Assembly (NCBI GenBank): GCA_021464245.1
Contig: JADCRB010000056.1
Location: 372,001-436,000 of the forward strand
DNA from: Carallia brachiata
Lineage: Eukaryota > Streptophyta > Magnoliopsida > Malpighiales > Rhizophoraceae
Length of the DNA stretch: 64,000 nt
Direction: 5' to 3'
Part shown: piece by piece, positions 1 to 64,000 of the stretch
Numbering within the stretch: position 1 is the first letter of the stretch
Layout of the letters: each line of letters opens with the position of its first letter
Notes under the pieces: generated by a model
Databases searched by the model: none
What the model was told of the DNA's origin: nothing
What the model saw: only the letters and a program-made list of their open reading frames with translations
Program-made: the position numbers and the translations under genes

Positions 1-366
1 AGGAAAAATAAAAATAAAAATAATGATGTTGGGCACGACTCCAATATCACGAAAGCACATGACCGGACTAGTAAGCAGCGTTTTTTTTGTTTCTTTTCTT
101 AAATTCAAAGTCCAAAAGATATTTTTTTTTAAAATTATGATGTAGAATAATATTAAGTATATTTTAAATAATATTAAATATTATTTAAAATTTATTTTTT
201 TATTATAAAAATTACATTTAAAATAACACTAAATACTACTTAAAGTAATATAAAATATTATTTAAGATTTATTTTTTTGATAAAAATTTAATTTTTACAA
301 AAAAATTTAAAACTCAGACCAAAACCATTTGATAACTTCTTGTTAGAACATTGTTAACTGCTTTTT
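1..366. other. AT-rich intergenic DNA, no gene seen
   Basis: AT-rich sequence with poly-A and poly-T runs and short repeated words such as taaaatattattt. There is no ORF with recognisable similarity. Confidence 0.6.
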
Positions 367-1213
367 CATGGGTTACGTGATGTTTGGTTTGTAGTAAATA
401 GTAATATCGAAAAAGTAACGTAAAAATGAATGGGATCAACTACTTATCTCCTATGCCTATTATTTGTTTTGTAAAAAGTGAATTCTCATTCTTTTAAAAA
501 GGAGAATAAGATTTCTCACTTTAAAAAAATCACGATCTTCAAGTTCAACTTAATAATTCTCATTCTACTATTTACTATCTCTAACTCTCCAACTTTCTCA
601 TTTCTTTTTAACATTTTCTTTAAAAAAAATTTTACGTCTCTCTCACCCGCCTTTTCTTTTCTATTTCTCTCCATTTTCTTTTGAATCTCTTATTAAAAAA
701 ATTATTGTTGAAATGGGTTGTGAATTTTTTTTTATATTGGTATTATTATTATTATTATTTTTTGCTTTTAGTTATTCGTAAAATATTAACAACAAGAAGA
801 AGAAGAAGAAGAAGGATAATAATAATAATAATAACAATAATAATAATTACTATTTTTATTATAAAAATATTGTAATTTAATTATTATTCTAAATTTTCAG
901 TTATTTAATTTTTGTTATAATATAAATTATTTACATTATAATATTTGGCTATATTTCGTAATTTTTAATTTGATATTTATAATTTTTTTAATTATAATAA
1001 TATTTGTCTTATTTTATCATGATATAAATGTTGTCATATATTTGATATTGATTCTGATTCCCAACTGAAACGAATAATTATGGAAGGTTTTGATTCCGAT
1101 TATAGAATAAACAAATATATTATAAAATAAGTGATTCCGTTTTAATTTTACTCGATTCTAATTTTTATTTTAATTCCAATTCTAATTCTAAACTATAAAA
1201 GAAACAGCCCCTA
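367..1213. mobile_element. possible non-autonomous TIR element
   Basis: The left edge reads ggttacgtgatgtttggttt. The reverse complement of the right edge reads taggggctgtttcttttat. These resemble the imperfect GGG..TGTTTGGTTT termini of many plant MITE-like elements. The interior is AT-rich and carries a long trinucleotide microsatellite. I see no transposase and no clear target-site duplication, so the boundaries are tentative. Confidence 0.35.
740..848. repeat. ATT / AAG / AAT microsatellite cluster
   Basis: A (TTA)n tract, then an (AAG)n tract, then an (ATA)n tract with one interruption. Apparent small ORFs here (poly-Tyr, poly-Arg, poly-Ile) come from the microsatellite and are not genes. 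Confidence 0.9.
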
Positions 1214-2476
1214 GTTTTACCTTGTTCTAGGAAGTTAAATTTTCCTTCCAACAAAAGCAACAAATCAATGCAATATAGGTAGGCTGTATTGACTGGCACC
1301 TTGAGGACCCTAAATTCCTACATATTTTTAGCAGATTGTTGGTAGTCTTTGAGTTTTAGTTCATTAGAATATTATTGTAATACTTCCATTATCTTCAAAA
1401 ACTGAAGGGTGGCCTATGTCGCCGATGCTAGGCTTATATTTCAATAAACAAATATTTGTGTCTGCTTTGTTGCAATGATACATTCAACTAGTTTTGTGAT
1501 TATTGATTTCTTCTTTGGGGTTTATGCTATCATTGACAGTGAATATGTATCGCATTAGATCACAGTGCTAGATTTGTAATTATTGACCACTCACACTTGT
1601 GTTAGACTGACCGGCCTAGCGGAGCTTCAGCTGAATGGATTGTTAGTGTATTTTACCTCCACTCAACTTTACTGAATCGGGGGAAACAATGACAGAAGCA
1701 GAAGGAGAGTTGGAGAGGAGCCATCTCTACCATCCTCTCAAGTGTAATATAGGATGTGGTATATGAACGGTGATGCTTTTGTGCCATTTTTCTTATATTT
1801 TATTCAATCCATTGGCCTTGTTTATTTTGTGTACGTAGTAGTACTGGGGCCATGCACGTATTGAAAAAATCACATTTTCATTTCTTAAGTAGCAATACAA
1901 TGATTAGCAATGAGTTCATGCACACCTATCTGTTTACTTGGGTTCCAACCTTAAAATTTGATTTTGGTTGCTGTAAGAGTATTTTAGTCAGTTCATGTCA
2001 ATTATAATGCCATTTTAAAAATTATTTCAATGCTTTTAGGCTGCTTGTGTTGTCCTTCTTGTTGTGTTACAAATTCATTGATGATATCTGATTTTATTTT
2101 CCCAACTGGTGAATATGGTATAAAAACCTTAAAAAGTCACAGGAAGCTACAAACGCAAAGCAATTAATCACAAATTTTCTTATTATTGATTTTTCGTAAT
2201 GTAATCGATTGGAAATGCTTAAAAATTTTTGTTCCTATTTGGATCTCTCTAACTTACAGCCACCAATTATTGGTTTCTCACTTAAAAAAATGAAATGCGG
2301 TTCCCCGACCTGTGTTGGTTTAATTTATTTGACCTTAGAGATCATTCCTTTTGGTCCATTAGAAGGTCTACAAGACCATAACTTACATAATAAGTAGCTC
2401 TATTCTTCCATAAAACTCACTCATTTTTTCTCAATGAACGTTTTACCTTTAAACACTGAGTAGATTAGTTTAGAGT
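1214..2476. other. non-coding, no gene recognised
   Basis: Mixed-composition sequence, less AT-rich than its neighbours, including an aataaa motif near 1443. It could be the remains of a transcript or UTR, but no frame encodes a recognisable protein. Confidence 0.4.
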
Positions 2477-2735
2477 AATTTTTAAAAGGGCTCCATTACA
2501 TGGCCAAACAAATTTTTCTTACTGTGTCCACACGAATTTTTTTTGTGCAACCAGAAGTATTTTTTGTGCAGCTAAGAGCAGAAAATGTGCAACAAAAAAA
2601 TAATAATATTTTTTGTATCACTTTTTATCATTGTGGTTACACAAAATACCCTTATGGTTGCACAAAAAAAATTGCGTGTGGAGACAGTAGAGAAATTTTG
2701 TTTGGCCATAAACATTTTCCCTTTTTAAAAATCAG
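2477..2735. mobile_element. MITE with long terminal inverted repeats
   Basis: The two halves are inverted copies. The left half contains tggccaaacaaatttttctt and then tccacacg and ttttttttgtgcaacc. The reverse complement of the right half contains tggccaaacaaaatttctct, then tccacacgc and ttttttttgtgcaacc. The inverted arms of roughly 110 bp flank a short AT-rich centre, so the element could fold into a hairpin. The 115-residue ORF across it is an artefact of the MITE. I cannot assign the superfamily. Confidence 0.75.
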
Positions 2736-3314
2736 AAAAATAGGTAAGGGATTGGCTTGGGCCTTAGGCCTAAGCGAGGTTTGGTTCACGGGCATACAAG
2801 CCCAAGACAAGGACGCCTATAAATTTGACATTCTCAGCTTAAAATGATTGATGGGGTTTGTGGGTTGCATTTATATATTCAGTAATTTAAAAGCTCTTCG
2901 TATACAAGACAAAGACATCTTTTTTCTTTTTTTTGTATAGCCAAGACATCTAAGTTAAAACATCGAATGTTTCATTGATTTAGATTGAACTTCCATACTT
3001 TTGTTTTTTTTTTTTTCTCCGTTGTTGTTTTTATTTTTATTTTTGAGCAAGAAGTTCTAGACTTTATTGTCACATGGGTCACATAAAAGTAAGAGGCTGC
3101 TGATTAAATTGAAATATTACAATGGAAGAATTCATATTTTTCGAAAGAATTCATTTATCTTAGAATTGGAGATTCTTAGCTTATTTTTACCTTCTATTTC
3201 TTGCCGTCCTTTAGTTTAATACATTTTATATAATTAGACGTCATTATTAAATAATGGCTGATACTGCTTAAAACACACACTCGTCTACTTAATCATCTAT
3301 ATCTATATATACTA
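2736..3314. other. non-coding, no gene recognised
   Basis: AT-rich DNA with long T runs near 3005-3020. No coding similarity seen. Confidence 0.5.
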
Positions 3315-3345
3315 CTAGCTTCTAAAGTCACGCGCTTCGTTTGTT
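3315..3345 (-). mobile_element. Helitron-type 3' terminus (minus strand)
   Basis: On the minus strand the sequence reads gaagcgcgtgac, about ten bases, then CTAG followed by T. This is the arrangement of plant Helitron 3' ends: a GC-rich hairpin a few bases before a terminal CTRR, inserted between A and T. The body would extend to the right, but I could not identify its 5' TC end. Confidence 0.45.
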
Positions 3346-3372
3346 TTTTAATTTTAATAAAATTTTAATATT

Positions 3373-3697
3373 AATAAAAAAATGCTGAATTTCAATAACA
3401 TAAAAAAATGGAGTTAATTGTATCTTTCTTATGAAATCTTTGAGAATTGTTGAGAGTAAAGCATCAATCTTTATATATATATATATCTGTGGTGTGTGTG
3501 TGTGTGTGGCTTAATGTTTGCTGCCACCGTAATGAATTACTAGTTTAACAATATATTAATGAGAGACTTGTATCTCTTTAACAATAGAGATACTGGAACA
3601 ATATACTTTAACAATAAAAAAATGCTGAATTTCAATAACAGATATGTGGCTTAATTGTTTGCTACCGCAACCAATTACTAGTTTAACAATATATGAA
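3373..3697. repeat. imperfect direct repeat with AT/GT microsatellite
   Basis: The words aaaaaaatgctgaatttcaa, gtggcttaat.gtttgct and attactagtttaacaatata occur twice in the same order (about 3376-3555 and 3618-3692). An (AT)n(GT)n microsatellite lies in the first copy at about 3472-3508. Confidence 0.7.
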
Positions 3698-3959
3698 ACC
3701 TTATTATGTTCAGTTATGAACTTGATCGAATCATTGTATCGTATGCAAAGACGTGCTCGAATATGATGACTATCTCAAGTTCAGAATTCTTATAAACTAT
3801 AGTCTTATCATTAGAAGTAAAACGTTTCAGACTTTGACTTTTAATAATATTTAACAAACTGAAAACTACTAACCGAATTTTATTGAACTTTAAGTTCATT
3901 TTCTCTATAAAATAGAAAATTATTCTTAATACTTCATAGGTACTTAAAATTTCTTTTTC

Positions 3960-5870
3960 ATCTACACATTAGATACACCTGGTCTTGTACATAATAGTGC
4001 ACAAATGATAGATCTTATCTATCATATCTCTCTCAATTTGATGTCTTAGAACACAAAACTTTGGAGAGAATTATAATATGCACTGTAGGAAAGAATCTCT
4101 CATTAGATTCTTCCAATGCCAAACCATTTAACAATTTATACTCAGACTAGGACAAATAGAAACAGCTTATTAGACTTACCTCTATAAATCATTTAGATCT
4201 ATTCAGAAAGTAAGTTGCCTCATATGTCCAATATGGAGAATATTCTTGGACTACATTGAATTTGAACAATAGTATACCCTTTTCTATTGGCTTTATGTCA
4301 TTCACATAAAGCACTAGAAAAGTATTGTGCTCCCACTAGCCTTCTTGTAAATACAAGATTCATTCATTCTTCTAATAAAGTCAAACATTTTGATCCTTGT
4401 ATCAAAATGAATGTTTGCACTATGTAAATCATGCATATTCATAATATTTAGGAGTGGAAAATAAATCTTTATAGACTTAAACACAAGTACAAGTGAAAAG
4501 GTTTAGTTAAAGTCAGCTCTTTGAATTTAATTATAACCTTTGATCACTAGCTTAGTCTTGTATAACTATCCATGTTTATCTTTCCTTCATGACATGCTCA
4601 CCTAGCGGGCTTGATCCCTCAAGGTGATCCAAGTAAAGTCTTACTTAGTTGGTGTATACGGAGCACATAATATATTTTACGGCCATGAGCCATTTGTTGG
4701 AATCAATGTCGCACATTGTTCCCATATATTTAGTAGACTCATCTTAAATGAGTAATACATTATCTCTTACTTTTAAGAGAAACTAATTTCTTTGTATAGC
4801 ATGATGTATCCTACTATATACAAAGTTTCTTGTGTTAATGAGTCTTAGGGTTTGTATCCAGTACAAGAACCATTCACTTAAGTTCCATCTAGATGTCATG
4901 TTGTAGGTTATGAACATTTCAAGTTCCACCTAGCTCCTAATATTTCTTTAGAGAACAAATTCCCTTTCAAAAATATAGTGCGCTCTGAGACAAAACCTTT
5001 TACTCAATTAAGTGGTAGAAACAATATCCATGAACTTGTTATGGACATCCCACAAATGATGTAATTATTTGATCTAGTTCCAAACTAATCAAATAATAGA
5101 TGCTTCAAAAAGCATCACATCCCCAAAATGTAGAATATGACAAATTAGGCTTCTAACCTTTTCATATCTCATACGAAATTTTGTAAATAGATTTGGATGG
5201 AACCCTTAAGAAAGTGTATAGGATATTCTATGGCATAGTTTTAAAAAAAAGATTTAAACTGTTAGACTCATTATAAACCAAACAATACCTTATATTGTAA
5301 GGTTTCTCCTATCTCAAACTCCATAGGTTTTAGGAGGAGTCCTTTGTGAAAGATTCTCATTCTTTCTCAGATAATGATCAAACTTGATTAAACTATTTTC
5401 TATCTCAATCTAATCGAAATAATACTTTTATAAGTTGGTTTCTCAATTTTGAACCTTTCAAAAGGATTTTAATATGTGTTTCACTAAATACATATAACCA
5501 CATCTAATATGGTCCAAATATGAGAAACCTCCTTTATCATGAATATATATTAGACTATATACATCTCTATGTATTAGTCCAATAGATTCATTGACACTTT
5601 TGCCCTTCCGTAAAGGGTGATTTAGTCATTTTATTCAATGAACAAGATGTGATTCATAATCACTTGAATTCAAGTATACATCTTTATGTAACTTTGTGAT
5701 TATTGTTTTATTGATATGACTTAATCAGTAGTGTCATATAAAGGGTAACAATATGATTATCTAGCTTAGTATTCTTGTCACATACCTTTGAGAACAGACC
5801 TTTCTTTAAAGGTCTACTTCTCATAGGTTCGTAAAAGGAAATTTCTCTAAGTTTCAAATCTTTTAGGATG
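3960..5870 (-). mobile_element. highly decayed Ty1/copia pol remnant
   Basis: No long ORF remains, but minus-strand translation gives short runs typical of copia reverse transcriptase. One is ESCIYKKASGST near 4340-4380, matching the family's DEPCVYKK.SGS block just before the YVDD region. About 150 bp further on are EATYFLNRSK and then LNGLALEESNERFFPT, matching the blocks that follow the catalytic YVDD and precede RNase H. Stops and frameshifts are frequent. This is an old dead element; no LTR was identified. Confidence 0.55.
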
Positions 5871-6105
5871 ATAAGACCTTGCAGTCTCTTTTTTTTTTTT
5901 TTTTTTTTGGATTATGATGTATCTCATAAACAATAAGCTTTTGTACTGAATCTTATATTAGAAATCAACTTTGGGTTCCTCTATTTTATTCATTTTGCCT
6001 TAATTATTATTGCTCAATTATTTTTATTTCGAGTAAGTCCACAATGCCTGTTGGAAGAGGATTGTGGCAAAATCTCTTAGAATCTATTTGGAAAATTAGA
6101 CACTT

Positions 6106-6840
6106 AGGGCTTATTTGAGTTAACTGTTGAATGTTGCTATTATTGATTATTGTTACTGATTGCTAATTGCTGATTCATGCTTCCTGTTACTGATTGCTAA
6201 TAAAACTAATAAAATGTTTAGTTAATTTTGTACTTACTGTTGTTGTTAAATAATAAAATATATAATTTAGACATTTAATTTATGTAAATATATCATATTG
6301 AAAATTTTATTTTTATATTTCATAATTCAATATTTTAAAATAATATTATATAAATAATATTGAGGATGTTTTCACTTAATTTTAACTTTTTTTAAAAAAA
6401 TATTAATTTTTACTAGATGGTAAAAAAATATAATGTTTCAGATTTTTTTTAAGTGTCAATATTAAAAAAAAATTGAAGATAAAAAAATTTTATTTAAGAA
6501 TAGTTGAAAAAAGAAAATATTGTATTTATATAAATTAATAGTAATGAAATAAATTAACATATCTAATTCATGTGGCAAGTAAAAAAAAATTATGTAAATA
6601 TTCATCAAGGGTATTTTAGTTTTTATAAATTATTATTAATATTAAAAAGTGAAAAGTAGTCCAAAAAATAGTAAAAGTAGCTGTGAGCTTTTTTTTGATC
6701 AGTTGCTGTTAGAAAGTCTTAGAAGGAAATAAACAGAATGAAAACGTAGCACAAAAAATTTTACCAAATACTTATTTCCTTACTTTTTGAAAATGAAATG
6801 TAAATGCACCCCCTTAAAAGTTTACCCAAATACCCCCTTA
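6106..6840 (+). mobile_element. 0.74-kb MITE-like element, copy 1
   Basis: Starts tagggcttatttgagttaac. The reverse complement of its right end reads taagggggtatttgggtaaa, so the termini are imperfect inverted repeats. The interior is AT-rich with runs of ttgattattgttactgattg and no ORF. A second copy lies in inverted orientation at 9625-10371, sharing blocks such as aacatatctaattcatgtgg and the word tccaaaaaat. I see no convincing target-site duplication. Confidence 0.7.
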
Positions 6841-7374
6841 GAAGAAAGGAAAATAGAATTCAAGCTAAATTAAAGTCTTTGAAAAAAGGAAAATAATCAA
6901 AGCTAAAATTGTTATTACTTGCGTAGTGATTGTTGAATCCCAAGTAAACAAAAAGGAAAGAACCCCATCTCTTGATGCGGCAAAAATTGGAAAAAGAAAA
7001 TCACTAGACTGAATTTTAATAGTGAAAATTGGACATAAAAATCTCTTCCAACAAAGTTTCAAGTAGGGAAATTAAGTAAAAAAATTAAAAAAACCCATAA
7101 GATTAGCATCCATACTCGGCCTTGTTGAGACTATCATCTTTCATGACAGAACATACATATAACTAATATTTTTATTGATCAAAAGGAGAAGCCTAATGCT
7201 GATTTAAGTAATGATAAAAGTCTATATAAATGAGAAAATTATGATAAATCCTTTAGTTCTAATTGAAATAAAAGTGAAGTTTATACGCTTCAATTTCAAT
7301 AGAATATTTGACACATATGATTTGTGTCTCTCTATTGTCTTCGATTTCGCTATAATTCTTCTTTCGCCAATGAG
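6841..7374. other. AT-rich intergenic DNA
   Basis: No protein similarity in any frame; nothing else recognised. Confidence 0.5.
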
Positions 7375-7548
7375 CTCACTCGATGCACAAAGCGTTCCCT
7401 GGCTCAGTACGGGGGTAGGGGGAGGGTGAGCACATATGTACGCAGCCTTCCTCATGCATTTCTGTAGAGAAGATGTTTCCACGCCTCAAACCCGTGACCT
7501 CGAGGTCACCCAAAGAACAACTCAACTGTTGCACAAACGCTCGCCCTC
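7375..7548 (-). mobile_element. tRNA-derived SINE
   Basis: The minus strand reads like a classic plant SINE. A tRNA-like head has an A box around gttgagttgttctttggg and a B box in ggtcacgggtttgaggcg. This is followed by the body motifs cagaaatgcatgaggaaggc and tgcgtacatatgtgctcacc, and it ends near gtgcatcg. This arrangement (pol III boxes, GCAGAAATGCA..AAGGCTGCGTAC) is known from Au-like SINEs of flowering plants. Overlapping small ORFs on both strands are artefacts. Confidence 0.8.
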
Positions 7549-7719
7549 CTTCTTCCTCCAATGCATGCATAAAAAATTGTGGCAATACATACAATAGCAA
7601 AATAATTGGGATTAGTATTGTTGAAGAACTTACAAGATAATTGTCTTCTTTGCTAGCTTCGTCTCTTCTCGCAAAATAGACAAACATAATATCAAGATAT
7701 TAGATATTTAGATATTCGT

Positions 7720-8610
7720 CTCTTCTTGCAAGCGGATTTGCAGTATTATAATTATTGTTTTCTTGCAAAATAATTGTGGTCTAGCAGGATTAGTTACTAG
7801 AGTTTATTATCACTCCAATTGAAAAGATTTATTTGGATAAAGATATATAAAGCCTATCAAGATATATTTGGTGTGAGTTTTATTAAAAATTAACAATTGA
7901 ATCTAATACTCCTATAAAAACTATATACCTAATTATAATATATTGAATAAGGATTCAAAGTAATCAATTTGACAACAGTTTCTATCTAAAAAGTATAAAC
8001 AAATTGATGATTTTCTATCCATTAAGTATTTCATACAAAGTAAAAAAGTAAGAAGTATTTGATACAAAATAAAAGAGTAAAAAGTTAAATTTGTTTCTTC
8101 TCACACACATAAGTTACTATAATAGTTATTGTCTTCTCGCAAAATAATTGTGATCCAGAAACATCGGTAAATATCAATGCATGGTTGACAATATGATAAT
8201 AATATAGTATCATTTAAATTAGTCGATCATCACCTCAGCGACGGGGCAAACCTAGCCAAAAAATAGATGATAATAATATAGTATCATTTAAATTAGCTGA
8301 TCATTATCAACATATTTGGTGGGAGCTCTACTCCTATGAAGACTTTCAAGATATATTTAGTAAGCGTTAAGGGGTGTCTGTGAATCAGATTAGTCAGTTT
8401 TGGGGAATATTGATCTGCATCTAATTTGCCGCTGATGACGATCTCTATTTGAAAAATGGACAGTTGAATCTAATACTCATATAAAGATTATATACATAAT
8501 TAAAATATAATTAAATAAGGATTCAAAGTAATGAATTTGATGGTAATCTCTATCTAAAAAGTAAAAAAAAAAATATATGATTATCTAAATTGTAATTCTA
8601 AAAGCAAAAT
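7720..8610. repeat. imperfect tandem duplication
   Basis: Blocks recur in order with a spacing of roughly 350-580 bp: ttgtcttctcgcaaaataat (variant near 7755, again near 8130), gaatctaatactc.tataaa (7890 and 8467) and aataaggattcaaagtaatc (7945 and 8513). Short words such as tagtatcatttaaattag also repeat at 8205 and 8278. No coding content. Confidence 0.65.
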
Positions 8611-8883
8611 AAAAAAATTTAATTTTAGTCGATTGTGGTATTTTTTTCACCTAAGGGAAGATGGCCTTTTAGGGCACAGCTTAAAGTTTCTCTTTCTTTT
8701 GTAATTTAATAATTATTATATAGATATAGTATCCATGTAACACAGAGAAAAGCCTAGCTTTTTCTGTCTTTAATGTTGGAGGCCTTTTTTGTTTTTTTGT
8801 TTTTTTTGCTTTTATGACAAAATCCAAGTTTCGACAAACTCTCAAATTTAATTATTTTTATTCATTATTATTTAAACTAATTT

Positions 8884-9225
8884 TAGCTCTTAATAAACGT
8901 AAAAACTACGTTTAACTGCATATCCTTTTATTAATATTTATTTATTTATTTATTGAGAAAGGATATTCTTTTAGTTAGCTGGTCGGAGTTCTTTATTTGG
9001 ATTTTTAGTGTTTGTATATTCATGTAAGACTATGCGTTGCTCATATGAGACCAATTTGATCTCTTAATAAATCTAAAAATTGCACTTCATTGGATGTTCC
9101 TTTATTTCTATTTATTTATTTTTTTTGTTTTTTTGTTTTTTTTTTGGAGAAAGGATATCCTTTTAGCTAATCTGTCGGTGTTTTTATTTGGATTTTGTGT
9201 TTGTATATTATTGCAAGACTAACGT
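8884..9225. repeat. about 170-bp tandem duplication
   Basis: The unit containing ctcttaataaa, gagaaaggatatyctttta and ttatttggattttt followed by gtgtttgtatatt occurs twice in a row (about 8884-9046 and 9058-9225). The copies differ mainly in a T-rich stretch. Confidence 0.75.
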
Positions 9226-9624
9226 TTGAAAGCTTGAGGAATTTTTATTAAAAATAAAAAGCTAATAAAAAACTTTGAATAAAAAAGGTTGTAGGTTTCA
9301 ATTTAGATTGAAATTCATAGACGCATATCATCATTATAGCTTGACAACATATGTAATTATAAATTCACAATCTTTTCGTATCACCTCCAGTTTGGTTAAT
9401 TCTTTCTTCCTCACGGTATGCTATTTCTTTAATTAATGTTGTTGGTCTTTGGTAATTTTTATTCTTTCGTAGTTCAAACAAAAGAGTAAAAAAGATGGTT
9501 TCGTACTGTCAAAGACCTATTTCTACTATATGTAGTGAATTATTCGTTTGAATTTTGTTACCGCATGAACCTCCACTTTCAAGGCTTAGTAAGAGAAAAA
9601 CTTACTAGATTTGCTTGGTGCTTA

Positions 9625-10371
9625 TAGGGGGAGTTTGGGTTAACTTTTGAAGTGGTGTATTTACGTTTCATTTTAAAAAAATAGAAAGATAGACTTTTGA
9701 TAAACTTTTTAGTGTTGCTATTTGATTTTACTTATTTCCTTATTTGATTTCCTAACAGTAGTTGATTGAAAAATAGATGCAGGCTACATTTTATTTTTTG
9801 GATTACTTTTCACATTTTAATATTAATAATAATTTATATGAACTAAATTACCCTTAAATAATATTTATATAATTTTACTATTATTTTTTTTACTTGACAC
9901 ATGAATTAGATGTGTTAATTTATTTTATTAATATTTATATAACTTCAATAATTTTTTTCAAGTATTCTTAAATAATATTTTTTTCACTTCAATTTTCTTT
10001 AATATTGATATTTATAAAAAAAATATCAAACATAATAATTTTTATCATTTAATAAAAATTAATATTTTTTAAAAAAGTTAAAAAATAAGTAAAATAATTC
10101 TCAATATTATTTATAAATATTATTCTAAAATATAAAATTATAAAATATAAAAATAAAATTTTTAATATGATATATTTATACAAATTATATGTCTAAATTA
10201 AACATTTCATTATTCAACTGTAACAGTAAGTATAAAATTAACCAAATACTTTATTAATTTTATCAGCAATCAATAACAACAAATAGGAATCAACAATCAG
10301 TAATTAACAACGGTAATCAATAACAACAATCAATAACAGTAACATTCAACAGTTAACCGAAATATGTCCAT
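9625..10371 (-). mobile_element. 0.74-kb MITE-like element, copy 2 (inverted)
   Basis: Inverted copy of the element at 6106-6840. Its left end tagggggagtttgggttaac corresponds to the right end of copy 1, and its right end (reverse complement ..cggttaactgttgaatgtt) corresponds to the left end of copy 1. The two copies face each other 2.8 kb apart, so transcription through this region could give a long imperfect hairpin RNA. Confidence 0.7.
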
Positions 10372-10653
10372 AGTCTCTCTTTGTTTTACTGGTGGCGAGT
10401 TGCTTAAGATCCGAAATACGTGTATTAAATTATCTCATAAAACCATGACATTAGTTCATGTATGAAAAAGTTTAGTAAAGTCACTCACAGTCATTTTGAA
10501 TTATTTATTGTTTATTCGCTTTGTCAGTCTGCTTAATTTGCGTTATTTTTTTTTTTCCATTTTCAACCCTTTAGTCATCGAAAAGAAAAATATATTATAT
10601 TGATATTTTTGTTTTTAGTTAATAAAATGAAAAAGTGAGATGGCATCCCACTC

Positions 10654-10688
10654 TTCTACTTGGGAGGCGCCAAGTAGAATTGCACTAG
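10654..10688 (+). repeat. perfect 10-bp hairpin followed by CTAG
   Basis: ttctacttgg and ccaagtagaa form a perfect inverted repeat around the loop gaggcg. Five bases later comes CTAG followed by T. A Helitron 3' end is one reading, though the hairpin is closer to CTAG than usual. Confidence 0.45.
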
Positions 10689-11553
10689 TTCTCCGCAAGG
10701 TAGGTCGGGCTCTCCTTTTCCATTTTTTTTTGATATTTTATCTTTATTTCATGGTATATTTTGTGAAAGTTGTTTTCAAACGACAAAAAAAAAAAAAAAG
10801 AATTGATTCTTTATTTTAACAATTTTCTATTAAGATTATAATTTTCAATTTTCACTGTTGAAGTTTTAGATTATGGTATAAATAAAAAAGAACCGTGTAT
10901 CTCTTGGGCTTAAAAATTAATCTATATATCTATCTAATAACAATAATATAAATCTATAACTGAGAAAAACTCTCTCCTTATTTCACTCCATAAAAATAAT
11001 TGAGAGAAAAATTTCTCCTTATTTCACTCTCTAAATTTATGGCCAAATAACTCTCACCATTGTAAAAAAAAAAAACTGACCCACCCTCATTTTTTGCTGT
11101 AACTTAATTGCAATTGACAACAAAAATTAGAATAAAATCACCCTTTTCAATCTGACAAGTCCAATTCTGAAGTGAATAATGCTAGGGACCAAAAAAGAGG
11201 AGAGTGGAGAGGTAATAAGTACCTATCAAGTTTACAGCTATTGTTCAATCAAGTTTTGCAGAATTTGAATGCTAATCTGCCAAGAATAAGAGTTGCACAG
11301 CGATCACATCAAGTTTTGCAAAAATCTATTTAACATCGTCCAATTCACTACTCTGAGGGGTGCGGAAGTGGTTCAATATGGTCAAATAGGTCTGTCGCAA
11401 GTCATCGAAGAAGGTGTCTGGGGTCACGGAATTCTTCACATCCCTGGCACTCGAACCAGGGCAGTCCAAGGGAGAGTTGTGCAGCGTCTCCAAGTCCAAG
11501 AGGACAAATTGCTTCAAAAGCGTTAAAAACATAAGGGCCACAACCAAGAGTTC

Positions 11554-11802
11554 TTAGCTTTCATGGCAGAATGAAAGGTCTGTTTGTGGTTGTAACATTT
11601 GGGGGAAAGGAATCTGCAATTGGGAATCATCTACAGGATTTACATCACAGCTAGGCAATTCAGTCCAAACCAAGTCCGGTAACGACACCATTTTGATCAT
11701 TTCTGGGTTCTCTATGTAGGATGATGAACACAATTGATGCTTGGACGATGACTCTTCCTCCAATGGAGAACGAAACATTGGATCCTTAAAGTAAAAGATC
11801 AA
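11554..11802 (-). pseudogene. possible terminal exon of an unrecognised gene
   Basis: An 82-residue minus-strand frame, better in composition than its surroundings. A plausible splice acceptor (ttttactttaag before GATCC) precedes it, and about 210 bp upstream on the same strand is a donor-like aag/gtgtgt. The peptide is Ser/Pro/Glu-rich and acidic (DPMFRSPLEEESSSKHQ; PDLVWTELPSCDVNPVDD), like the C-terminal tail of a plant transcription factor, but I do not recognise the family. It lies in a block bounded by short direct repeats containing gaatttgaatgctaatct (11264 and 12012), which suggests a transposed or duplicated piece. It may be a captured exon in a Helitron, or chance. Confidence 0.3.
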
Positions 11803-12059
11803 AACACCATGAAAATGTTATGTTTTCATACAAACGAAAGGCAACAGTAAAATTTAGAAGCCAATATATGAATAAGAATGAAACTACACACCTTAAATTT
11901 TCAAAATTTAAGCTCCTCATTTGACAGCTGTTGTTCCTTCTTCTTCTTTTGAGAATAAAAATTTTTAGCTCCTCCTCCTTTATTTTACAACTATCGTTCA
12001 TTGGCAGTTTCAGAATTTGAATGCTAATCTTTTGGTTTTTCTTCTCATTGTTTATGCAG

Positions 12060-14460
12060 AGGATGAGGATGACGAATAATCATTGCGGAGCTGTTGAGAA
12101 TGGAAGAAGCAATTGCAGTAGGGCTGTTTGGAATAGAATGGAATAAACATGCATTTTACATATTTTTCTAAAGATTTTAAGGGTTCCTAAGGAGCCTATC
12201 AATCAATTCCGATTATTTGCTGCAAATGGAAAGTTTCTATTTCAATATTTGGTTTCTAAATCCTATTTCAATATTTCATTTGTCTCTCTTCATTTATTTT
12301 TTTTTTCATACTTCTCCCTTTTTTTGCTCCATCCTCAATAATGCCAATTCTAAAGTTGGCAATTCTCATTGACTTTCTTTCATTATTGTTGGCTATTATT
12401 TAGGAAATCGTAAGTTTAGGCATAATCATCCGAGTGACTGCCAAAATTCACTCTTCCCCGACTCATCGATTGCTCAAAAAAGGAAGTTATATTATGAAAG
12501 ATTTAATGCTCTCCTTAATTTGCTACCTGCTATTAGTTTTTTTATTTAGTAATACCTGCTATTACTATTTACATTCTCTTTAATTTGCTGTGAGAGGCTG
12601 TGGAGTCATTGAATGATGCAGGGACAGCGATGCATGTAAAAGGGTCTGAAGGCCAAACAAATTAAGAAAAAATGCTGGCAAAAATTCAATAATAAAGAAT
12701 TATTTACACCATCCTAAATTATAAATAATGTATATGTTCAATTTATACACCTCAATTATGTAATCTTCTCTCTCATTTCTTTTTTTCCTTAATACCATCA
12801 TTATTGTTTTTAGTTTTTTCCTATTTAAATGCATTCAGAATCAATGTCCTAATGCATTCTAATCTACAATTTTTGTTCCTCTGTCTTCACATTATAGGTA
12901 TGTCAACTTTGACATTTGTACAACTTCGCTGATATAATAATGAATTGCCCCATTAACCAGCCAATTATATAGAAGAATGGATTTCGTGATTTCAGAAGCA
13001 TTGGAACTAATGGAATCATTTGTCGATCCTTTTAATTAAATTATGGTATCGTCTTTTACACTCCGGCAACAACTTTTCAAGAATCAAATTAAATTGTTTA
13101 CATTTATCTCATTATAAAACTAAATTCGTATTAAAAATTTTTCAATTTTAACTCCTCTTATTAACTCTTTATTTTTCTTTTCAATTTTATTCTATATTTC
13201 TAAATTACTTTTTTCTAAATTCAAATTAAAAGGTCATTTACTCCCTATTATAGATACCTCCTTATTGTAACTCCCCTTCAATTACATAAAATAAAATAGA
13301 TTATTGGCCATCAATAGTAAGATAGTGGTTAAGGAAAATAATGGTTAAGGAAAGCTCCATAATTAGGTTTTATTGTGAGTAATGATAAACAGTCCGAAAA
13401 TCATGTTATGAAATATTCCGAATGTATAGTTATGGAAAGAATCATGAATTTTTCTGACACCGTTAAACTAAAAAAAGAAAAAAAGTTTGTGATTTTTTTC
13501 CCTAATTATACATGTTAGAATGTTTCATGATATAATTTTTGGAATATTGTATCATTACTCTTTTATTATATGATTAATATTTTGGTCTAAATTTTATTGT
13601 AACTGTATTGTTGTTTCTCAAAATCTACATGTTAGACTATAAATTACATACCAATCAAGGACTTCGGCCATAAAAAGCCAAGAGAGGTTATGTAAATATC
13701 GATGCACGTTAATGAAGATATGGAGGTTTTTCCTCTTGAGTTGCAGCTGATGCAAGTCCAAATTCATGTACTGTCTCTTTCAAAGTCCCCTCTCATTTGC
13801 TATTTTCCATGGTTGCCAAATGCTAAGAATTAAAGGTTAACTTTCTTACATATTTTCGTAGGTTTGAGCTATCATCATACATAGAGACCAAGAAATTCGC
13901 ATAAGTAACTTTCTTACACATTTGGTTCTGGTTTCATTTTTGATTAAACTTTTGAAAGATAGGAAATTGCAATCAATTATGTAAAATAAAAACAGGGAAG
14001 CTTAACTAGGGAGAAAGGAAGCTTCAATGTAGAATTAAAGTAAATAGGAAAACTTATGTTACATTTTTTGGATTTAAATTATTATTTACAAAAGATAAAT
14101 ATGGGATTCAACTCTCTTAATAAATGCATCCAAAATCAATGTTCTTATTCATTGCATTAATAAGAACATTATTGACATTGAATTCATTGATAATTTGAGA
14201 GAGCATTTGATTTTTATTTTAGAAATTAAAATGCCACCTTAACATTTTTTTTAACTAAAATGGTTTTCAATTAAAATCTTATTACTTTAACTTTTTAGCA
14301 TTTAAGAAGCTTTCTCTAAATTTTTCCTTTATAAAATTGTAATTAGGAATATGCCCACATTGAGTGAGATGTAATATTTTTGTATTTAATTTTAATTTGA
14401 ATTTTTTATTTCCTAGATTTAAATTTTGTTAGTTTTTAAAATAAGCTTTAACTAAATAAA
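12060..14460. other. long AT-rich stretch without a gene
   Basis: No frame shows recognisable protein similarity. At 12059 a pyrimidine-rich tract followed by gcag could be an acceptor for a short acidic terminal exon (EDEDDE then stop). This is too short to support. Confidence 0.4.
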
Positions 14461-14695
14461 TTTATTTCGCAATGTGTTATTAAAATACGTGCAGATCCGC
14501 GCGAAGCGCGGGCTTGAATCTAGTTTAATTAGTATAAAGGGGAGGCTTAGAGAAGTTTCCCCTTAATCCTTGCTCCTACTTGGCCTTTTTACAAAATTTT
14601 CTTTTAATTCTTAATACTCTTATAATTATCATATTTTACCTCCTTAATTATAGGACAAAAAATGTTTTGATAGAATTTAGCATTTAATACAAAAT

Positions 14696-14935
14696 TTGGT
14701 GACCTCCTTATTGCCTTCTACCGTTACTGCTCCTTATTTTAAAATCAAGGGGGGAAAAAAAAAAGAGCTTCGGTTTTCTACAAATTTTGGTGGCCTTTTC
14801 CCGATTATTTCATTCTATCCGATAATTACTGCTCCTTATATTAAAGATAAGGGGAAAAAAAAAATAAACTTCGGTTTTCTACAAACTTTTTGTGACTTTT
14901 TTTCCATTATTAAATTCTATTCTATTATTATTTAT
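14696..14935 (+). repeat. 102-bp tandem repeat, two copies
   Basis: actgctccttat.ttaaa starts at 14726 and again at 14828, each followed by a G/A-rich run, cttcggttttctacaaa and a repeated tail. The period of 102 is a multiple of three, so the overlapping 102-residue ORF shows an internal protein repeat. That is not evidence of coding. I see no homology for it. Confidence 0.75.
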
Positions 14936-15004
14936 CGTGTAATGTCATTTGTTAAATTATTACTTCGAACAACGGGAGAATACAAAATAAACATCGAGCT
15001 GTGA

Positions 15005-16890
15005 ATGCTATGTAGCATTTTGAATTCATCAAGCTCTTTGAATTGGGATTTTTAACATCAAATTAACCTATGGGGTATATTTAATAAAAATTTAGTTATA
15101 ATTGGTAATATTCCATAAATAGCAAAAATTACTATAAATAAAAAATCCTCATAAAGATGCTTTTACATAATAGGCAACCATCCTTAATTATTGAGTTGAA
15201 AAATCTGCATAAACATAAATTTTAGTTAACAAATTTTGACAAATTATTTATTACAATTAATTCTAATAAATTGCTTATATACTTAACTCCTCTAAAATTC
15301 TACCGTTCTTATTAATTTTGAGAGTTCTGTAATGCTCATCAATTATGCAGTTAATAATCTTTGTGATTTCTGTAACCATGAGCTTATTTGCAATCCCAAC
15401 CCCTCCATATCACGCCCCATTTCTCTGCTTCTTTTTCCACTCTTATGCTCTATTGCTTACAAAAAAAAAAATAATAAATGCCAATAACAAATTTTGACTA
15501 GCTAGCAAAGCTATAATTTCAAGCAGGTTAACAGTGGATGAGATTGGTAATAATTCTTCTAAAACATGTTCAATCCGTTAAATTTTTATGGTTTAGTCAA
15601 TATTTCATTCCTCAGATTTTAATGGGTGATTTATGCAGGGATATTTTCATTCTTTTTCAAGCTTTCTCGGCATCCATTTCACCTTATATGCTCTTACCTT
15701 TGCTTGAAAACCTTCCTCTCTAGAACTTGGAAGGCTTTTGCAGCAAAAAAAAAAAAAAAAAAATCTTCTACAGTTTGATTCTCCACACCGTAATATCAAA
15801 GTCCCTGTATTATTGGGCCCATATATATTTTTATAAGAGCTAATCTCTTTACCTGTTATGGTATTACCACACTCCATATCCATTTACAGGTAAAACAATG
15901 GCACTCCCCGTTTGCAAGAGTTTGTCCTTTTAGGTACGTTTATTGGTTCTTTTCAAACTTATTGCGGTATAGGTGCCAATTTAACACCCTTCGAGCATTT
16001 TGTACTAACAATAGTCTCTAGAATTTTAATAATTGGATTTTCAGTGATCTTCTGGTGTTTGATTTTCTTAGATGTATAGGGCATTGAAATGTTCAAGTTG
16101 TTCCGCATCAGTTGTTGAAGGTCCTCTCCTTTCTTAGGTATCTTCTCTATAAGCCTAAGTAAGCATAAATTGACCATTTCAAGCTCACCAGTTGTTTGAT
16201 AATTTGTATTGCTGTTTCCTTCCCAAAATATACATCTTAATTGCTACTTGCTTTGAATATCAAAAGCTTTGGGTTATTATCTTGAATGTTTTGTATGTTA
16301 TGTTAGTAGTTTGATGTGGAATAAGCTGCAAGACGGCCATCTTCATCAAATTGGGGAGCTTAAGAGTCTAATCCATCGGTGAGTAAACGAAATTTCCAAT
16401 TACAAATATGGATAAGAAGAATGTGGGGTGGGATGAAAGTTATTTTTAAAAAGTATAATTTCTTAAGTTTGAAATAAATTTTCATGTGTAATCTGTTTTT
16501 GATGCTTATCTTTTTAAGCAAATTTGAATAAAATTGTACATAGCAAATATACTGGTAGAGAAAACGTACTTTTAGCTAAATGTTCCTATTTATGAAAACT
16601 ATTACTATAAAACAAATTTTGATTTTCTATATTATTAGTTGCGATTTTAGTATTTCCATTAATTAATACTATATTTTCTATTTTAGATTTTAACCTTCAA
16701 GGTACCTATATGTAATAATATCTAATTTTGGCAACAACGTTTTTTTTTATATACAGGTACACTTGTCAAACATTCTTAATTTTTCAAAATTAAATAACTC
16801 TAATTATAATTCTAATTTGAGATATTAAGTCTTCGGAACCAATAGTTATTATTTATTGCTAACATCCTTAATTTTTACTTAACATTAAAC
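15005..16890. other. non-coding AT-rich stretch
   Basis: Several short ORFs on both strands (for example 15647-15883 and 15959-16177, minus) show no domain or family motif that I recognise. A poly-A run lies at about 15745-15763. Confidence 0.4.
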
Positions 16891-16936
16891 AAAATATATT
16901 AAAAACCTGCACAACGCGCGAGTTATATCCTGTTAT
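16891..16936 (+). mobile_element. degenerate Helitron-like 3' end
   Basis: cctgcacaacgcgcgagtta resembles the CCTGCGCNNCGCGCAGG terminal hairpin of Helitrons. The terminal tetranucleotide is CTGT rather than CTRR. Taken with the ends at 3315 and 14523 this suggests Helitron debris, but it is weak alone. Confidence 0.3.
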
Positions 16937-17040
16937 ATATATAAAAGTTATGACCAGCTTTGACACGTGGAAGCTTCATTTTCCTTTGTTGTTAATTCTA
17001 TGACTTCAGCCACTCCCACTTTTCCTCATCTTCACCGTGT

Positions 17041-17270
17041 AATAAATATAGGAATAGTAAACGTTTTTGTAGTGGAATACTAAAAGGTGGAGCTATATGT
17101 GCATATGATTATCTATTTATATCTAGTAAGCTATTGCTGTTTGGTTATACAACTACTTTTCTTAAATATAGGAATAATAAATGTTTATGCAGTGGAGTGG
17201 AATTCCAAAGGGTGAAGCTAAAACATGTTTTCAAAGTTTTAAATTATCTATTTATATCTCAATAGATAAG
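17041..17270. repeat. about 120-bp direct repeat
   Basis: aaatataggaata.taaa.gttt, then gcagtggagtggaat or its variant, ggtg.agcta and attatctatttatatct occur twice (about 17041-17130 and 17161-17262). Confidence 0.6.
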
Positions 17271-17449
17271 ATGAGACTGATGGCTGCAATCTGCAAATGG
17301 CAAGGACGGATTTCTGCTTAGGTCATGTAGTATAGCAACTGCCTTAGTTTTTTTTTTTTTTTTTTTTTAACGTACAGCTGCTGCTTTTGAGCAATCTCTT
17401 TTGAGTTTATGTGGAGAATTTGAGATGCAGTTTTTTCATATATCCTACA

Positions 17450-18570
17450 GCAGCTACATTTGGTCACAACAATTAATAAAATTGCCATGCAATTAAAAAA
17501 ATTTCAACAGTCCATTTCTCTTGCGTCTCGTTTCCACTATGCTCATCTATCTTTTCAATTGTGGTCTCATTAATTATAGCATATAAGGCCCATTTTTTTC
17601 AACTTTTAGTGCCTGTTATATGTTTGTATATTGTACAAACTGAGGATTACTTGCTCATTTTCTAAGTTGTATGTGTTTTAGAGAAGGTTTTTCTTTTCTG
17701 GTAACATTCAATACTAGTTACAAGTCGAACATTTAAATATACACATATAGCTCAGAGTCCTTCTATGGAAAGGGATCTACAAAAATTAATACCACCTATA
17801 CTATCGACAATCTACCAAAATAGTATTTACAAAATAGGGGAAAACCCAACAAAGAATCTTTACAAAGAGTGTTGCTCACGCCAACACCCTCCCTTAAGCT
17901 AGTGCATAGAGATCTCCAACACTCAGTTTGCTAAGTGAGTGATGAAACACTTTGCCCATGAGAGCCTTCGTTAAAGTGTCTGCCAGTTGATCCTCTGATT
18001 GAACAATATACAGCAGCTACATTTTGGTCACAACAATTAATAAAATTGCCATGCAATTAAAAAAAGTTTCAACAGTCCATTTCTCTTGCGTCTTGTTTCC
18101 ACTATGCTCAGTTATCTTTTCAATTGTGGTCTCATTAATATTAGCATATAAGGTCCATTTTTTTCAACTTTTAGTGCATGTTATATGTTTGTATATTGTA
18201 CAAATTGAGGATTACCTGCTCATTTTCTAAGTTGTATGTGTTTTAGAGAAGGTTTTTCTTTTCTGTTAACATGCAATACTAGTTACAAGTTGAACATCTA
18301 CATATACACATATAGCTCAGAGTCCTCCTAAGGAAAAAGATCTACAAAAATTAACACCACCTAGACTATCGACAATCTACCAAAATAGTATTTACAAAAT
18401 AGGAGAAAACCCAACAAAGAATCTTTATAAAGAGTGTTGCTCACGTCAACACCCTCCCTCAAGCTAGTGCATAGAGATCTCCAACACTTAGTTTGCCAAG
18501 TGAGCGATGAAACACTCTGCCCATGATAGCCTTCCTTAAAGTGTCTGCCAGTTGATCCTCTGATTGAACA
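17450..18570. repeat. 560-bp tandem duplication across an LTR-host junction
   Basis: Copy 1 (17450-18009) and copy 2 (18010 to about 18570) both begin cagcagctacattt..ggtca. Both run through host flank, a copia LTR (17674-17886 in copy 1, 18239-18451 in copy 2) and the start of the retrotransposon interior (ending ctgattgaaca). The breakpoint joins copia interior directly to host flank, so the duplication happened after the element inserted. Identity is high, with a few substitutions and one-base indels. Confidence 0.9.
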
Positions 18571-18656
18571 AATTGAAGCTGAATAATATTCTTCTCTAAC
18601 TTATCCTTCATCAAATGCCTATCTATCTCCACTTGCAATGTACGATCATGGTGCAC
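18459..18656 (-). pseudogene. copia RNase H C-terminal tail
   Basis: The minus-strand frame reads VEIDRHLMKDKLE, then FVQSEDQLADTLRKA and FHRSLGKLSVGDLYA. This matches the end of copia RNase H (DRHF.KEKL, FV.SEDQLADILTKA, F..SLGKLG..DIYAP). It lies just inside the 3' LTR, as expected for the end of pol. A duplicate of its last part is in the 560-bp tandem repeat at about 17890-18009. Confidence 0.85.
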
Positions 18657-19287
18657 ACGGTTCTAGGCAATCTACATTGCAAACTTGCTGTTGCAATATA
18701 ACTCCATACCAAAATCCTGGGCAAACCTAATTTCTTCAAGTAATCGCCTGAGCCATAACAATTCACACAACCCCTTTTCCAAGCTCCTAAACTCAGCCTC
18801 TATATTTGACAAAGCAACTACTTTTTGTTTTTTACTTCGCCAAGTCACCAAGTTCCCACCAACAAAAGTAAAATATCCAAAAGTTGAACGCTTGCCATCT
18901 ATATCCCCAGCCTAATCTGCATCTGTATATCTTTCTATCCTTAGGTGACCATGCCTCCTGAAAAATATGCCCTTCCGTGGAGATTATTTCAAGTATCTTA
19001 AGATCCTAAGCAATACATTCATGTGGCTCACATTGGGATTTTGCATGAATTAACTCCTAACACTAACTAAGTATGCAATGTCAAGTTGAGTGTGTGACAA
19101 ATATATCAATTTTCCAACTAAGCTCTAGTACCTTTCCTTATACGTTGGGCTTGACAATGAGTCGTAACATAACCATGATTTTGCACAATTGGGGACTCGG
19201 CTGGCTTGCAATCTAACAACCTTGTTGTAGCTAACAAGTCAAGGGCACATTTCTTTCGTGAAAGAAATATTCTGTGCTTTGAATGTG

Positions 19288-19605
19288 CTACTTAAATGCC
19301 CAAAAAAAATATTTCAATCCCCCAAGATTCTTCATTTCAAACTCTTTTCCAAGCCGTTCTTCAACCTCAACAATTTCTTTAGTATCATTCCTTATGATGA
19401 TCATATCATCAACATAAATAACTAGTGTTGTCACCAGCCCTCCTTGTTGTTTTAAAAATAATGTATGATATACTTTACTTTGATGATACCCACACCTCTT
19501 CATGGTTTCATTAAATCTCCCAAACCAAGCTTTAGGCAACTGTTTTAGGCCATAAAAGGCCTTCTTCAATTTACACACCTTCCTACTTCCCTCTACAGTA
19601 GTCAT
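19288..19605 (-). pseudogene. copia reverse transcriptase fragment
   Basis: The minus-strand frame contains KVCKLKKAFYGLKQLPKAWF, then VIYVDDMIII with the catalytic YVDD, then FEMKNLGGLKYF. These are the consecutive conserved blocks of Ty1/copia reverse transcriptase. The usual order would continue to LGIE; here the frame ends at WAFK. Plus-strand readings such as 19907-20260 are shadows of pol. Confidence 0.9.
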
Positions 19606-20295
19606 ACCTAGCGAAAAATCATATACACCTCCTTAGTTAAATTCCCATCGAGAAACACATTTTTACATCAAACTGGGGAAATGGCTAGTCCATATTTCAG
19701 ACAGGGACAATAAGACTCGCATGGTATTTAGCTTAGCCACTAGAGAGAGCGTTTTTTAATAGTCAACCCCATGTGTTTGAGTATATCCCTTTGCAACTAG
19801 TCTGACCTTGTTCCTTTCTACTGAACCATCCACCTTATATTTAATTGAAAAAACCCATTTGTAACCCATATGCTTCTTCCCTTCAGGTAAAGCCACCATC
19901 TCCCAAGTGTTATTCTTCTATAAAGCTTCCATCTTCTCGTGTATGGCTCATGCCCAATTAGGATCTTTTAAGGCATCTTCCACAGAGAATGGGATGCACT
20001 CAGAAGCCAGCTTATTTACAAATGCCACTATTGTCGTGCAAATCAAGAAAAATATCAAAACCTATCCATTCCTCCCACTTCCCTATTCTGTCGACTTTTC
20101 CTTCCTAAATGTGCTTGCTTTCTTGAAAAAAAATTTCTTCTTATATAGAAGTCACTTCCATGGTTATATGCCACTTCTTAGTGCTTGGATTAAAGCATTT
20201 ATACCCTTTTTGGTGTCTTCCATGACCCAAAAAAACTCATCTCATTGCATTCGAGTCTAGTTTAGTCCGCTGATCTTTATGAATGTGAACATATG

Positions 20296-20565
20296 CTACA
20301 CATCCGCTCTAATTTTATCAAGCCGTTCATCTAGACCATCCAGAAAAGCATAAACTCGAACTTCCTGCATAATTTCACTATATTTTCTTATGTTCCCCTC
20401 GTACTCTATCGGGTTCGGCCTCCGAAAATTGATCTCCCTCCACAAACCTTGAAGGGTGTTAAAGTATTTTTTGATAGACCCTCCTCCTTGTTTAGTGTTT
20501 GTCATTTTTCGCTTAAGATCATACACCTCATAGGTATCTGTTCTATCAAAGAACGTCATCGCCAT
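20296..20565 (-). pseudogene. copia gag fragment (UBN2-like)
   Basis: The minus-strand frame reads TDTYEVYDLKRKMTNTKQGG, SIKKYFNTLQGLWREIN, and VRVYAFLDGLDERLDKIRADV. This is the arrangement of the gag-like domain of plant copia (Y.L......QG..S...YF..L..LW.E, then .FL.GL...FD..R..V). It lies near the 5' LTR, as expected. Confidence 0.85.
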
Positions 20566-21345
20566 TGCATCCTAAACTACTTTCATAGTAGGAAAATGAA
20601 TATAATTACCGACCAACTTTGGATCTGTAGAGTTAATCAGCCAGCCTTCACAATTGTATTCTCTATCCTCCACTTTCTGTATCCATGATCAATTTCTTGG
20701 GATTGTGGAATATCCCCTTTAATATATCCCAGCTTGTGTTTGCTTGAGATATACATCTCGATAATCTAGGACCATAATCCATAGTTGCTCCCATCAAGCT
20801 TGATGCCAATGTTTATTGCTCTTAGTTCTAGGCTTATATTCATAGAACTTTGGCTTAAAATTTGGGTTAGTCTTTAGGACAAATCTGCAAGGATGGAACT
20901 CTCCTTTTGAGATTGCTCTCCCTGGTGTCATGGCCTTTGATACAGCTGTCTCCTCCATCTTCGTTGATCTTTTTTTTTTCTCTCACAAAATTGTTTATCT
21001 ATGCTATGATACCATATTTCAAAAAAGGTTTTTCTTTTCTGTTATCATTCAATACTAGTCATAGGCTGAGCATCTAAATATACACTTATAGCTCAGAGTC
21101 TTTCTAAGAAAAAAACATCAACAGAAATTAACACCACCAAATATTTACAAATCGGGAAAAAACCCAACAAGGAATCTTCACAAAGAGTGTTGCTCACTTC
21201 AACAGTATGCATACCATATATTTTCAAATCTTTTTTCCTTTCGATCTCACTTTTCTCTTTTATTACAAAACTGTCACAATATTTAGAAATTTGAAATGTC
21301 AATCTTAACCTAGAAGTTGCAATCTTGTAATATGGAAATCTATGT

Positions 21346-21800
21346 TGTTGGTTTATGGGTCGGGTCGATCTGCCCAAGATGGTTTGACCCAACCCAATAA
21401 GGATAATGAAAAAAATAAAAAAACTGCATAAGAGCAGTTCTGTGGGAGTTGGAGTAGTTGAGGGGAGTTACAACGTTAGGTAACTCCCCACTCCCTCTAG
21501 TCTGTATAAGTACAGACTTACAGATTAAAAAGAGAAAGATTTGATAGCTCCATTTAGAAGAGACAAAACCTCTTCCTCTCTAAGAACCAACAGTAAATTC
21601 TCAATTGATTCCTAAACTAAAGGCTCTTGTGCTGTGAAAATTGGGTGATACCTGATATACTGTGGTATTACCCCGGCCAAGCGAGATGAAGATCACTCTT
21701 GATGTCAGTAATTAGTCTTTGGTTTCACAGGAGGTCTGCAAGAGATATGTTTTTTCTCTTCCCTTATGCTTCTGCATCGTTTAATTATTATTATTCTTCA
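21346..21800 (+). mobile_element. copia 5' LTR with primer-binding site
   Basis: 455 bp, starting TGTTGGTTTATGGGTCGGG and ending ..ATTCTTCA, followed after one base by tggtatcagagcc (21802-21814), a perfect copy of the tRNA-Met-type copia primer-binding site. It is therefore a 5' LTR of a plus-strand element. A related LTR in the same orientation lies at 31750-32173. The downstream R-U5 parts are alike but the U3 parts differ strongly. Confidence 0.85.
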
Positions 21801-21801
21801 T

Positions 21802-21814
21802 TGGTATCAGAGCC
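21802..21814 (+). promoter_or_regulatory. copia primer-binding site (tRNA-Met type)
   Basis: tggtatcagagcc directly after the LTR. This is the standard priming site for copia reverse transcription. Confidence 0.85.
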
Positions 21815-22700
21815 AAATTGGACTGGTTCTGGCATTGTATGATCTATGCAACTCACTGTTTGATCTTTATTCACAATTTTTCGTTTTCTTCTAGGTTGGA
21901 AAACGATAAAAATTGTTTCCCTCACACTTGTTGGATCATGTATGTCAAAATGGACTAGTTGCAATGAAATTTGGCTTCAAAAGCCTTATCAAATAGTTTT
22001 TAAGTCGATTTTCCCACAAGTTAATGTTGGCATATAGACTATTTTTCTTTAGCGAGTAACCTCATAAGGTTATCTTTAGCTAATCCTTCTAAAAAGCCAA
22101 CATTTGCATTTATAACCTTATTGTTACAAGATGCAATTGGGAAAAACACTCATCATGGATTTTCAACACATCATAGTGAACATCCAATCACAAATTAACT
22201 ATTCGACAGATGACCAAATACAATAAGTATCATTATAGGTACTACAATGTTATCTTCGAAAAACAAGCATATAGCATGGACACAGAAGAATGAGGACAAA
22301 GAATACGTTTCTATTGAATTTTAAGAAGTGCGTACAGGACATTGTGAAGTGCTAAGGTTCGACTATTTCTCAATTCTAAATCGCAAGTGTCAACCTCTTT
22401 GACTTCAACTCAAATATGGTTTCTTACGTACACCTTCTTTGGACTAACTTCAATTCGATGAAACTTAACATATGTTTATCAACATTAAGCTCCATGTTCA
22501 ACTATTCCGGTCTATAATCCACATTGGATTTTATTTGAGAAATAAATTGAGCTGGAGACATAAGCTAAATTATGATAAACAAACTTAAAGGACTTAATTT
22601 CTACATCAATGCANGTTTTTTGCATGGGCCTTTTCCTTTAGAACTTGGAGAAAGCTCCCTCAGAAGATGTTTGCCTGGATTTGACTACATCAGATGTTGA
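21815..22700. other. non-coding stretch; one ambiguous base at 22615
   Basis: A copia leader would be expected here, but no gag frame follows the PBS on the plus strand. No protein similarity was recognised. Confidence 0.4.
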
Positions 22701-22719
22701 TCTTTGTCTAATAACTCTC

Positions 22720-23330
22720 CTTTGCTCCTACGCTTGAAGAGCACTAATGAGATTAGACACATTGATCCAAGATAAATCTTTAGCTTCTTCTGAAGTAGAG
22801 ATCTTTGCTTCAAACCTTTCAGGCATGCTTACCAAAATCTTTTCTACAATTCTTCTTTATAGCAAATTATCTCTTAGCAACCTTATTTGATTCACCAACT
22901 TCATGAATCTATCACTATACTCTTTGATGGTTTCCACATCTTTCATCCTCAATACCTCATACTCTCTTCTAAGGTTTAAGATTAGCATATTTTTGGTATT
23001 TTCACTTCCCCCAAATTCATTTTGCAATCTATCTCATGCATCCTTAACAGTTTCACTAGACATATAATTCTATTAAAAATTACCTCTATCAAAACTACTT
23101 GAATGCATGACAGTGCCTTGCATTGCTTTGATGCTTGCTCACTGTGATTCTTCAATTGAGCCATGGTGGGATTTACAGGAAGTGCAGGTGGTTCTCCTTC
23201 TCTTTCAGTGATATATAGAGATAAAATGCCTTCAGGTAAGTCTTCATCATGACTAACCATTGTAAATAGTTTTCTCCTTAAAACGTTGGTGGTGGTGTTG
23301 GTGAAAAGTTCAAATGAAGCTATCAAAGGT
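22720..23330 (-). pseudogene. copia gag fragment, minus strand
   Basis: The minus-strand frame reads QLKNHSEQASKQCKALSCIQ, then a variant of VI.NRII, then (with frame changes) the LRREYEVL-type and LVSMPERFE-type blocks. This matches the gag domain in which KALSCI..AV.D.IF.RI is followed by LRREFE..KM and by sites such as SLP.RFE.KI. It is opposite in strand to the flanking LTR at 21346, so it belongs to another insertion. No LTR of its own was found. Confidence 0.6.
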
Positions 23331-25060
23331 CAGAAAAAGAAACTCACAATGTTTAGTGTTTGCACTCACTCTCAAACTATTGTGACCTCTCTCCAGTGTT
23401 TACCTCTCACACAGATCTCTTAATGATCGTTAAAGTGCTTTGTTAGCACTTTATGTTGGTATAGAAGCAGAAAACTAGCTCACAACCTGCAAAACTTTGA
23501 AGTTTCTGCCAAAAAACAAAAATTCTACTATTCAGAGAAGACAAGCTAAATGAAGAAAAGAGAGAAGAGATCTTTTTGGCAACAATACATGCCATTTTCC
23601 TGTATTCCATCTATATGTAATGTGTTACAAAAAATTAAGTACAGAAAGGTACAAGCAGACCATGCTTGAATACAAACACCCATACTTAATTGTATTTTAA
23701 CTAGAGACACACGCATCTACCTAATTTCACTTTGGTAAATTACTTGTTTCAAAAGAAAACATTATATTATATTCTTACGTGTTTAATTAACAGCAAGATT
23801 ACAAAAGGAAAAGTTCAAACATAACTAAGAGATTAAAATTGAACATCCAATTGGGTACTAGACAGAGAACAGTACAACTGTCATAAAAGAAACTTCAAAA
23901 ACTCCACTCTACTACAATTCTCAATGTTCAAGGACAATCTTTGTTAGCATCTTCAAATAAAACATTGAACTAACGGTTAAGAGCTATAACTAAACCTATG
24001 CCCATGCTAAGTGTAAAGAATATCACAATAATTTGGTCACTTTGCGTCATCCCCGGACACAAAGTTACAATGCTATCACTATACTTTCTAGTAGGACAGT
24101 AAGGTACGTACCACCCTACTGTCTCATTTTGTTTACTAAAAAAAAAAGATGTTCATATCCGGACAAGGCTTTAGATATTGTAAAACGGGATCTTTAGAAC
24201 ACAATTCCGACAAAACTGCTCATACAAAAAACAGAGTTTTCTCATCTATGATTCCAATGCTAAACATTTCCTCACAATATCCAGAATGATTCTGATAAAT
24301 TTATACCAAAAATTTTGCTAGAGTTTGACTATTGATCGAGGTCCACAAACGAAACTAATCCACGCAAATTTCGATCAAATCGACAAAAGCCATTTCTTTG
24401 TAGAGGATGTGCTCCTTTACATATTATCAGCTTAATTGGTGATCAAGTCCCTTTCACCAGTCACCAACTCAAGCTTTCCATGGCCACCAAGTTTCTTACT
24501 TAATTGGCCATCAAGCTTCTTGTTTAATTAATTGGCGTTCAAGTAAGCACCAACTTAAATGTCTCCTAGAAAACCAAGACAAGCGTTTAATGTGTATGTA
24601 AACCGATAACGAGAAACTGATGAAATATTTCAAAGCAAATATAATTCAATTTGCCTTTGAAATTTCTTTTTGATCTTTTTTCATATCAGATAAATCTTAA
24701 TGCACATAGATTAATCTCATAATTTACTTCCTGATCATAATTAAACATATATCTTTCTTCCTCTTAGATTAGGAAAATCGTATAGTTTTTGGATTACATG
24801 TCTATAAATAAGCGAGTCCATCCCTACGTGACAACAAATAGGAGAAATAAAAAAATAATAAATTTTAGGAGTAATAGCATTAATTTAAATCTTTTCGTAC
24901 AAATTTTTTCGAGTGGAGATAATTAACAGGAGAAAACATAAATTTGAGAGGGATAACAGACTAAAATTAATATACATTATGCTTATTTTTGCTTTTCTCA
25001 GAGTGGGCACTCAATTACAAATAGATCCGCCACTAGTAGTTAGATACTGGAGTGTTGGTA
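23331..25060. other. non-coding stretch upstream of the UGT gene
   Basis: AT-rich, with a possible copia leader at 23331-23650, a SINE 3' part at about 24025-24150, and a word atccgccactag near 25030 that resembles a hAT-type terminus without a recognised partner. No gene seen. Confidence 0.4.
24025..24150 (+). mobile_element. SINE 3' part
   Basis: Similar in layout to the 3' half of the element at 39870-40101: ttggtcacttt..gt, an A/G-rich centre with taggacagtaagg, then ctcattttgttta and a poly-A tail. The tRNA-like head is not clear here. Confidence 0.4.
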
Positions 25061-25065
25061 GAAAC

Positions 25066-25182
25066 GATGGTAAAGCATTTTGATGTTATCATAAGGGGAC
25101 ATCTGCGGTTTAAAAATTAATAAGTTAAAGAATTCATTTTCAAGGTCTTAAGTGGAGATTGACATAATAAGAGAAAATTACC
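25066..25182 (+). repeat. 117-bp repeat upstream of the UGT gene
   Basis: atggtaaagcattttgatgt, then tatcataa.gg.acatc, attcattttcaag and gagaaaattacc recur in the same order and orientation at 27848-27962, 1.1 kb downstream of the UGT gene. The most likely cause is an old tandem duplication of a UGT-containing unit. Confidence 0.75.
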
Positions 25183-25261
25183 CCTAGTTATAAATAATAT
25201 TGATGACAGTTGTCATTTGTCATGTGTCATTTGTCATGGTTGTAGCTGGTGATCTGTTGGA

Positions 25262-25268
25262 TATAAAA
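25262..25268 (+). promoter_or_regulatory. putative TATA box of the UGT gene
   Basis: tataaaa lies 110 bp before the start codon, leaving a 5' leader of roughly 75-80 nt. Just upstream is a cluster of tgtcatt words (25208-25242). Confidence 0.55.
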
Positions 25269-25371
25269 AACAATTGCACTGTGACTTCATGATCATAACA
25301 ATTAAATTTCCAAACCCGCAGGTCAATAATGCAGTTCAGAGAAGTTAAAAAAAACAGAGAAAAAAGAAAAA

Positions 25372-26757
25372 ATGGCAAGCACTAAGCAGAGCACCACAAT
25401 ACATGTGGCAATGTTTCCGTGGTTTGCCTTTGGCCACTTCACACCATTCCTTCACCTATCCAACAAGCTTGCCGAGAAAGGCCACAAGGTCTCCGTTTTA
25501 GCCCCCAAGGGAGCACTGTTAAGGTTACAGCAACTCAGCAGCAATCACAGAAACCTCATTCAATTCTTTCCCCTGGAAGTTCCTCACGTTGATGGCCTCC
25601 CTCTTGGTGCCGAAACAGCCTCCGATGTACCATTCCATCTTCATACCCATCTCTGCACGGCCTTCGACAAAACGCGAGACCAAGTTCAATTCATTTTAGG
25701 TGCTACAAAGCCCGATATTGTGTTCTATGATCTCGCACCCTGGCTACCTGCGTTGGGCCGAGAATTAGGCTTCAAGTCTATTTCTTACTCGGTGGTATCC
25801 GCAGCCACAAGGGCTCTTTGGTTGGTGCCCTCCAAGAAGATGACAAAGAGCATGACCTTGGAAGAAATTATGGAGCCGCCTCCTGGTTATCCTTCTACCA
25901 AAGTTGTACTGAGGCCAGATGCGGCTGCACAAGTGAGAGCAATGGCAGGGTGGACTTTTGGGGCCGATGGGATGTCATTTTATCAGAGATTAATTGCAAC
26001 AATTGAGGCAGCTGATGCCCTTGCTATGAGGACTTTCCGAGAACTTGAGGGTCAGTTCTGTGAGTACTTTGCCCGTCAGTATGGAAAGCCAGTGCTGTAT
26101 ACAGGGCCTATATTGCCTGAAATCCCACCATCACAGCTTGAGGAGAAATGGGACACTTGGCTCAGCAAATTTCAGGCTGGTTCTGTGGTGTATTGTGCGT
26201 TTGGGAGCCAGATTATACTGCATAAGGACCAATTTCAGGAGCTGCTTATGGGATTTGAGTTATGTGGGCTACCATTTCTGGTGGCTTTGGTGCCACCACA
26301 CGGTTGCTCCACCGTAGAAGAGGCGTTTCCAGAGGGATTTGAAGAGAGGGTTGGAGGAAGAGGGTGGGTATATGGGGGCTGGGTTCCACAAGTGGAGATA
26401 CTTAATCACCCATCTGTTGGGTGTTTTGTAAGCCATTGTGGGTATGGTTCCATGTGGGAGTCTTTGCAGAGTGACTGCCAAATACTGCTTGTACCACATC
26501 TGCTGGACCAAATTGTAGGCACCATGCTAATGGTGGAAGAGCTTGGTGTTGCTGTGGAGGCAAAAAGGGAAGAAAATGGCCTAGTTTCAAGGGAGAGCTT
26601 GAGCAACGCCATCAAATTGCTGATGGACAATGACAGTGAATTCGCCACCAAGGTGAAAGCTAATCATGCCAAGTGGAGGAACATTGTTTCCTTCAAGGAC
26701 ATGCAAGATCAATATATAGACAATTTTATCAAGGACCTCCAAGAAATTGTATCATAG
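25372..26757 (+). CDS. UGT79-type UDP-glycosyltransferase
   Basis: Family 1 glycosyltransferase (GT1) of 461 residues, the usual length, in a single exon. It transfers sugar from a UDP-sugar in the cytosol. The N-terminal acceptor domain has the catalytic His22 (FAFGHFTPF) and its partner Asp120 (DIVFYDLAPWLP). The C-terminal donor domain has a complete 44-residue PSPG box at 337-380, from WVPQVEIL through HCGYGSMWESL to PHLLDQ. The HCG[FY]GSMWESL form and the opening are typical of UGT79, whose characterised members extend flavonoid or anthocyanin glycosides by adding a second sugar, as in 1,2-rhamnosyl- and 2''-xylosyltransferases. The exact sugar and acceptor cannot be read from sequence. 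Start choice: first ATG in a good context (aaaaaATGGC) after a TATA box. No breaks are visible, so it is probably functional. The gene sits between copia LTRs. Confidence 0.95.
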   Translation: MASTKQSTTIHVAMFPWFAFGHFTPFLHLSNKLAEKGHKVSVLAPKGALLRLQQLSSNHRNLIQFFPLEVPHVDGLPLGAETASDVPFHLHTHLCTAFDKTRDQVQFILGATKPDIVFYDLAPWLPALGRELGFKSISYSVVSAATRALWLVPSKKMTKSMTLEEIMEPPPGYPSTKVVLRPDAAAQVRAMAGWTFGADGMSFYQRLIATIEAADALAMRTFRELEGQFCEYFARQYGKPVLYTGPILPEIPPSQLEEKWDTWLSKFQAGSVVYCAFGSQIILHKDQFQELLMGFELCGLPFLVALVPPHGCSTVEEAFPEGFEERVGGRGWVYGGWVPQVEILNHPSVGCFVSHCGYGSMWESLQSDCQILLVPHLLDQIVGTMLMVEELGVAVEAKREENGLVSRESLSNAIKLLMDNDSEFATKVKANHAKWRNIVSFKDMQDQYIDNFIKDLQEIVS

Positions 26758-26859
26758 ATTGCCATTTTTTTTCTTTTTACTTGTTATTGCTACTCACTTT
26801 TTATTTCAATACAATTTATGTATAATTTTATATCATATAAATTTATTATTTTTGTGCTA

Positions 26860-26865
26860 AATAAA
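26860..26865 (+). terminator. putative poly(A) signal of the UGT gene
   Basis: aataaa about 100 bp after the stop codon, preceded by U-rich DNA, as plant 3' ends usually are. Confidence 0.5.
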
Positions 26866-26869
26866 GTTC

Positions 26870-27355
26870 ATGAGCGGACATATATGGTCTAACAACATGG
26901 ACATGGGAACGTTTATGATATCTCATATGAGGGAAGCTCGTTGATTACCATCTATACGATGACAGTCATCTGGTACATACTTGTCTGGATTTAGGATAAG
27001 AGTAAGATTACATAAATATATTTAATGAATTATGTGAGAGTTGTATAGTTAATTTTATAATATTTAATAATTTATTTATTTATTTATTTTTTAAATTTAA
27101 TAACTTTTTAAAATTTAAAAATTTAAGTCAAGTCATTGAATACTTACCACAGTTCCAAAATTTTGTGCCCCAAAACTTTTTCCCTTGTACTTTTAAAGCA
27201 CCAAAACAAGTCATCGAGTCAATTAGTCTTATCTTATCTCAATTTGTCTTTGTCCTCCCTTAAGAATATCTCATGTGCCATTTTGTCTGGACCACAGACA
27301 CCTTTAATTATTGAGACTTGGAAACTTTGTAACTTAATACACATGTCGTAATCAC
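26870..27355. other. AT-rich DNA, no gene
   Basis: Nothing recognisable apart from low-complexity attt tracts near 27065-27090. Confidence 0.4.
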
Positions 27356-27675
27356 TCAAGGTGATAGCTTAATAGTAAGTTAGTGTATTTTCACGTAATG
27401 AGTTCAGAGTTCAAACCTCCACGCTCACGCTCTCCTTAGGTTGAACTATACTTGGGCCCTTTCAAAGTATAAACTGTGATGTGCGGCATTGGGTCCCAGT
27501 TTGTTCGTCTAGACTCCTGTGACAGAGTCACACTCAGTTTCATTGGTGTTTAGAAGGTGGGTCTGCTCCTTTGGGGTAGTTAAACGAGATTCAATCAAAC
27601 GGAGGTTACTCCAGTTTCGACCTAAGGATCTAATGACTGACATACCCAGTATGATTTTTTTTTATCAAAAAAAAA
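27356..27675 (+). mobile_element. probable tRNA-derived SINE
   Basis: A tRNA-like head has an A-box-like tagcttaatagtaagtt and a B-box-like gagttcaaacctc about 50 bp later, followed by a GC-richer body and T-rich and A-rich ends. This fits a pol III SINE. The small ORF over it is an artefact. Confidence 0.5.
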
Positions 27676-27847
27676 ATACATGTCGTTTGTGCCGACCATG
27701 TTTTAATGTTTTATAAACTTAATAATCAATCCTTAACATTAAAATAAAAAATTCAAATAAAGCCATCACTAAATTTTATTGTTAATGGCAATCTCCTTGT
27801 ATTTTACAAATAGATATTCGAGTGATCGTAAAAATAAAAATAAAAAA

Positions 27848-27962
27848 ATGGTAAAGCATTTTGAAGTTATCATAAGCGGACATCAATAGATTACAAAATT
27901 AATAAATCAATAATTCATTTTGAAGTTCTTAACCTGAGATTGATATACCAAGAGAAAATTAC
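27848..27962 (+). repeat. second copy of the UGT upstream repeat
   Basis: Same orientation as 25066-25182, beginning atggtaaagcattttgaagt and ending gagaaaattacc. No second UGT coding sequence follows; the sequence diverges after the repeat. Confidence 0.75.
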
Positions 27963-28099
27963 CTAATTTTGCGAATGCATTTCAAAAAAATTACCTAGAT
28001 GTCACAAACTGATAATGAGTACAGAAATGAAAAATATTAGTATTATTAGGCCAAAAAAGAATATACATTTTTAATTTTGATTGCTAAATCAAGTTTTTT

Positions 28100-28590
28100 T
28101 TTTTAATAGTAAGAAAAATGCATCGCAGATATATCTGTCATCGTACATGTGGGTTGAGGTTGAGGATCGCTCGTTGTTATCCTAATTTAATCATTTTCTA
28201 TAGGGTGGACCACAACCTTGAGTACTGTTAGATCCGAATGGACCTCCCTTAATTTGACTACAATGTTAATGAGTTTGGAACTAGTATCGTGCACGTAAAG
28301 TCAAACTCAAAATCAAAAGGTGGTCTAAAACAATTTTCTAGACAATGACTTTCGAGTTTCTATCGTACAGTAATCTCTTTTGTTTTGTAATGGTCAACAA
28401 TGATCATTTTACATATGTCAAAAGATTTAAAAGTACATTTGTGATTCTATTTCATAGATGGTGATGAAAGTCTTAACCTCAAAAGATGTCCAATCACAAT
28501 AAGTACAAGACATGAAACGCATGTCATTTGCCAATACTATAAATAGTCTGATGTGCACTGTGATATGTAATCGACTAATTATCTATTGTG
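28100..28590. other. no recognisable coding; possibly decayed pol
   Basis: Stop-rich in all frames. It precedes a recognisable copia RNase H remnant, so it may be decayed RT, but no motif survives. Confidence 0.3.
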
Positions 28591-29130
28591 TCATAAAACT
28601 GGTCTAGTGTTACCAGTCAAATTTAAGTGAAACTCGTTGACAAGTTGTATGGAGTCTTGGTATCTTAAGAGCATTGCAAGATATTCCTTATGTTATCAAA
28701 GAAATCATTTTACACTCAGTTAGTCATTTAGATGACAACTAAGAGTGAGATATTGATAAATGGAAATCAATATCGCAATGTATCTTCTTGTTAAGTGATG
28801 GTAGCATTTCACATGGTAGCAAGAAGCAAACTTGTGAAGCCTATTTGGTCATGAGGACTATTTTGTGGCTTACTTGAACGCAATGCAAGTAGTGGTTTGG
28901 TTTCAAGAGCTTTTTGGAACATATGGAAATATTAGTGATTAATTAAGAAAGGTCACAAGACATTCTGATAGTCAATGACTATTGTGTATGCCAAAGCTCC
29001 CAAGTATAGTTGTGAAACCAGCTTGTTGATACCAAGTACAACTTTATTAGAGACTTTATGTCACAAACGAATGTAACTCTATGAGATATGTTGACGGAAT
29101 GATAGCAGACCTAATTGCTAATTAAGCAAA
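28590..29130 (+). pseudogene. decayed copia RNase H region
   Basis: The plus strand gives, with stops and frameshifts, blocks of copia RNase H. ISHGSKKQTC matches the SW.SKKQ..VALST block, YFVAYLNAMQVVVWFQELF matches EFVACFEA...ALWLRNF, and RYVDGMIAD matches the .G..MIADPLTK block. No open frame exceeds a few dozen codons. Its plus orientation matches the LTRs at 21346 and 31750, so it could be the end of that element. Confidence 0.55.
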
Positions 29131-29929
29131 TTAAAGTCAATAATATATTTTTGTCTGTATGACAACATGAAATATGAAATGATATGATAATACGATATTG
29201 TGATAATGAGAAGAATGTGCTTCTCATTATGTCATCCCAATAGAGTTACATGGGATTGATTGAAATCGATCCTAGCACAAATATAAGTAAGAAAAGAAAA
29301 TGTATGTCAAGCAGGTTTAGATTGGTCCACTCACACGGACAATCGCCTCTAACGCTTAGAGAGCGTGTAGAGATGAGACCATCATATAAGCAAATATGTA
29401 CAAGGAAATGGTCGCCTTGAGAAGATCAAGATGAGACTTTGATAGATAAAAGTCGGTATAGAATCCCACTATTTATACAACTGTTGAAATTCCGATGTGA
29501 GATCTCAATTGAGCACTCAAGAGTGAGGGGTCGCATGGAGAACTCAAGTTAGAAACTTGGTAGCATTTGAACTAAGATCTGTATAGTGATTTCATGAAAA
29601 ATGAATAAATAAATAAATAGAAAGACATACACTCCAGGGGAGAATGATCACCGTAGTACGTGTTTTATACCACGTGTGCTAAGTGACTAAAAGGGAATTG
29701 GAAGAATCAATCCCTACTTCTTCATTGTGTGAGTCCCTTGAGGTATAATATACCTCAAATTGATGCCCTATGTGACTTTTAACCATGTTCTAAGGTTATA
29801 GTTCAATGACTGCTACTTTAGCGTATTTCCTACAATCACGATTGATTCGACCTTCCAAAATATGTCTAGGAAAGTCGTTGCACTATAACTAAGGAATATT
29901 TATATAAAAGGAAGACTATTGTTGTCTGG
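29130..29929. other. non-coding, retrotransposon-like 3' region
   Basis: No protein similarity. Its position between a copia RNase H remnant and a copia 3' LTR suggests element 3' UTR or nested debris. Contains (aaat)n near 29605. Confidence 0.3.
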
Positions 29930-31375
29930 TGATAGGTTCAATATTTACATAGGTTTATACATAATTTTTATATATATTTGGATAATTTAACTATGTAAAT
30001 ATTGTGAATTGTGGCAAATTCTACTTCGGTTGCTTGTTTTATGCTTTGTAGGACAATTGGACATAACCGAAGTATTTGACGCTTGGAAAAAGGAACCTAT
30101 CGGGTTTGAAGGAGTAGAAACAAGCCGAGCACCAAAGAACCGAACCAAAAGTTTGGCTGGAAAGCTAATATGTGGTCGGTTTGGGTAGAATTTCACAGCT
30201 TTGTGCACTGCTCGGGATTTCAGCCATAACTTCCTCTATACAAGTTGAAATTGGATGATTCTTAAGTCAAATTGAAGCTAAGAGATAGAGCTACAAGTTT
30301 TCTGTTTTGACCGACTTCGAATTCTACCTGGAAAGGGTCGCAATTGGGGTCCGAAAATAGAGGGTCAAAACTGTCTAGAAAATTTGTAAATCCTTTTCCG
30401 ACTCGAATTTGAACTCTTTAGGGCTTACAATTTTATTTTTTGAGGGGACTATAAATACTGAAGTTATAGCAGAGTTAGAGGACTTTTGGGAGGCTACTCT
30501 TTTGAATAGAAAGACGATACAGAAAGAAGCGTAGAGACCAAAGAGGAGAAGAGCATAAGGAAGGAACACGAAAACGTCGGAAACGAGTTTTTTAATTCTT
30601 TCTCGTTTCTTCTTTCTCTTTTGAACTTTTGATGTTTATTATTTATTTATTTTCAGTTTTTAGCATGAGTGGCTAAAATCCTAACTAGGGTGAAAGGGAT
30701 GTAACCTAGTTTAGGGTTGGATTATATGATTTTTGTGGATATTTTATAGTTCTTTGGATTATATTGCAATTTCATGTTGAGAACTGGAATTTGATTTATC
30801 TATTTTGCTCTTAAATATGCTTTTGTGCCTGATCACCATGAAAGTAGCCATAGGAGTTGTGTTGAGATCGATAGATGAGACACAAGTCGTGCACTAAATA
30901 GATAAACATATGAATTTTGAGTTAGAGATGAGATAAATTCATATGATGTTATTAAAAATTCTCTGTTCTTAATGAGTTTAATCTGATTTGTGTGAGTTCG
31001 AGAGAAGATCACAATTAGATTGAATATGGTTAGGGTTCCTTGACAAAGAACACTAACTAAGTAAGAAGAATTGACATTTAGTTCAATTATCCACAAAAAT
31101 TTCATATAGTTCAATTCCTTCTAGGTGAAAGCCCATAGCCCTAGTATTCTTATTCTTGAACCATCTATATGGTGTCATTAGTTTTGTTTAATTAATTTAA
31201 TTTTCTTAATTTAATAGTATTTATTTTCTTTTTATAATTTTCGCAACATCAATTTTTTGCTCAAGCAACATAAATTACGATTATCCTCTATTCCTGTGGG
31301 TTCGACACCTGGAGTATTCACCAGGATTTTATTACTACGATCGGCCATGTACGCTTGCAGGATTTCAGCCGGTCA
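29930..31375 (+). mobile_element. solo LTR, family shared with 35811-37205
   Basis: 1,446 bp, starting TGATAGGTTCAATATTTACA and ending ..GCCGGTCA, flanked by the near-identical 5-bp words tctgg and tctga. It shares ordered blocks with 35811-37205 in the opposite orientation: caatatttrcatagg at the start, agctaagagatag.gctaca, gggtcaaaactgtc, then near the end gtgrgttcgacacc or its variant, and attattactacgat. There are no genes inside. TG..CA ends, a 5-bp TSD and a second copy with the same ends all fit a solo LTR left by LTR-LTR recombination. The full-length family is not in the window. Confidence 0.75.
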
Positions 31376-31440
31376 TCTGACATCCAACATATGTATTTGC
31401 TGGTACTGGTTATGTTTATTCAAAGTGAATGAAACATAAT

Positions 31441-31749
31441 TGTGAATACATGTTAGGAAAAATGGTCTAACTCAGCGTAAGAGGGATAGATGAGTTGAAT
31501 TGATGCAACAAAATAGTTTTGGGGTATAGCGAGATACGATATTATTTATTTTAAAGCTCACTTATATTTTTTAAAGGGTTGTAGCTGTTATGTATCTCTA
31601 ACAGGTGCATAGAGTGTGTTCCCAAGTGCAGGTGTGCTCGCAGGTCACACGGTCCATTTGCCTATATGAATAGTCTATGAGGAATTAAGTGTTGAGAATT
31701 CTTGAGCAATGATTGGGATCATTTCAGCCCATCATATGCGAGTGGGAGA
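31441..31749 (+). other. retrotransposon 3' UTR ending in polypurine tract
   Basis: Non-coding DNA directly before the LTR at 31750. It ends gagtgggaga, the polypurine tract form (AAGTGGGAGA) very common in plant copia elements. This marks the LTR that follows as a 3' LTR rather than a solo LTR. Confidence 0.6.
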
Positions 31750-32173
31750 TGTTGGTTTATGGGTCGGGTTGATCCGCCCATGATAATCTGACCCGACCCA
31801 GTAAAGAAAATAAATTAAAAGGAAAAAGGAGGGAGTAGTTATGAGGAGTTACTACTCCCCTACAGTTAACGATAGATAAAAACCACTCCTTCAGGGAGTT
31901 GAGCGGAAACGACTGATTTGAACGCTCTATCTAAAAAGAAACAGAATCTCTTCCTCTCTGAGAACCAACAGTAAATTCTCTATTGATTCCTAGACTAAAG
32001 GCTCTTGTGCTGTGAAAATTAGGTGATACCCGATATACCGTGATATCACCCCAGCCAAGCGAGAGGAAGATCGTTCTCAATGTCAGTAATCAGTCTTTGG
32101 TTTCACAGGAGGTCTGCAAGAAACAAGTTTTTCTTCTCCCTTCTGCTTTTGCATTGTTTAATTATTATTCCAC
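31750..32173 (+). mobile_element. copia 3' LTR
   Basis: Starts TGTTGGTTTATGGGTCGGG like the LTR at 21346. It shares its R-U5 half with that LTR (blocks ctctaagaaccaacagtaaa or its variant, aggctcttgtgctgtgaaaa, tttggtttcacaggaggtct) but differs in much of U3. The right edge is fused to an exonuclease coding fragment. No 5-bp duplication matches the left flank of 21346 (tatgt versus tccta). Confidence 0.8.
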
Positions 32174-32600
32174 ATCCTACAAAGCGTGGTGGCAACCAAA
32201 AAGTAGCGATTATTCAACTCTGGTTGGCCGAAAATGTCTGATATTCCAATTAATACACGCCAATTACCTTCCCACATCGCTTGTGGATTTTCTTGGCAAC
32301 AAAACTTTCACCTTTGTTGGCAAAGAAGTAATGAACGATGCAGCCAAACTGTTTGCAGAATACCGATTGTCTATTGCAAATACCAAGGATTTGGTGGAGT
32401 GGGCTGTGTCCAAATCTCCTCCTGATAGAGATAGAGAGATCGGATGGGATTGAAAACTTTAGCAAGTGAACATCTTGATAAAGAGCTCGAGAAGCCTAAG
32501 CAAATTACATTGAGTGGATGGAACGCTGAAAGGCCTAATTTTGGACAGATAAAGTATGCTTGCCTAGACGCTGTAATGTCCTTCCAACTTTGACTGCAGT
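32174..32600 (+). pseudogene. WRN-type 3'-5' exonuclease fragment, broken
   Basis: Encodes part of a DEDD-family 3'-5' exonuclease domain like plant Werner exonuclease-like proteins. Conserved runs are WWQPKSSD, GRKCLIFQLIHANYLP, LVDFLGNKTFTFVGKEV, AAKLFAEY and, after a frameshift near 32448, GLKTLASEHLDKELEKPK and YACLDAVMS. Motif II (FVG....D) and motif III (YAC.DA) are visible. The first catalytic DxE motif should lie just before WQP but is absent because the LTR joins there. The host family acts on DNA ends in the nucleus; this copy cannot be active. The apparent 137-residue ORF starting at 32040 is part LTR and part exonuclease. Confidence 0.8.
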
Positions 32601-33620
32601 TCTTCACGAAGGTTTAGGCTAATCAAATTTGTTATCAGAATCCTTTCTGACGGGAGTGCGGATACTATATCTCTTTCCTATTTAGTACCTCAAATTTGTT
32701 ATGAGGATTTGTGATTGATTTGCCATAATTGGATATGGTTGCAGCCGTTTACTTGTCTTCTTAATGGTTATTAGCAGTTAGAATCTTATGGTCTTCAGGT
32801 AGTTTTTTTCTATTTTGTTTAGCTCAAAATAATTTTTAGGTGTGGGCTACGCAAAATTGTGTCTTTCTCGTGTTATAAAATAATTGTATTTTAATTGGCA
32901 TAATTGTTTATGTCTTTCATACAAAATAATCTCTTGAGATTTGTTTCTTGTTTCAACCATGATTTTCTTCTTGTTCTTTCCTTCGTGCAACTGATTAATT
33001 TTACATTCTTTTTTTAACCGTGTTTATATCTTGTTATTCTAATAACAAATTTAATCTTTTGATGCTGAGTGTCCTTCCAACTTGAGCTGAACTTCCTTAG
33101 GAAGGCTTAGCCAAATAATTAAATTTGTTATTAGAATCCTTTCTGGCTAGAGTGAAAGATATTATATTGTTTTCTTACTTAATACTCCAAATTTGCTATC
33201 AGGATTTGTGATTGATTTGTTGTAATTGGATATGGCTGCAGCTGTAGAATTGTCTTTTTAATGGGTATTATTATTAGTTTTCTTTTTTCTTTTTTTTTTT
33301 CTCTTGAGGATCGAGTATTATTTTGGTTATTAGTAGCTAGAATGGTATGGTCTTCAAGGAGTCCTTTTTCTATTTTGTTTTGCTCAAAATAATTTTTAGG
33401 TGTCAACCGAAATAATAGTTTAAGGCTATGCAAAATTGTGTCTTTTTCATATTATAAAATAATTGTTTGATGGTTCGCTCGATTGTTTATATCTTTTATA
33501 CAAAATAATCTCTTGATTTGTCTCTTGTTTCAACAATTGATTGTCTTGTTGTTCTTTTCCTCGTTAAAGCTAATTAATTTTACGTTCTTTTTCTTTTTTT
33601 ACTGTATTTGCATCTTATTA
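32568..33620 (+). repeat. about 495-bp tandem duplication of the exonuclease 3' end
   Basis: Copy 1 (32568-33060) and copy 2 (from 33061) both begin with a form of ga.gctg..tgtccttccaac, the last coding part of the exonuclease. They share the following 3' UTR-like DNA, including agaatcctttctg, aggatttgtgattgattt, gctcaaaataatttttaggt and tacaaaataatctcttga. Copy 2 has an extra T/A-rich insertion near 33270-33340. Confidence 0.85.
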
Positions 33621-33654
33621 TTTTTGTCTCTTGGTCTCTTCGTTAGAAAAAACA

Positions 33655-34085
33655 TGCCAAAAGGAAATTATTTTCCTAAATTATAGAAATGCTGATAAAA
33701 CAAGAATTAAAATTAGATCTCGTATAACGAAATTGATGCAAAATTTTTATTCTTTCTGTAACAAATTGAGAGAAAAATTCGTTATTGCTTTTTGTTTAAC
33801 CCAATAACCAAAATAGCCAGCTCTACGAGTTTTTTGGTTTATTTTTTAACAACAAATTGATGGAGAAAAACGAAAGGAAATTATTTTTCCTAAATTACAG
33901 AAATACTGATAAAACAAGAATTAAAATTAGATCTCGCGTAACGAAAATTGATGCAAAATTTTTTATTCTTTCTCTAATGATTTAGAGAAAAATTTGTTAT
34001 AGCTTTTCGTTTAACCCAATAACCAAAATAGCGGGCTCTACAAGATCTTCCATTTATTTTCTAACAAAAATTGATGGAGAAATTA
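33655..34085 (+). repeat. about 215-bp tandem duplication
   Basis: aaggaaattatttt.cctaaa, aaaacaagaattaaaattag, atctcg..taacgaaa and ttgatggaga occur in the same order at about 33660-33865 and 33870-34083. No coding content. Confidence 0.85.
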
Positions 34086-35190
34086 AATTTTATTTGGTCT
34101 CACAAATAAATGAATTTGAATATAGAAAAATTACTTTGTTGTTCTCAAGCTAACTACTATGTTGCTCCTTCTTTGTACCTTCATATTGGTGTTCACGAGG
34201 AATAGTTGTAATTATAACATAACATAATTAAATGTTAGAGTCTTATGCCTTTTTTGTTTTTTTAAGGTACTGCCATAAAGACCAAACAGATGTCAAACGG
34301 GATTTGCCATTAAGAGCATGTTTGATTTACTTGTTATTGATTATTTTTACTGTTATTGATCACTGGGAACTGATTTGATTATTGATTGTTATTGTTGATT
34401 GTTGTTATTAATGAATAAAATTAAGTTATAGTATTGAGTTATATCAATAATGTTTGTTGTTGTTTAAACGATAAATGACTATTTTATATAGTTTGTTTCT
34501 ATTTTGTTACAATAAAAACTATTTTTGGTTTTTTTTTTTTTTTTGTATTCTTCTATATGTGGGAAAAAAATCCAAACATAAATGGTACGGCCTGCATTTG
34601 CATGTAACAAAATAAATAAATAAATAACACCATAAATATAATGTCTTAACCTATTAGTTACTATCCTATATTTTATAAATTTGGTCTTGTGAACCAAAAA
34701 TATTCAATACTATTATTAAAAAAAATAAATTATAATTCTACTTTTTGAATTCATTAAACTAATAACAATTTTATTAATTAAGTAAAACATCTATTGGAGT
34801 AATTTTATTAATATCATCCGGGTTAACTCTTAGTTTTCTAAAATTGTATCCAAAAAGGCCAATCCACTAGGCATTTACTAATCACATAGCTTACAAAGGT
34901 AATTAATGAAAATACATGTTCAATTCTATTCGGTTCCAGTAAAGCGATATATGTTGGCCCTCTACTTTCCTCTTTGTTGGTTCCCCTGGGTTTATTCTTT
35001 TTTTTTTTTTTTTTTTCTGAGATTTCACTTGGTCCCAGCAGGAGGAAGAGGGAAGGTGGCAAAATTTGAGAGACGGTAGAGTGGAGAAGAAAAGCCAATA
35101 ATTTAGGGTGAATTATAATGCACAATTTAGTTCTACATTATAAATTAGCTGATGAATTAAAAAAACATATGCCCCCACACCCTTGTTAGC
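34086..35190. other. AT-rich DNA with MITE-like piece, no gene
   Basis: A stretch at about 34310-34475 (tgttattgattatttttact, attgttgattgttgttatta) resembles the interior of the 0.74-kb MITE-like family. A long T run lies at 34998-35018. Small ORFs here have no similarity. Confidence 0.4.
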
Positions 35191-35433
35191 GGTTAATTAA
35201 TTGAACACTACTTTATTAAACTAAATAATGCTACATAACACTATAAGAAACACACACACTAATATAGATATCACGTCCTTATATAGTAGTAATAATCAAC
35301 CTCTTAATTCTTCCCAACTACTGAAAATAGACTAAACAACTTAACTTCTACTCAAACAATAATTAACTACTAAATCTAGAACTACTTCAGCATCTTTTTA
35401 ATCCTGATTTGGTGATTCACGTATTCCCAATAT

Positions 35434-35810
35434 CTACTTCAGATTCAAAAACTCATCATACTTCAATGTCTTTATGAGAATATCTATAACTTGATCTTCA
35501 AACTTGCAATAAGCCAGTTTAATTTCTCTTGTATTAACTTCATCTCTTAGAAAATGAAAATGATTGTTAATATGCTTACTCCTTCTACGTGTTACTAGAT
35601 TCTTAACCAAATTAATAGTAGAAACATTATCAACCAAACTGCTTGACAAGTACTAGAAGCTGTAGCTACATACTCTGCTTAACATATTGAAAGTGCAAGA
35701 ATAGATTGTTTCTTTGATAAACAAGCGGTTGTGCCAAAGTTGAAACAATAACCAGAAGTACTTTTATGGTTATCAACATATCTGCCCCTAATTACTATCA
35801 GAATAGCCTA
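35434..35810 (-). pseudogene. copia RNase H (3' part of pol)
   Basis: The minus-strand frame reads RRSKHINNHFHFLRDEVN and the F.DQVIDILIKTL block, matching RSKHIDI.YHF.RE.V and E.Q.ADI.TK. Upstream on the same strand GYSDSN and KETIYSCTF correspond to GY.DSDW and KQ.I.ALST. The pol frame stops at GYSDSN because a solo LTR (35811-37205) is inserted there. Beyond it the RT-RNase H connection resumes. Confidence 0.75.
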
Positions 35811-37205
35811 TGATCGGGTAAATCTTAAAAGTACGTAGGATCAATCGTAGTAATAATAATCTTGGCAAGTATTCTAGCTGTCGAACTCACAGAGAACATA
35901 ATCTATTTAAAATGTTTGTAAACTAATTAAACGAAAACTAAATTAAACTAAAATTAAAATCTAAATTTGAAATTTCATTTGAAAAATTAATTAAATACAA
36001 ATAAATAAATAAATCTAAGTAACTAAATTAGCAACAAAAATCTAAATTGAGGTCTTCGTAATTCGAGAAGGGACCAAGTCTTAGGGTTTCACCTAGTAAG
36101 GGCAAAATACGTTAGTTTTATAAGTTTTGTGGTTTGAACGTCATTTATACTATAATAGCTATCGCTCTCTCCCGAGTAACTAAATCATAACTAACCTACT
36201 TGCGATCTTCTTCTGAAATCACACCAAAATAGATTATGCCCATTAAACTTAGAGAACGCATTGACATCATACAAATTTTTCATCTCTCGATATCAAAATT
36301 TATATGTTTATCTACCTAGTGGACAGTTAGTATCTCATCTCCCAAATTTTTGATACAACCCACGGATTTACTTTTATGGTGGCCAGTCATAAAAGCATCA
36401 ATTAACTCAAGGGAGATAAATCAAATCCAAATCTTCAATAGATAATAATATTAATCCAAAAACAAGAGACTATCTATGAACACTAAGTAATTTAACCCAC
36501 CTAGTTAAGGTACATCCTTTACCCTAACTTGGGGTTTAGCTATACATGCTAAAAATCAAAACAACAAAAGCTAAAAATATAGATGAAGTCATAAGAACAA
36601 AAAGAGATAAGAAAAACTCCATTTAGATGCCTGGGAATCTAAAAGTCTAGCGTAGTTTTCAACTCTCTTCCTCTTTCTCTCCTTTATTTACCTCTTTTTG
36701 GCTTTATTTTGCTCTATAGAACGTGTAAAGGACTCTAAAAGAGTCTCCTCTAACTTCTGCCTACATTTTGTCGATCCTTAAAAGGTTTATAGGTAAAATA
36801 CCTAAAAATTCAAGTAAGAGTGGAATAAGGATTCTAAAATTTTGGACAGTTTTGACCCTTTGATGTTCGGCCCAATTTTGACCCTCTCACAGGTAGCATG
36901 CAAATTTATCAAAATAGCAAAGTTGTAGCCCTATCTCTTAGCTTTAATTTGGCTCAAAAATTGCGCAATTTTGATATTTGTAGAAGAAGTTATGGTCGAA
37001 AAACTAAATAGTGTGCAAAGTTGGAAAATATGCCTGAATAGGACCAAGCCGACACTCAATTACTTCTTTTTGCATCCAAATGACTTACAAAGCATAAAAT
37101 AGGAAATAGAAGTAGAATCCGTCGATAAACACAATATTTGCATAAATGAATATCAAATTAGACATAAAATTGTTCGTAATTCCTATGCAAATATTGGACA
37201 TATCA
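35811..37205 (-). mobile_element. solo LTR nested in copia pol
   Basis: 1,395 bp on the minus strand, starting TGATATGTCCAATATTTGCA and ending ..TACCCGATCA. The flanking words are tagat and taggc (minus strand), a decayed 5-bp target duplication. Removing the insert and one copy of the target rejoins the copia frame, so that the codons before it lead directly into VGYSDSN. It belongs to the same family as 29930-31375, in the opposite orientation. There is no internal coding region. Confidence 0.82.
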
Positions 37206-39480
37206 ATCTACAAAAGCACAATTTTTGGATGAAAAAATATGCCATGATCAAAGGTTCCTTTAATATACCGTATAATCCTCTTAGTAACTTTCATATAAGA
37301 TTGACAGAGAGACTTCAGAAGCTTGCTAATCAAACCAACTCCATAAGATATATCGGGTCTCATGCATGTAAAACACCTCAAACTTTCAACAATTTGTTTG
37401 AAGCGTGTAGAATCAACGGTGCTTTTTTATTTTCCTTAAACAATTTAGTACCAACCTCAACAGGTGTTTTCACTAGATTGTAATCGTGCATTTAAAACTT
37501 TTTCAACAACTCTATAGTATATCTCTTCTGACAAAAAAACATTCCTTCGTCTCTTTGAATCACTTCAATGCCAAGAAAATATGACATTAGGCCCAAATTT
37601 GTCATCTCAAACTCATGCATCATAGACTTTTTAAAGTCTTCAATCATTATGGGGCTGTTGCCTATAAAGATCAAGTTATCAACATATAGACACACCCAAA
37701 AGATATCACCATCACAATCATCATTGACTTTCACATATAAGGCATCCTCAGATGGACACTTCAGAAAATTAGCATCATTGAAGAAAGAATCAATGCGCTT
37801 ATTCCATTCCCTATGTGCTTACTTCAGGCTATACAGCACTTGCTTCAACTTACACACCTTCTCTTCACTTCCTTTTTTCAAAAAACCTGGGGTTGCTTCA
37901 CAAAAACTTCATGTTCAAGAGGACCATTGAGAAAGCAAACTTCACATCCATTTGATGAATTTTACAATGATTCTAAGCAGCCAAAGGAATTATAAGTCTG
38001 ATAGTTTCCACGCGAGCAATATAGGAGAATACCTCATAGTAGTCACAACCAAGACGTTGTTCAGATCTTTTCGCTACTAATTTAACTTTATATCCATTTG
38101 ACTTCCTCTTAGTCTTGAAAACCCACTTCACATCAATGGCTTTGTTACTTCGCAGGATATTAGTAAGCTCTCAAGTATTATTCTTCTCAATTGCCTTGAT
38201 TTTTTCATTCATTGCATTCACCCACTTAGGATTTTGAATCAACTTATCAAACGATACAAGTTCACAATTTGCAAACATCGCAAAATGCACTATTCTTCGT
38301 TATCATTGACAACATTATTAAGGATTATCACATAATCTTGCAATCTAATTGACTGCTGGCAATTTTTTCTCGGCCTTTGATTCTCTTGGGGAGCCTGTGG
38401 CGTAAGATTCTGAGCAAGAACTGAGGCAACTTTTATATTTACATTAGAGACTATAACTTGAGACTCTTCTTCCCCCAAAATAGTAACAAGGCATCAAATT
38501 TTCATGCTTCATCTTTTGCAAAGGTCACATATCTGCTTGTAATCACCTTTTTTGTCATGGGATTTTACAGCTTATATTCTCTTCTTATATAGCCAAGTCT
38601 TCACTCCTCGATCATCTAGCTTTGTCCTCATCTCAATAAGAACGTGAGCATAAGCAAGAAAACCAAATACCTTCAAATGCCTCACACTAGACTTGAAATA
38701 GGTCCATGCTTCTTTAGGAGTGGCATTTATAATACTTGCTATTCGAAACCTGTTTAACAAATAAATAGAATTCAAAATTGTTTTTGCCCCAAAGGGATTG
38801 GGCACTCCTTTGGCTTTTAGCAAACTTCTCGTCATATTCATGATCAATCTATTCTTCCTTTCAACAACACTATTATGCTTTGTTGTGGAGAGAAATGTGA
38901 CTTCATGTTTTATTCTTCACAATACTCCTTGAACTTATTAGAGATATATTCGCCACCACCATCGGTTTGCAAAATCTTTATGTAATATCCACTTTACCTT
39001 TTAACAAAAGCCTTAAACTTCTTAAAGTAATCAAATACTTCAGACTTCCTTTGCATGCAATAAACCCAAGTCTTCCTTGAAAAATCATCGATAAAGGTAA
39101 GAAAATATCTATTGTTTCCAATTGATGGAACACTTATTGGGCACAAACATTAGAGTGAATAAGGTAGAGTGATTGCCTTGCACACCAATTCTTTCTTTCA
39201 ATAAAAGACAATCTGCTTTACTTTTCAAGAATACAAGCCTCACATATTTGATTCGGGATAATTTATCTTGTATAAACATGTTGCCATATTATCTTATGCA
39301 AAAAGCTTCAAACTGCAAAAATTCAGATGACCAAAACAAGATGCCACAACCAAGACTTGTCTTTTACAACATCATTTAGATAAGTGTAAACATCAGTGGC
39401 AATATCAACTCAAAACATCCGGTTATTCGTCAAAAGGGATTTGAGAACACAAAATGTACCTCTACCTGGGTGCTTAATTA
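37206..39480 (-). pseudogene. copia pol remnant: integrase and reverse transcriptase
   Basis: Minus-strand frames carry, in order from the right, an integrase end (38572-38847: SLLKAKGVPNPFGAKTI, YLLNRF, LKVFGFLAYAHV), a Gln/Pro-rich linker (38290-38478) and reverse transcriptase (37492-37734: VCLYVDNLIFIG with YVDN in place of YVDD, FEMTNLGLMSYFLGIEV, FFCQKRYTIELLKKF). Many stops and frameshifts are present. The change at the last Asp of YVDD alone would be expected to abolish polymerase activity. Continues across a solo LTR into RNase H at 35434-35810. Confidence 0.85.
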
Positions 39481-39869
39481 TCTAAAATGTAACTTGTGCT
39501 TGATTCTTTTGTTGGGTATTGTTTAAGTATCTATAAATAAACATTAACTTTCTAAAAATTTAACCAAACATCTTAATATTTTAAATTTTGGAATTAAATA
39601 ATAATAAAACACAAAAACAAACACTCCCAAAAACATTAATAGTTTTGTATATTTCTTATATATATATATTTCATTGTTTTATGTAAGTTTTTTAAATTTG
39701 TTAACGTAATTTATATTGTATTAGTTGGATTTGGAAAATTTTGGGCCTCATAAGAGATATAAGATATTTTTTAGGCTAGATCTCAAACTTACATACGAAT
39801 TGATTTACTAATAAGTCACAATTTTAACTACAACACAATTATGTTAAATTAAATTGGGTTTGCATTACC

Positions 39870-40101
39870 ACCACTTATATAATTCAACTGGTTAAAGAAA
39901 TTTGAAACTACATGAAAGATCACATATTCAAGTCCTACAAGGATCAAGTGGTGGAGATAAACTTATAACTTACCGTTTAGAGTAAGTGCTATCGTAACTA
40001 TCTGGTCACTTCGTATTTGTTTATATGCAGGATCATAATGCTTCCTAAGAGAAGTATGGAGCATCACTCCTTATTTCCCATTCTTTTCATTAAAAAAAAA
40101 A
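39870..40101 (+). mobile_element. probable tRNA-derived SINE with poly-A
   Basis: An A-box-like stretch (taattcaactggttaaaga), a B-box-like tattcaagtcct 45 bp later, a unique body and a terminal run of 11 A. A related 3' half lies at 24025-24150. Confidence 0.5.
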
Positions 40102-40210
40102 AGTCATGCGATTTTAATATTAAATTTAATTGTATGGCCAATTGTAGAGGTCACTGATTTTTTCGAAATCACGTTAATTGGGGAATGCTAATAAGTCGAA
40201 CTTTATCACT

Positions 40211-40500
40211 GAAAACTATCTAAGGTGGTAACCTAGTTAGTAGTTCGATGTGTTTTCCTGCACATTGGCCTATGTTTGAGTCTCAATAACATTACCTTTT
40301 ATGCCAGAAAATCTATACTTTGCACACTAACTAGTTTAAGACTTGTTAACATCAAGGTCGAGCATGAGGAACGCCTACTCGAGCCCAACAGTGTTTGAGT
40401 AGAGGATTCTCCCTATAAGGGAGGGAGATTGAATTAGGATGACAACAGATAACTTTGGTCTCGGCCCACAGGTGCGATAACTTTTATATTGGTGATGTAC
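40211..40500 (+). mobile_element. possible second SINE
   Basis: ggtggtaacctagttagtag resembles an A box and gtttgagtctc a B box, spaced as in tRNA-like SINE heads. The 3' end is unclear. Confidence 0.35.
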
Positions 40501-40554
40501 ATTTTTCTTGTTTTTAGGTGTCAAAATAAAAGAAAGCCCTTTGATAACAAATAC

Positions 40555-40973
40555 TGTTGGTTTTGAAGAAGATTGAATGAAGAAACATTGAGAGAAAAGT
40601 TGTAGCAGAGATTATGGAACTTGCTGGAAAGTTGCGACATAAAAGGAAAAGCAGAGAGAAAACATAGTAAAAATGGAAAAAGAGGTACAAACTGACTTCG
40701 TTACCTTTCATTGATAATTTATTTCAATATATATGAAGTTTGTAGAGATTACTTCATTGGAAATTTCAAAAACACAGTACAAAATTCAAATAAATTAGCT
40801 GTTAGAAATTTACTGCTTTTACAACTTGAAATTCAAATACAGAATAAAGTAACTCATACCCTTTCTGCAAAGTCAACTCCACATGCTTAAAATTAACTAC
40901 CATAATTGATTTTTGGTTGCTGGTGGGAAATGGTTAGGCAAGGCTAAAGCTTGAAACAAAAGAGACAAAATCA
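40555..40973 (-). mobile_element. copia LTR, same family as 50333-50751
   Basis: Shares with 50333-50751 blocks such as gaatgaagaaacattgagag, aacttgctggaaagttgc, tatatatgaagttt and aggcaaggctaaagcttgaa. On the minus strand it is followed by a decayed primer-binding-like sequence (ttgttatcaaagggc, 40550-40536). It is therefore probably the 5' LTR of the copia element whose pol lies at 35.4-39.5 kb, with gag lost. Confidence 0.65.
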
Positions 40974-41427
40974 GGAACTCTATCAATGCAGCAGCACTAC
41001 TATTGCCATCACTCCTCCTTAGTGTTGTTGCATGAAGTATCCTCCTTGATGCTTAAACCATAAGCTTGATTTGTTTTGTAAGTTAAGGATATGACTTTTT
41101 GGTTCAATACCTGTTTTAAAAGCTTGAACAAGTTGAGTTTTGTTCTTAGCAGCAAAAACAATAACATACACTAAACCAGTGAGATCCATTTCATTAGAAG
41201 CATTAGGATTTCAATCTGTGAGAGCGTTGCTCTTTTTAGAATTGAATGAGAAAAGATGAACACTAATCTTTTGATTGATTTTTGGTAAGGATTCATACAT
41301 TCATTGCTGATTTTGTTGCCTTGGACAAGAGTATGCAGTAGAAATCTAATCTAAGCCTTCAACCATGCTCAGAGGGAACTTGTTTTCCACAATTGTAACT
41401 TCTAAAATTTTAAGATCGTTGGAATGA

Positions 41428-41740
41428 CACTACAAGAAAATAAGGATTTCGCGATGAAGACATTTTGTCGATAAAAATCAGAATTTTGTTGCTTAAAATA
41501 TTTCGCGACCACAATTTGGCATCGCAAAGGTCGTCAAGCTAGTCACATCGCAAAATATTATTAGCAACGAAAAATGCAATTGCGTCGCAAATCATCCTCG
41601 ACAAAGAACCACATCATCCTCGACAAAGAAATTTGTCTCCATAGCACCTTGCAGTTAACAAGCTGAATCCAATTTTGGGCAACTGATTTCGTCACTAAAT
41701 ATCTTCTTTTGGCATCGCAAATAATCTAAATTGTTTTTTT
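41428..41740 (+). mobile_element. CACTA (En/Spm) terminus
   Basis: Starts CACTACAAGAAAA, the standard CACTA terminal form, followed by subterminal words around tcgcgaccac, tcgcaaa, gtcgcaaatc and cgtcacta, repeated on both strands as in CACTA ends. The preceding tga would be the 3-bp target. I found no matching opposite end (..ttttcttgtagtg) to the right before 43006, so it is truncated or interrupted there. Confidence 0.75.
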
Positions 41741-43005
41741 TTTAAATTTACTTTTCATCTTATTTTGAGCTTACAAATTTTCATTTAAATATTATATTAT
41801 ATTTGCTATTTAAATAAATAGGTGCTAATTAAAAGACATACTTAAAAACTATATCAAATAATAAAAAATCTTATGTTTGCACAAATGGACATTGCCATTT
41901 AATAGACAATCATTCATATAATTACAAAGTTAACAAGTACAACCTCTCGCTTAAGTTATGTGATTGAAACAAGCCATAAGTCAAGCTTATCATGCAATCT
42001 AACTAGAAGTTTAGAACCTAAATTTTTGGGTTTCACATCCTCTAAGTCACGTACACACATAGCAATCTAAAAATAAAATAAAAATGAATATGAATTTCTC
42101 GAGTTCAGGGCCAGTACTAGCAAATCTAAGACATTAGCAGAAGGTTCTTGTGCAGGGACAACATGAGCTCTTCAAGTACAACCACCATTTTGAAAACAAA
42201 TTCTTCAAATTAAATTAAATTTACATTGGACTATCTAATAACTTCTCAAGGATTTCAGATTTCCACAAACAAGAAGATTAGCACACCAAATTTAAGTTTT
42301 GTGTTGGACTGGGGTGAGTGCACTTGTGTGAGTACAATGAAACAATTGCAAATTCAGGCACAACATGAGAGAAAATAAGAAACTTGCCCCAAAATATGTG
42401 TTGTCCTATCTTGACAAGTGAAGGTCTGCAGATTCAATGCTTTTAGCAATACTTACGTAAGAGAGAGTTTATCCTTTGAGCTGCAATTCAAAACAATATT
42501 TTATTAAATCAGAAAGTAATCCAAAATAAAAAGACTCATCCTTTCCTACCATATCATATATACATCTTATGTTCCCTGCTATTGGAGCAACAATATATTA
42601 TACCTTCTCGTTTCTTTAGTGGCTTGAGGTTTCTCTGAATTTGTATCTTCCAGCAAGCTACCTCTTAAGGTGTCATCCAAATGAAACCTCATCCTTTTGC
42701 TCCATTGTTCTACTAGTTTGATCAAAATTTTGTTGTTACCTACAATTCCAATAGCATCATAGGTTCCAATATTGTGGGAAGATCAATAATCAAAAGAGTA
42801 ATACAACATTTAAAAGAGACTTGTCAATTGCCAAAAAACCAAAGATAGATATAAAAAACAAATTATCATTTCAACAACCCAAAAGACACATACCAAGAAC
42901 AATAGGCACACCTTATGTACTCAAATTCGGTAAGTGATTCCCTAAGCAAATCTTGCAGTTGCCCCAAATGTTCAATGATGTTTATCTCATTTTGGTTACT
43001 CTAAC
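41741..43005. other. non-coding; perhaps CACTA interior
   Basis: AT-rich DNA, no protein motif found. It ends abruptly where the truncated LTR of the next element starts. Confidence 0.35.
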
Positions 43006-43673
43006 TTAGTGGCAGTTAAAGAGCATACACCCAAAATATTTAAAGAGAGAGAGAGAAAGATATGCAAAACTTTACAAAATGAGATTTTTGCTTTTCATTG
43101 GATGGTTTGAAATGTTTGAGGGGTGCCTATTTATAGGGTTTTGGGGAGGATGGAAGCCAAAATTGCATGACTTGGATCTACATGGCAAGGGCGCTCCTAG
43201 ATCATTGATTTTCGACATTTTACAATCAAGTGAAAATTAAAAGTTTCATATAATTCATCATGAGTAGGATCCTACATGGCAAGGGCTCTCTTAAGTCATT
43301 GATTTTTGACATTTTGCAATCAAGTAAAAATTAAAATTTCCATATGCATGCACTTGTAGCTTTCATGTAGAGCATGCATGGATATTTTTTTTTTTTATGT
43401 GTATTTACAAATGCCCCCACTTAAAGACTTAATAAGGAAGAACTTTAGGATGTGACCCGAACTGAGTTTTGAAGTCTAGGTTGAAGTTTGAGACGTCTTT
43501 AATGTTGAAGTCTTTAATTCCGATTAGTCGGCTGTTGTTGGACTTCAGTAGGAACTGATATGACCTTGAGGTTGTTAGGCCTCCAGCCAACATAGAAATT
43601 GATGTTCCATGGTTTTGGTGAGGATGACATAGTAGGCAAAGAACTTGAATCTCCCCATTAGGAAAGGTCAGTA

Positions 43674-44004
43674 TCATGGAACAATAAGGCCAACACAGAG
43701 AGAGACGAGCTGTACTGATAATCCCCGGGTCTGCTTTGACGTAAGGAGAGTAGTTGAAACTTCCCTATCTGTCACCGCATCTGAGAACAGATGAGGATGA
43801 TTGCAACTTCTTAGTAGGCTGTAATAGATGTAAACTAAAGAGAATGGTTGGAACTTTATTGGCCATGACATTGATTGTATCAGAGGCCGAGATTTGGGGG
43901 CTTTTAAGGATCCCTCGAGAAATACTCCTTCCCTTTTTAGCTCGCCCACCTCCAATTTGTTGATCACAGAACTTCTTAAAACAGAAATCGTAGGGACTAG
44001 CCAT
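43674..44004 (-). pseudogene. conserved ORF downstream of the homeobox, copy 1
   Basis: Starts MASPYDFCFKKFCDQQ and continues with KKGRSISRGILKSPQ. The copy-2 counterpart (52679-53050) starts MASSYTFSCREFFDQE and has KKRKSSPLRGIPKAPQ at the same position. A later block (SDAVTDREVSTTLLTSKQT) is in a different frame here and matches TDAVTYREVPTTLFTSKQT in copy 2, so copy 1 is frameshifted. I do not recognise the family. The basic middle and shared start suggest it was a real small protein, or a second captured exon. Confidence 0.5.
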
Positions 44005-44227
44005 TTTCTTTTCTTCAGAGAGAAATAGGAGTTGAGGTCTGGGTTTCAAGATCTGAGGATGCATGAAATATATATTCACAAAAATAACAGCTTTTTTTTT
44101 TTAAAAAAAAGGAAAATGATATGCTGGATCAGATGGGGTTCCTTTATGTATCTTTTTGTCATAAAGAAAAAACAAGACTGCAGCCAACGCGTGTTGCAAA
44201 AATCAATACCGTGTGCCACAAAAGTCA

Positions 44228-44296
44228 TTGCACCTAATCCTTGTTGGCTGTTGCACCTAATCCTTGTCGGCTGTTGCACCTAATCCTTGCCGGCTG
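44228..44296. repeat. 23-bp tandem repeat, three copies
   Basis: ttgcacctaatccttg followed by a variant of tcggctg, three times in a row, just past the stop codon of the homeobox ORF (minus strand). Confidence 0.85.
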
Positions 44297-44298
44297 AC

Positions 44299-44943
44299 CT
44301 AGTGGGGCTCAAGACGCAATTCCAAGTTAATCGCATCCTCGTTTGGCGGGCCAGTGTTGTCGACACTTCTCTACTGATTGACGTCGCCAGGGTGTACTGG
44401 AAAGAGAGGCGAAGTTTCGTTGGAGTGGCTCCCACCAAGTGTGAGGTTTGCTTTTGGATTGAAGTACTCATAAGGGGTAAATCCCTAGCTGAAGCTTGAG
44501 GCTCCGTGGAATGAAGAGTAAAACCTCTAAAACCAATATGCGTACTGCTGTAGGTTATTATTTTGGTTGAAATAGCCTTGAGGAACCATGGCAGTGGTGG
44601 AGCTCAGATCTGTTTTATTTGAGGATGAAACTGTGCCGGTAAGATCTATGACAGGAATAGCTGTGGTGGCTAGAACAGGCTGTGTAGCAAAAACAACAAC
44701 TCTTTGTATAGCTCTCTCCTTACTTCTCAGGTTCTAAAATCAGAAATACACATTATTTGTCTCGACTGCTCCGTACAGTCGCAGGTGTGAAGTAAGTTAG
44801 GAGAGTTGTGATGCATTAAGTGAAACACCTCCATTCTTGCGGAAGTGGTCCTCCAAGATTTGCAGTTGCATTGGATTTCGGTGCCATCTAACGCGAGGTA
44901 ACCTATTTCCTTCCCTGTCCTGACGTCCTGCAGCTGGTTCCAT
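44299..44943 (-). pseudogene. WOX-type homeodomain + EAR ORF, copy 1 (decayed)
   Basis: One continuous 215-codon frame on the minus strand with six in-frame stops and no frameshift. It starts MEPAAGRQ, then the homeodomain at about residues 18-80: RWHRNPMQLQILEDHF, NASQLS, stop, LYGAVETNNVYF. The recognition helix is recognisable, although two of its codons, including the core Trp, are now stops (..F*F*NLRSKERA). The middle has VIDLTGTVSSSNKTD and STTAMVPQGYFNQ. The end is NLELRLEPH, an EAR-type LxLxL repression motif. WOX proteins are nuclear DNA-binding regulators, and EAR motifs recruit TOPLESS-type co-repressors. Same strand as gag, in the space where pol is normally found. The copy is dead; layout and ends match 53278-53913. 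Confidence 0.82.
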
Positions 44944-45059
44944 TCTTCTCACTGAAAAAGGAAGCAGAGATTTGATATGCGGTAAAGACGAGTTGTGACT
45001 GAAGCAATGACTCAAACTTAAACCCTTGATTGCTTTTATTTTTACGCCGTTCACAGTTT

Positions 45060-45270
45060 ATACTTATGCAGGCCAGGAGTTTTGGATTGAATTTTAAGCC
45101 GTTCACAATTTATATTCATGTGAGGCAGGAGTGTTGAACTGTGTTGTCGCCTTTTAAACTCGTGCAAGGCAGGAGTGTTGAACTATTTTGTCGCCTTTTA
45201 TACTCGTGCGAGACAGGAGTATTAAACTGTGTTGTCGCTTTTATACTCGTGCGAGGTAGGAGTCTAAACT
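45060..45270 (-). repeat. minisatellite upstream of the homeobox ORF, copy 1
   Basis: About four units of 45-50 bp with the core ttttatactcgtgcgagg followed by caggagt, starting about 120 bp upstream of the ORF start (minus strand). The same minisatellite is at the same place in copy 2 (54005-54245). Confidence 0.8.
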
Positions 45271-45289
45271 GTGCTGTTGAACTTAAGTT

Positions 45290-45640
45290 GTTGTCTTAGG
45301 CTTCGAGTCAGGGTTTGAGGTTTGCCCCCAACTTTGGATTTAGACTTTAGACCAGAATTTGGTTTTGGGTTTTGAGCTGGAGTTTAGATTTGGTTTTTGA
45401 ATTTGGATCCGGATTTGGGCTTTGAGCTAGAATTTGAATTTGGGATTTGCGCTAGAGTTTGAGTTTGGGCTTTCAGTCCGGGTTTGAGCCTGAGTCGACA
45501 TTTGGGCTTTAGATTTGGGTCCAGGTTTGGGGTCAACCCCCAATCCAGATTTGGATTCTAGACCGAAATTTGAGCTGGGGGTTTTGAGGAAGGGTTTTGA
45601 ACTTGGATTTAAATTTTTGGACTGAACCTACAAATAAGGT
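45290..45640 (-). repeat. G/T-rich low-complexity repeat
   Basis: Degenerate repeats of tttgagctggagtttg and tttgggttt, also present between gag and the homeobox ORF of copy 2 (54270-54560). Non-coding as far as I can see. Confidence 0.7.
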
Positions 45641-45701
45641 TCAGAAGCACTTTCTTTTTTGTTTAATTTTTTTGTGTAATAACGCTTTATAAATTTACCA
45701 G

Positions 45702-47297
45702 TTAATTGATCCAGGTCGAGATGTACTTCCTGGTCTGACGGCGTGTAAGCATAGATTCATGCCAACTTTCTTTTGACGGATTTAAAGAAACAATGGCTTG
45801 GTTGACTGGGGCTACGTCTTTCTGATCCAAAATAATTTTATCTTGATCTATGATCTTCAAAATCAGCTCCTTTAAGACGAAGCACTCCTCGGTTGGATGA
45901 CTAACTATGCGATGATACCTACAAAATTTCAAATCATTGACCTGATCCTTCTGATTGGGTTGCTTGCGCTCTGAGAACTTGATCAGTTTAGCTTCCAAAA
46001 GTTGATCGAGAATGTCTGGAACGCCAGAGTCAGGGAATGGGTACTTCTTCTGTTCTAACTCTCGCAACATCACCTTTTGTCTTTTTTTTTTTGTTTCTGT
46101 TGATTAGCTGGTGCTAGAGGACTCACATTTGTTTTAGCTCCAATTTTTATCGATGAAGTATCAACGGTCATCACTTCTTTGCCCCCATGTTAGCCTAGTT
46201 GGATGAGAATTGTGCACCTAGAAGTCTTGATGCTTATCTCTATGTCATACGCGCGAGTCGCCAATTCTTCAAAAGTTTGAGGTTTGATGCCCTGCAGGAT
46301 GTATAACAGCACCCAGTGCATCCCCTAGACGCACATTTCTACCGCAGAAGTCTCCGTAAGATGATCCTTGCAGTCCAGACTAAGAGCATGCCATTTGTTG
46401 ATGTATTCGACAACGGGCTCTCCTTTCTTTTGCTTGGTGCTGGTAAGCTCCATTATGCTTACTGTTCTCCGAGTACTGAAGAATGTGTTAAGGAACTCGC
46501 GTTGTAATTATTCCCAACTATCAATTGATTATGGTTCAAGGTTTATGAACCAAATGAAGGCGGTGCCTTTGAGTGAACGAACAAACTGTTTTACCAAAAG
46601 GTCACCGTAGGTTCCTGCATTATTATAAGTTTCGACGAAGTAAGCAACGTGTTGCTTAGGATCACCTCATCCATCGAATTGTTGAAATTTAGGTGGTTGG
46701 TTGCCCAAAGGCATGCTAAGATTTCAATCCCCCTAGTGTACGGTTTGGCGTACATCTGTGACCCTTGGAAGGATGCGGTTTTTTGTAAGCGGATTGGATG
46801 GGCTATCTTGTCCTGTAATTGTTGGATAGATAGCGAGGCTACAGAATTTGAAGGTGGTAGTTGTGTGGAACTGTCTGGTTGCTTTCCTACAGTGAAGACG
46901 TTAGTTGGTGTTACTTTTAGAGTAAAACTGGGTGGGTATGGTTGCTCCTCACGGGTCTTGGGATCAGCTTAGATCAGGACTTTCCCTTTGAGAGCGGTGA
47001 TCTGCTGATATTTTTCCTCCAAAACTCTGATAGCGAGGCTACAGAATTTGAAGGTGGTAGTTGTGTGGAACTGTCTGGTTGCTTTCCTACAGTGAAGACG
47101 TTAGTTGGTGTTACTTTTAGAGTACAACTGGGTGGGTATGGTTGCTCCTCACGGGTCTCGGGATCAGCTTAGATCAGGACTTTCCCTTTGAGAGCGGCGA
47201 TCTGCTGATATTTTTCCTCCAAAACTCTGATCTGTTGGGAAATTATGTTCTCCAATTCTGCAATTTGTTCTTCTGTGCTGGTTGAGTTGGTCATCAT
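45702..47297 (-). pseudogene. gypsy-like gag, copy 1 (broken)
   Basis: Minus strand. It starts MMTNSTSTEEQIAELE, a coiled-coil-like N terminus like copy 2. Near the end it reads ELEQKKYPFPDSGVPDILDQ, LLEAKLIKF, FCRYHRIVSHPTEECFVLKE. The last block resembles the YCKYHR..SHP...CF..K region that follows gag in many plant gypsy polyproteins. The frame is broken by a 200-bp tandem duplication at 46829-47228 and other changes. No protease or RT follows. Confidence 0.8.
46829..47228 (-). repeat. 200-bp tandem duplication inside gag
   Basis: Copies 46829-47028 and 47029-47228 both start gatagcgaggctacagaatt and differ at only a few positions, so the duplication is recent compared with the age of the element. 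200 is not a multiple of three, so it shifts the gag frame. Confidence 0.95.
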
Positions 47298-48039
47298 GAC
47301 TGCAATGACATCGGTGTTGGTAGATGATGCTTTGTGGAAAACTGGAGTAGCGGGCTCTTTTGCTTCCTCCTCGCTCGTTTTTTAGGAATAGGCCAGCTTC
47401 TGGTGTTGTCTGGATTTTTTTGTATTGCCCTCGACTTCGATCGGGTAGGTGATCAACTTCTCCATTTAGTGAGAGAGTCGAGGGAGAGATCCTGTTGTCG
47501 TGTGACCTACAAATTTTCCGTTTTGATATTTTATTGTGCTTGGATAGCGAGGAATTGTGTTCGTCCGCGAGTTTCTAGGTCTGCTTACCCAGTAAGGTAA
47601 TTGATGCAAGTAATGGAACAATTGCCTTTTTGCTGGCGGCGGCTGTCGTGCTCTTTTTTTTTTCTTTTTTTTCTTTTTCTCTCTTGTCTTTTTCTCAATT
47701 TTGTCTTTTTCTTTTTTCCTTTTTCTTTTTTTTCTCGGCTCTTTCGTTTTGCCTTTTCTTTTCACGAAACAAAAGATAGGAGACGAAGAGGTCCCATTGG
47801 GCGTGCCAGAAATTTGTAACAAGATTGTATGTTTCAAGCCTGCAACAGTTAGACTCAAAAATACAAATTACAAATTAGACATAAAAATTTTAAAATAAAA
47901 TAAAATTGATGTGGGGTCGATCTTCGTGGATCCTCCGATTAGTGTTCGTTCATGACTCCGTCAAGGGTTGAATTTCCACAGCTTGCTCTTGAACTGATGG
48001 AATTAATTCTATTGAGGACAAAGACTTGATCTCAGATGG

Positions 48040-48290
48040 ACTAGTGAGACTCTCGTGGGGGCCTTAGGCGGCTTGATCCTACTTGGTCTAGATGGACTCT
48101 GATGAGGGCTGTAGGAGGTTTGATCCCACTCAGATTGGCTAGGCTCCGGTAAGGGCCATAGGAAGCTTCATCCCACTCAGACTAGATGGACTCCAGTGAG
48201 AGTTGTAGGAGGCTTGACACTACTCGAATTAGATGGACTTTGGTGAGGACCGTAAGAGGCTTGACCCCACTCAGATATTTAATATATTTG
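48040..48290. repeat. about 50-bp tandem repeats inside the LTR (copy 1)
   Basis: Five or so units with the core gagggc.gtaggaggcttgat followed by cccactcagact and gatggactc. Related arrays lie at the same place in both LTRs of copy 2 (51590-51800, 56350-56570). Confidence 0.8.
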
Positions 48291-48694
48291 GATTTTGATC
48301 TTGCAGATCCAACTTAGTGGCAGTTAGAGAGCATACACTCAAAATATTTAGATAGAGAGACAAGAAGATTTTTGCTTTACATGGGATGGTTTGAAAGGTT
48401 TGAGGGGGTACGTATTTATAGGGTTTTGGGGGAAGATGGAAGTCAAAATTGTATGACTTGGATCATACATGGCAAGGGCCCTTTTAGGTCATTGATTTTG
48501 GACATTTTGCAATCAAATGGAAATTAAAGTTTTCATATGATTTATCATGAGTAGGATCCTGCATGGCAAGGGCCCTCTTAGGTCATTGATTTTTGACATT
48601 TTGCAATCAAGTGAAAATTAAAATTTCCATACGCATGCACTTATAGCTTCCATGTAGGGCATGCGTTGATTTTTTTTTTTTATGTGTATTTACA

Positions 48695-48900
48695 CGGTAG
48701 CTCTGGGGCGTCGCTTTGTGTTTGTGATTGATTTCGTAGAGCTAAGGAGGGGGCCACGAAATTTGCGCGGTTTTCTGGAAATTTTTCATTTTTTTATTCT
48801 TAAATTGAAAACTTTGCAGGGCCCACAATTTTTAATCTTTTCCCGACCAACCCATGGATCGTCGCTCCACGTTTCATTGCCTAACTGACAATTTGTAGTA
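48695..48900. other. short unique stretch right of copy 1
   Basis: Flanking DNA between the LTR end and the copia gag remnant. Nothing recognised. Confidence 0.4.
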
Positions 48901-50192
48901 GTTTCATGAACTAAACAAAGAATTTTTTCAAAAGTTACTGGACAACCTAATGATTTGAGCAATACTTAGAAAGTTTTGCTCCAAATTAGGAATTAAGACA
49001 ACATTAGAAATTAACTTAATACCTTGGCTAATTTGAAGTGAGACTATCCATTTGCCTATTGATTGAATCACATCTACATTTCTAAGCTTTACAAAGACTT
49101 TGATTCTTGAATCCAATTCTTTGAAGAATCTCAAATCATGGCACATGTGGCTGGTACGTTCACTGTCAATGTACCAAGCTTTATCTTTGATTAAATTTTT
49201 AGATTGAGTTTCTAAGGCAACAGAGAGGTATTTTTCTTCATTTTGTTGGGTTGCTACTACCTAAAATTGTTGTGTTTGTTGAGGTTGTTGTGCTTTCTGA
49301 AGTTGATGAGGTAGCTGAGGTTGATTGTTCTTATTTTTGCAAACTTTCTCAACATGACCAAGTTGATTACAGATGTTGCATTTTGCATTTGGTTTATACT
49401 AGTAGAACTTAGGCAAATGGTTTGTCTTTTTACAACAAGTACAAAGATGAAACTTGTTTCTTACTCTTGTATTGCTTTCAACTTGCTTTCCATCTAGGAT
49501 TGTGATGTTTTTCGTGTGATTAGACTGAGAAGAGACATGATGCTTAGCTTAAAATGCACCTTCAGTAGATTCCTCTTTCTTTAAGTTTCTTCTAAGTTCA
49601 AGAGTTTGAAGAGCATTCACCAACTCAGTGACAATTAGTGTGGAGGTGTCTTTTGAGTTTTCAAGTGAAGATATCATGGACTCAAACCTCTCGGACAAGC
49701 TTACAATGATTTTTTTCAACAATTCTTTCATCTTTGAGGTCTTCACCAAGTAATCTAACTTGGTTTACAACCTTCATGAGCCTATCAACATAGTATTTTA
49801 CATTTTCAGATCTTTTATCCATAGAACTTCAAATTCTCTTCTAAGATTGAGAACTTGCATCCTTTTTCTTCTTTAATTGCCTTGAAACTCTTCTTAGAGC
49901 TTATCCCAAGCTTCTTTGGCGAATCTGTATGTCATGATCCTCGTGAATATAACATCAAAAAGTGTTGAATGAATACAAGTGAGGGCTTTGAACTTCTTTG
50001 ATTTTTGCTCTCTATAATTTTTGAGTTGAACAATAGTTGGTTGTTTAGAAAAGCTAGAGGTTCAGTTCCAGTTTCTATAACTTTCCACAAGTCAAGTGCA
50101 TTTAAATAGGTCTTCATCTTAACAGCCCATATGACATAGTTCTCTCCTTTGAAAACAATAGGTAAAAGAGGAGAAAAGTTGTTGGAAGACAT
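48900..50192 (-). pseudogene. copia gag and pre-integrase remnant
   Basis: Minus-strand frames in order: gag start (49932-50192, LLPIVFKGENYVIWAVKMKT and LDLWKVIETG, the NY..W...M...L...LW..V block), gag middle (49549-49749, SLSERFESMISSLENSKD and LVNALQTLELRR), a decayed zinc-knuckle region near 49330-49450, then the protease to pre-integrase part (48928-49146, VVLIPNLEQNFLSIAQI, the V..VP.L..NLLSV.QL block). It follows the LTR and PBS at 50318-50751 as expected. pol beyond this point is missing because element copy 1 lies there. Confidence 0.85.
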
Positions 50193-50317
50193 GAATGATG
50201 TTGTGGTTTTCTTAAAAGGAATAGATACTAAGGCTGCGTTGGTGTCTTAGGATGATTTGTAGATGTTTTTTTTTTTTATTTTTTTCAAATGATCACAGGT
50301 TCCTTAAGACTAAGGAA

Positions 50318-50329
50318 GCTCACATACCA
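50318..50329 (-). promoter_or_regulatory. copia primer-binding site (decayed)
   Basis: On the minus strand tggtatgtgagc, close to tggtatcagagc, three bases inside the LTR at 50333-50751. Confidence 0.7.
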
Positions 50330-50332
50330 CTT

Positions 50333-50751
50333 TGTTGGTTTTGAAGAAGTTTGAATGAAGAAACATTGAGAGAAAAGTTGCAGCAAAGATTATACAACTT
50401 GCTGGAAAGTTGCAATAGAGAAAAAAAAGTAGAGAGCAAGCATAGCAGAAAGGGAAAAAGAGGTACAAACTGACTTTTCTACTTTTTATTGATAATTTAC
50501 TTCAATATATATGAAGTTTGCAGATATTATATCATTGAAAATTTGAAAAATAAAGTACAAAATTCAAATAAACTAGCTATTAGAAACTAGTAGTTTTTAC
50601 AACTTGAAATTCAAATACAAAATAAAGTAAATCATGCCTTTTCTGCAAAGTCAGCTCCACCTATTTAAAATCAATTGCCATAATTGATTTTTGTTTGTGG
50701 GAGGGAAACGCTTAGGCAAGGCTAAAGCTTGAAACAAAAGAGACAAAATTA
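50333..50751 (-). mobile_element. copia 5' LTR
   Basis: On the plus strand it starts tgttggttttgaagaag. It is closely similar to 40555-40973 in the same orientation. PBS and gag lie to the left, so this is the 5' LTR of a minus-strand element. The right edge is uncertain by a few bases. Confidence 0.75.
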
Positions 50752-51335
50752 GCACTACCACTGCCAGCAAAAACAAAATTTCCATGAAAAACGACATAAT
50801 AAAAGCATTTCTTTTTTTGCAAATTTTAGGCAAAAAATGGTTTTATATTTTAAGCCATCATGCAGTCGTCCAAATGTAAATGTTTGTTGGTCAAGGTAGT
50901 TGGAAAGTGGCGGTGATGGTCTTATTTTTGCCATTGAAGTTGCTTGGTCCACGAATAACTCCAATGGATTTCATCTTATTGTTAGTCTTTTGGACGGAAA
51001 AACCGTTCAACACTCAGCTCTCCTGCAATTGTGAAGCTGCATGGAAACCGAAAAAATCTTTTGATGCAAAAGAGCTGAATAACTATCTTTTCACTTTTTA
51101 TTTTGTTGCAACGTAAGATAAGTTGTGGTCTTTTGACAAAGAGGCCTTAAATTTCAAAGGAATTTCAGGAGATGAGCTACCTTCAAAGGTAAATTTCCAG
51201 TTCAAAATTTTTGTGTATCTGCGTGGGTCAATATGGGCATAAGAGTATTGGATCATATTCATTTTAAATTTATTATATTTCAGTTGATGAGTTCGTTGTC
51301 ATATTAATAAAACTCGAGTTATTTTAATTAACTTA
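50752..51335. other. no gene recognised
   Basis: A 78-codon plus-strand ORF (50880-51116) and a possible acceptor (tttttgcaaattttag) give it a slightly coding look, but I recognise no family. Confidence 0.35.
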
Positions 51336-51589
51336 TGTGAAACGGGACCCGCACGTTTCGAGCCTACAACAGTTAGGTCTCAAAACTACAGATACAAATT
51401 ACATATGAAAATTTAAAATTAAAATGGGTCCAATCTTTAGATAGATCCTCCGATTAATGCTTCTGTGATTTAGTCAAGGGCTGCGCGAGCTTGATCTTGA
51501 CTGAAAGATGTTGAATTTCCACAGCATGATCTTGAACTGTAGGAAATAGATTCCAGTTAGGGCCGAGGCTTGATCTCAGGTGGTGCTGG

Positions 51590-51800
51590 AACTCCGATGA
51601 GGGCCGTAGAGGCTTGATCTCGTTCAAAATGGTCTTGTTCCAGTGAGGGCCGTATGAGCTTGATTTCAGGTGGACTGATTTGACTCTATTGAGGGCTGGG
51701 GCTTGATCCCACTCAGACTGTTTAGCTCTGCTGAGAGCCGTAGAGACTTTATCTCAGATGGACTGACTTTGCTGAATGTTGTAGGCAGCTTAATCTCAGA
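51590..51800. repeat. about 50-bp tandem repeats inside the 3' LTR (copy 2)
   Basis: Units with gagggccgtagaggcttgat followed by ctcactcagactg or variants. A counterpart is in the other LTR at about 56350-56570. Confidence 0.8.
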
Positions 51801-52678
51801 CAAATGTTTAATATTTTAAATTTGTACTTTCACGGGTTCAAATCTGAGGCACCAAAGAGTATAAACTCAAAATATACTTGGAAATGGATATAACAAATTT
51901 TTTGGTGGTTGCACCGGAGATATCTCTCGACAAGGAGTTAGGAGAGTATACTGCAGTGTAAAAACACATAGGCAAAAGACAAATTTTCTTGAGAGATTTT
52001 CAAAATTTTCTTTTTCTCTCAAGTTCTCTCTATTTTTCTGTTTATGAATTTGCTGAATGATTTCAGAATTGGGGAGAGAGGGCCTATTTATAGGTCTCCT
52101 TTCGTTGTAGGAAATGCAATTTCAATTTGACCCTTGAAATTAAATCCCCACCCCGTGTTTCTGTGCCAACTTTTCTATGATTGGCTTGTGGCTTTTTCTG
52201 GGGTCTCTCATTGGCTGTTGGAGATTTTGAGCCTATTTATAGGCTGGGAGGAGACACTGTACAGTACTCTGTCACCAACTTTTCGCTGACTTTTTTTTTT
52301 CTTCTGGCTGGTGCCTAACTTTGATTTTTTTTTTCTTTCTTCTTCTAAAAGCTAATCTTCTAGATTGCCTCTTTTTTTTTTTTTTTCATGTGTTTACAAA
52401 TGCCCCCACTTCAAGGGTTGGTGAGGAAGAACTTTGCTCATGTGCTCCGAACCGAATCTTGAAGTCCAGCTTGATGCTTGAGATGTCTCGATGAATGTTG
52501 AATGCTTCGATTATGCCTGCTGTTGTTGGATCTCAATGGAAACCGATACAATCTTGAGGAAGTTAGCAGTCCAGCCAATATAGAAATTGAAGTCTTTGCT
52601 CCAAGTGACGTCAACCTTCCAAAGCTCGCAAAGATTATTTTATGTGTCTTGAAGTTTCACAACTCTGGTGAGGATGAT

Positions 52679-53050
52679 TCAATAGGCAAAAAACTTGAAC
52701 CTCCTCATGAGAAAGGCCCAGGACCGCGGAACAACAAGGCAAACCCACAGAAAGACGGGCTGTAATGATAATCTCCAAGTCTGCTTCGACGTAAAGAGAG
52801 TAGTTGGAACTTCCCTATACGTCACTGCATCTGTAGATCCAGGAGGACGATCACAACATCTCAGCTCGCTACGATAGATGTGAACTAAGGAGAGTGGTTG
52901 TAACTCCATGACATCAATGGCGTTGAAGGTTGAGTTTTGAGGGGCTTTAGGAATCCCTCGAAGAGGACTACTCTTTCTCTTCTTAACTCGTGCACTTCCA
53001 GCTTCCTGATCAAAGAACTCCCTACAAGAGAAAGTGTAGGAGCTAGCCAT
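52679..53050 (-). pseudogene. conserved ORF downstream of the homeobox, copy 2
   Basis: About 124 codons open from MASSYTFSCREFFDQEAG through a basic stretch (RVKKRKSSPLRGIPKAPQ), NAIDVMELQPLSLVHIYRS and TDAVTYREVPTTLFTSKQT to FLMRRFKFFAY. Both the start and the two conserved blocks are found in copy 1. The Met at 53050 is chosen because both copies begin MAS there; a longer frame reaches 53119. No family recognised. It follows the homeobox ORF by about 230 bp on the same strand. Confidence 0.55.
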
Positions 53051-53277
53051 TTCTTTCCTGGGAGAAAAAAGGCTCAAGGGGTGAGTTCTATAACTCAAGT
53101 AGGAAATATATACACACAAAAAAGCTTTTTTTTTTTTTTTTTTTTTGAAAAGTCAAAAAAGGATACGCGGAATCTGGTGGGGTCCTCCACGTTCTTTTCT
53201 TCCATAAGCGACAGAAGAGGCAGTGGCTGACAGGCGTCGCAAAAGTCGTTACCGCTTACTGTAAAAGTTGTTGTGCC

Positions 53278-53913
53278 TTATACTTGTCGGCCATCCTGGT
53301 GGGGCCCGAGGCGCAGCTCCAAGTCAAGCCTGGCCTCGTTCGGTGGGTCAATGATGTTGACGTCGCTAGAGCCTTTCGGTTGATTGATGCTGTCAAAATA
53401 TTCTAGAAACAGAGGCAAAGTTTCGCCGAAATGATTTCTTTCTGCTAGAAAGGTTCCTCCTGACCTTAAGTACCTAGGAGGGATAAACTCTTGGCTAACT
53501 CCGTAAGACCACCAAGACTAGTACGCATACTCCCACTGGCTACGGCTTTGATCGAAGTATCCTGGAAGGACCATTGCAGTAGTAGAACTCGGACCTTCTT
53601 CATTTGAGGGTGAAGTAGTACCGGTGAGATCTAATATGGGAGCGGCAGACTGTGCTTTGGAAATAGTATCTCTCAACGCCGCTCTCTTCCTGTTTCTCCG
53701 ATTTTGGAACCAAAAATATATATTTTTGCCTTCGACTGCTCTTAGCGGGTGCAGTCGTGAGACAAGTTAGAGAATCTGTGATGAGTTAGGGACAATACCT
53801 CCATTATTGTAGAAGAACTCTTCCAAAATTTGCAATTGTGTCATAGTTGGGTGCCATCTTTTGCGGGGTGACCTTTCTTCTTCCTTAACCTGTTGTTCTG
53901 CATATGGTTCCAT
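53278..53913 (-). pseudogene. WOX-type homeodomain + EAR ORF, copy 2 (nearly open)
   Basis: One uninterrupted 212-codon frame with only two in-frame stops. It starts MEPYAEQQVKEEERSPRK, then the homeodomain: RWHPTMTQLQILEEFFYNN, VPNSSQIL, stop (TAA, also in copy 1), LVSRL, AVEGKNIYFWFQNRRNRKRA. The recognition-helix signature WFQNRRN is intact, and the spacing and Q-ILE..F..N..G pattern are those of WUSCHEL-type homeodomains. The middle has ILDLTGTTSPSNEE and STTAMVLPGYFDQ. The C terminus is ARLDLELRLGPHQDGRQV with an EAR-type LDLELRLG. The family acts in the nucleus in stem-cell and organ patterning. There is no intron, in keeping with carriage as RNA by a retroelement. Not translatable as a full protein unless the stops are bypassed. 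Confidence 0.88.
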
Positions 53914-54004
53914 TTCTCTGCTGTAGAGGAGCAAAGGTCTGATATGTAGGGAAGACTGAAGTAGAGACTCAGACTCAAACTCACGATCGTTTTTATATTT
54001 TTGG

Positions 54005-54245
54005 GTCGTTCACAGTTTATACTCGTGCGGGCCATAAGTCTTGGATTGGGTCTTGTGTTGTTGTTGCCTTTTTGCCTTTTATACTCGTGTGGACTAGGAG
54101 TCTGGTTTGTTGGATTGTTCTCCTTTTATACTCGTGCGAGGCAGGAGTGTTGGACTGTGCTGTCGCTTTTTATACTCGTGCGAGGCAGAAGTATGTTTCA
54201 ATTGATCGCCTTTTATACTTGTGCGGGGCATGAGTGTGCTGTAGG
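54005..54245 (-). repeat. minisatellite upstream of the homeobox ORF, copy 2
   Basis: Five units with the core ttttatactcgtgcgagg followed by cagaagt or variants, ending about 90 bp upstream of the homeobox start (minus strand). Shared with copy 1 (45060-45270). Confidence 0.8.
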
Positions 54246-54269
54246 AATGCTGTTAAGCTGTTGAGCTGC

Positions 54270-54560
54270 TGACTAGGGTTTTGGTTCAGGGTTTGGGGTT
54301 TGCCCCCGACTTTGGATTTGGACTTGAATTTGTTCTTTGAGCTGGAGTTTAAGTTTGAAGTTTTGGATTTTGAGCTGGAATTTGGGTTCGGCCTTAGGTT
54401 ATGCTCCTGAATTTGGATTTGGGATTTTGGATTGCAATTTGGACTTAGGAGTTTGATCCCGGGTTTGAGCCCGAATTTGGATTTGTTGGGTTTTGAGTCG
54501 GGGTTTGAGATCTGCTCCCGAATCTAGATTTGGATTTTGAGGAATGGTTATGAACCTGCA
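54270..54560 (-). repeat. G/T-rich low-complexity repeat
   Basis: Degenerate repeats of tttgagctggaatttggg and related words between gag and the minisatellite, as in copy 1. Confidence 0.7.
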
Positions 54561-54649
54561 CATGAGCTTCGGACATTTTTTTTTCTTTTTTTTTTTGCAT
54601 AACAATACTTTAAAAATTTACCACTTGATTGAGGCAAGTCGGGAAGTGT

Positions 54650-56010
54650 TTTTGGGTTTGACAACATGTAAGTGTGGATTCATGCTAACTTTCTTCTGAC
54701 AAATTTGCAGAAACAGTGATCTGATTGACTGAGGCCACGTCTTCTTGATCCAAAATGATTTTATTTTCATCTATAAGCTTCAAGATCAGCTCCTTTAAGA
54801 CGAAACACTTCTTGGTTGGATGGCTGACTGTGCGGTGATACCTGCAGAATTTTAGATCATTTATTCAATCGTTCTGATTGGGTTGCTTACACTCCGGGAG
54901 CTTGATCAGCTTAGCTTCCAAAAGTTGATCGAGAATGTCTGGAACATCAGAGTTAGGGAATGGATACTTCTTCTGTTCCAACTCTCGCAAGGTCGTCCTT
55001 CCCTTTTCTTGTTGTTTTGCCAGTGCTGGAGGACTTATTTTCGCTTTAGCTCCAACTTTTATCGATGAAGCATCAATGACCATCACTTCCTTACCCCCAT
55101 GTTGGCCCAGTTGGATGGGAATCGTACCTCCAGAGGTTTTGATACTTATTTCCATGTCATATGTGCGAGTCGCCAATTCCTCGAAAGTTTGAGGTTTAAT
55201 GCCCTGCAAGATGTGTAGCAGTTCCCAATGCATTCCTTGAAGACACATTTTTACCGCAGAAGTCTCCGTCAGACGATCTTTGCAATCCAAGCTGAGAGCA
55301 TGCCATTTGTTTATGTATTCGATGACAAGCTCTCATTTCTTTTGTCTAGTGCTAGTAAGCTCCATCATGCTTACTATTCGACGGGTGTTAAAAAATTTGT
55401 TGAGAAACTCATGTTGCAGCTGCTCCCAACTGTCAATCGATTCTAGTTCAAAGTTTATGAACTAGGTGAAGGCGGTATCTCTGAGTGAACGAACGAATTG
55501 CTTTACCAGGAGATCTCCGTAAGTTTCTGCATTGTTGCAGGTTTCAACGTAGTGGGCGATATGCTGTTTGGGATCACCTCGTCCGTCAAATTATTAAAAT
55601 TTGGGCGGTTGGTAGCCCAAAGGCATGTTGAGATTTTCGATCCGCCTGGTGTACGGTCTGACGTACATTTGTGAACCTTGAAATTGTGCACTTTGTTACA
55701 GGTGGATTGTATTTACTATCATATCCTGTAATTGTTGGACAGATAGTGAAGCGGCAGAATTTGCAGGCAACAGCTGTGTGGAACTACCTAGTTGCTTTTC
55801 CGCAGTGAAGAGATCAGTTGGCGTTGCTTCTAGAGTAAAACTAGGTGGATACGGCTGCTCTTCGCGGGTCTCAGGATCAGCTTGGATCGGGACCTTTTTT
55901 TTTAGGCGAGCGATCTGTTGATCTTTTTCTTCCACAGCCTTGACCAGTTGGAAAATTTTGCTTTCCAATTCTGCGATCCTATCTTCCGTGTTGGTTGCGC
56001 TTGTCATCAT
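54650..56010 (-). pseudogene. gypsy-like gag, copy 2 (broken)
   Basis: Minus strand. The first part (55696-56010) starts MMTSATNTEDRIAELESK and has heptad-like charged residues (VEEKDQQIARLKKKV), then EEQPYPPSFTLEATP and SVQQLQDMI. The second part (54865-55290) reads [40 protein letters not shown], then ELEQKKYPFPNSDVPDILDQ, LLEAKLIKLPECKQPNQ. These are the typical C..RL.E..AV.MC..GMHW and [13 protein letters not shown] blocks of a large plant gypsy gag family. Stops and a frame change separate the parts. No downstream protease or RT. Confidence 0.88.
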
Positions 56011-56085
56011 GGTTGCAACAAAATCGATGTTGGATTCCTGCTAAATTTTTTTTTTTTAAAGGAGCAAAAGATTGGAGGTAGAGAT

Positions 56086-56103
56086 GTCCCACCGAGCGTG
56101 CCA
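56086..56103 (-). promoter_or_regulatory. primer-binding site, not tRNA-Met type
   Basis: On the minus strand tggcacgctcggtgggac begins with TGG, pairing with a tRNA 3' CCA end. Copy 1 has tggcacgcccaatgggac at the matching place. This differs from the tggtatcagagc sites of the copia elements in the window. I cannot name the tRNA from sequence alone. Confidence 0.75.
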
Positions 56104-57172
56104 AATTTGTGAAACGAGACTCATACATTTCAAGCCTGCAACAATTAGGTCTCGAAAATATATATTTAAATTATAGATGAAAATTTAAAATTAAAATGGG
56201 TTCGATCTCTGGATAGATCCTCCGATTAATGCTCCTGTGATTTATTCAAGGACTGCGCGAGCTTGATCTTAATCGAAAGATATTGCATTTACACAGCGTG
56301 ATCTTGAACTGTAGGAAATAGATTCCACTGAGGGCCGAGGTTTGATCTCAAGTGATGCTGGAACTTCGATGAGGGCCGTAGAGTTTTGATCTCGTTCAGA
56401 ATGGTCTAATTCTAGTGAGGGCTGTATGGGCTTGATCTCAGGTGGACTGATTTGACTCTACTAAGGGCCGGAGCTTGATCCCACTCGGACTGTTTAGCTC
56501 CGCTGAGGGCCGTAGAGGCTTTATCTCAGATGCATTGGCTTTGCTAAGGGCTATAGGAAACTTACTTTCAGACAAATGTTTAATATTTTAGATTTATACT
56601 TTCACAGGTTCAAATCTGAGGCACCGGAGAGTATAAACCCAAAATATACTTGAAAATGGATATAGCAAATTTTTTGGTGATTGCACCTGAGATATCTCTC
56701 AAAAAGAAGTTAGTAGAGTATACCGCAGAGTAAAAATACATAGGAAAAGAAGAAATTTTCTTGAAAGATTTTCAAAATTCTCTTTTTCTCTCAAGTTCTC
56801 TCTATTTTTTTATTTATGAATTTGCTGAATGATTTTAGAATTGGGGAGAGAGAGTCTATTTATAGGTCTCCTTTCATTATAGGAAATGGAATTTCAATTT
56901 TACTCTTGAAATTAATTCCCCACCCCGTGTTTCTGTGCCAACTTTTCTATGATTGGCTTGTGGCTTTTTCTAGGGTCTCTCATTGGCTGTTGGAGATTTT
57001 GAGCCTATTTATAGGCTGAAAAGAGACACTGTGCAGTATTGTGTCACCAACCTTTTGCTGACTTTTTTTTTTCTTTTGATCGGTGCCTAACTTTGATTTT
57101 TTTGTTTTCTTTCTTCTTCTAGAAGCTGACCTTCTATATTGCCTTTTTTTTTTTTCATGTGTTTACAACTTA

Positions 57173-57671
57173 CCCTCAAACTTATATTCTCTTAAATTTT
57201 TACTTTTCCCACCGACGTGGGCCAATAGCCATTTAAACACTTACGATTTGCTGGGACAAAGGAAACAGCAATGACTATTAGCAACAGAGTGGGTTTCTTT
57301 ATGGTTGTTGATGCATATTGTTTTAGACAAATGGGAGAGAGATCTACGTTTGGAGAATTGTTGGATGTTAGGAATGCACTACTCAAAAGAACTAAAGAGA
57401 AACAAGTTATTGGTGATACGATATCGTTTAATTTTCTCATTACATTAAATTAAATTAGGTTTTCAATACCCAACCAAGTTAATAAATTTTCATTTATGAC
57501 CCAAATGACTGTCTCAGCTTCACCTTGTGATGATGTCAAAAATGCTATGTATAACCACACTCTTTATCAACAAGAACTTTCGATTACTAGACTCCAAAAT
57601 CAAGCCTGCTACTCCCACATTCCTCCAAAAAAAATAAAAATGCTACTCCCTCACTTTTTCCTTATTTTACT
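57173..57671. other. no gene recognised
   Basis: A 60-codon plus frame (57271-57453) has no family similarity that I recognise. Confidence 0.4.
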
Positions 57672-57953
57672 ATAAAACCTGTGGAGGTGTTTTGTTTTAT
57701 TGTTGTTAATTACTGTTACTAATTGTTAATTGTTAATTATTTTTACTTATTAATAAAATAAAATCATAATATTTAATTAAATTAACACTAACTGTTACCA
57801 ATTAAACATGAAAATATACTATTTTAAACATTTTTCAAAGTCCTCAGTTAACAATTAACTGCTTATTTTTTGTTTAACTAAACACTCCAAATTCTTACCT
57901 GTTGGAAAATCAATAGCAACAACAACTCAAAAAGTAAAACCAAACACCCCTCA
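57672..57953. mobile_element. MITE
   Basis: The left edge aggtgttttgttttattgtt and the reverse complement of the right edge, aggggtgtttggttttactt, form imperfect terminal inverted repeats around 280 bp of AT-rich DNA with ttgttaatt words. Target duplication unclear. Confidence 0.6.
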
Positions 57954-58030
57954 GCATCTTATTATAGTGTAAGACTAACGTCATCTGCTATTATACGAGC
58001 TAGGATGTTGAGCAATTTTGACACACAATT

Positions 58031-60647
58031 TCAGCATACTAATGCCACGCTAAATGATACTTTTGTTTGTGGCCCCCATTTTCGTTCCCTACGTCCTTCT
58101 CCAATGTGTCCTTTGCTTGCTTCCAAATTTCTCGAGGAACCATCCACCTTTCCGAATCTGTGTCCAATGACCAATCCGACCACAAGTCCACTTCCATAGC
58201 CTACCAAGACCATCATTAAAACCAACATGCATGATGAAGTTTTTGCCATGAGCTTTCCCATAGTTTAGGAGATGTTGAGGAGATGGGGCCTCTGGATCCC
58301 CACATTTTCTGGTCAAAGGATGCCCGCACAGTCCAAGGTTCCCACGATATGAGTTATTGTCAAATGTATCAAATTGCTTCCCTTGTGGTATAGGACCCTT
58401 CAATTGACTGCGTGACAGAGAAAAGTTAGATGTCCTAGCTGCATTGAAATCTCACTTAGGAGCATGTTATGCGAAAAGTCCAAGGATTTGATCCTCATCA
58501 AATTTCCAAGGTTTGATGCGATACTCCCAAATAGATAATTGTTTGACAAGTTGAGAACATTAAACATCTTTAGCATCCCAATCGCAAGGGGAATGTGCCC
58601 TTGGAATCCATTGCTTGAGAGGTAAATGGCCACCACCACATATGGGATTTTTGAATATTTCACGTGTATGCCCTTGTTTGCCGATACTAGTTGGTATGTA
58701 TAGTTGTACGTGATGATATCCTTCTATTGCAAAGTTTAGGTGGATAGGATATACGACAAATTGGCCTAGGCTGAAAGCTTTCATGATGCTTAATTCCTTA
58801 AAGAGCCCAGCAGGTAAGATGCTTATAAAATTGTTGCCGGACAAATCAAGTATTCGTACTTGGGAAACCTAGAGTATCTTCTGTGGCTTTGTATTGCACG
58901 AAACAATTGATCGGACCATAGGGTGAGAAGCTGCAACACAGGATGATTTCCCAACTAAAAGGGAAAGGAATCACTAATTTGATTTTCACTGAGATCAAGA
59001 CTCTCTAGCATTTTATAATTAGTTAAAGATCTTCTCAGACCACCCTCTAATCTATTATGACTCAGATCAATCATTCCTAAGGCACTTCCACCAGTGAATG
59101 TTTCAGGAATGTTGCCACCGAAACTGTTTTTTGCGAGGTTCAACATGAGTAAAGAGTCACTGAAATTGGCCAAACAGCTTGGAACCCTGCGACTCAGGCT
59201 GTTGGATGACAAATCAAGGAACACAAGAGAGGACAAATCACAAACCGGCTGGCAAATTTCTCAAAGAAAAATTGTCACTAGACAAATGGAGATACCTCAA
59301 ACGTTTGAAGCCGAGGAATATATCGAAATTCACAGTTTCTGTCAAGTAATTATCCTGCAAATCAACATATTCAAGATTCACAAGGCTGGAAAAAAATAGA
59401 AATTTGAGTTGTACCGTGAAAGTGGTTATCTCCAAGATCTATGTAAGCAAATTTCGTGAGATTTTGAAAACTACATTGGGATGCGACCAATTAATTTTTT
59501 TAGAGAAAAGAATCAGTTTACTAAGATGTGTGAGATTCATAAGAGAAGAGATTTTACCAATTAAATTGTTTCCATGAAGATCCAAAGATTTAAGCTTATG
59601 TAGCTTACCAAACCCAATAGGAATAAGGCCTGAAAAATTGTTATGTTCAAGTTCTAAATTGGAAAGCTTAGTTAGCTGACCCAGTGAAGTTGGGAGTGGA
59701 CCAAAGAGGTTGCAGTCCCAGAGATCCAGATGTGCTAACAAAGACAAATTTTCGCGAATGTTGGGCAGAGTAGATGAGAGGTTCACGTTACTGAGAACAA
59801 GAGCATGAAGCCTAGTTAAATTCTGAGCCAAATTTATCATATTAGAAGAATGGAGTTCCAGCAAGTTGATTTGTGTAGGTGGATCATCATTAATACCCAG
59901 ATCAAGAGAAGACAAGTCGGACAACTCTGCCAATTCCAACGGAATTTTGCTAGAGTATAATGAATAGCAAAGATTAAGACATTTTAGACTGGCGAGAAGT
60001 CCAAGCCGAGAGAGGATTTGAGAGCAATTGAAGTTGTTATCTGCTAGATTAAGTTTTTGAAGATGAAGCAGATGGAAAAGGTTGCTGCTGGAGTTTATGG
60101 ATCCTTTGAGACAACTGCTGCTGAGATCGAGTCCTATGACATGGCCCTTCTCCCTATCACACTCCACACCATCCCACTTGCAGCAATCAGTTGATGAAGT
60201 TGAAGCGTTTTCTCCACCGTGCACAAGGCCCCCAAGATGCAACCTTTTGGTATACCAAACGATCATAGGAAGCGTCCGCTGCGATGGAAAAGCTTTGCTT
60301 GAGCTTATAGACAACAAGGCATGTCTCTATCATCGTTAGTGGCGGAGCCATATTGCCCCCACTGAAAAAAACAATGTATACTATTTTGGTATGATTTACA
60401 TAAGATTTATGTAATTATTTCTACTAAAATTTACGTTTTGTCTCCATTGAAGTTTATATTTCATATTTTTACTTTCACTTCGTTATACTCCCATATCTGT
60501 TTTCCCCACCAGAAAATATTCCTGACTCTGCCACTGATCATCGTGGCACAGAGTCCTGAGAGATGTGGAAGAGCTTACAGGAAAAAGTGTTAGCAATAGG
60601 GGAAGCCAGTATAGGTAGGATAACAGATCGTAGAACCACGAAGCCAT
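58031..60647 (-). pseudogene. LRR receptor-like protein (RLP) pseudogene
   Basis: Remains of a Cf-9-type cell-surface immune receptor on the minus strand. It starts with a signal peptide (60647: MASWFYDLL..) leading to the N-cap LCHDD. It is then interrupted by a 200-bp hAT MITE. After it come LKQSFSIAADAS (frame 2) and, after a frameshift, DCCKWDGVECDREKGHVIGL and leucine-rich repeats (60317-59439; 59435-59238; 59236-58955). Eroded repeats follow (58844-58400), then the C-cap KQFDTFDNNSYRGNLGLCGH (58403-58089) and the single membrane segment with GYGSGLVVGLVIGHRFG (58031-58261). Each part is in a different frame, so there are several frameshifts plus internal losses; intact RLPs are about 900-1000 residues. 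Even without the MITE the joined frames contain stops. No kinase domain, as expected for an RLP. Confidence 0.92.
60337..60536. mobile_element. hAT-type MITE inserted in the RLP gene
   Basis: 200 bp with terminal inverted repeats tagtggcggagcca and cagtggcagagtcagg, flanked by a perfect 8-bp target duplication atcatcgt (60329-60336 and 60537-60544). The 8-bp target and the AGTGGCGGAGCC terminus are typical of hAT elements. It splits the RLP directly after the codons for CHDD. Confidence 0.93.
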
Positions 60648-60799
60648 ATAATAACGCCTTGTAGAAACCATTTTGGAAAGTTTTTGATAAATAAGGGAAA
60701 TTTTCAGAGGCTTTATAGATACTACAATACAATTTGTTGTGTTTTCTGGGATGTTTATGTGTTGATCCGAGTGTTCCATATCCAAAGGTCAAAAGACAA

Positions 60800-62120
60800 A
60801 ATTGTGATCTTAATTAATGATTGCATGTACATATAAAAAGTGTATCATATAATATTTATACTGAAATAACTTATATATTTTGTACAATAATAATAAAAAA
60901 TATATAAATAAAAAAATAGTGATATTTTTTATTTTACATTTTATTATTATAGTTAGATAAAAAATACTAATTGTTAAAATATAAATACTATATGACAATT
61001 TTATTGTATGTTTAAAAATATTTTTCCTATTTAAAAGGGCAAAGGCACCTGTATAACATGGGCACCAAGACTTTATAGTTGAGATGGCATTATCTACAAT
61101 AAAATAAAATATTATTTTTAAAAAAATTTTAAATTTTCTGTAAAATGGGAATGGATGTGTGAACCGCTTCAACTCTCAAATAACGTCATCATCCTGGAGT
61201 AGACGGAGGAATAACAAAACTTTAACCGCAACCAAAAAAATCTGTATGACTTTGCAATTATTGTTGTCAAAGGAATCATTCCAATTAAATTGTAGAAATC
61301 TACAATTAAATATGAACACAATTTAATTTGAATATAAAATTTTTTTATCATAAAATTTGAATAACATATGGAGAAATCATTTCATTTCAAAACTTTAACT
61401 GTTAAAAGATATCAAAGATATAGTTTATATTCTAACAATTGTAAATTTGTGGATTCAAATTCAAGTCATTTGAGAAATCTTAGTCGATTCATGTTAATTG
61501 TAATGGTAATTCTATTATTATTTCAAATGTTTATTTAATGGTAACTTTATGGAAGATGTTGTTTGTACCGAGATAAAACGTGAGTGTGCAATGGGGTGTG
61601 CGCTCTGTTATTGAATTTTAAACATGAGGTATGTGACGTAACTTTCTTATTAAAAATTAAAAATTAAGAATACGAGTAAGTATTCTCTTAAAAAATGGAC
61701 TTGGAAAGTCTCCAGAAAAACATCATGCGCCCACCACTAGGATGATGGTTGGAGAAAATTTATACGCTTATGACTTTAACATTTGTGGGCTTGTAGTACG
61801 AATCTAACTAAAGCACACGGCACCGAGTCATATTGTCTTTGTGCTTCCGTAGCCGTAGGAATATCTCACATGCTTTTTGTGCTACGCTTTTTGCTTTGAT
61901 AAGACCTACAAGTCACTTAGGAAGAGAAAAAATAATGTGGTCGCAACAGGACGACGGTGGAGAAAATTACGATTTTTTTTTCTGAAACACTGATAGGGTA
62001 CGGAACTCTGAGGTGCACTGGATTCGGGTGATATCATCATATGTCACCTGCAAATGAAATATATATTTTTATTTTTTTAATGTACGGAATGTATATTAAG
62101 ACCAACAAAATACACTATTG
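60800..62120. other. AT-rich DNA, no gene
   Basis: Very AT-rich in the first half. The two long minus frames at 60810-61172 and 61169-61351 are low-complexity Ile/Tyr/Lys-rich and have no similarity. Confidence 0.5.
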
Positions 62121-62121
62121 T

Positions 62122-62610
62122 CAGAACTGAATTGGACCGGTCGGTCGGATCAGTTGAACCGGTGACCGGCCGGTATTTTGGATCAGTTTAAATAAATTTC
62201 GAAGGGTAATTCGGACCGGTCAAAACTGGTAATAATCGGTTAAGAACCGATCAAAACCGATAAAAATTAGTAAAAACTGAACTGGTTGGACCAGTTCAAT
62301 AAAATTAAAATATTCATAAATTACAATTTAATCTCAAATGTTATTTAAATTATAATTTAAATATTAACTTTAATTTAAAAGTTCAATTTAGTTCTAAATC
62401 TGATTAAAAATTTTAATTTCATCCTTAAAATTAGAAAAATTAATATTTAATCATTATCTTTAAATATTATTTTTATAATTATTTTTATACATATATATAT
62501 ATATATATTATTAAATACCGATTCAAATACCAGTTCAATCAATTTAACCGATTGAATATTAACCCACTAATATTTTTAATTTAATGATCGATCTGATTCT
62601 GATAATTTTA
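62122..62610. mobile_element. MITE-like repeat rich in accggt / aaccgat
   Basis: The left edge ttgtcagaactgaattggac and the reverse complement of the right edge, ttatcagaatcagatcgatc, look like decayed inverted termini. The interior has many accggt, aaccgat and ccggt words and an (AT)n tract. Such CCGGTT-rich elements are common in plant genomes. Non-coding. Confidence 0.5.
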
Positions 62611-63220
62611 GTAAAATGTGCCTATAACTGAAACAAAAAGCACACAAAAACCGGTAAAAATAAGAAAACCATAAAATAAGAGCGAATAAAAAAGGTCAGT
62701 CCAATGGGATTTTTTTTCTTTCTTTTTTATAGGCTTGGAAAGTCTCTTAGAATGAGAAAGACACTGTGGCCATCCCACGGTGACAGTGAAGATAATTTCT
62801 ACTGATGTGACTTTTATCATTTGTTGTTTTGAACTATTGTGTACAGTGCATCACTATCATTAGTAATAGACTTAGAATGCGCTTGTTTTATCTCATAAAT
62901 ATGACATAATAATATTTTTTTTTACTTTCAAAAGTTAGTATATTTTATTTTATAAATTAGTGTTAACAAGTTATTCATTTACTAACATACTTTCTTAAAA
63001 ATCTGTTTTTTTCTATTTTTTATTTTTATTTTCTGAATTTTATAAAAAAAAATATTTTATTTCATATAACAGAAAAAAATTTATAAAATCTTTATTAACA
63101 GAAAAAAAATTTTGATACCCTTTTTTTTATGTGACATTTTTGTGCAAAATATTGGTTTTTTTTGAAAAAAATGTAAAATTTTAAATAAAATGGAAAATGA
63201 AAAAAAAAATTAAAGAAATC
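62611..63220. other. AT-rich DNA, no gene
   Basis: Low-complexity T and A runs. No similarity seen. Confidence 0.5.
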
Positions 63221-63640
63221 TTAATTTCGATAACTGCCGTTCACGGCCACCACCCCCGCCTCCACGCCTAAATTGTAGATGCCTTCACCAATGATAGATT
63301 TCCCAATAATTTTGCACACACTCACGCACTCTTTAGCGTACCCCGAGGAGATCATGCACTCAGCAATGGACGTTAAGTCCCACAAAGCAATTAAAGAGAC
63401 TTTTTCGACCTCAGACATGGAATCGCCCGCAGCAACCACCATATCGTCGTCGTTCGGCGAGTCACCTTCGAAATCGGAAATGTTGGACCTCGTGGAGGTG
63501 CGTGAGCACCTGGCGGATGGCGACTTGGGGTCTAAGTAAGTGCGATTGATGGAGAGAATCTGATAAAACTCCTTCTGCAGTGAGGGAGGCGGCGATGGTG
63601 GCCGGTGGTGATGAAGGTGAAGCTGGTGTTTCTTTTTCAA
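63221..63640 (-). pseudogene. EXO70 (EXO70H-like) fragment
   Basis: A 139-codon open frame on the minus strand. Residues 21-46 (LQKEFYQILSINRTYLDPKS, then SARCSRTSTRS) and 75-126 (SEVEKVSLIALWDL, IAECMISSGYAKECVSVCKI, IIGEGIYNLGVE) match the N-terminal third of plant EXO70 proteins, subunits of the exocyst that tether vesicles to the plasma membrane. EXO70s are about 600-700 residues. Here similarity stops after GVE, and the first 20 residues (His/Pro-rich) are not family-like. It is therefore a fragment cut at both ends, without the C-terminal helical bundle. The frame is open, so it is either recent or short enough to have escaped stops. Confidence 0.82.
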
Positions 63641-64000
63641 CTGAGATTTCTTTGTTTTTTTTTCTCATTTTTCATTTAATTGAAATTTTTACCTTTGTTT
63701 CAAAAATTGCCACGCAAACAATAATGGATGGCCTGTCAAAAAAAGTATCGGACGCAGTAGCCGACGTGGCACCACGTAGGTAGAAATAACGACAACTTGA
63801 CAGTGAATGGTATTTTTTACCTACATAATTAACATCGCATGTGAATTTTAAAAGGAAAAACAAAGTGTGTAAAAATTGAGCAACGCTAATATATGAAGAG
63901 TGGAATTTTGTTTTTGGTCAAAAATAATTAATTGGTGTTTTTCTAATTTTTTCATTTTTGATATTTTTGAATTTATTTGTATAAATAAATTTAGTTCTCA
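63641..64000. other. no gene recognised at window end
   Basis: AT-rich with a GC-richer patch (63740-63780, tagccgacgtggcaccacgta). No EXO70 exon continues here in any frame. Confidence 0.4.

Follow-up and report, generated by a model that had tools for sequence, protein, structure and literature searches.

The window, the whole 64,000-nucleotide stretch of Carallia brachiata DNA that was analysed, contains on its minus strand an LTR retrotransposon, element A (51336-57167), with paired LTRs, a target site duplication (TSD), a primer binding site, a polypurine tract and gag. The 3' LTR (51336-52398, minus strand, 1063 bp) and the 5' LTR (56108-57167, minus strand, 1060 bp) have TG...CA ends and are separated by a K2P distance of 0.121 (1059 sites compared). 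The TSD, ACTTA, is found at 51331-51335 and, as an exact 5-bp match, at 57168-57172. The primer binding site, TGGCACGCTCGGTGGGAC, is located at 56086-56103 and the polypurine tract, AAGTGGGGGCATT, at 52399-52411 (both minus strand); the latter motif is also present in the second element of the window and in young copies of the family. The gag frame (54865-56010, minus strand) has five in-frame stops, and its domain matches PF03732 (E 3e-10). This gag is of a widespread type, as there are 506 protein matches, the listed ones being mostly plant gags with about 45-60% identity. No pol was found by tblastn (E up to 1e-3, whole window) in either element with RT, RNase H-integrase and two pieces of the protease region, all taken from sister copies, as queries, and Rfam gives no match between 51000 and 57500. 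The first-pass annotation, which described a complete LTR element having gag but no pol, is upheld on both points, the strand being minus.

The WUSCHEL-type homeobox ORF of element A is at 53278-53913 (minus strand). Its homeodomain, which is of the WOX type, matches PF00046 with E 1.8e-9, WUSCHEL (6ry3) with E 6e-14 and STENOFOLIA with E 4e-12; in young copies PF00046 scores above its cut-off. The ORF had been annotated as a single-exon frame of 212 codons, and both the WUSCHEL-type homeodomain and the LDLELRLG stretch, close to the C terminus, are indeed there, but the frame is not unbroken, having a TAA at codon 49 and a TAG at codon 132. When this frame is searched against proteins, none of 113 candidates reaches E <= 0.001. 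The homeobox ATG is preceded by a promoter-like tandem array of a unit of about 44 bp (54016-54237, minus strand), in which GAGTATAAA occurs in four exact copies. Behind the frame there is a tract of 21 A on the minus strand (53126-53146), possibly a fossil poly(A), and a conserved 3' region (52666-53050, minus strand) has a second short ATG frame (MASSYTF...) without Pfam match.

The sister element B (43003-48694, minus strand throughout) is diverged and has the same order as A. Its 5' LTR (47815-48694) and truncated 3' LTR (43003-43409, left border approximate) differ by a K2P distance of 0.105 over 381 sites, and its primer binding site, TGGCACGCCCAATGGGACC, is at 47790-47808. Within the gag region (45623-47320) about 200 bp are duplicated, and a TATA-bearing tandem array (45050-45277) is found upstream of the homeobox ORF (44299-44943), which has several stops. 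It had been asked at the outset whether the two window copies stem from one segmental duplication. This idea was dropped, since the gag K2P distance between A and B is 0.295, the LTRs can be aligned in short pieces only, and B is placed between both arms of another repeat pair. The stop at codon 49, which is common to A and B, was considered as an old nonsense mutation, and this was also dropped: across 13 copies this codon is Q in 7 and a stop in 4, which makes independent decay in A and B likelier. Element A is an old, broken and shortened relative of a large homeobox-bearing retrotransposon family.

Copies across the genome

All 150 scored homeobox loci, drawn from at least 2311 first-look candidates, span at least residues 11-205. 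Their context was counted in the best-scoring 30. In 27 of these 30 loci integrase lies just upstream of the homeobox, in 24 a polypurine tract lies downstream, and each of the 30 has at least one of both. An unbroken homeobox frame of at least 200 codons is present in 23 of the 30 (22 with ATG), a share that is biased upwards by the choice of top-scoring loci. In several older copies gag is missing or frameshifts are present. The check proposed in the first-pass annotation, a search for many copies with distinct TSDs, has a positive outcome: such TSDs are found among the homeobox-bearing copies, and the homeobox frame is continuous within them.

These counts bear on the reading that genuine host WOX genes, expanded by duplication, have been taken for transposon cargo. 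The frames are open and homeobox genes are normal host regulators, as this reading would have it, but each of the 30 protein-anchored loci examined (of the 150 scored) has retroelement sequence next to the homeobox, and the distinct TSDs and the continuous frame also speak against it. In a homeodomain tree of 14 rows the element rows, moreover, form one clade (100/100), with all nine host WOX homeodomains on the opposite side. For the 30 loci examined this reading is refuted, and its overall probability is close to nil.

A copy on C1 can be followed from LTR to LTR and has, in this order, gag, RT, an RNase H-like domain, integrase, the homeobox in sense orientation and the 3' LTR. Its LTRs differ by a K2P distance of 0.034 and its TSD, read by eye, is TACTT. 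The domain matches are Retrotrans_gag (5e-15), RVT_1 (7e-35), RVT_3 (4e-25) and rve (2e-10), together with RT_RNaseH_2 at 2e-4, below its cut-off. The polyprotein is spread over more than one frame, and a wholly open gag-pol was seen in no copy. An older LTR pair (L019, K2P 0.181) encloses RT, integrase and homeobox. The order gag, RT, RNase H, RNase H-like, integrase of the C1 copy is that of Tat-like (Ogre/Retand) Ty3/gypsy elements under the domain-order rule described in PMC6317226; the assignment is one of domain order, the second RNase H-like domain being the RVT_3 match.

With integrase upstream in 27 of 30 loci and an LTR-to-LTR copy with pol domains, the homeobox belongs behind pol, as a 3' accessory gene in a Tat-like family of Ty3/gypsy elements, of which A and B are derivatives without pol. 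The earlier proposal of a non-autonomous family mobilizing a homeobox is therefore retained as far as the host WOX cargo of an LTR element is concerned, and its tie to a pol-less family is given up. TATAAA is conserved upstream of the homeobox ATG, and in the pol-less derivatives seen a 44-bp TATA-bearing unit is multiplied in front of the homeobox.

Origin of the homeobox

The element homeodomain was compared with two WUS-like and seven other host WOX genes, a set that leaves out intermediate and ancient WOX. It is one residue longer than the homeodomain of the seven others, a length that is shared by the two host WUS-like genes. Among 13 intact element types, WFQN is present in 12, E(T/I)LPLFP in 11 and LELxL in 11, the remaining two having LKLRL instead of the latter. 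We take the E(T/I)LPLFP stretch to be the WUS-box and the C-terminal LELxL to be a WUS-clade label. Both host WUS-like genes have ETLPLFP, one with MEP and LELSL and the other with MDP and LELTS. The element frame is continuous, whereas the WUS-box of either host WUS-like gene is preceded by stop-containing stretches. The longest A-run behind the homeobox measures 11-43 in 30 of 30 loci and is situated 185-209 nt behind it in 21 of these, but the poly(A) argument is weakened by A-rich tracts elsewhere in these elements. A single capture of a WUS-clade mRNA is suggested by the WUS-length homeodomain, the lack of introns and the A-tract of all 30 loci.

It is also conceivable that the homeobox came from a different WOX gene, either WOX2-like or of an older clade, and that the likeness to WUS reflects convergence or retention. 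When searching with a young intact frame, five of 153 candidates match at E <= 0.001: the WOX2 proteins of Mangifera, Pistacia and Hibiscus, a hypothetical protein of Pistacia and an unnamed protein of 161 aa resembling host proteins of the WUS type. All the named matches thus are WOX2, and that of Mangifera has ETLPLFPLHP. None of the five was recognized as being encoded by an element in another species, and none is from Vigna. The tree also keeps the elements away from the host WUS-like genes, which they do not adjoin; by itself the homeodomain does not point to WUS, the closest host WOX being at 45-49% and the one nearest to A not being WUS-like. Against a different donor stand the homeodomain length, found in the two host WUS-like genes and missing in the seven other WOX, the ETLPLFP box of both WUS-like genes, and MEP and LELSL in one of them. 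A donor outside the WUS clade is rather unlikely on this evidence, and capture from the WUS clade is preferred.

Selection and possible function

Among young types, omega is 0.38-0.52 in five chosen pairs and 0.83-1.57 in the shifted frames; the pairs, drawn from three lineages, are not independent of one another, and the intervals of the true and shifted frames overlap, one interval extending to 1.05. For 42 of the 78 pairs of young types the median omega is 0.48, versus 0.88 and 1.27 in the shifted frames. In 12 old copies the homeobox omega is 0.60, and constraint was at first read from this value. That reading was dropped, as the wrong frames (0.59-0.70) and the LTR pseudo-frames (0.59-0.89) are just as low; a codon-position signal is also absent when comparing the homeobox of A and B. 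The homeobox frame thus looks to be under purifying selection, visible among the young types only.

It could be argued that the captured homeobox is a passive passenger, without a role, of a non-autonomous LTR family and was spread by chance. This would agree with the window copies, which are pol-less and broken, with several older copies being without gag or frameshifted, and with the lack of amino-acid constraint beyond the controls in old copies. It does not agree with integrase adjoining the homeobox in 27 of the 30 best-scoring loci, with the open frame in 23 of them, or with the lower omega of the true frame among young types, and a mere passenger is quite improbable. There is good reason to favor, as the probable account, capture of a WUS-clade WOX that became the 3' accessory gene of a Tat-like family, its protein being kept under purifying selection. 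The mRNA of a host WOX gene, the WUS clade being its most likely source, would have been reverse-transcribed into a Ty3/gypsy (Tat-like) element, where the homeobox, oriented in sense and flanked by integrase and the 3' LTR, would have become a 3' accessory gene. The family would then have multiplied and kept a protein of about 205 aa with the WUS-length homeodomain, the WUS-box-like stretch and the C-terminal LELxL, with pol-less derivatives, A and B among them, carrying the homeobox too.

The function of this protein can be proposed from its sequence. It is known that the WUS-box and EAR motifs recruit a TOPLESS-type co-repressor, and that WUS has an antiviral role. The element protein, when made, may enter the nucleus, bind DNA via its homeodomain and recruit such a co-repressor via its WUS-box/EAR. 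It might act as a WUS-like regulator or as a competitor of WUS in meristem cells, whose new insertions would be inherited. More specifically, an active lineage may deploy the WUSCHEL-derived regulator in the stem cells of the shoot, from which the germline arises, either for driving its own expression there or for blunting the WUS-dependent exclusion of viruses and transposons; this suggestion is a tentative one and somewhat doubtful. WOX core motifs show no consistent excess in the LTRs (four LTRs and five motifs, 20 uncorrected tests): TTAATSS exceeds the shuffle mean in all four LTRs, its best result being 11 of 300 shuffles, for TAAT one LTR gives 8 of 300, and the remaining motifs are without excess.

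Related elements and implications

TR-GAG elements have LTRs and the gag domain as their only coding part. Element A is similar in having LTRs and gag without pol, but it also has a homeobox frame and relatives with pol, and is not a TR-GAG by this definition. The family resembles the Tat-clade elements Retand and Grande, as these are described in PMC11963269, PMC6317226 and PMC7264820, in the accessory ORF and tandem repeats that separate pol from the 3' LTR and in the RNase H-like domain between RT and integrase. According to PMC11963269, known domains, mostly TRP28, are encoded by antisense extra ORFs of Tat-clade elements and by none of the sense ORFs. The Carallia ORF differs in encoding a homeodomain in sense orientation, and TRP28 (PF04195) is absent from five scanned antisense frames, of 14 listed (at least 60 aa, two copies), which also have no other domain match above cut-off. 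A host-derived protein as an extra ORF is likewise seen in a Phalaenopsis Ty3/gypsy element with an AlkB domain (PMC9289625). In that screen of 121 angiosperm genomes the nearest named case is a B3 DNA-binding domain in Aegilops, and the terms 'homeobox', 'homeodomain' and 'PF00046' are absent from its main text. Capture of host gene sequence by an LTR element is also known from maize Bs1 (PMC13317346), which by that description has segments of three host genes, unlike the one whole-length regulator found here in a family with pol.

The first-pass annotation knew of no described plant family with this cargo, which no longer holds: a meeting report (PMC10714607) describes amplified WOX genes, mostly LTR-surrounded, in Vigna marina and V. 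riukiuensis, with more than 1000 copies in the latter. The multiple copies, most of which have TSDs and an LTR on either side, are like those of Carallia; unlike the present case, the Vigna section of that report, from whose description they are known, is silent on gag-pol context and WOX clade and has no selection test. Among the literature matches listed no other homeobox-bearing plant LTR element was recognized.

Extra ORFs are common in plant LTR elements and their roles are mostly unknown. Here the cargo is recognizably related to a master regulator of stem cells in plants, and it is open and apparently selected in young copies. This makes two ideas testable, namely a retrotransposon route to the plant germline and a selfish element feeding a WUS-like protein into the meristem network of its host. 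The WOX gene counts of such genomes may also be inflated by transposon copies.

Element A and its sister B

Element A (51336–57167, minus strand) is bordered by LTRs at 51336–52398 and 56108–57167, each beginning with TG and closing with CA, and is flanked on both sides by the exact 5-mer ACTTA as TSD. The PBS TGGCACGCTCGGTGGGAC and the PPT AAGTGGGGGCATT adjoin these LTRs, and the gag frame (56010–54865, minus strand) matches PF03732. This bears out the first-pass annotation of a structurally complete LTR element. The homeobox frame (53913–53278, minus strand) has been described as a single-exon frame of 212 codons; its homeodomain stands, with a match to PF00046 and with WUSCHEL as the nearest solved homeodomain, but two in-frame stops interrupt the frame. 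The gag frame has five such stops and gives 506 matches, with many plant relatives. Queries from sister copies for RT, for RNase H-integrase and for two pieces of the protease region have no match anywhere in the window. The K2P distance between the two LTRs is 0.121 (1059 sites). This insertion is old, broken and pol-less, yet it belongs to an unusual family.

Element B (43003–48694, minus strand) has the same order of parts as A, with a truncated 3' LTR and an LTR K2P of 0.105 (381 sites), and the PBS and PPT types are common to both. The possibility that the two copies result from one segmental duplication is contradicted by the gag K2P of 0.295 between them and by their LTRs, which can be aligned in short pieces only; A and B represent distinct insertions from different subfamilies. 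The gag of B contains a 203-bp tandem duplication (46829–47231, 98.5% identical). A repeat pair (40555–40971 and 50333–50749, 86.9% identical) encloses B and perhaps represents the ends of a Ty1/copia-like element, as labeled by eye.

Elsewhere in the window there are two units of about 563 bp arranged head to tail (17446–18571, 94% identical) and an inverted repeat of about 720 bp (6119–10343, 80% identical, arms 2.8 kb apart). A 475-residue open frame (25330–26757) presumably resembles a UDP-glycosyltransferase, and the apparently broken minus-strand frames at 58089–60326 carry what we take to be leucine-rich repeats with likeness to receptor-like proteins.

Relatives across the genome and the link to pol

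In the assembly (337.5 Mb, 164 contigs), where the window corresponds to C119:372001–436000, the LTR of A has at least 43 matches (best 40 of 2398 candidates scored), many of them paired about 5 kb apart. The homeobox is present in 11 of the 15 fetched LTR-anchored loci, is represented by its C-terminal end alone in one more and is absent in three; one of the 11, L009, is an allelic copy of A, as judged by its flank. Across 12 LTR pairs (including A, L009 and the homeobox-less L017 and L018), the K2P ranges from 0.092 to 0.195. Exact 5-mer TSDs are found for A, L009 (at the site of A), L011, L016 and L018, and by eye for L019; agreement is 4/5 in L012 and L013, and in four of the 12 pairs (L010, L014, L015 and L017) a TSD could not be made out. 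L018 holds gag and tandem repeats. L017 and L018 may have lost the homeobox or may be forms predating its capture. In L019, which has an older LTR pair (K2P 0.181), RT, integrase and homeobox occur together, and this arrangement is therefore not recent.

When the homeobox protein of A is used as the query (best 150 of 2311 candidates scored), all 150 loci span at least residues 11–205, with 68–76% identity, A itself excluded. The 30 best-scoring loci comprise 20 distinct nucleotide frames; the frame is open for at least 200 codons in 23, of which 22 have an ATG. Integrase lies within 1.5 kb upstream in 27 of the 30 and the PPT 0.87–1.0 kb downstream in 24, at least one of the two being present at every locus. 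The C1 copy, extended to both LTRs, is about 10.2 kb long (LTR K2P 0.034, 664 sites; TSD TACTT) and has the order gag, RT, RNase H-like, integrase, followed 0.85 kb behind the integrase frame by the homeobox ORF in sense; its polyprotein is spread over more than one frame. Five of the 30 loci, the C1 copy among them, were refetched with longer flanks. Of the others, L057 has RT and integrase, and L056 has gag, the protease region and integrase, with no match for RT. In L055 gag is present and pol absent (LTR K2P 0.020, TSD TAAAT), and L058 has neither of the two (0.015, TTAAG). The earlier description of the family as pol-less fits A, B and L055, but not the C1 copy or the 27 loci with integrase beside the homeobox. 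Many copies with distinct TSDs, which the first-pass annotation proposed to look for, are seen among the LTR-anchored and young loci (ACTTA, TACTT, TAAAT, TTAAG).

A second conserved frame lies between the homeobox and the 3' LTR (L054:5239–6046, MASLCTCLRKFFDQEVGG...; 52666–53050 in A, MASSYTF...), for which a Pfam scan of both gave no match.

Origin and upstream region of the homeobox

In a tree of five element and nine host rows, the homeodomains of the elements group as a single clade (100/100); they are 45–49% identical to the nearest host WOX, which for A is not WUS-like; the two host WUS-like genes are 84 and 81% identical to the solved WUS homeodomain. A loop longer by one residue is shared by the elements and both host WUS-like genes and occurs in none of the seven other host WOX. 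Both WUS-like genes have ETLPLFP; one has MEP and LELSL, and its counterpart has MDP and LELTS. Among the 13 intact types of the element, E(T/I)LPLFP is found in 11 and LELxL in 11. Another WOX gene, for instance an intermediate or ancient host WOX, is also a possible donor, because the comparison covers nine of the 150 matched rows, those viewed singly. Stretches with stops precede the WUS-box in the host WUS-like genes, suggesting introns there; in the elements, the frame runs on continuously. In all 30 loci the homeobox has an A-run behind it, the longest being 11–43 and lying at a distance of 149–309 nt (185–209 nt in 21 loci). Such a run would be the trace expected from capture of a polyadenylated mRNA, although A-rich tracts elsewhere in the elements weaken this reading.

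Upstream, TATAAA is found at −140 to −80 of the homeobox ATG in 37/37 rows (31 distinct loci, six rows repeating a locus). The 420 nt upstream contain 0–1 GAGTATAAA unit in the 27 integrase-bearing loci and 4–6 units in the three loci without integrase (A among them), as if the unit had been multiplied in the pol-less forms, three loci being few.

Apparent constraint on the homeobox, and published work

Between A and B, the gag core differs by 0.149, 0.113 and 0.335 at codon positions 1–3, a codon signature that is absent from the homeobox (0.301, 0.378 and 0.364). The median pairwise omega is 0.59 for the homeobox (13 copies, 77 pairs) and 0.38 for gag (nine copies, 35 pairs, without a wrong-frame control). 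For the 12 older copies, L009 excluded, the homeobox omega of 0.60 is level with wrong frames (0.59–0.70) and LTR pseudo-frames (0.59–0.89). The 13 intact young types give 0.48 versus 0.88 and 1.27 in shifted frames (the 42 of 78 pairs that have 20 or more differences). When the main young types are compared in five pairs, the values are 0.38–0.52, with shifted frames at 0.83–1.57; the upper limits are 0.60–0.74 in four and 1.05 in one, and the true-frame intervals partially overlap the shifted-frame ones. The simplest reading is constraint while the elements are active and neutral decay once they are inserted.

In the available portions of the published work, WOX genes amplified together with LTRs and TSDs are reported for two Vigna species (PMC10714607), and a Retand survey of 617 assemblies describes the sense ORFs that follow pol in its clusters as without known domain (PMC11963269). 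The homeodomain is absent from the main text of a screen of 121 angiosperms (PMC9289625). The survey in PMC6317226, as far as its available text goes, counts extra ORFs from 250 codons up, and the homeobox ORF is shorter than this minimum. In view of the Vigna report, the cargo, of which the first-pass annotation knew no described plant family, is already known as a bare report. The family is rated high, and the copy in the window low. The literature searched contains no description of the homeobox as an apparently selected accessory gene in a family that has pol.
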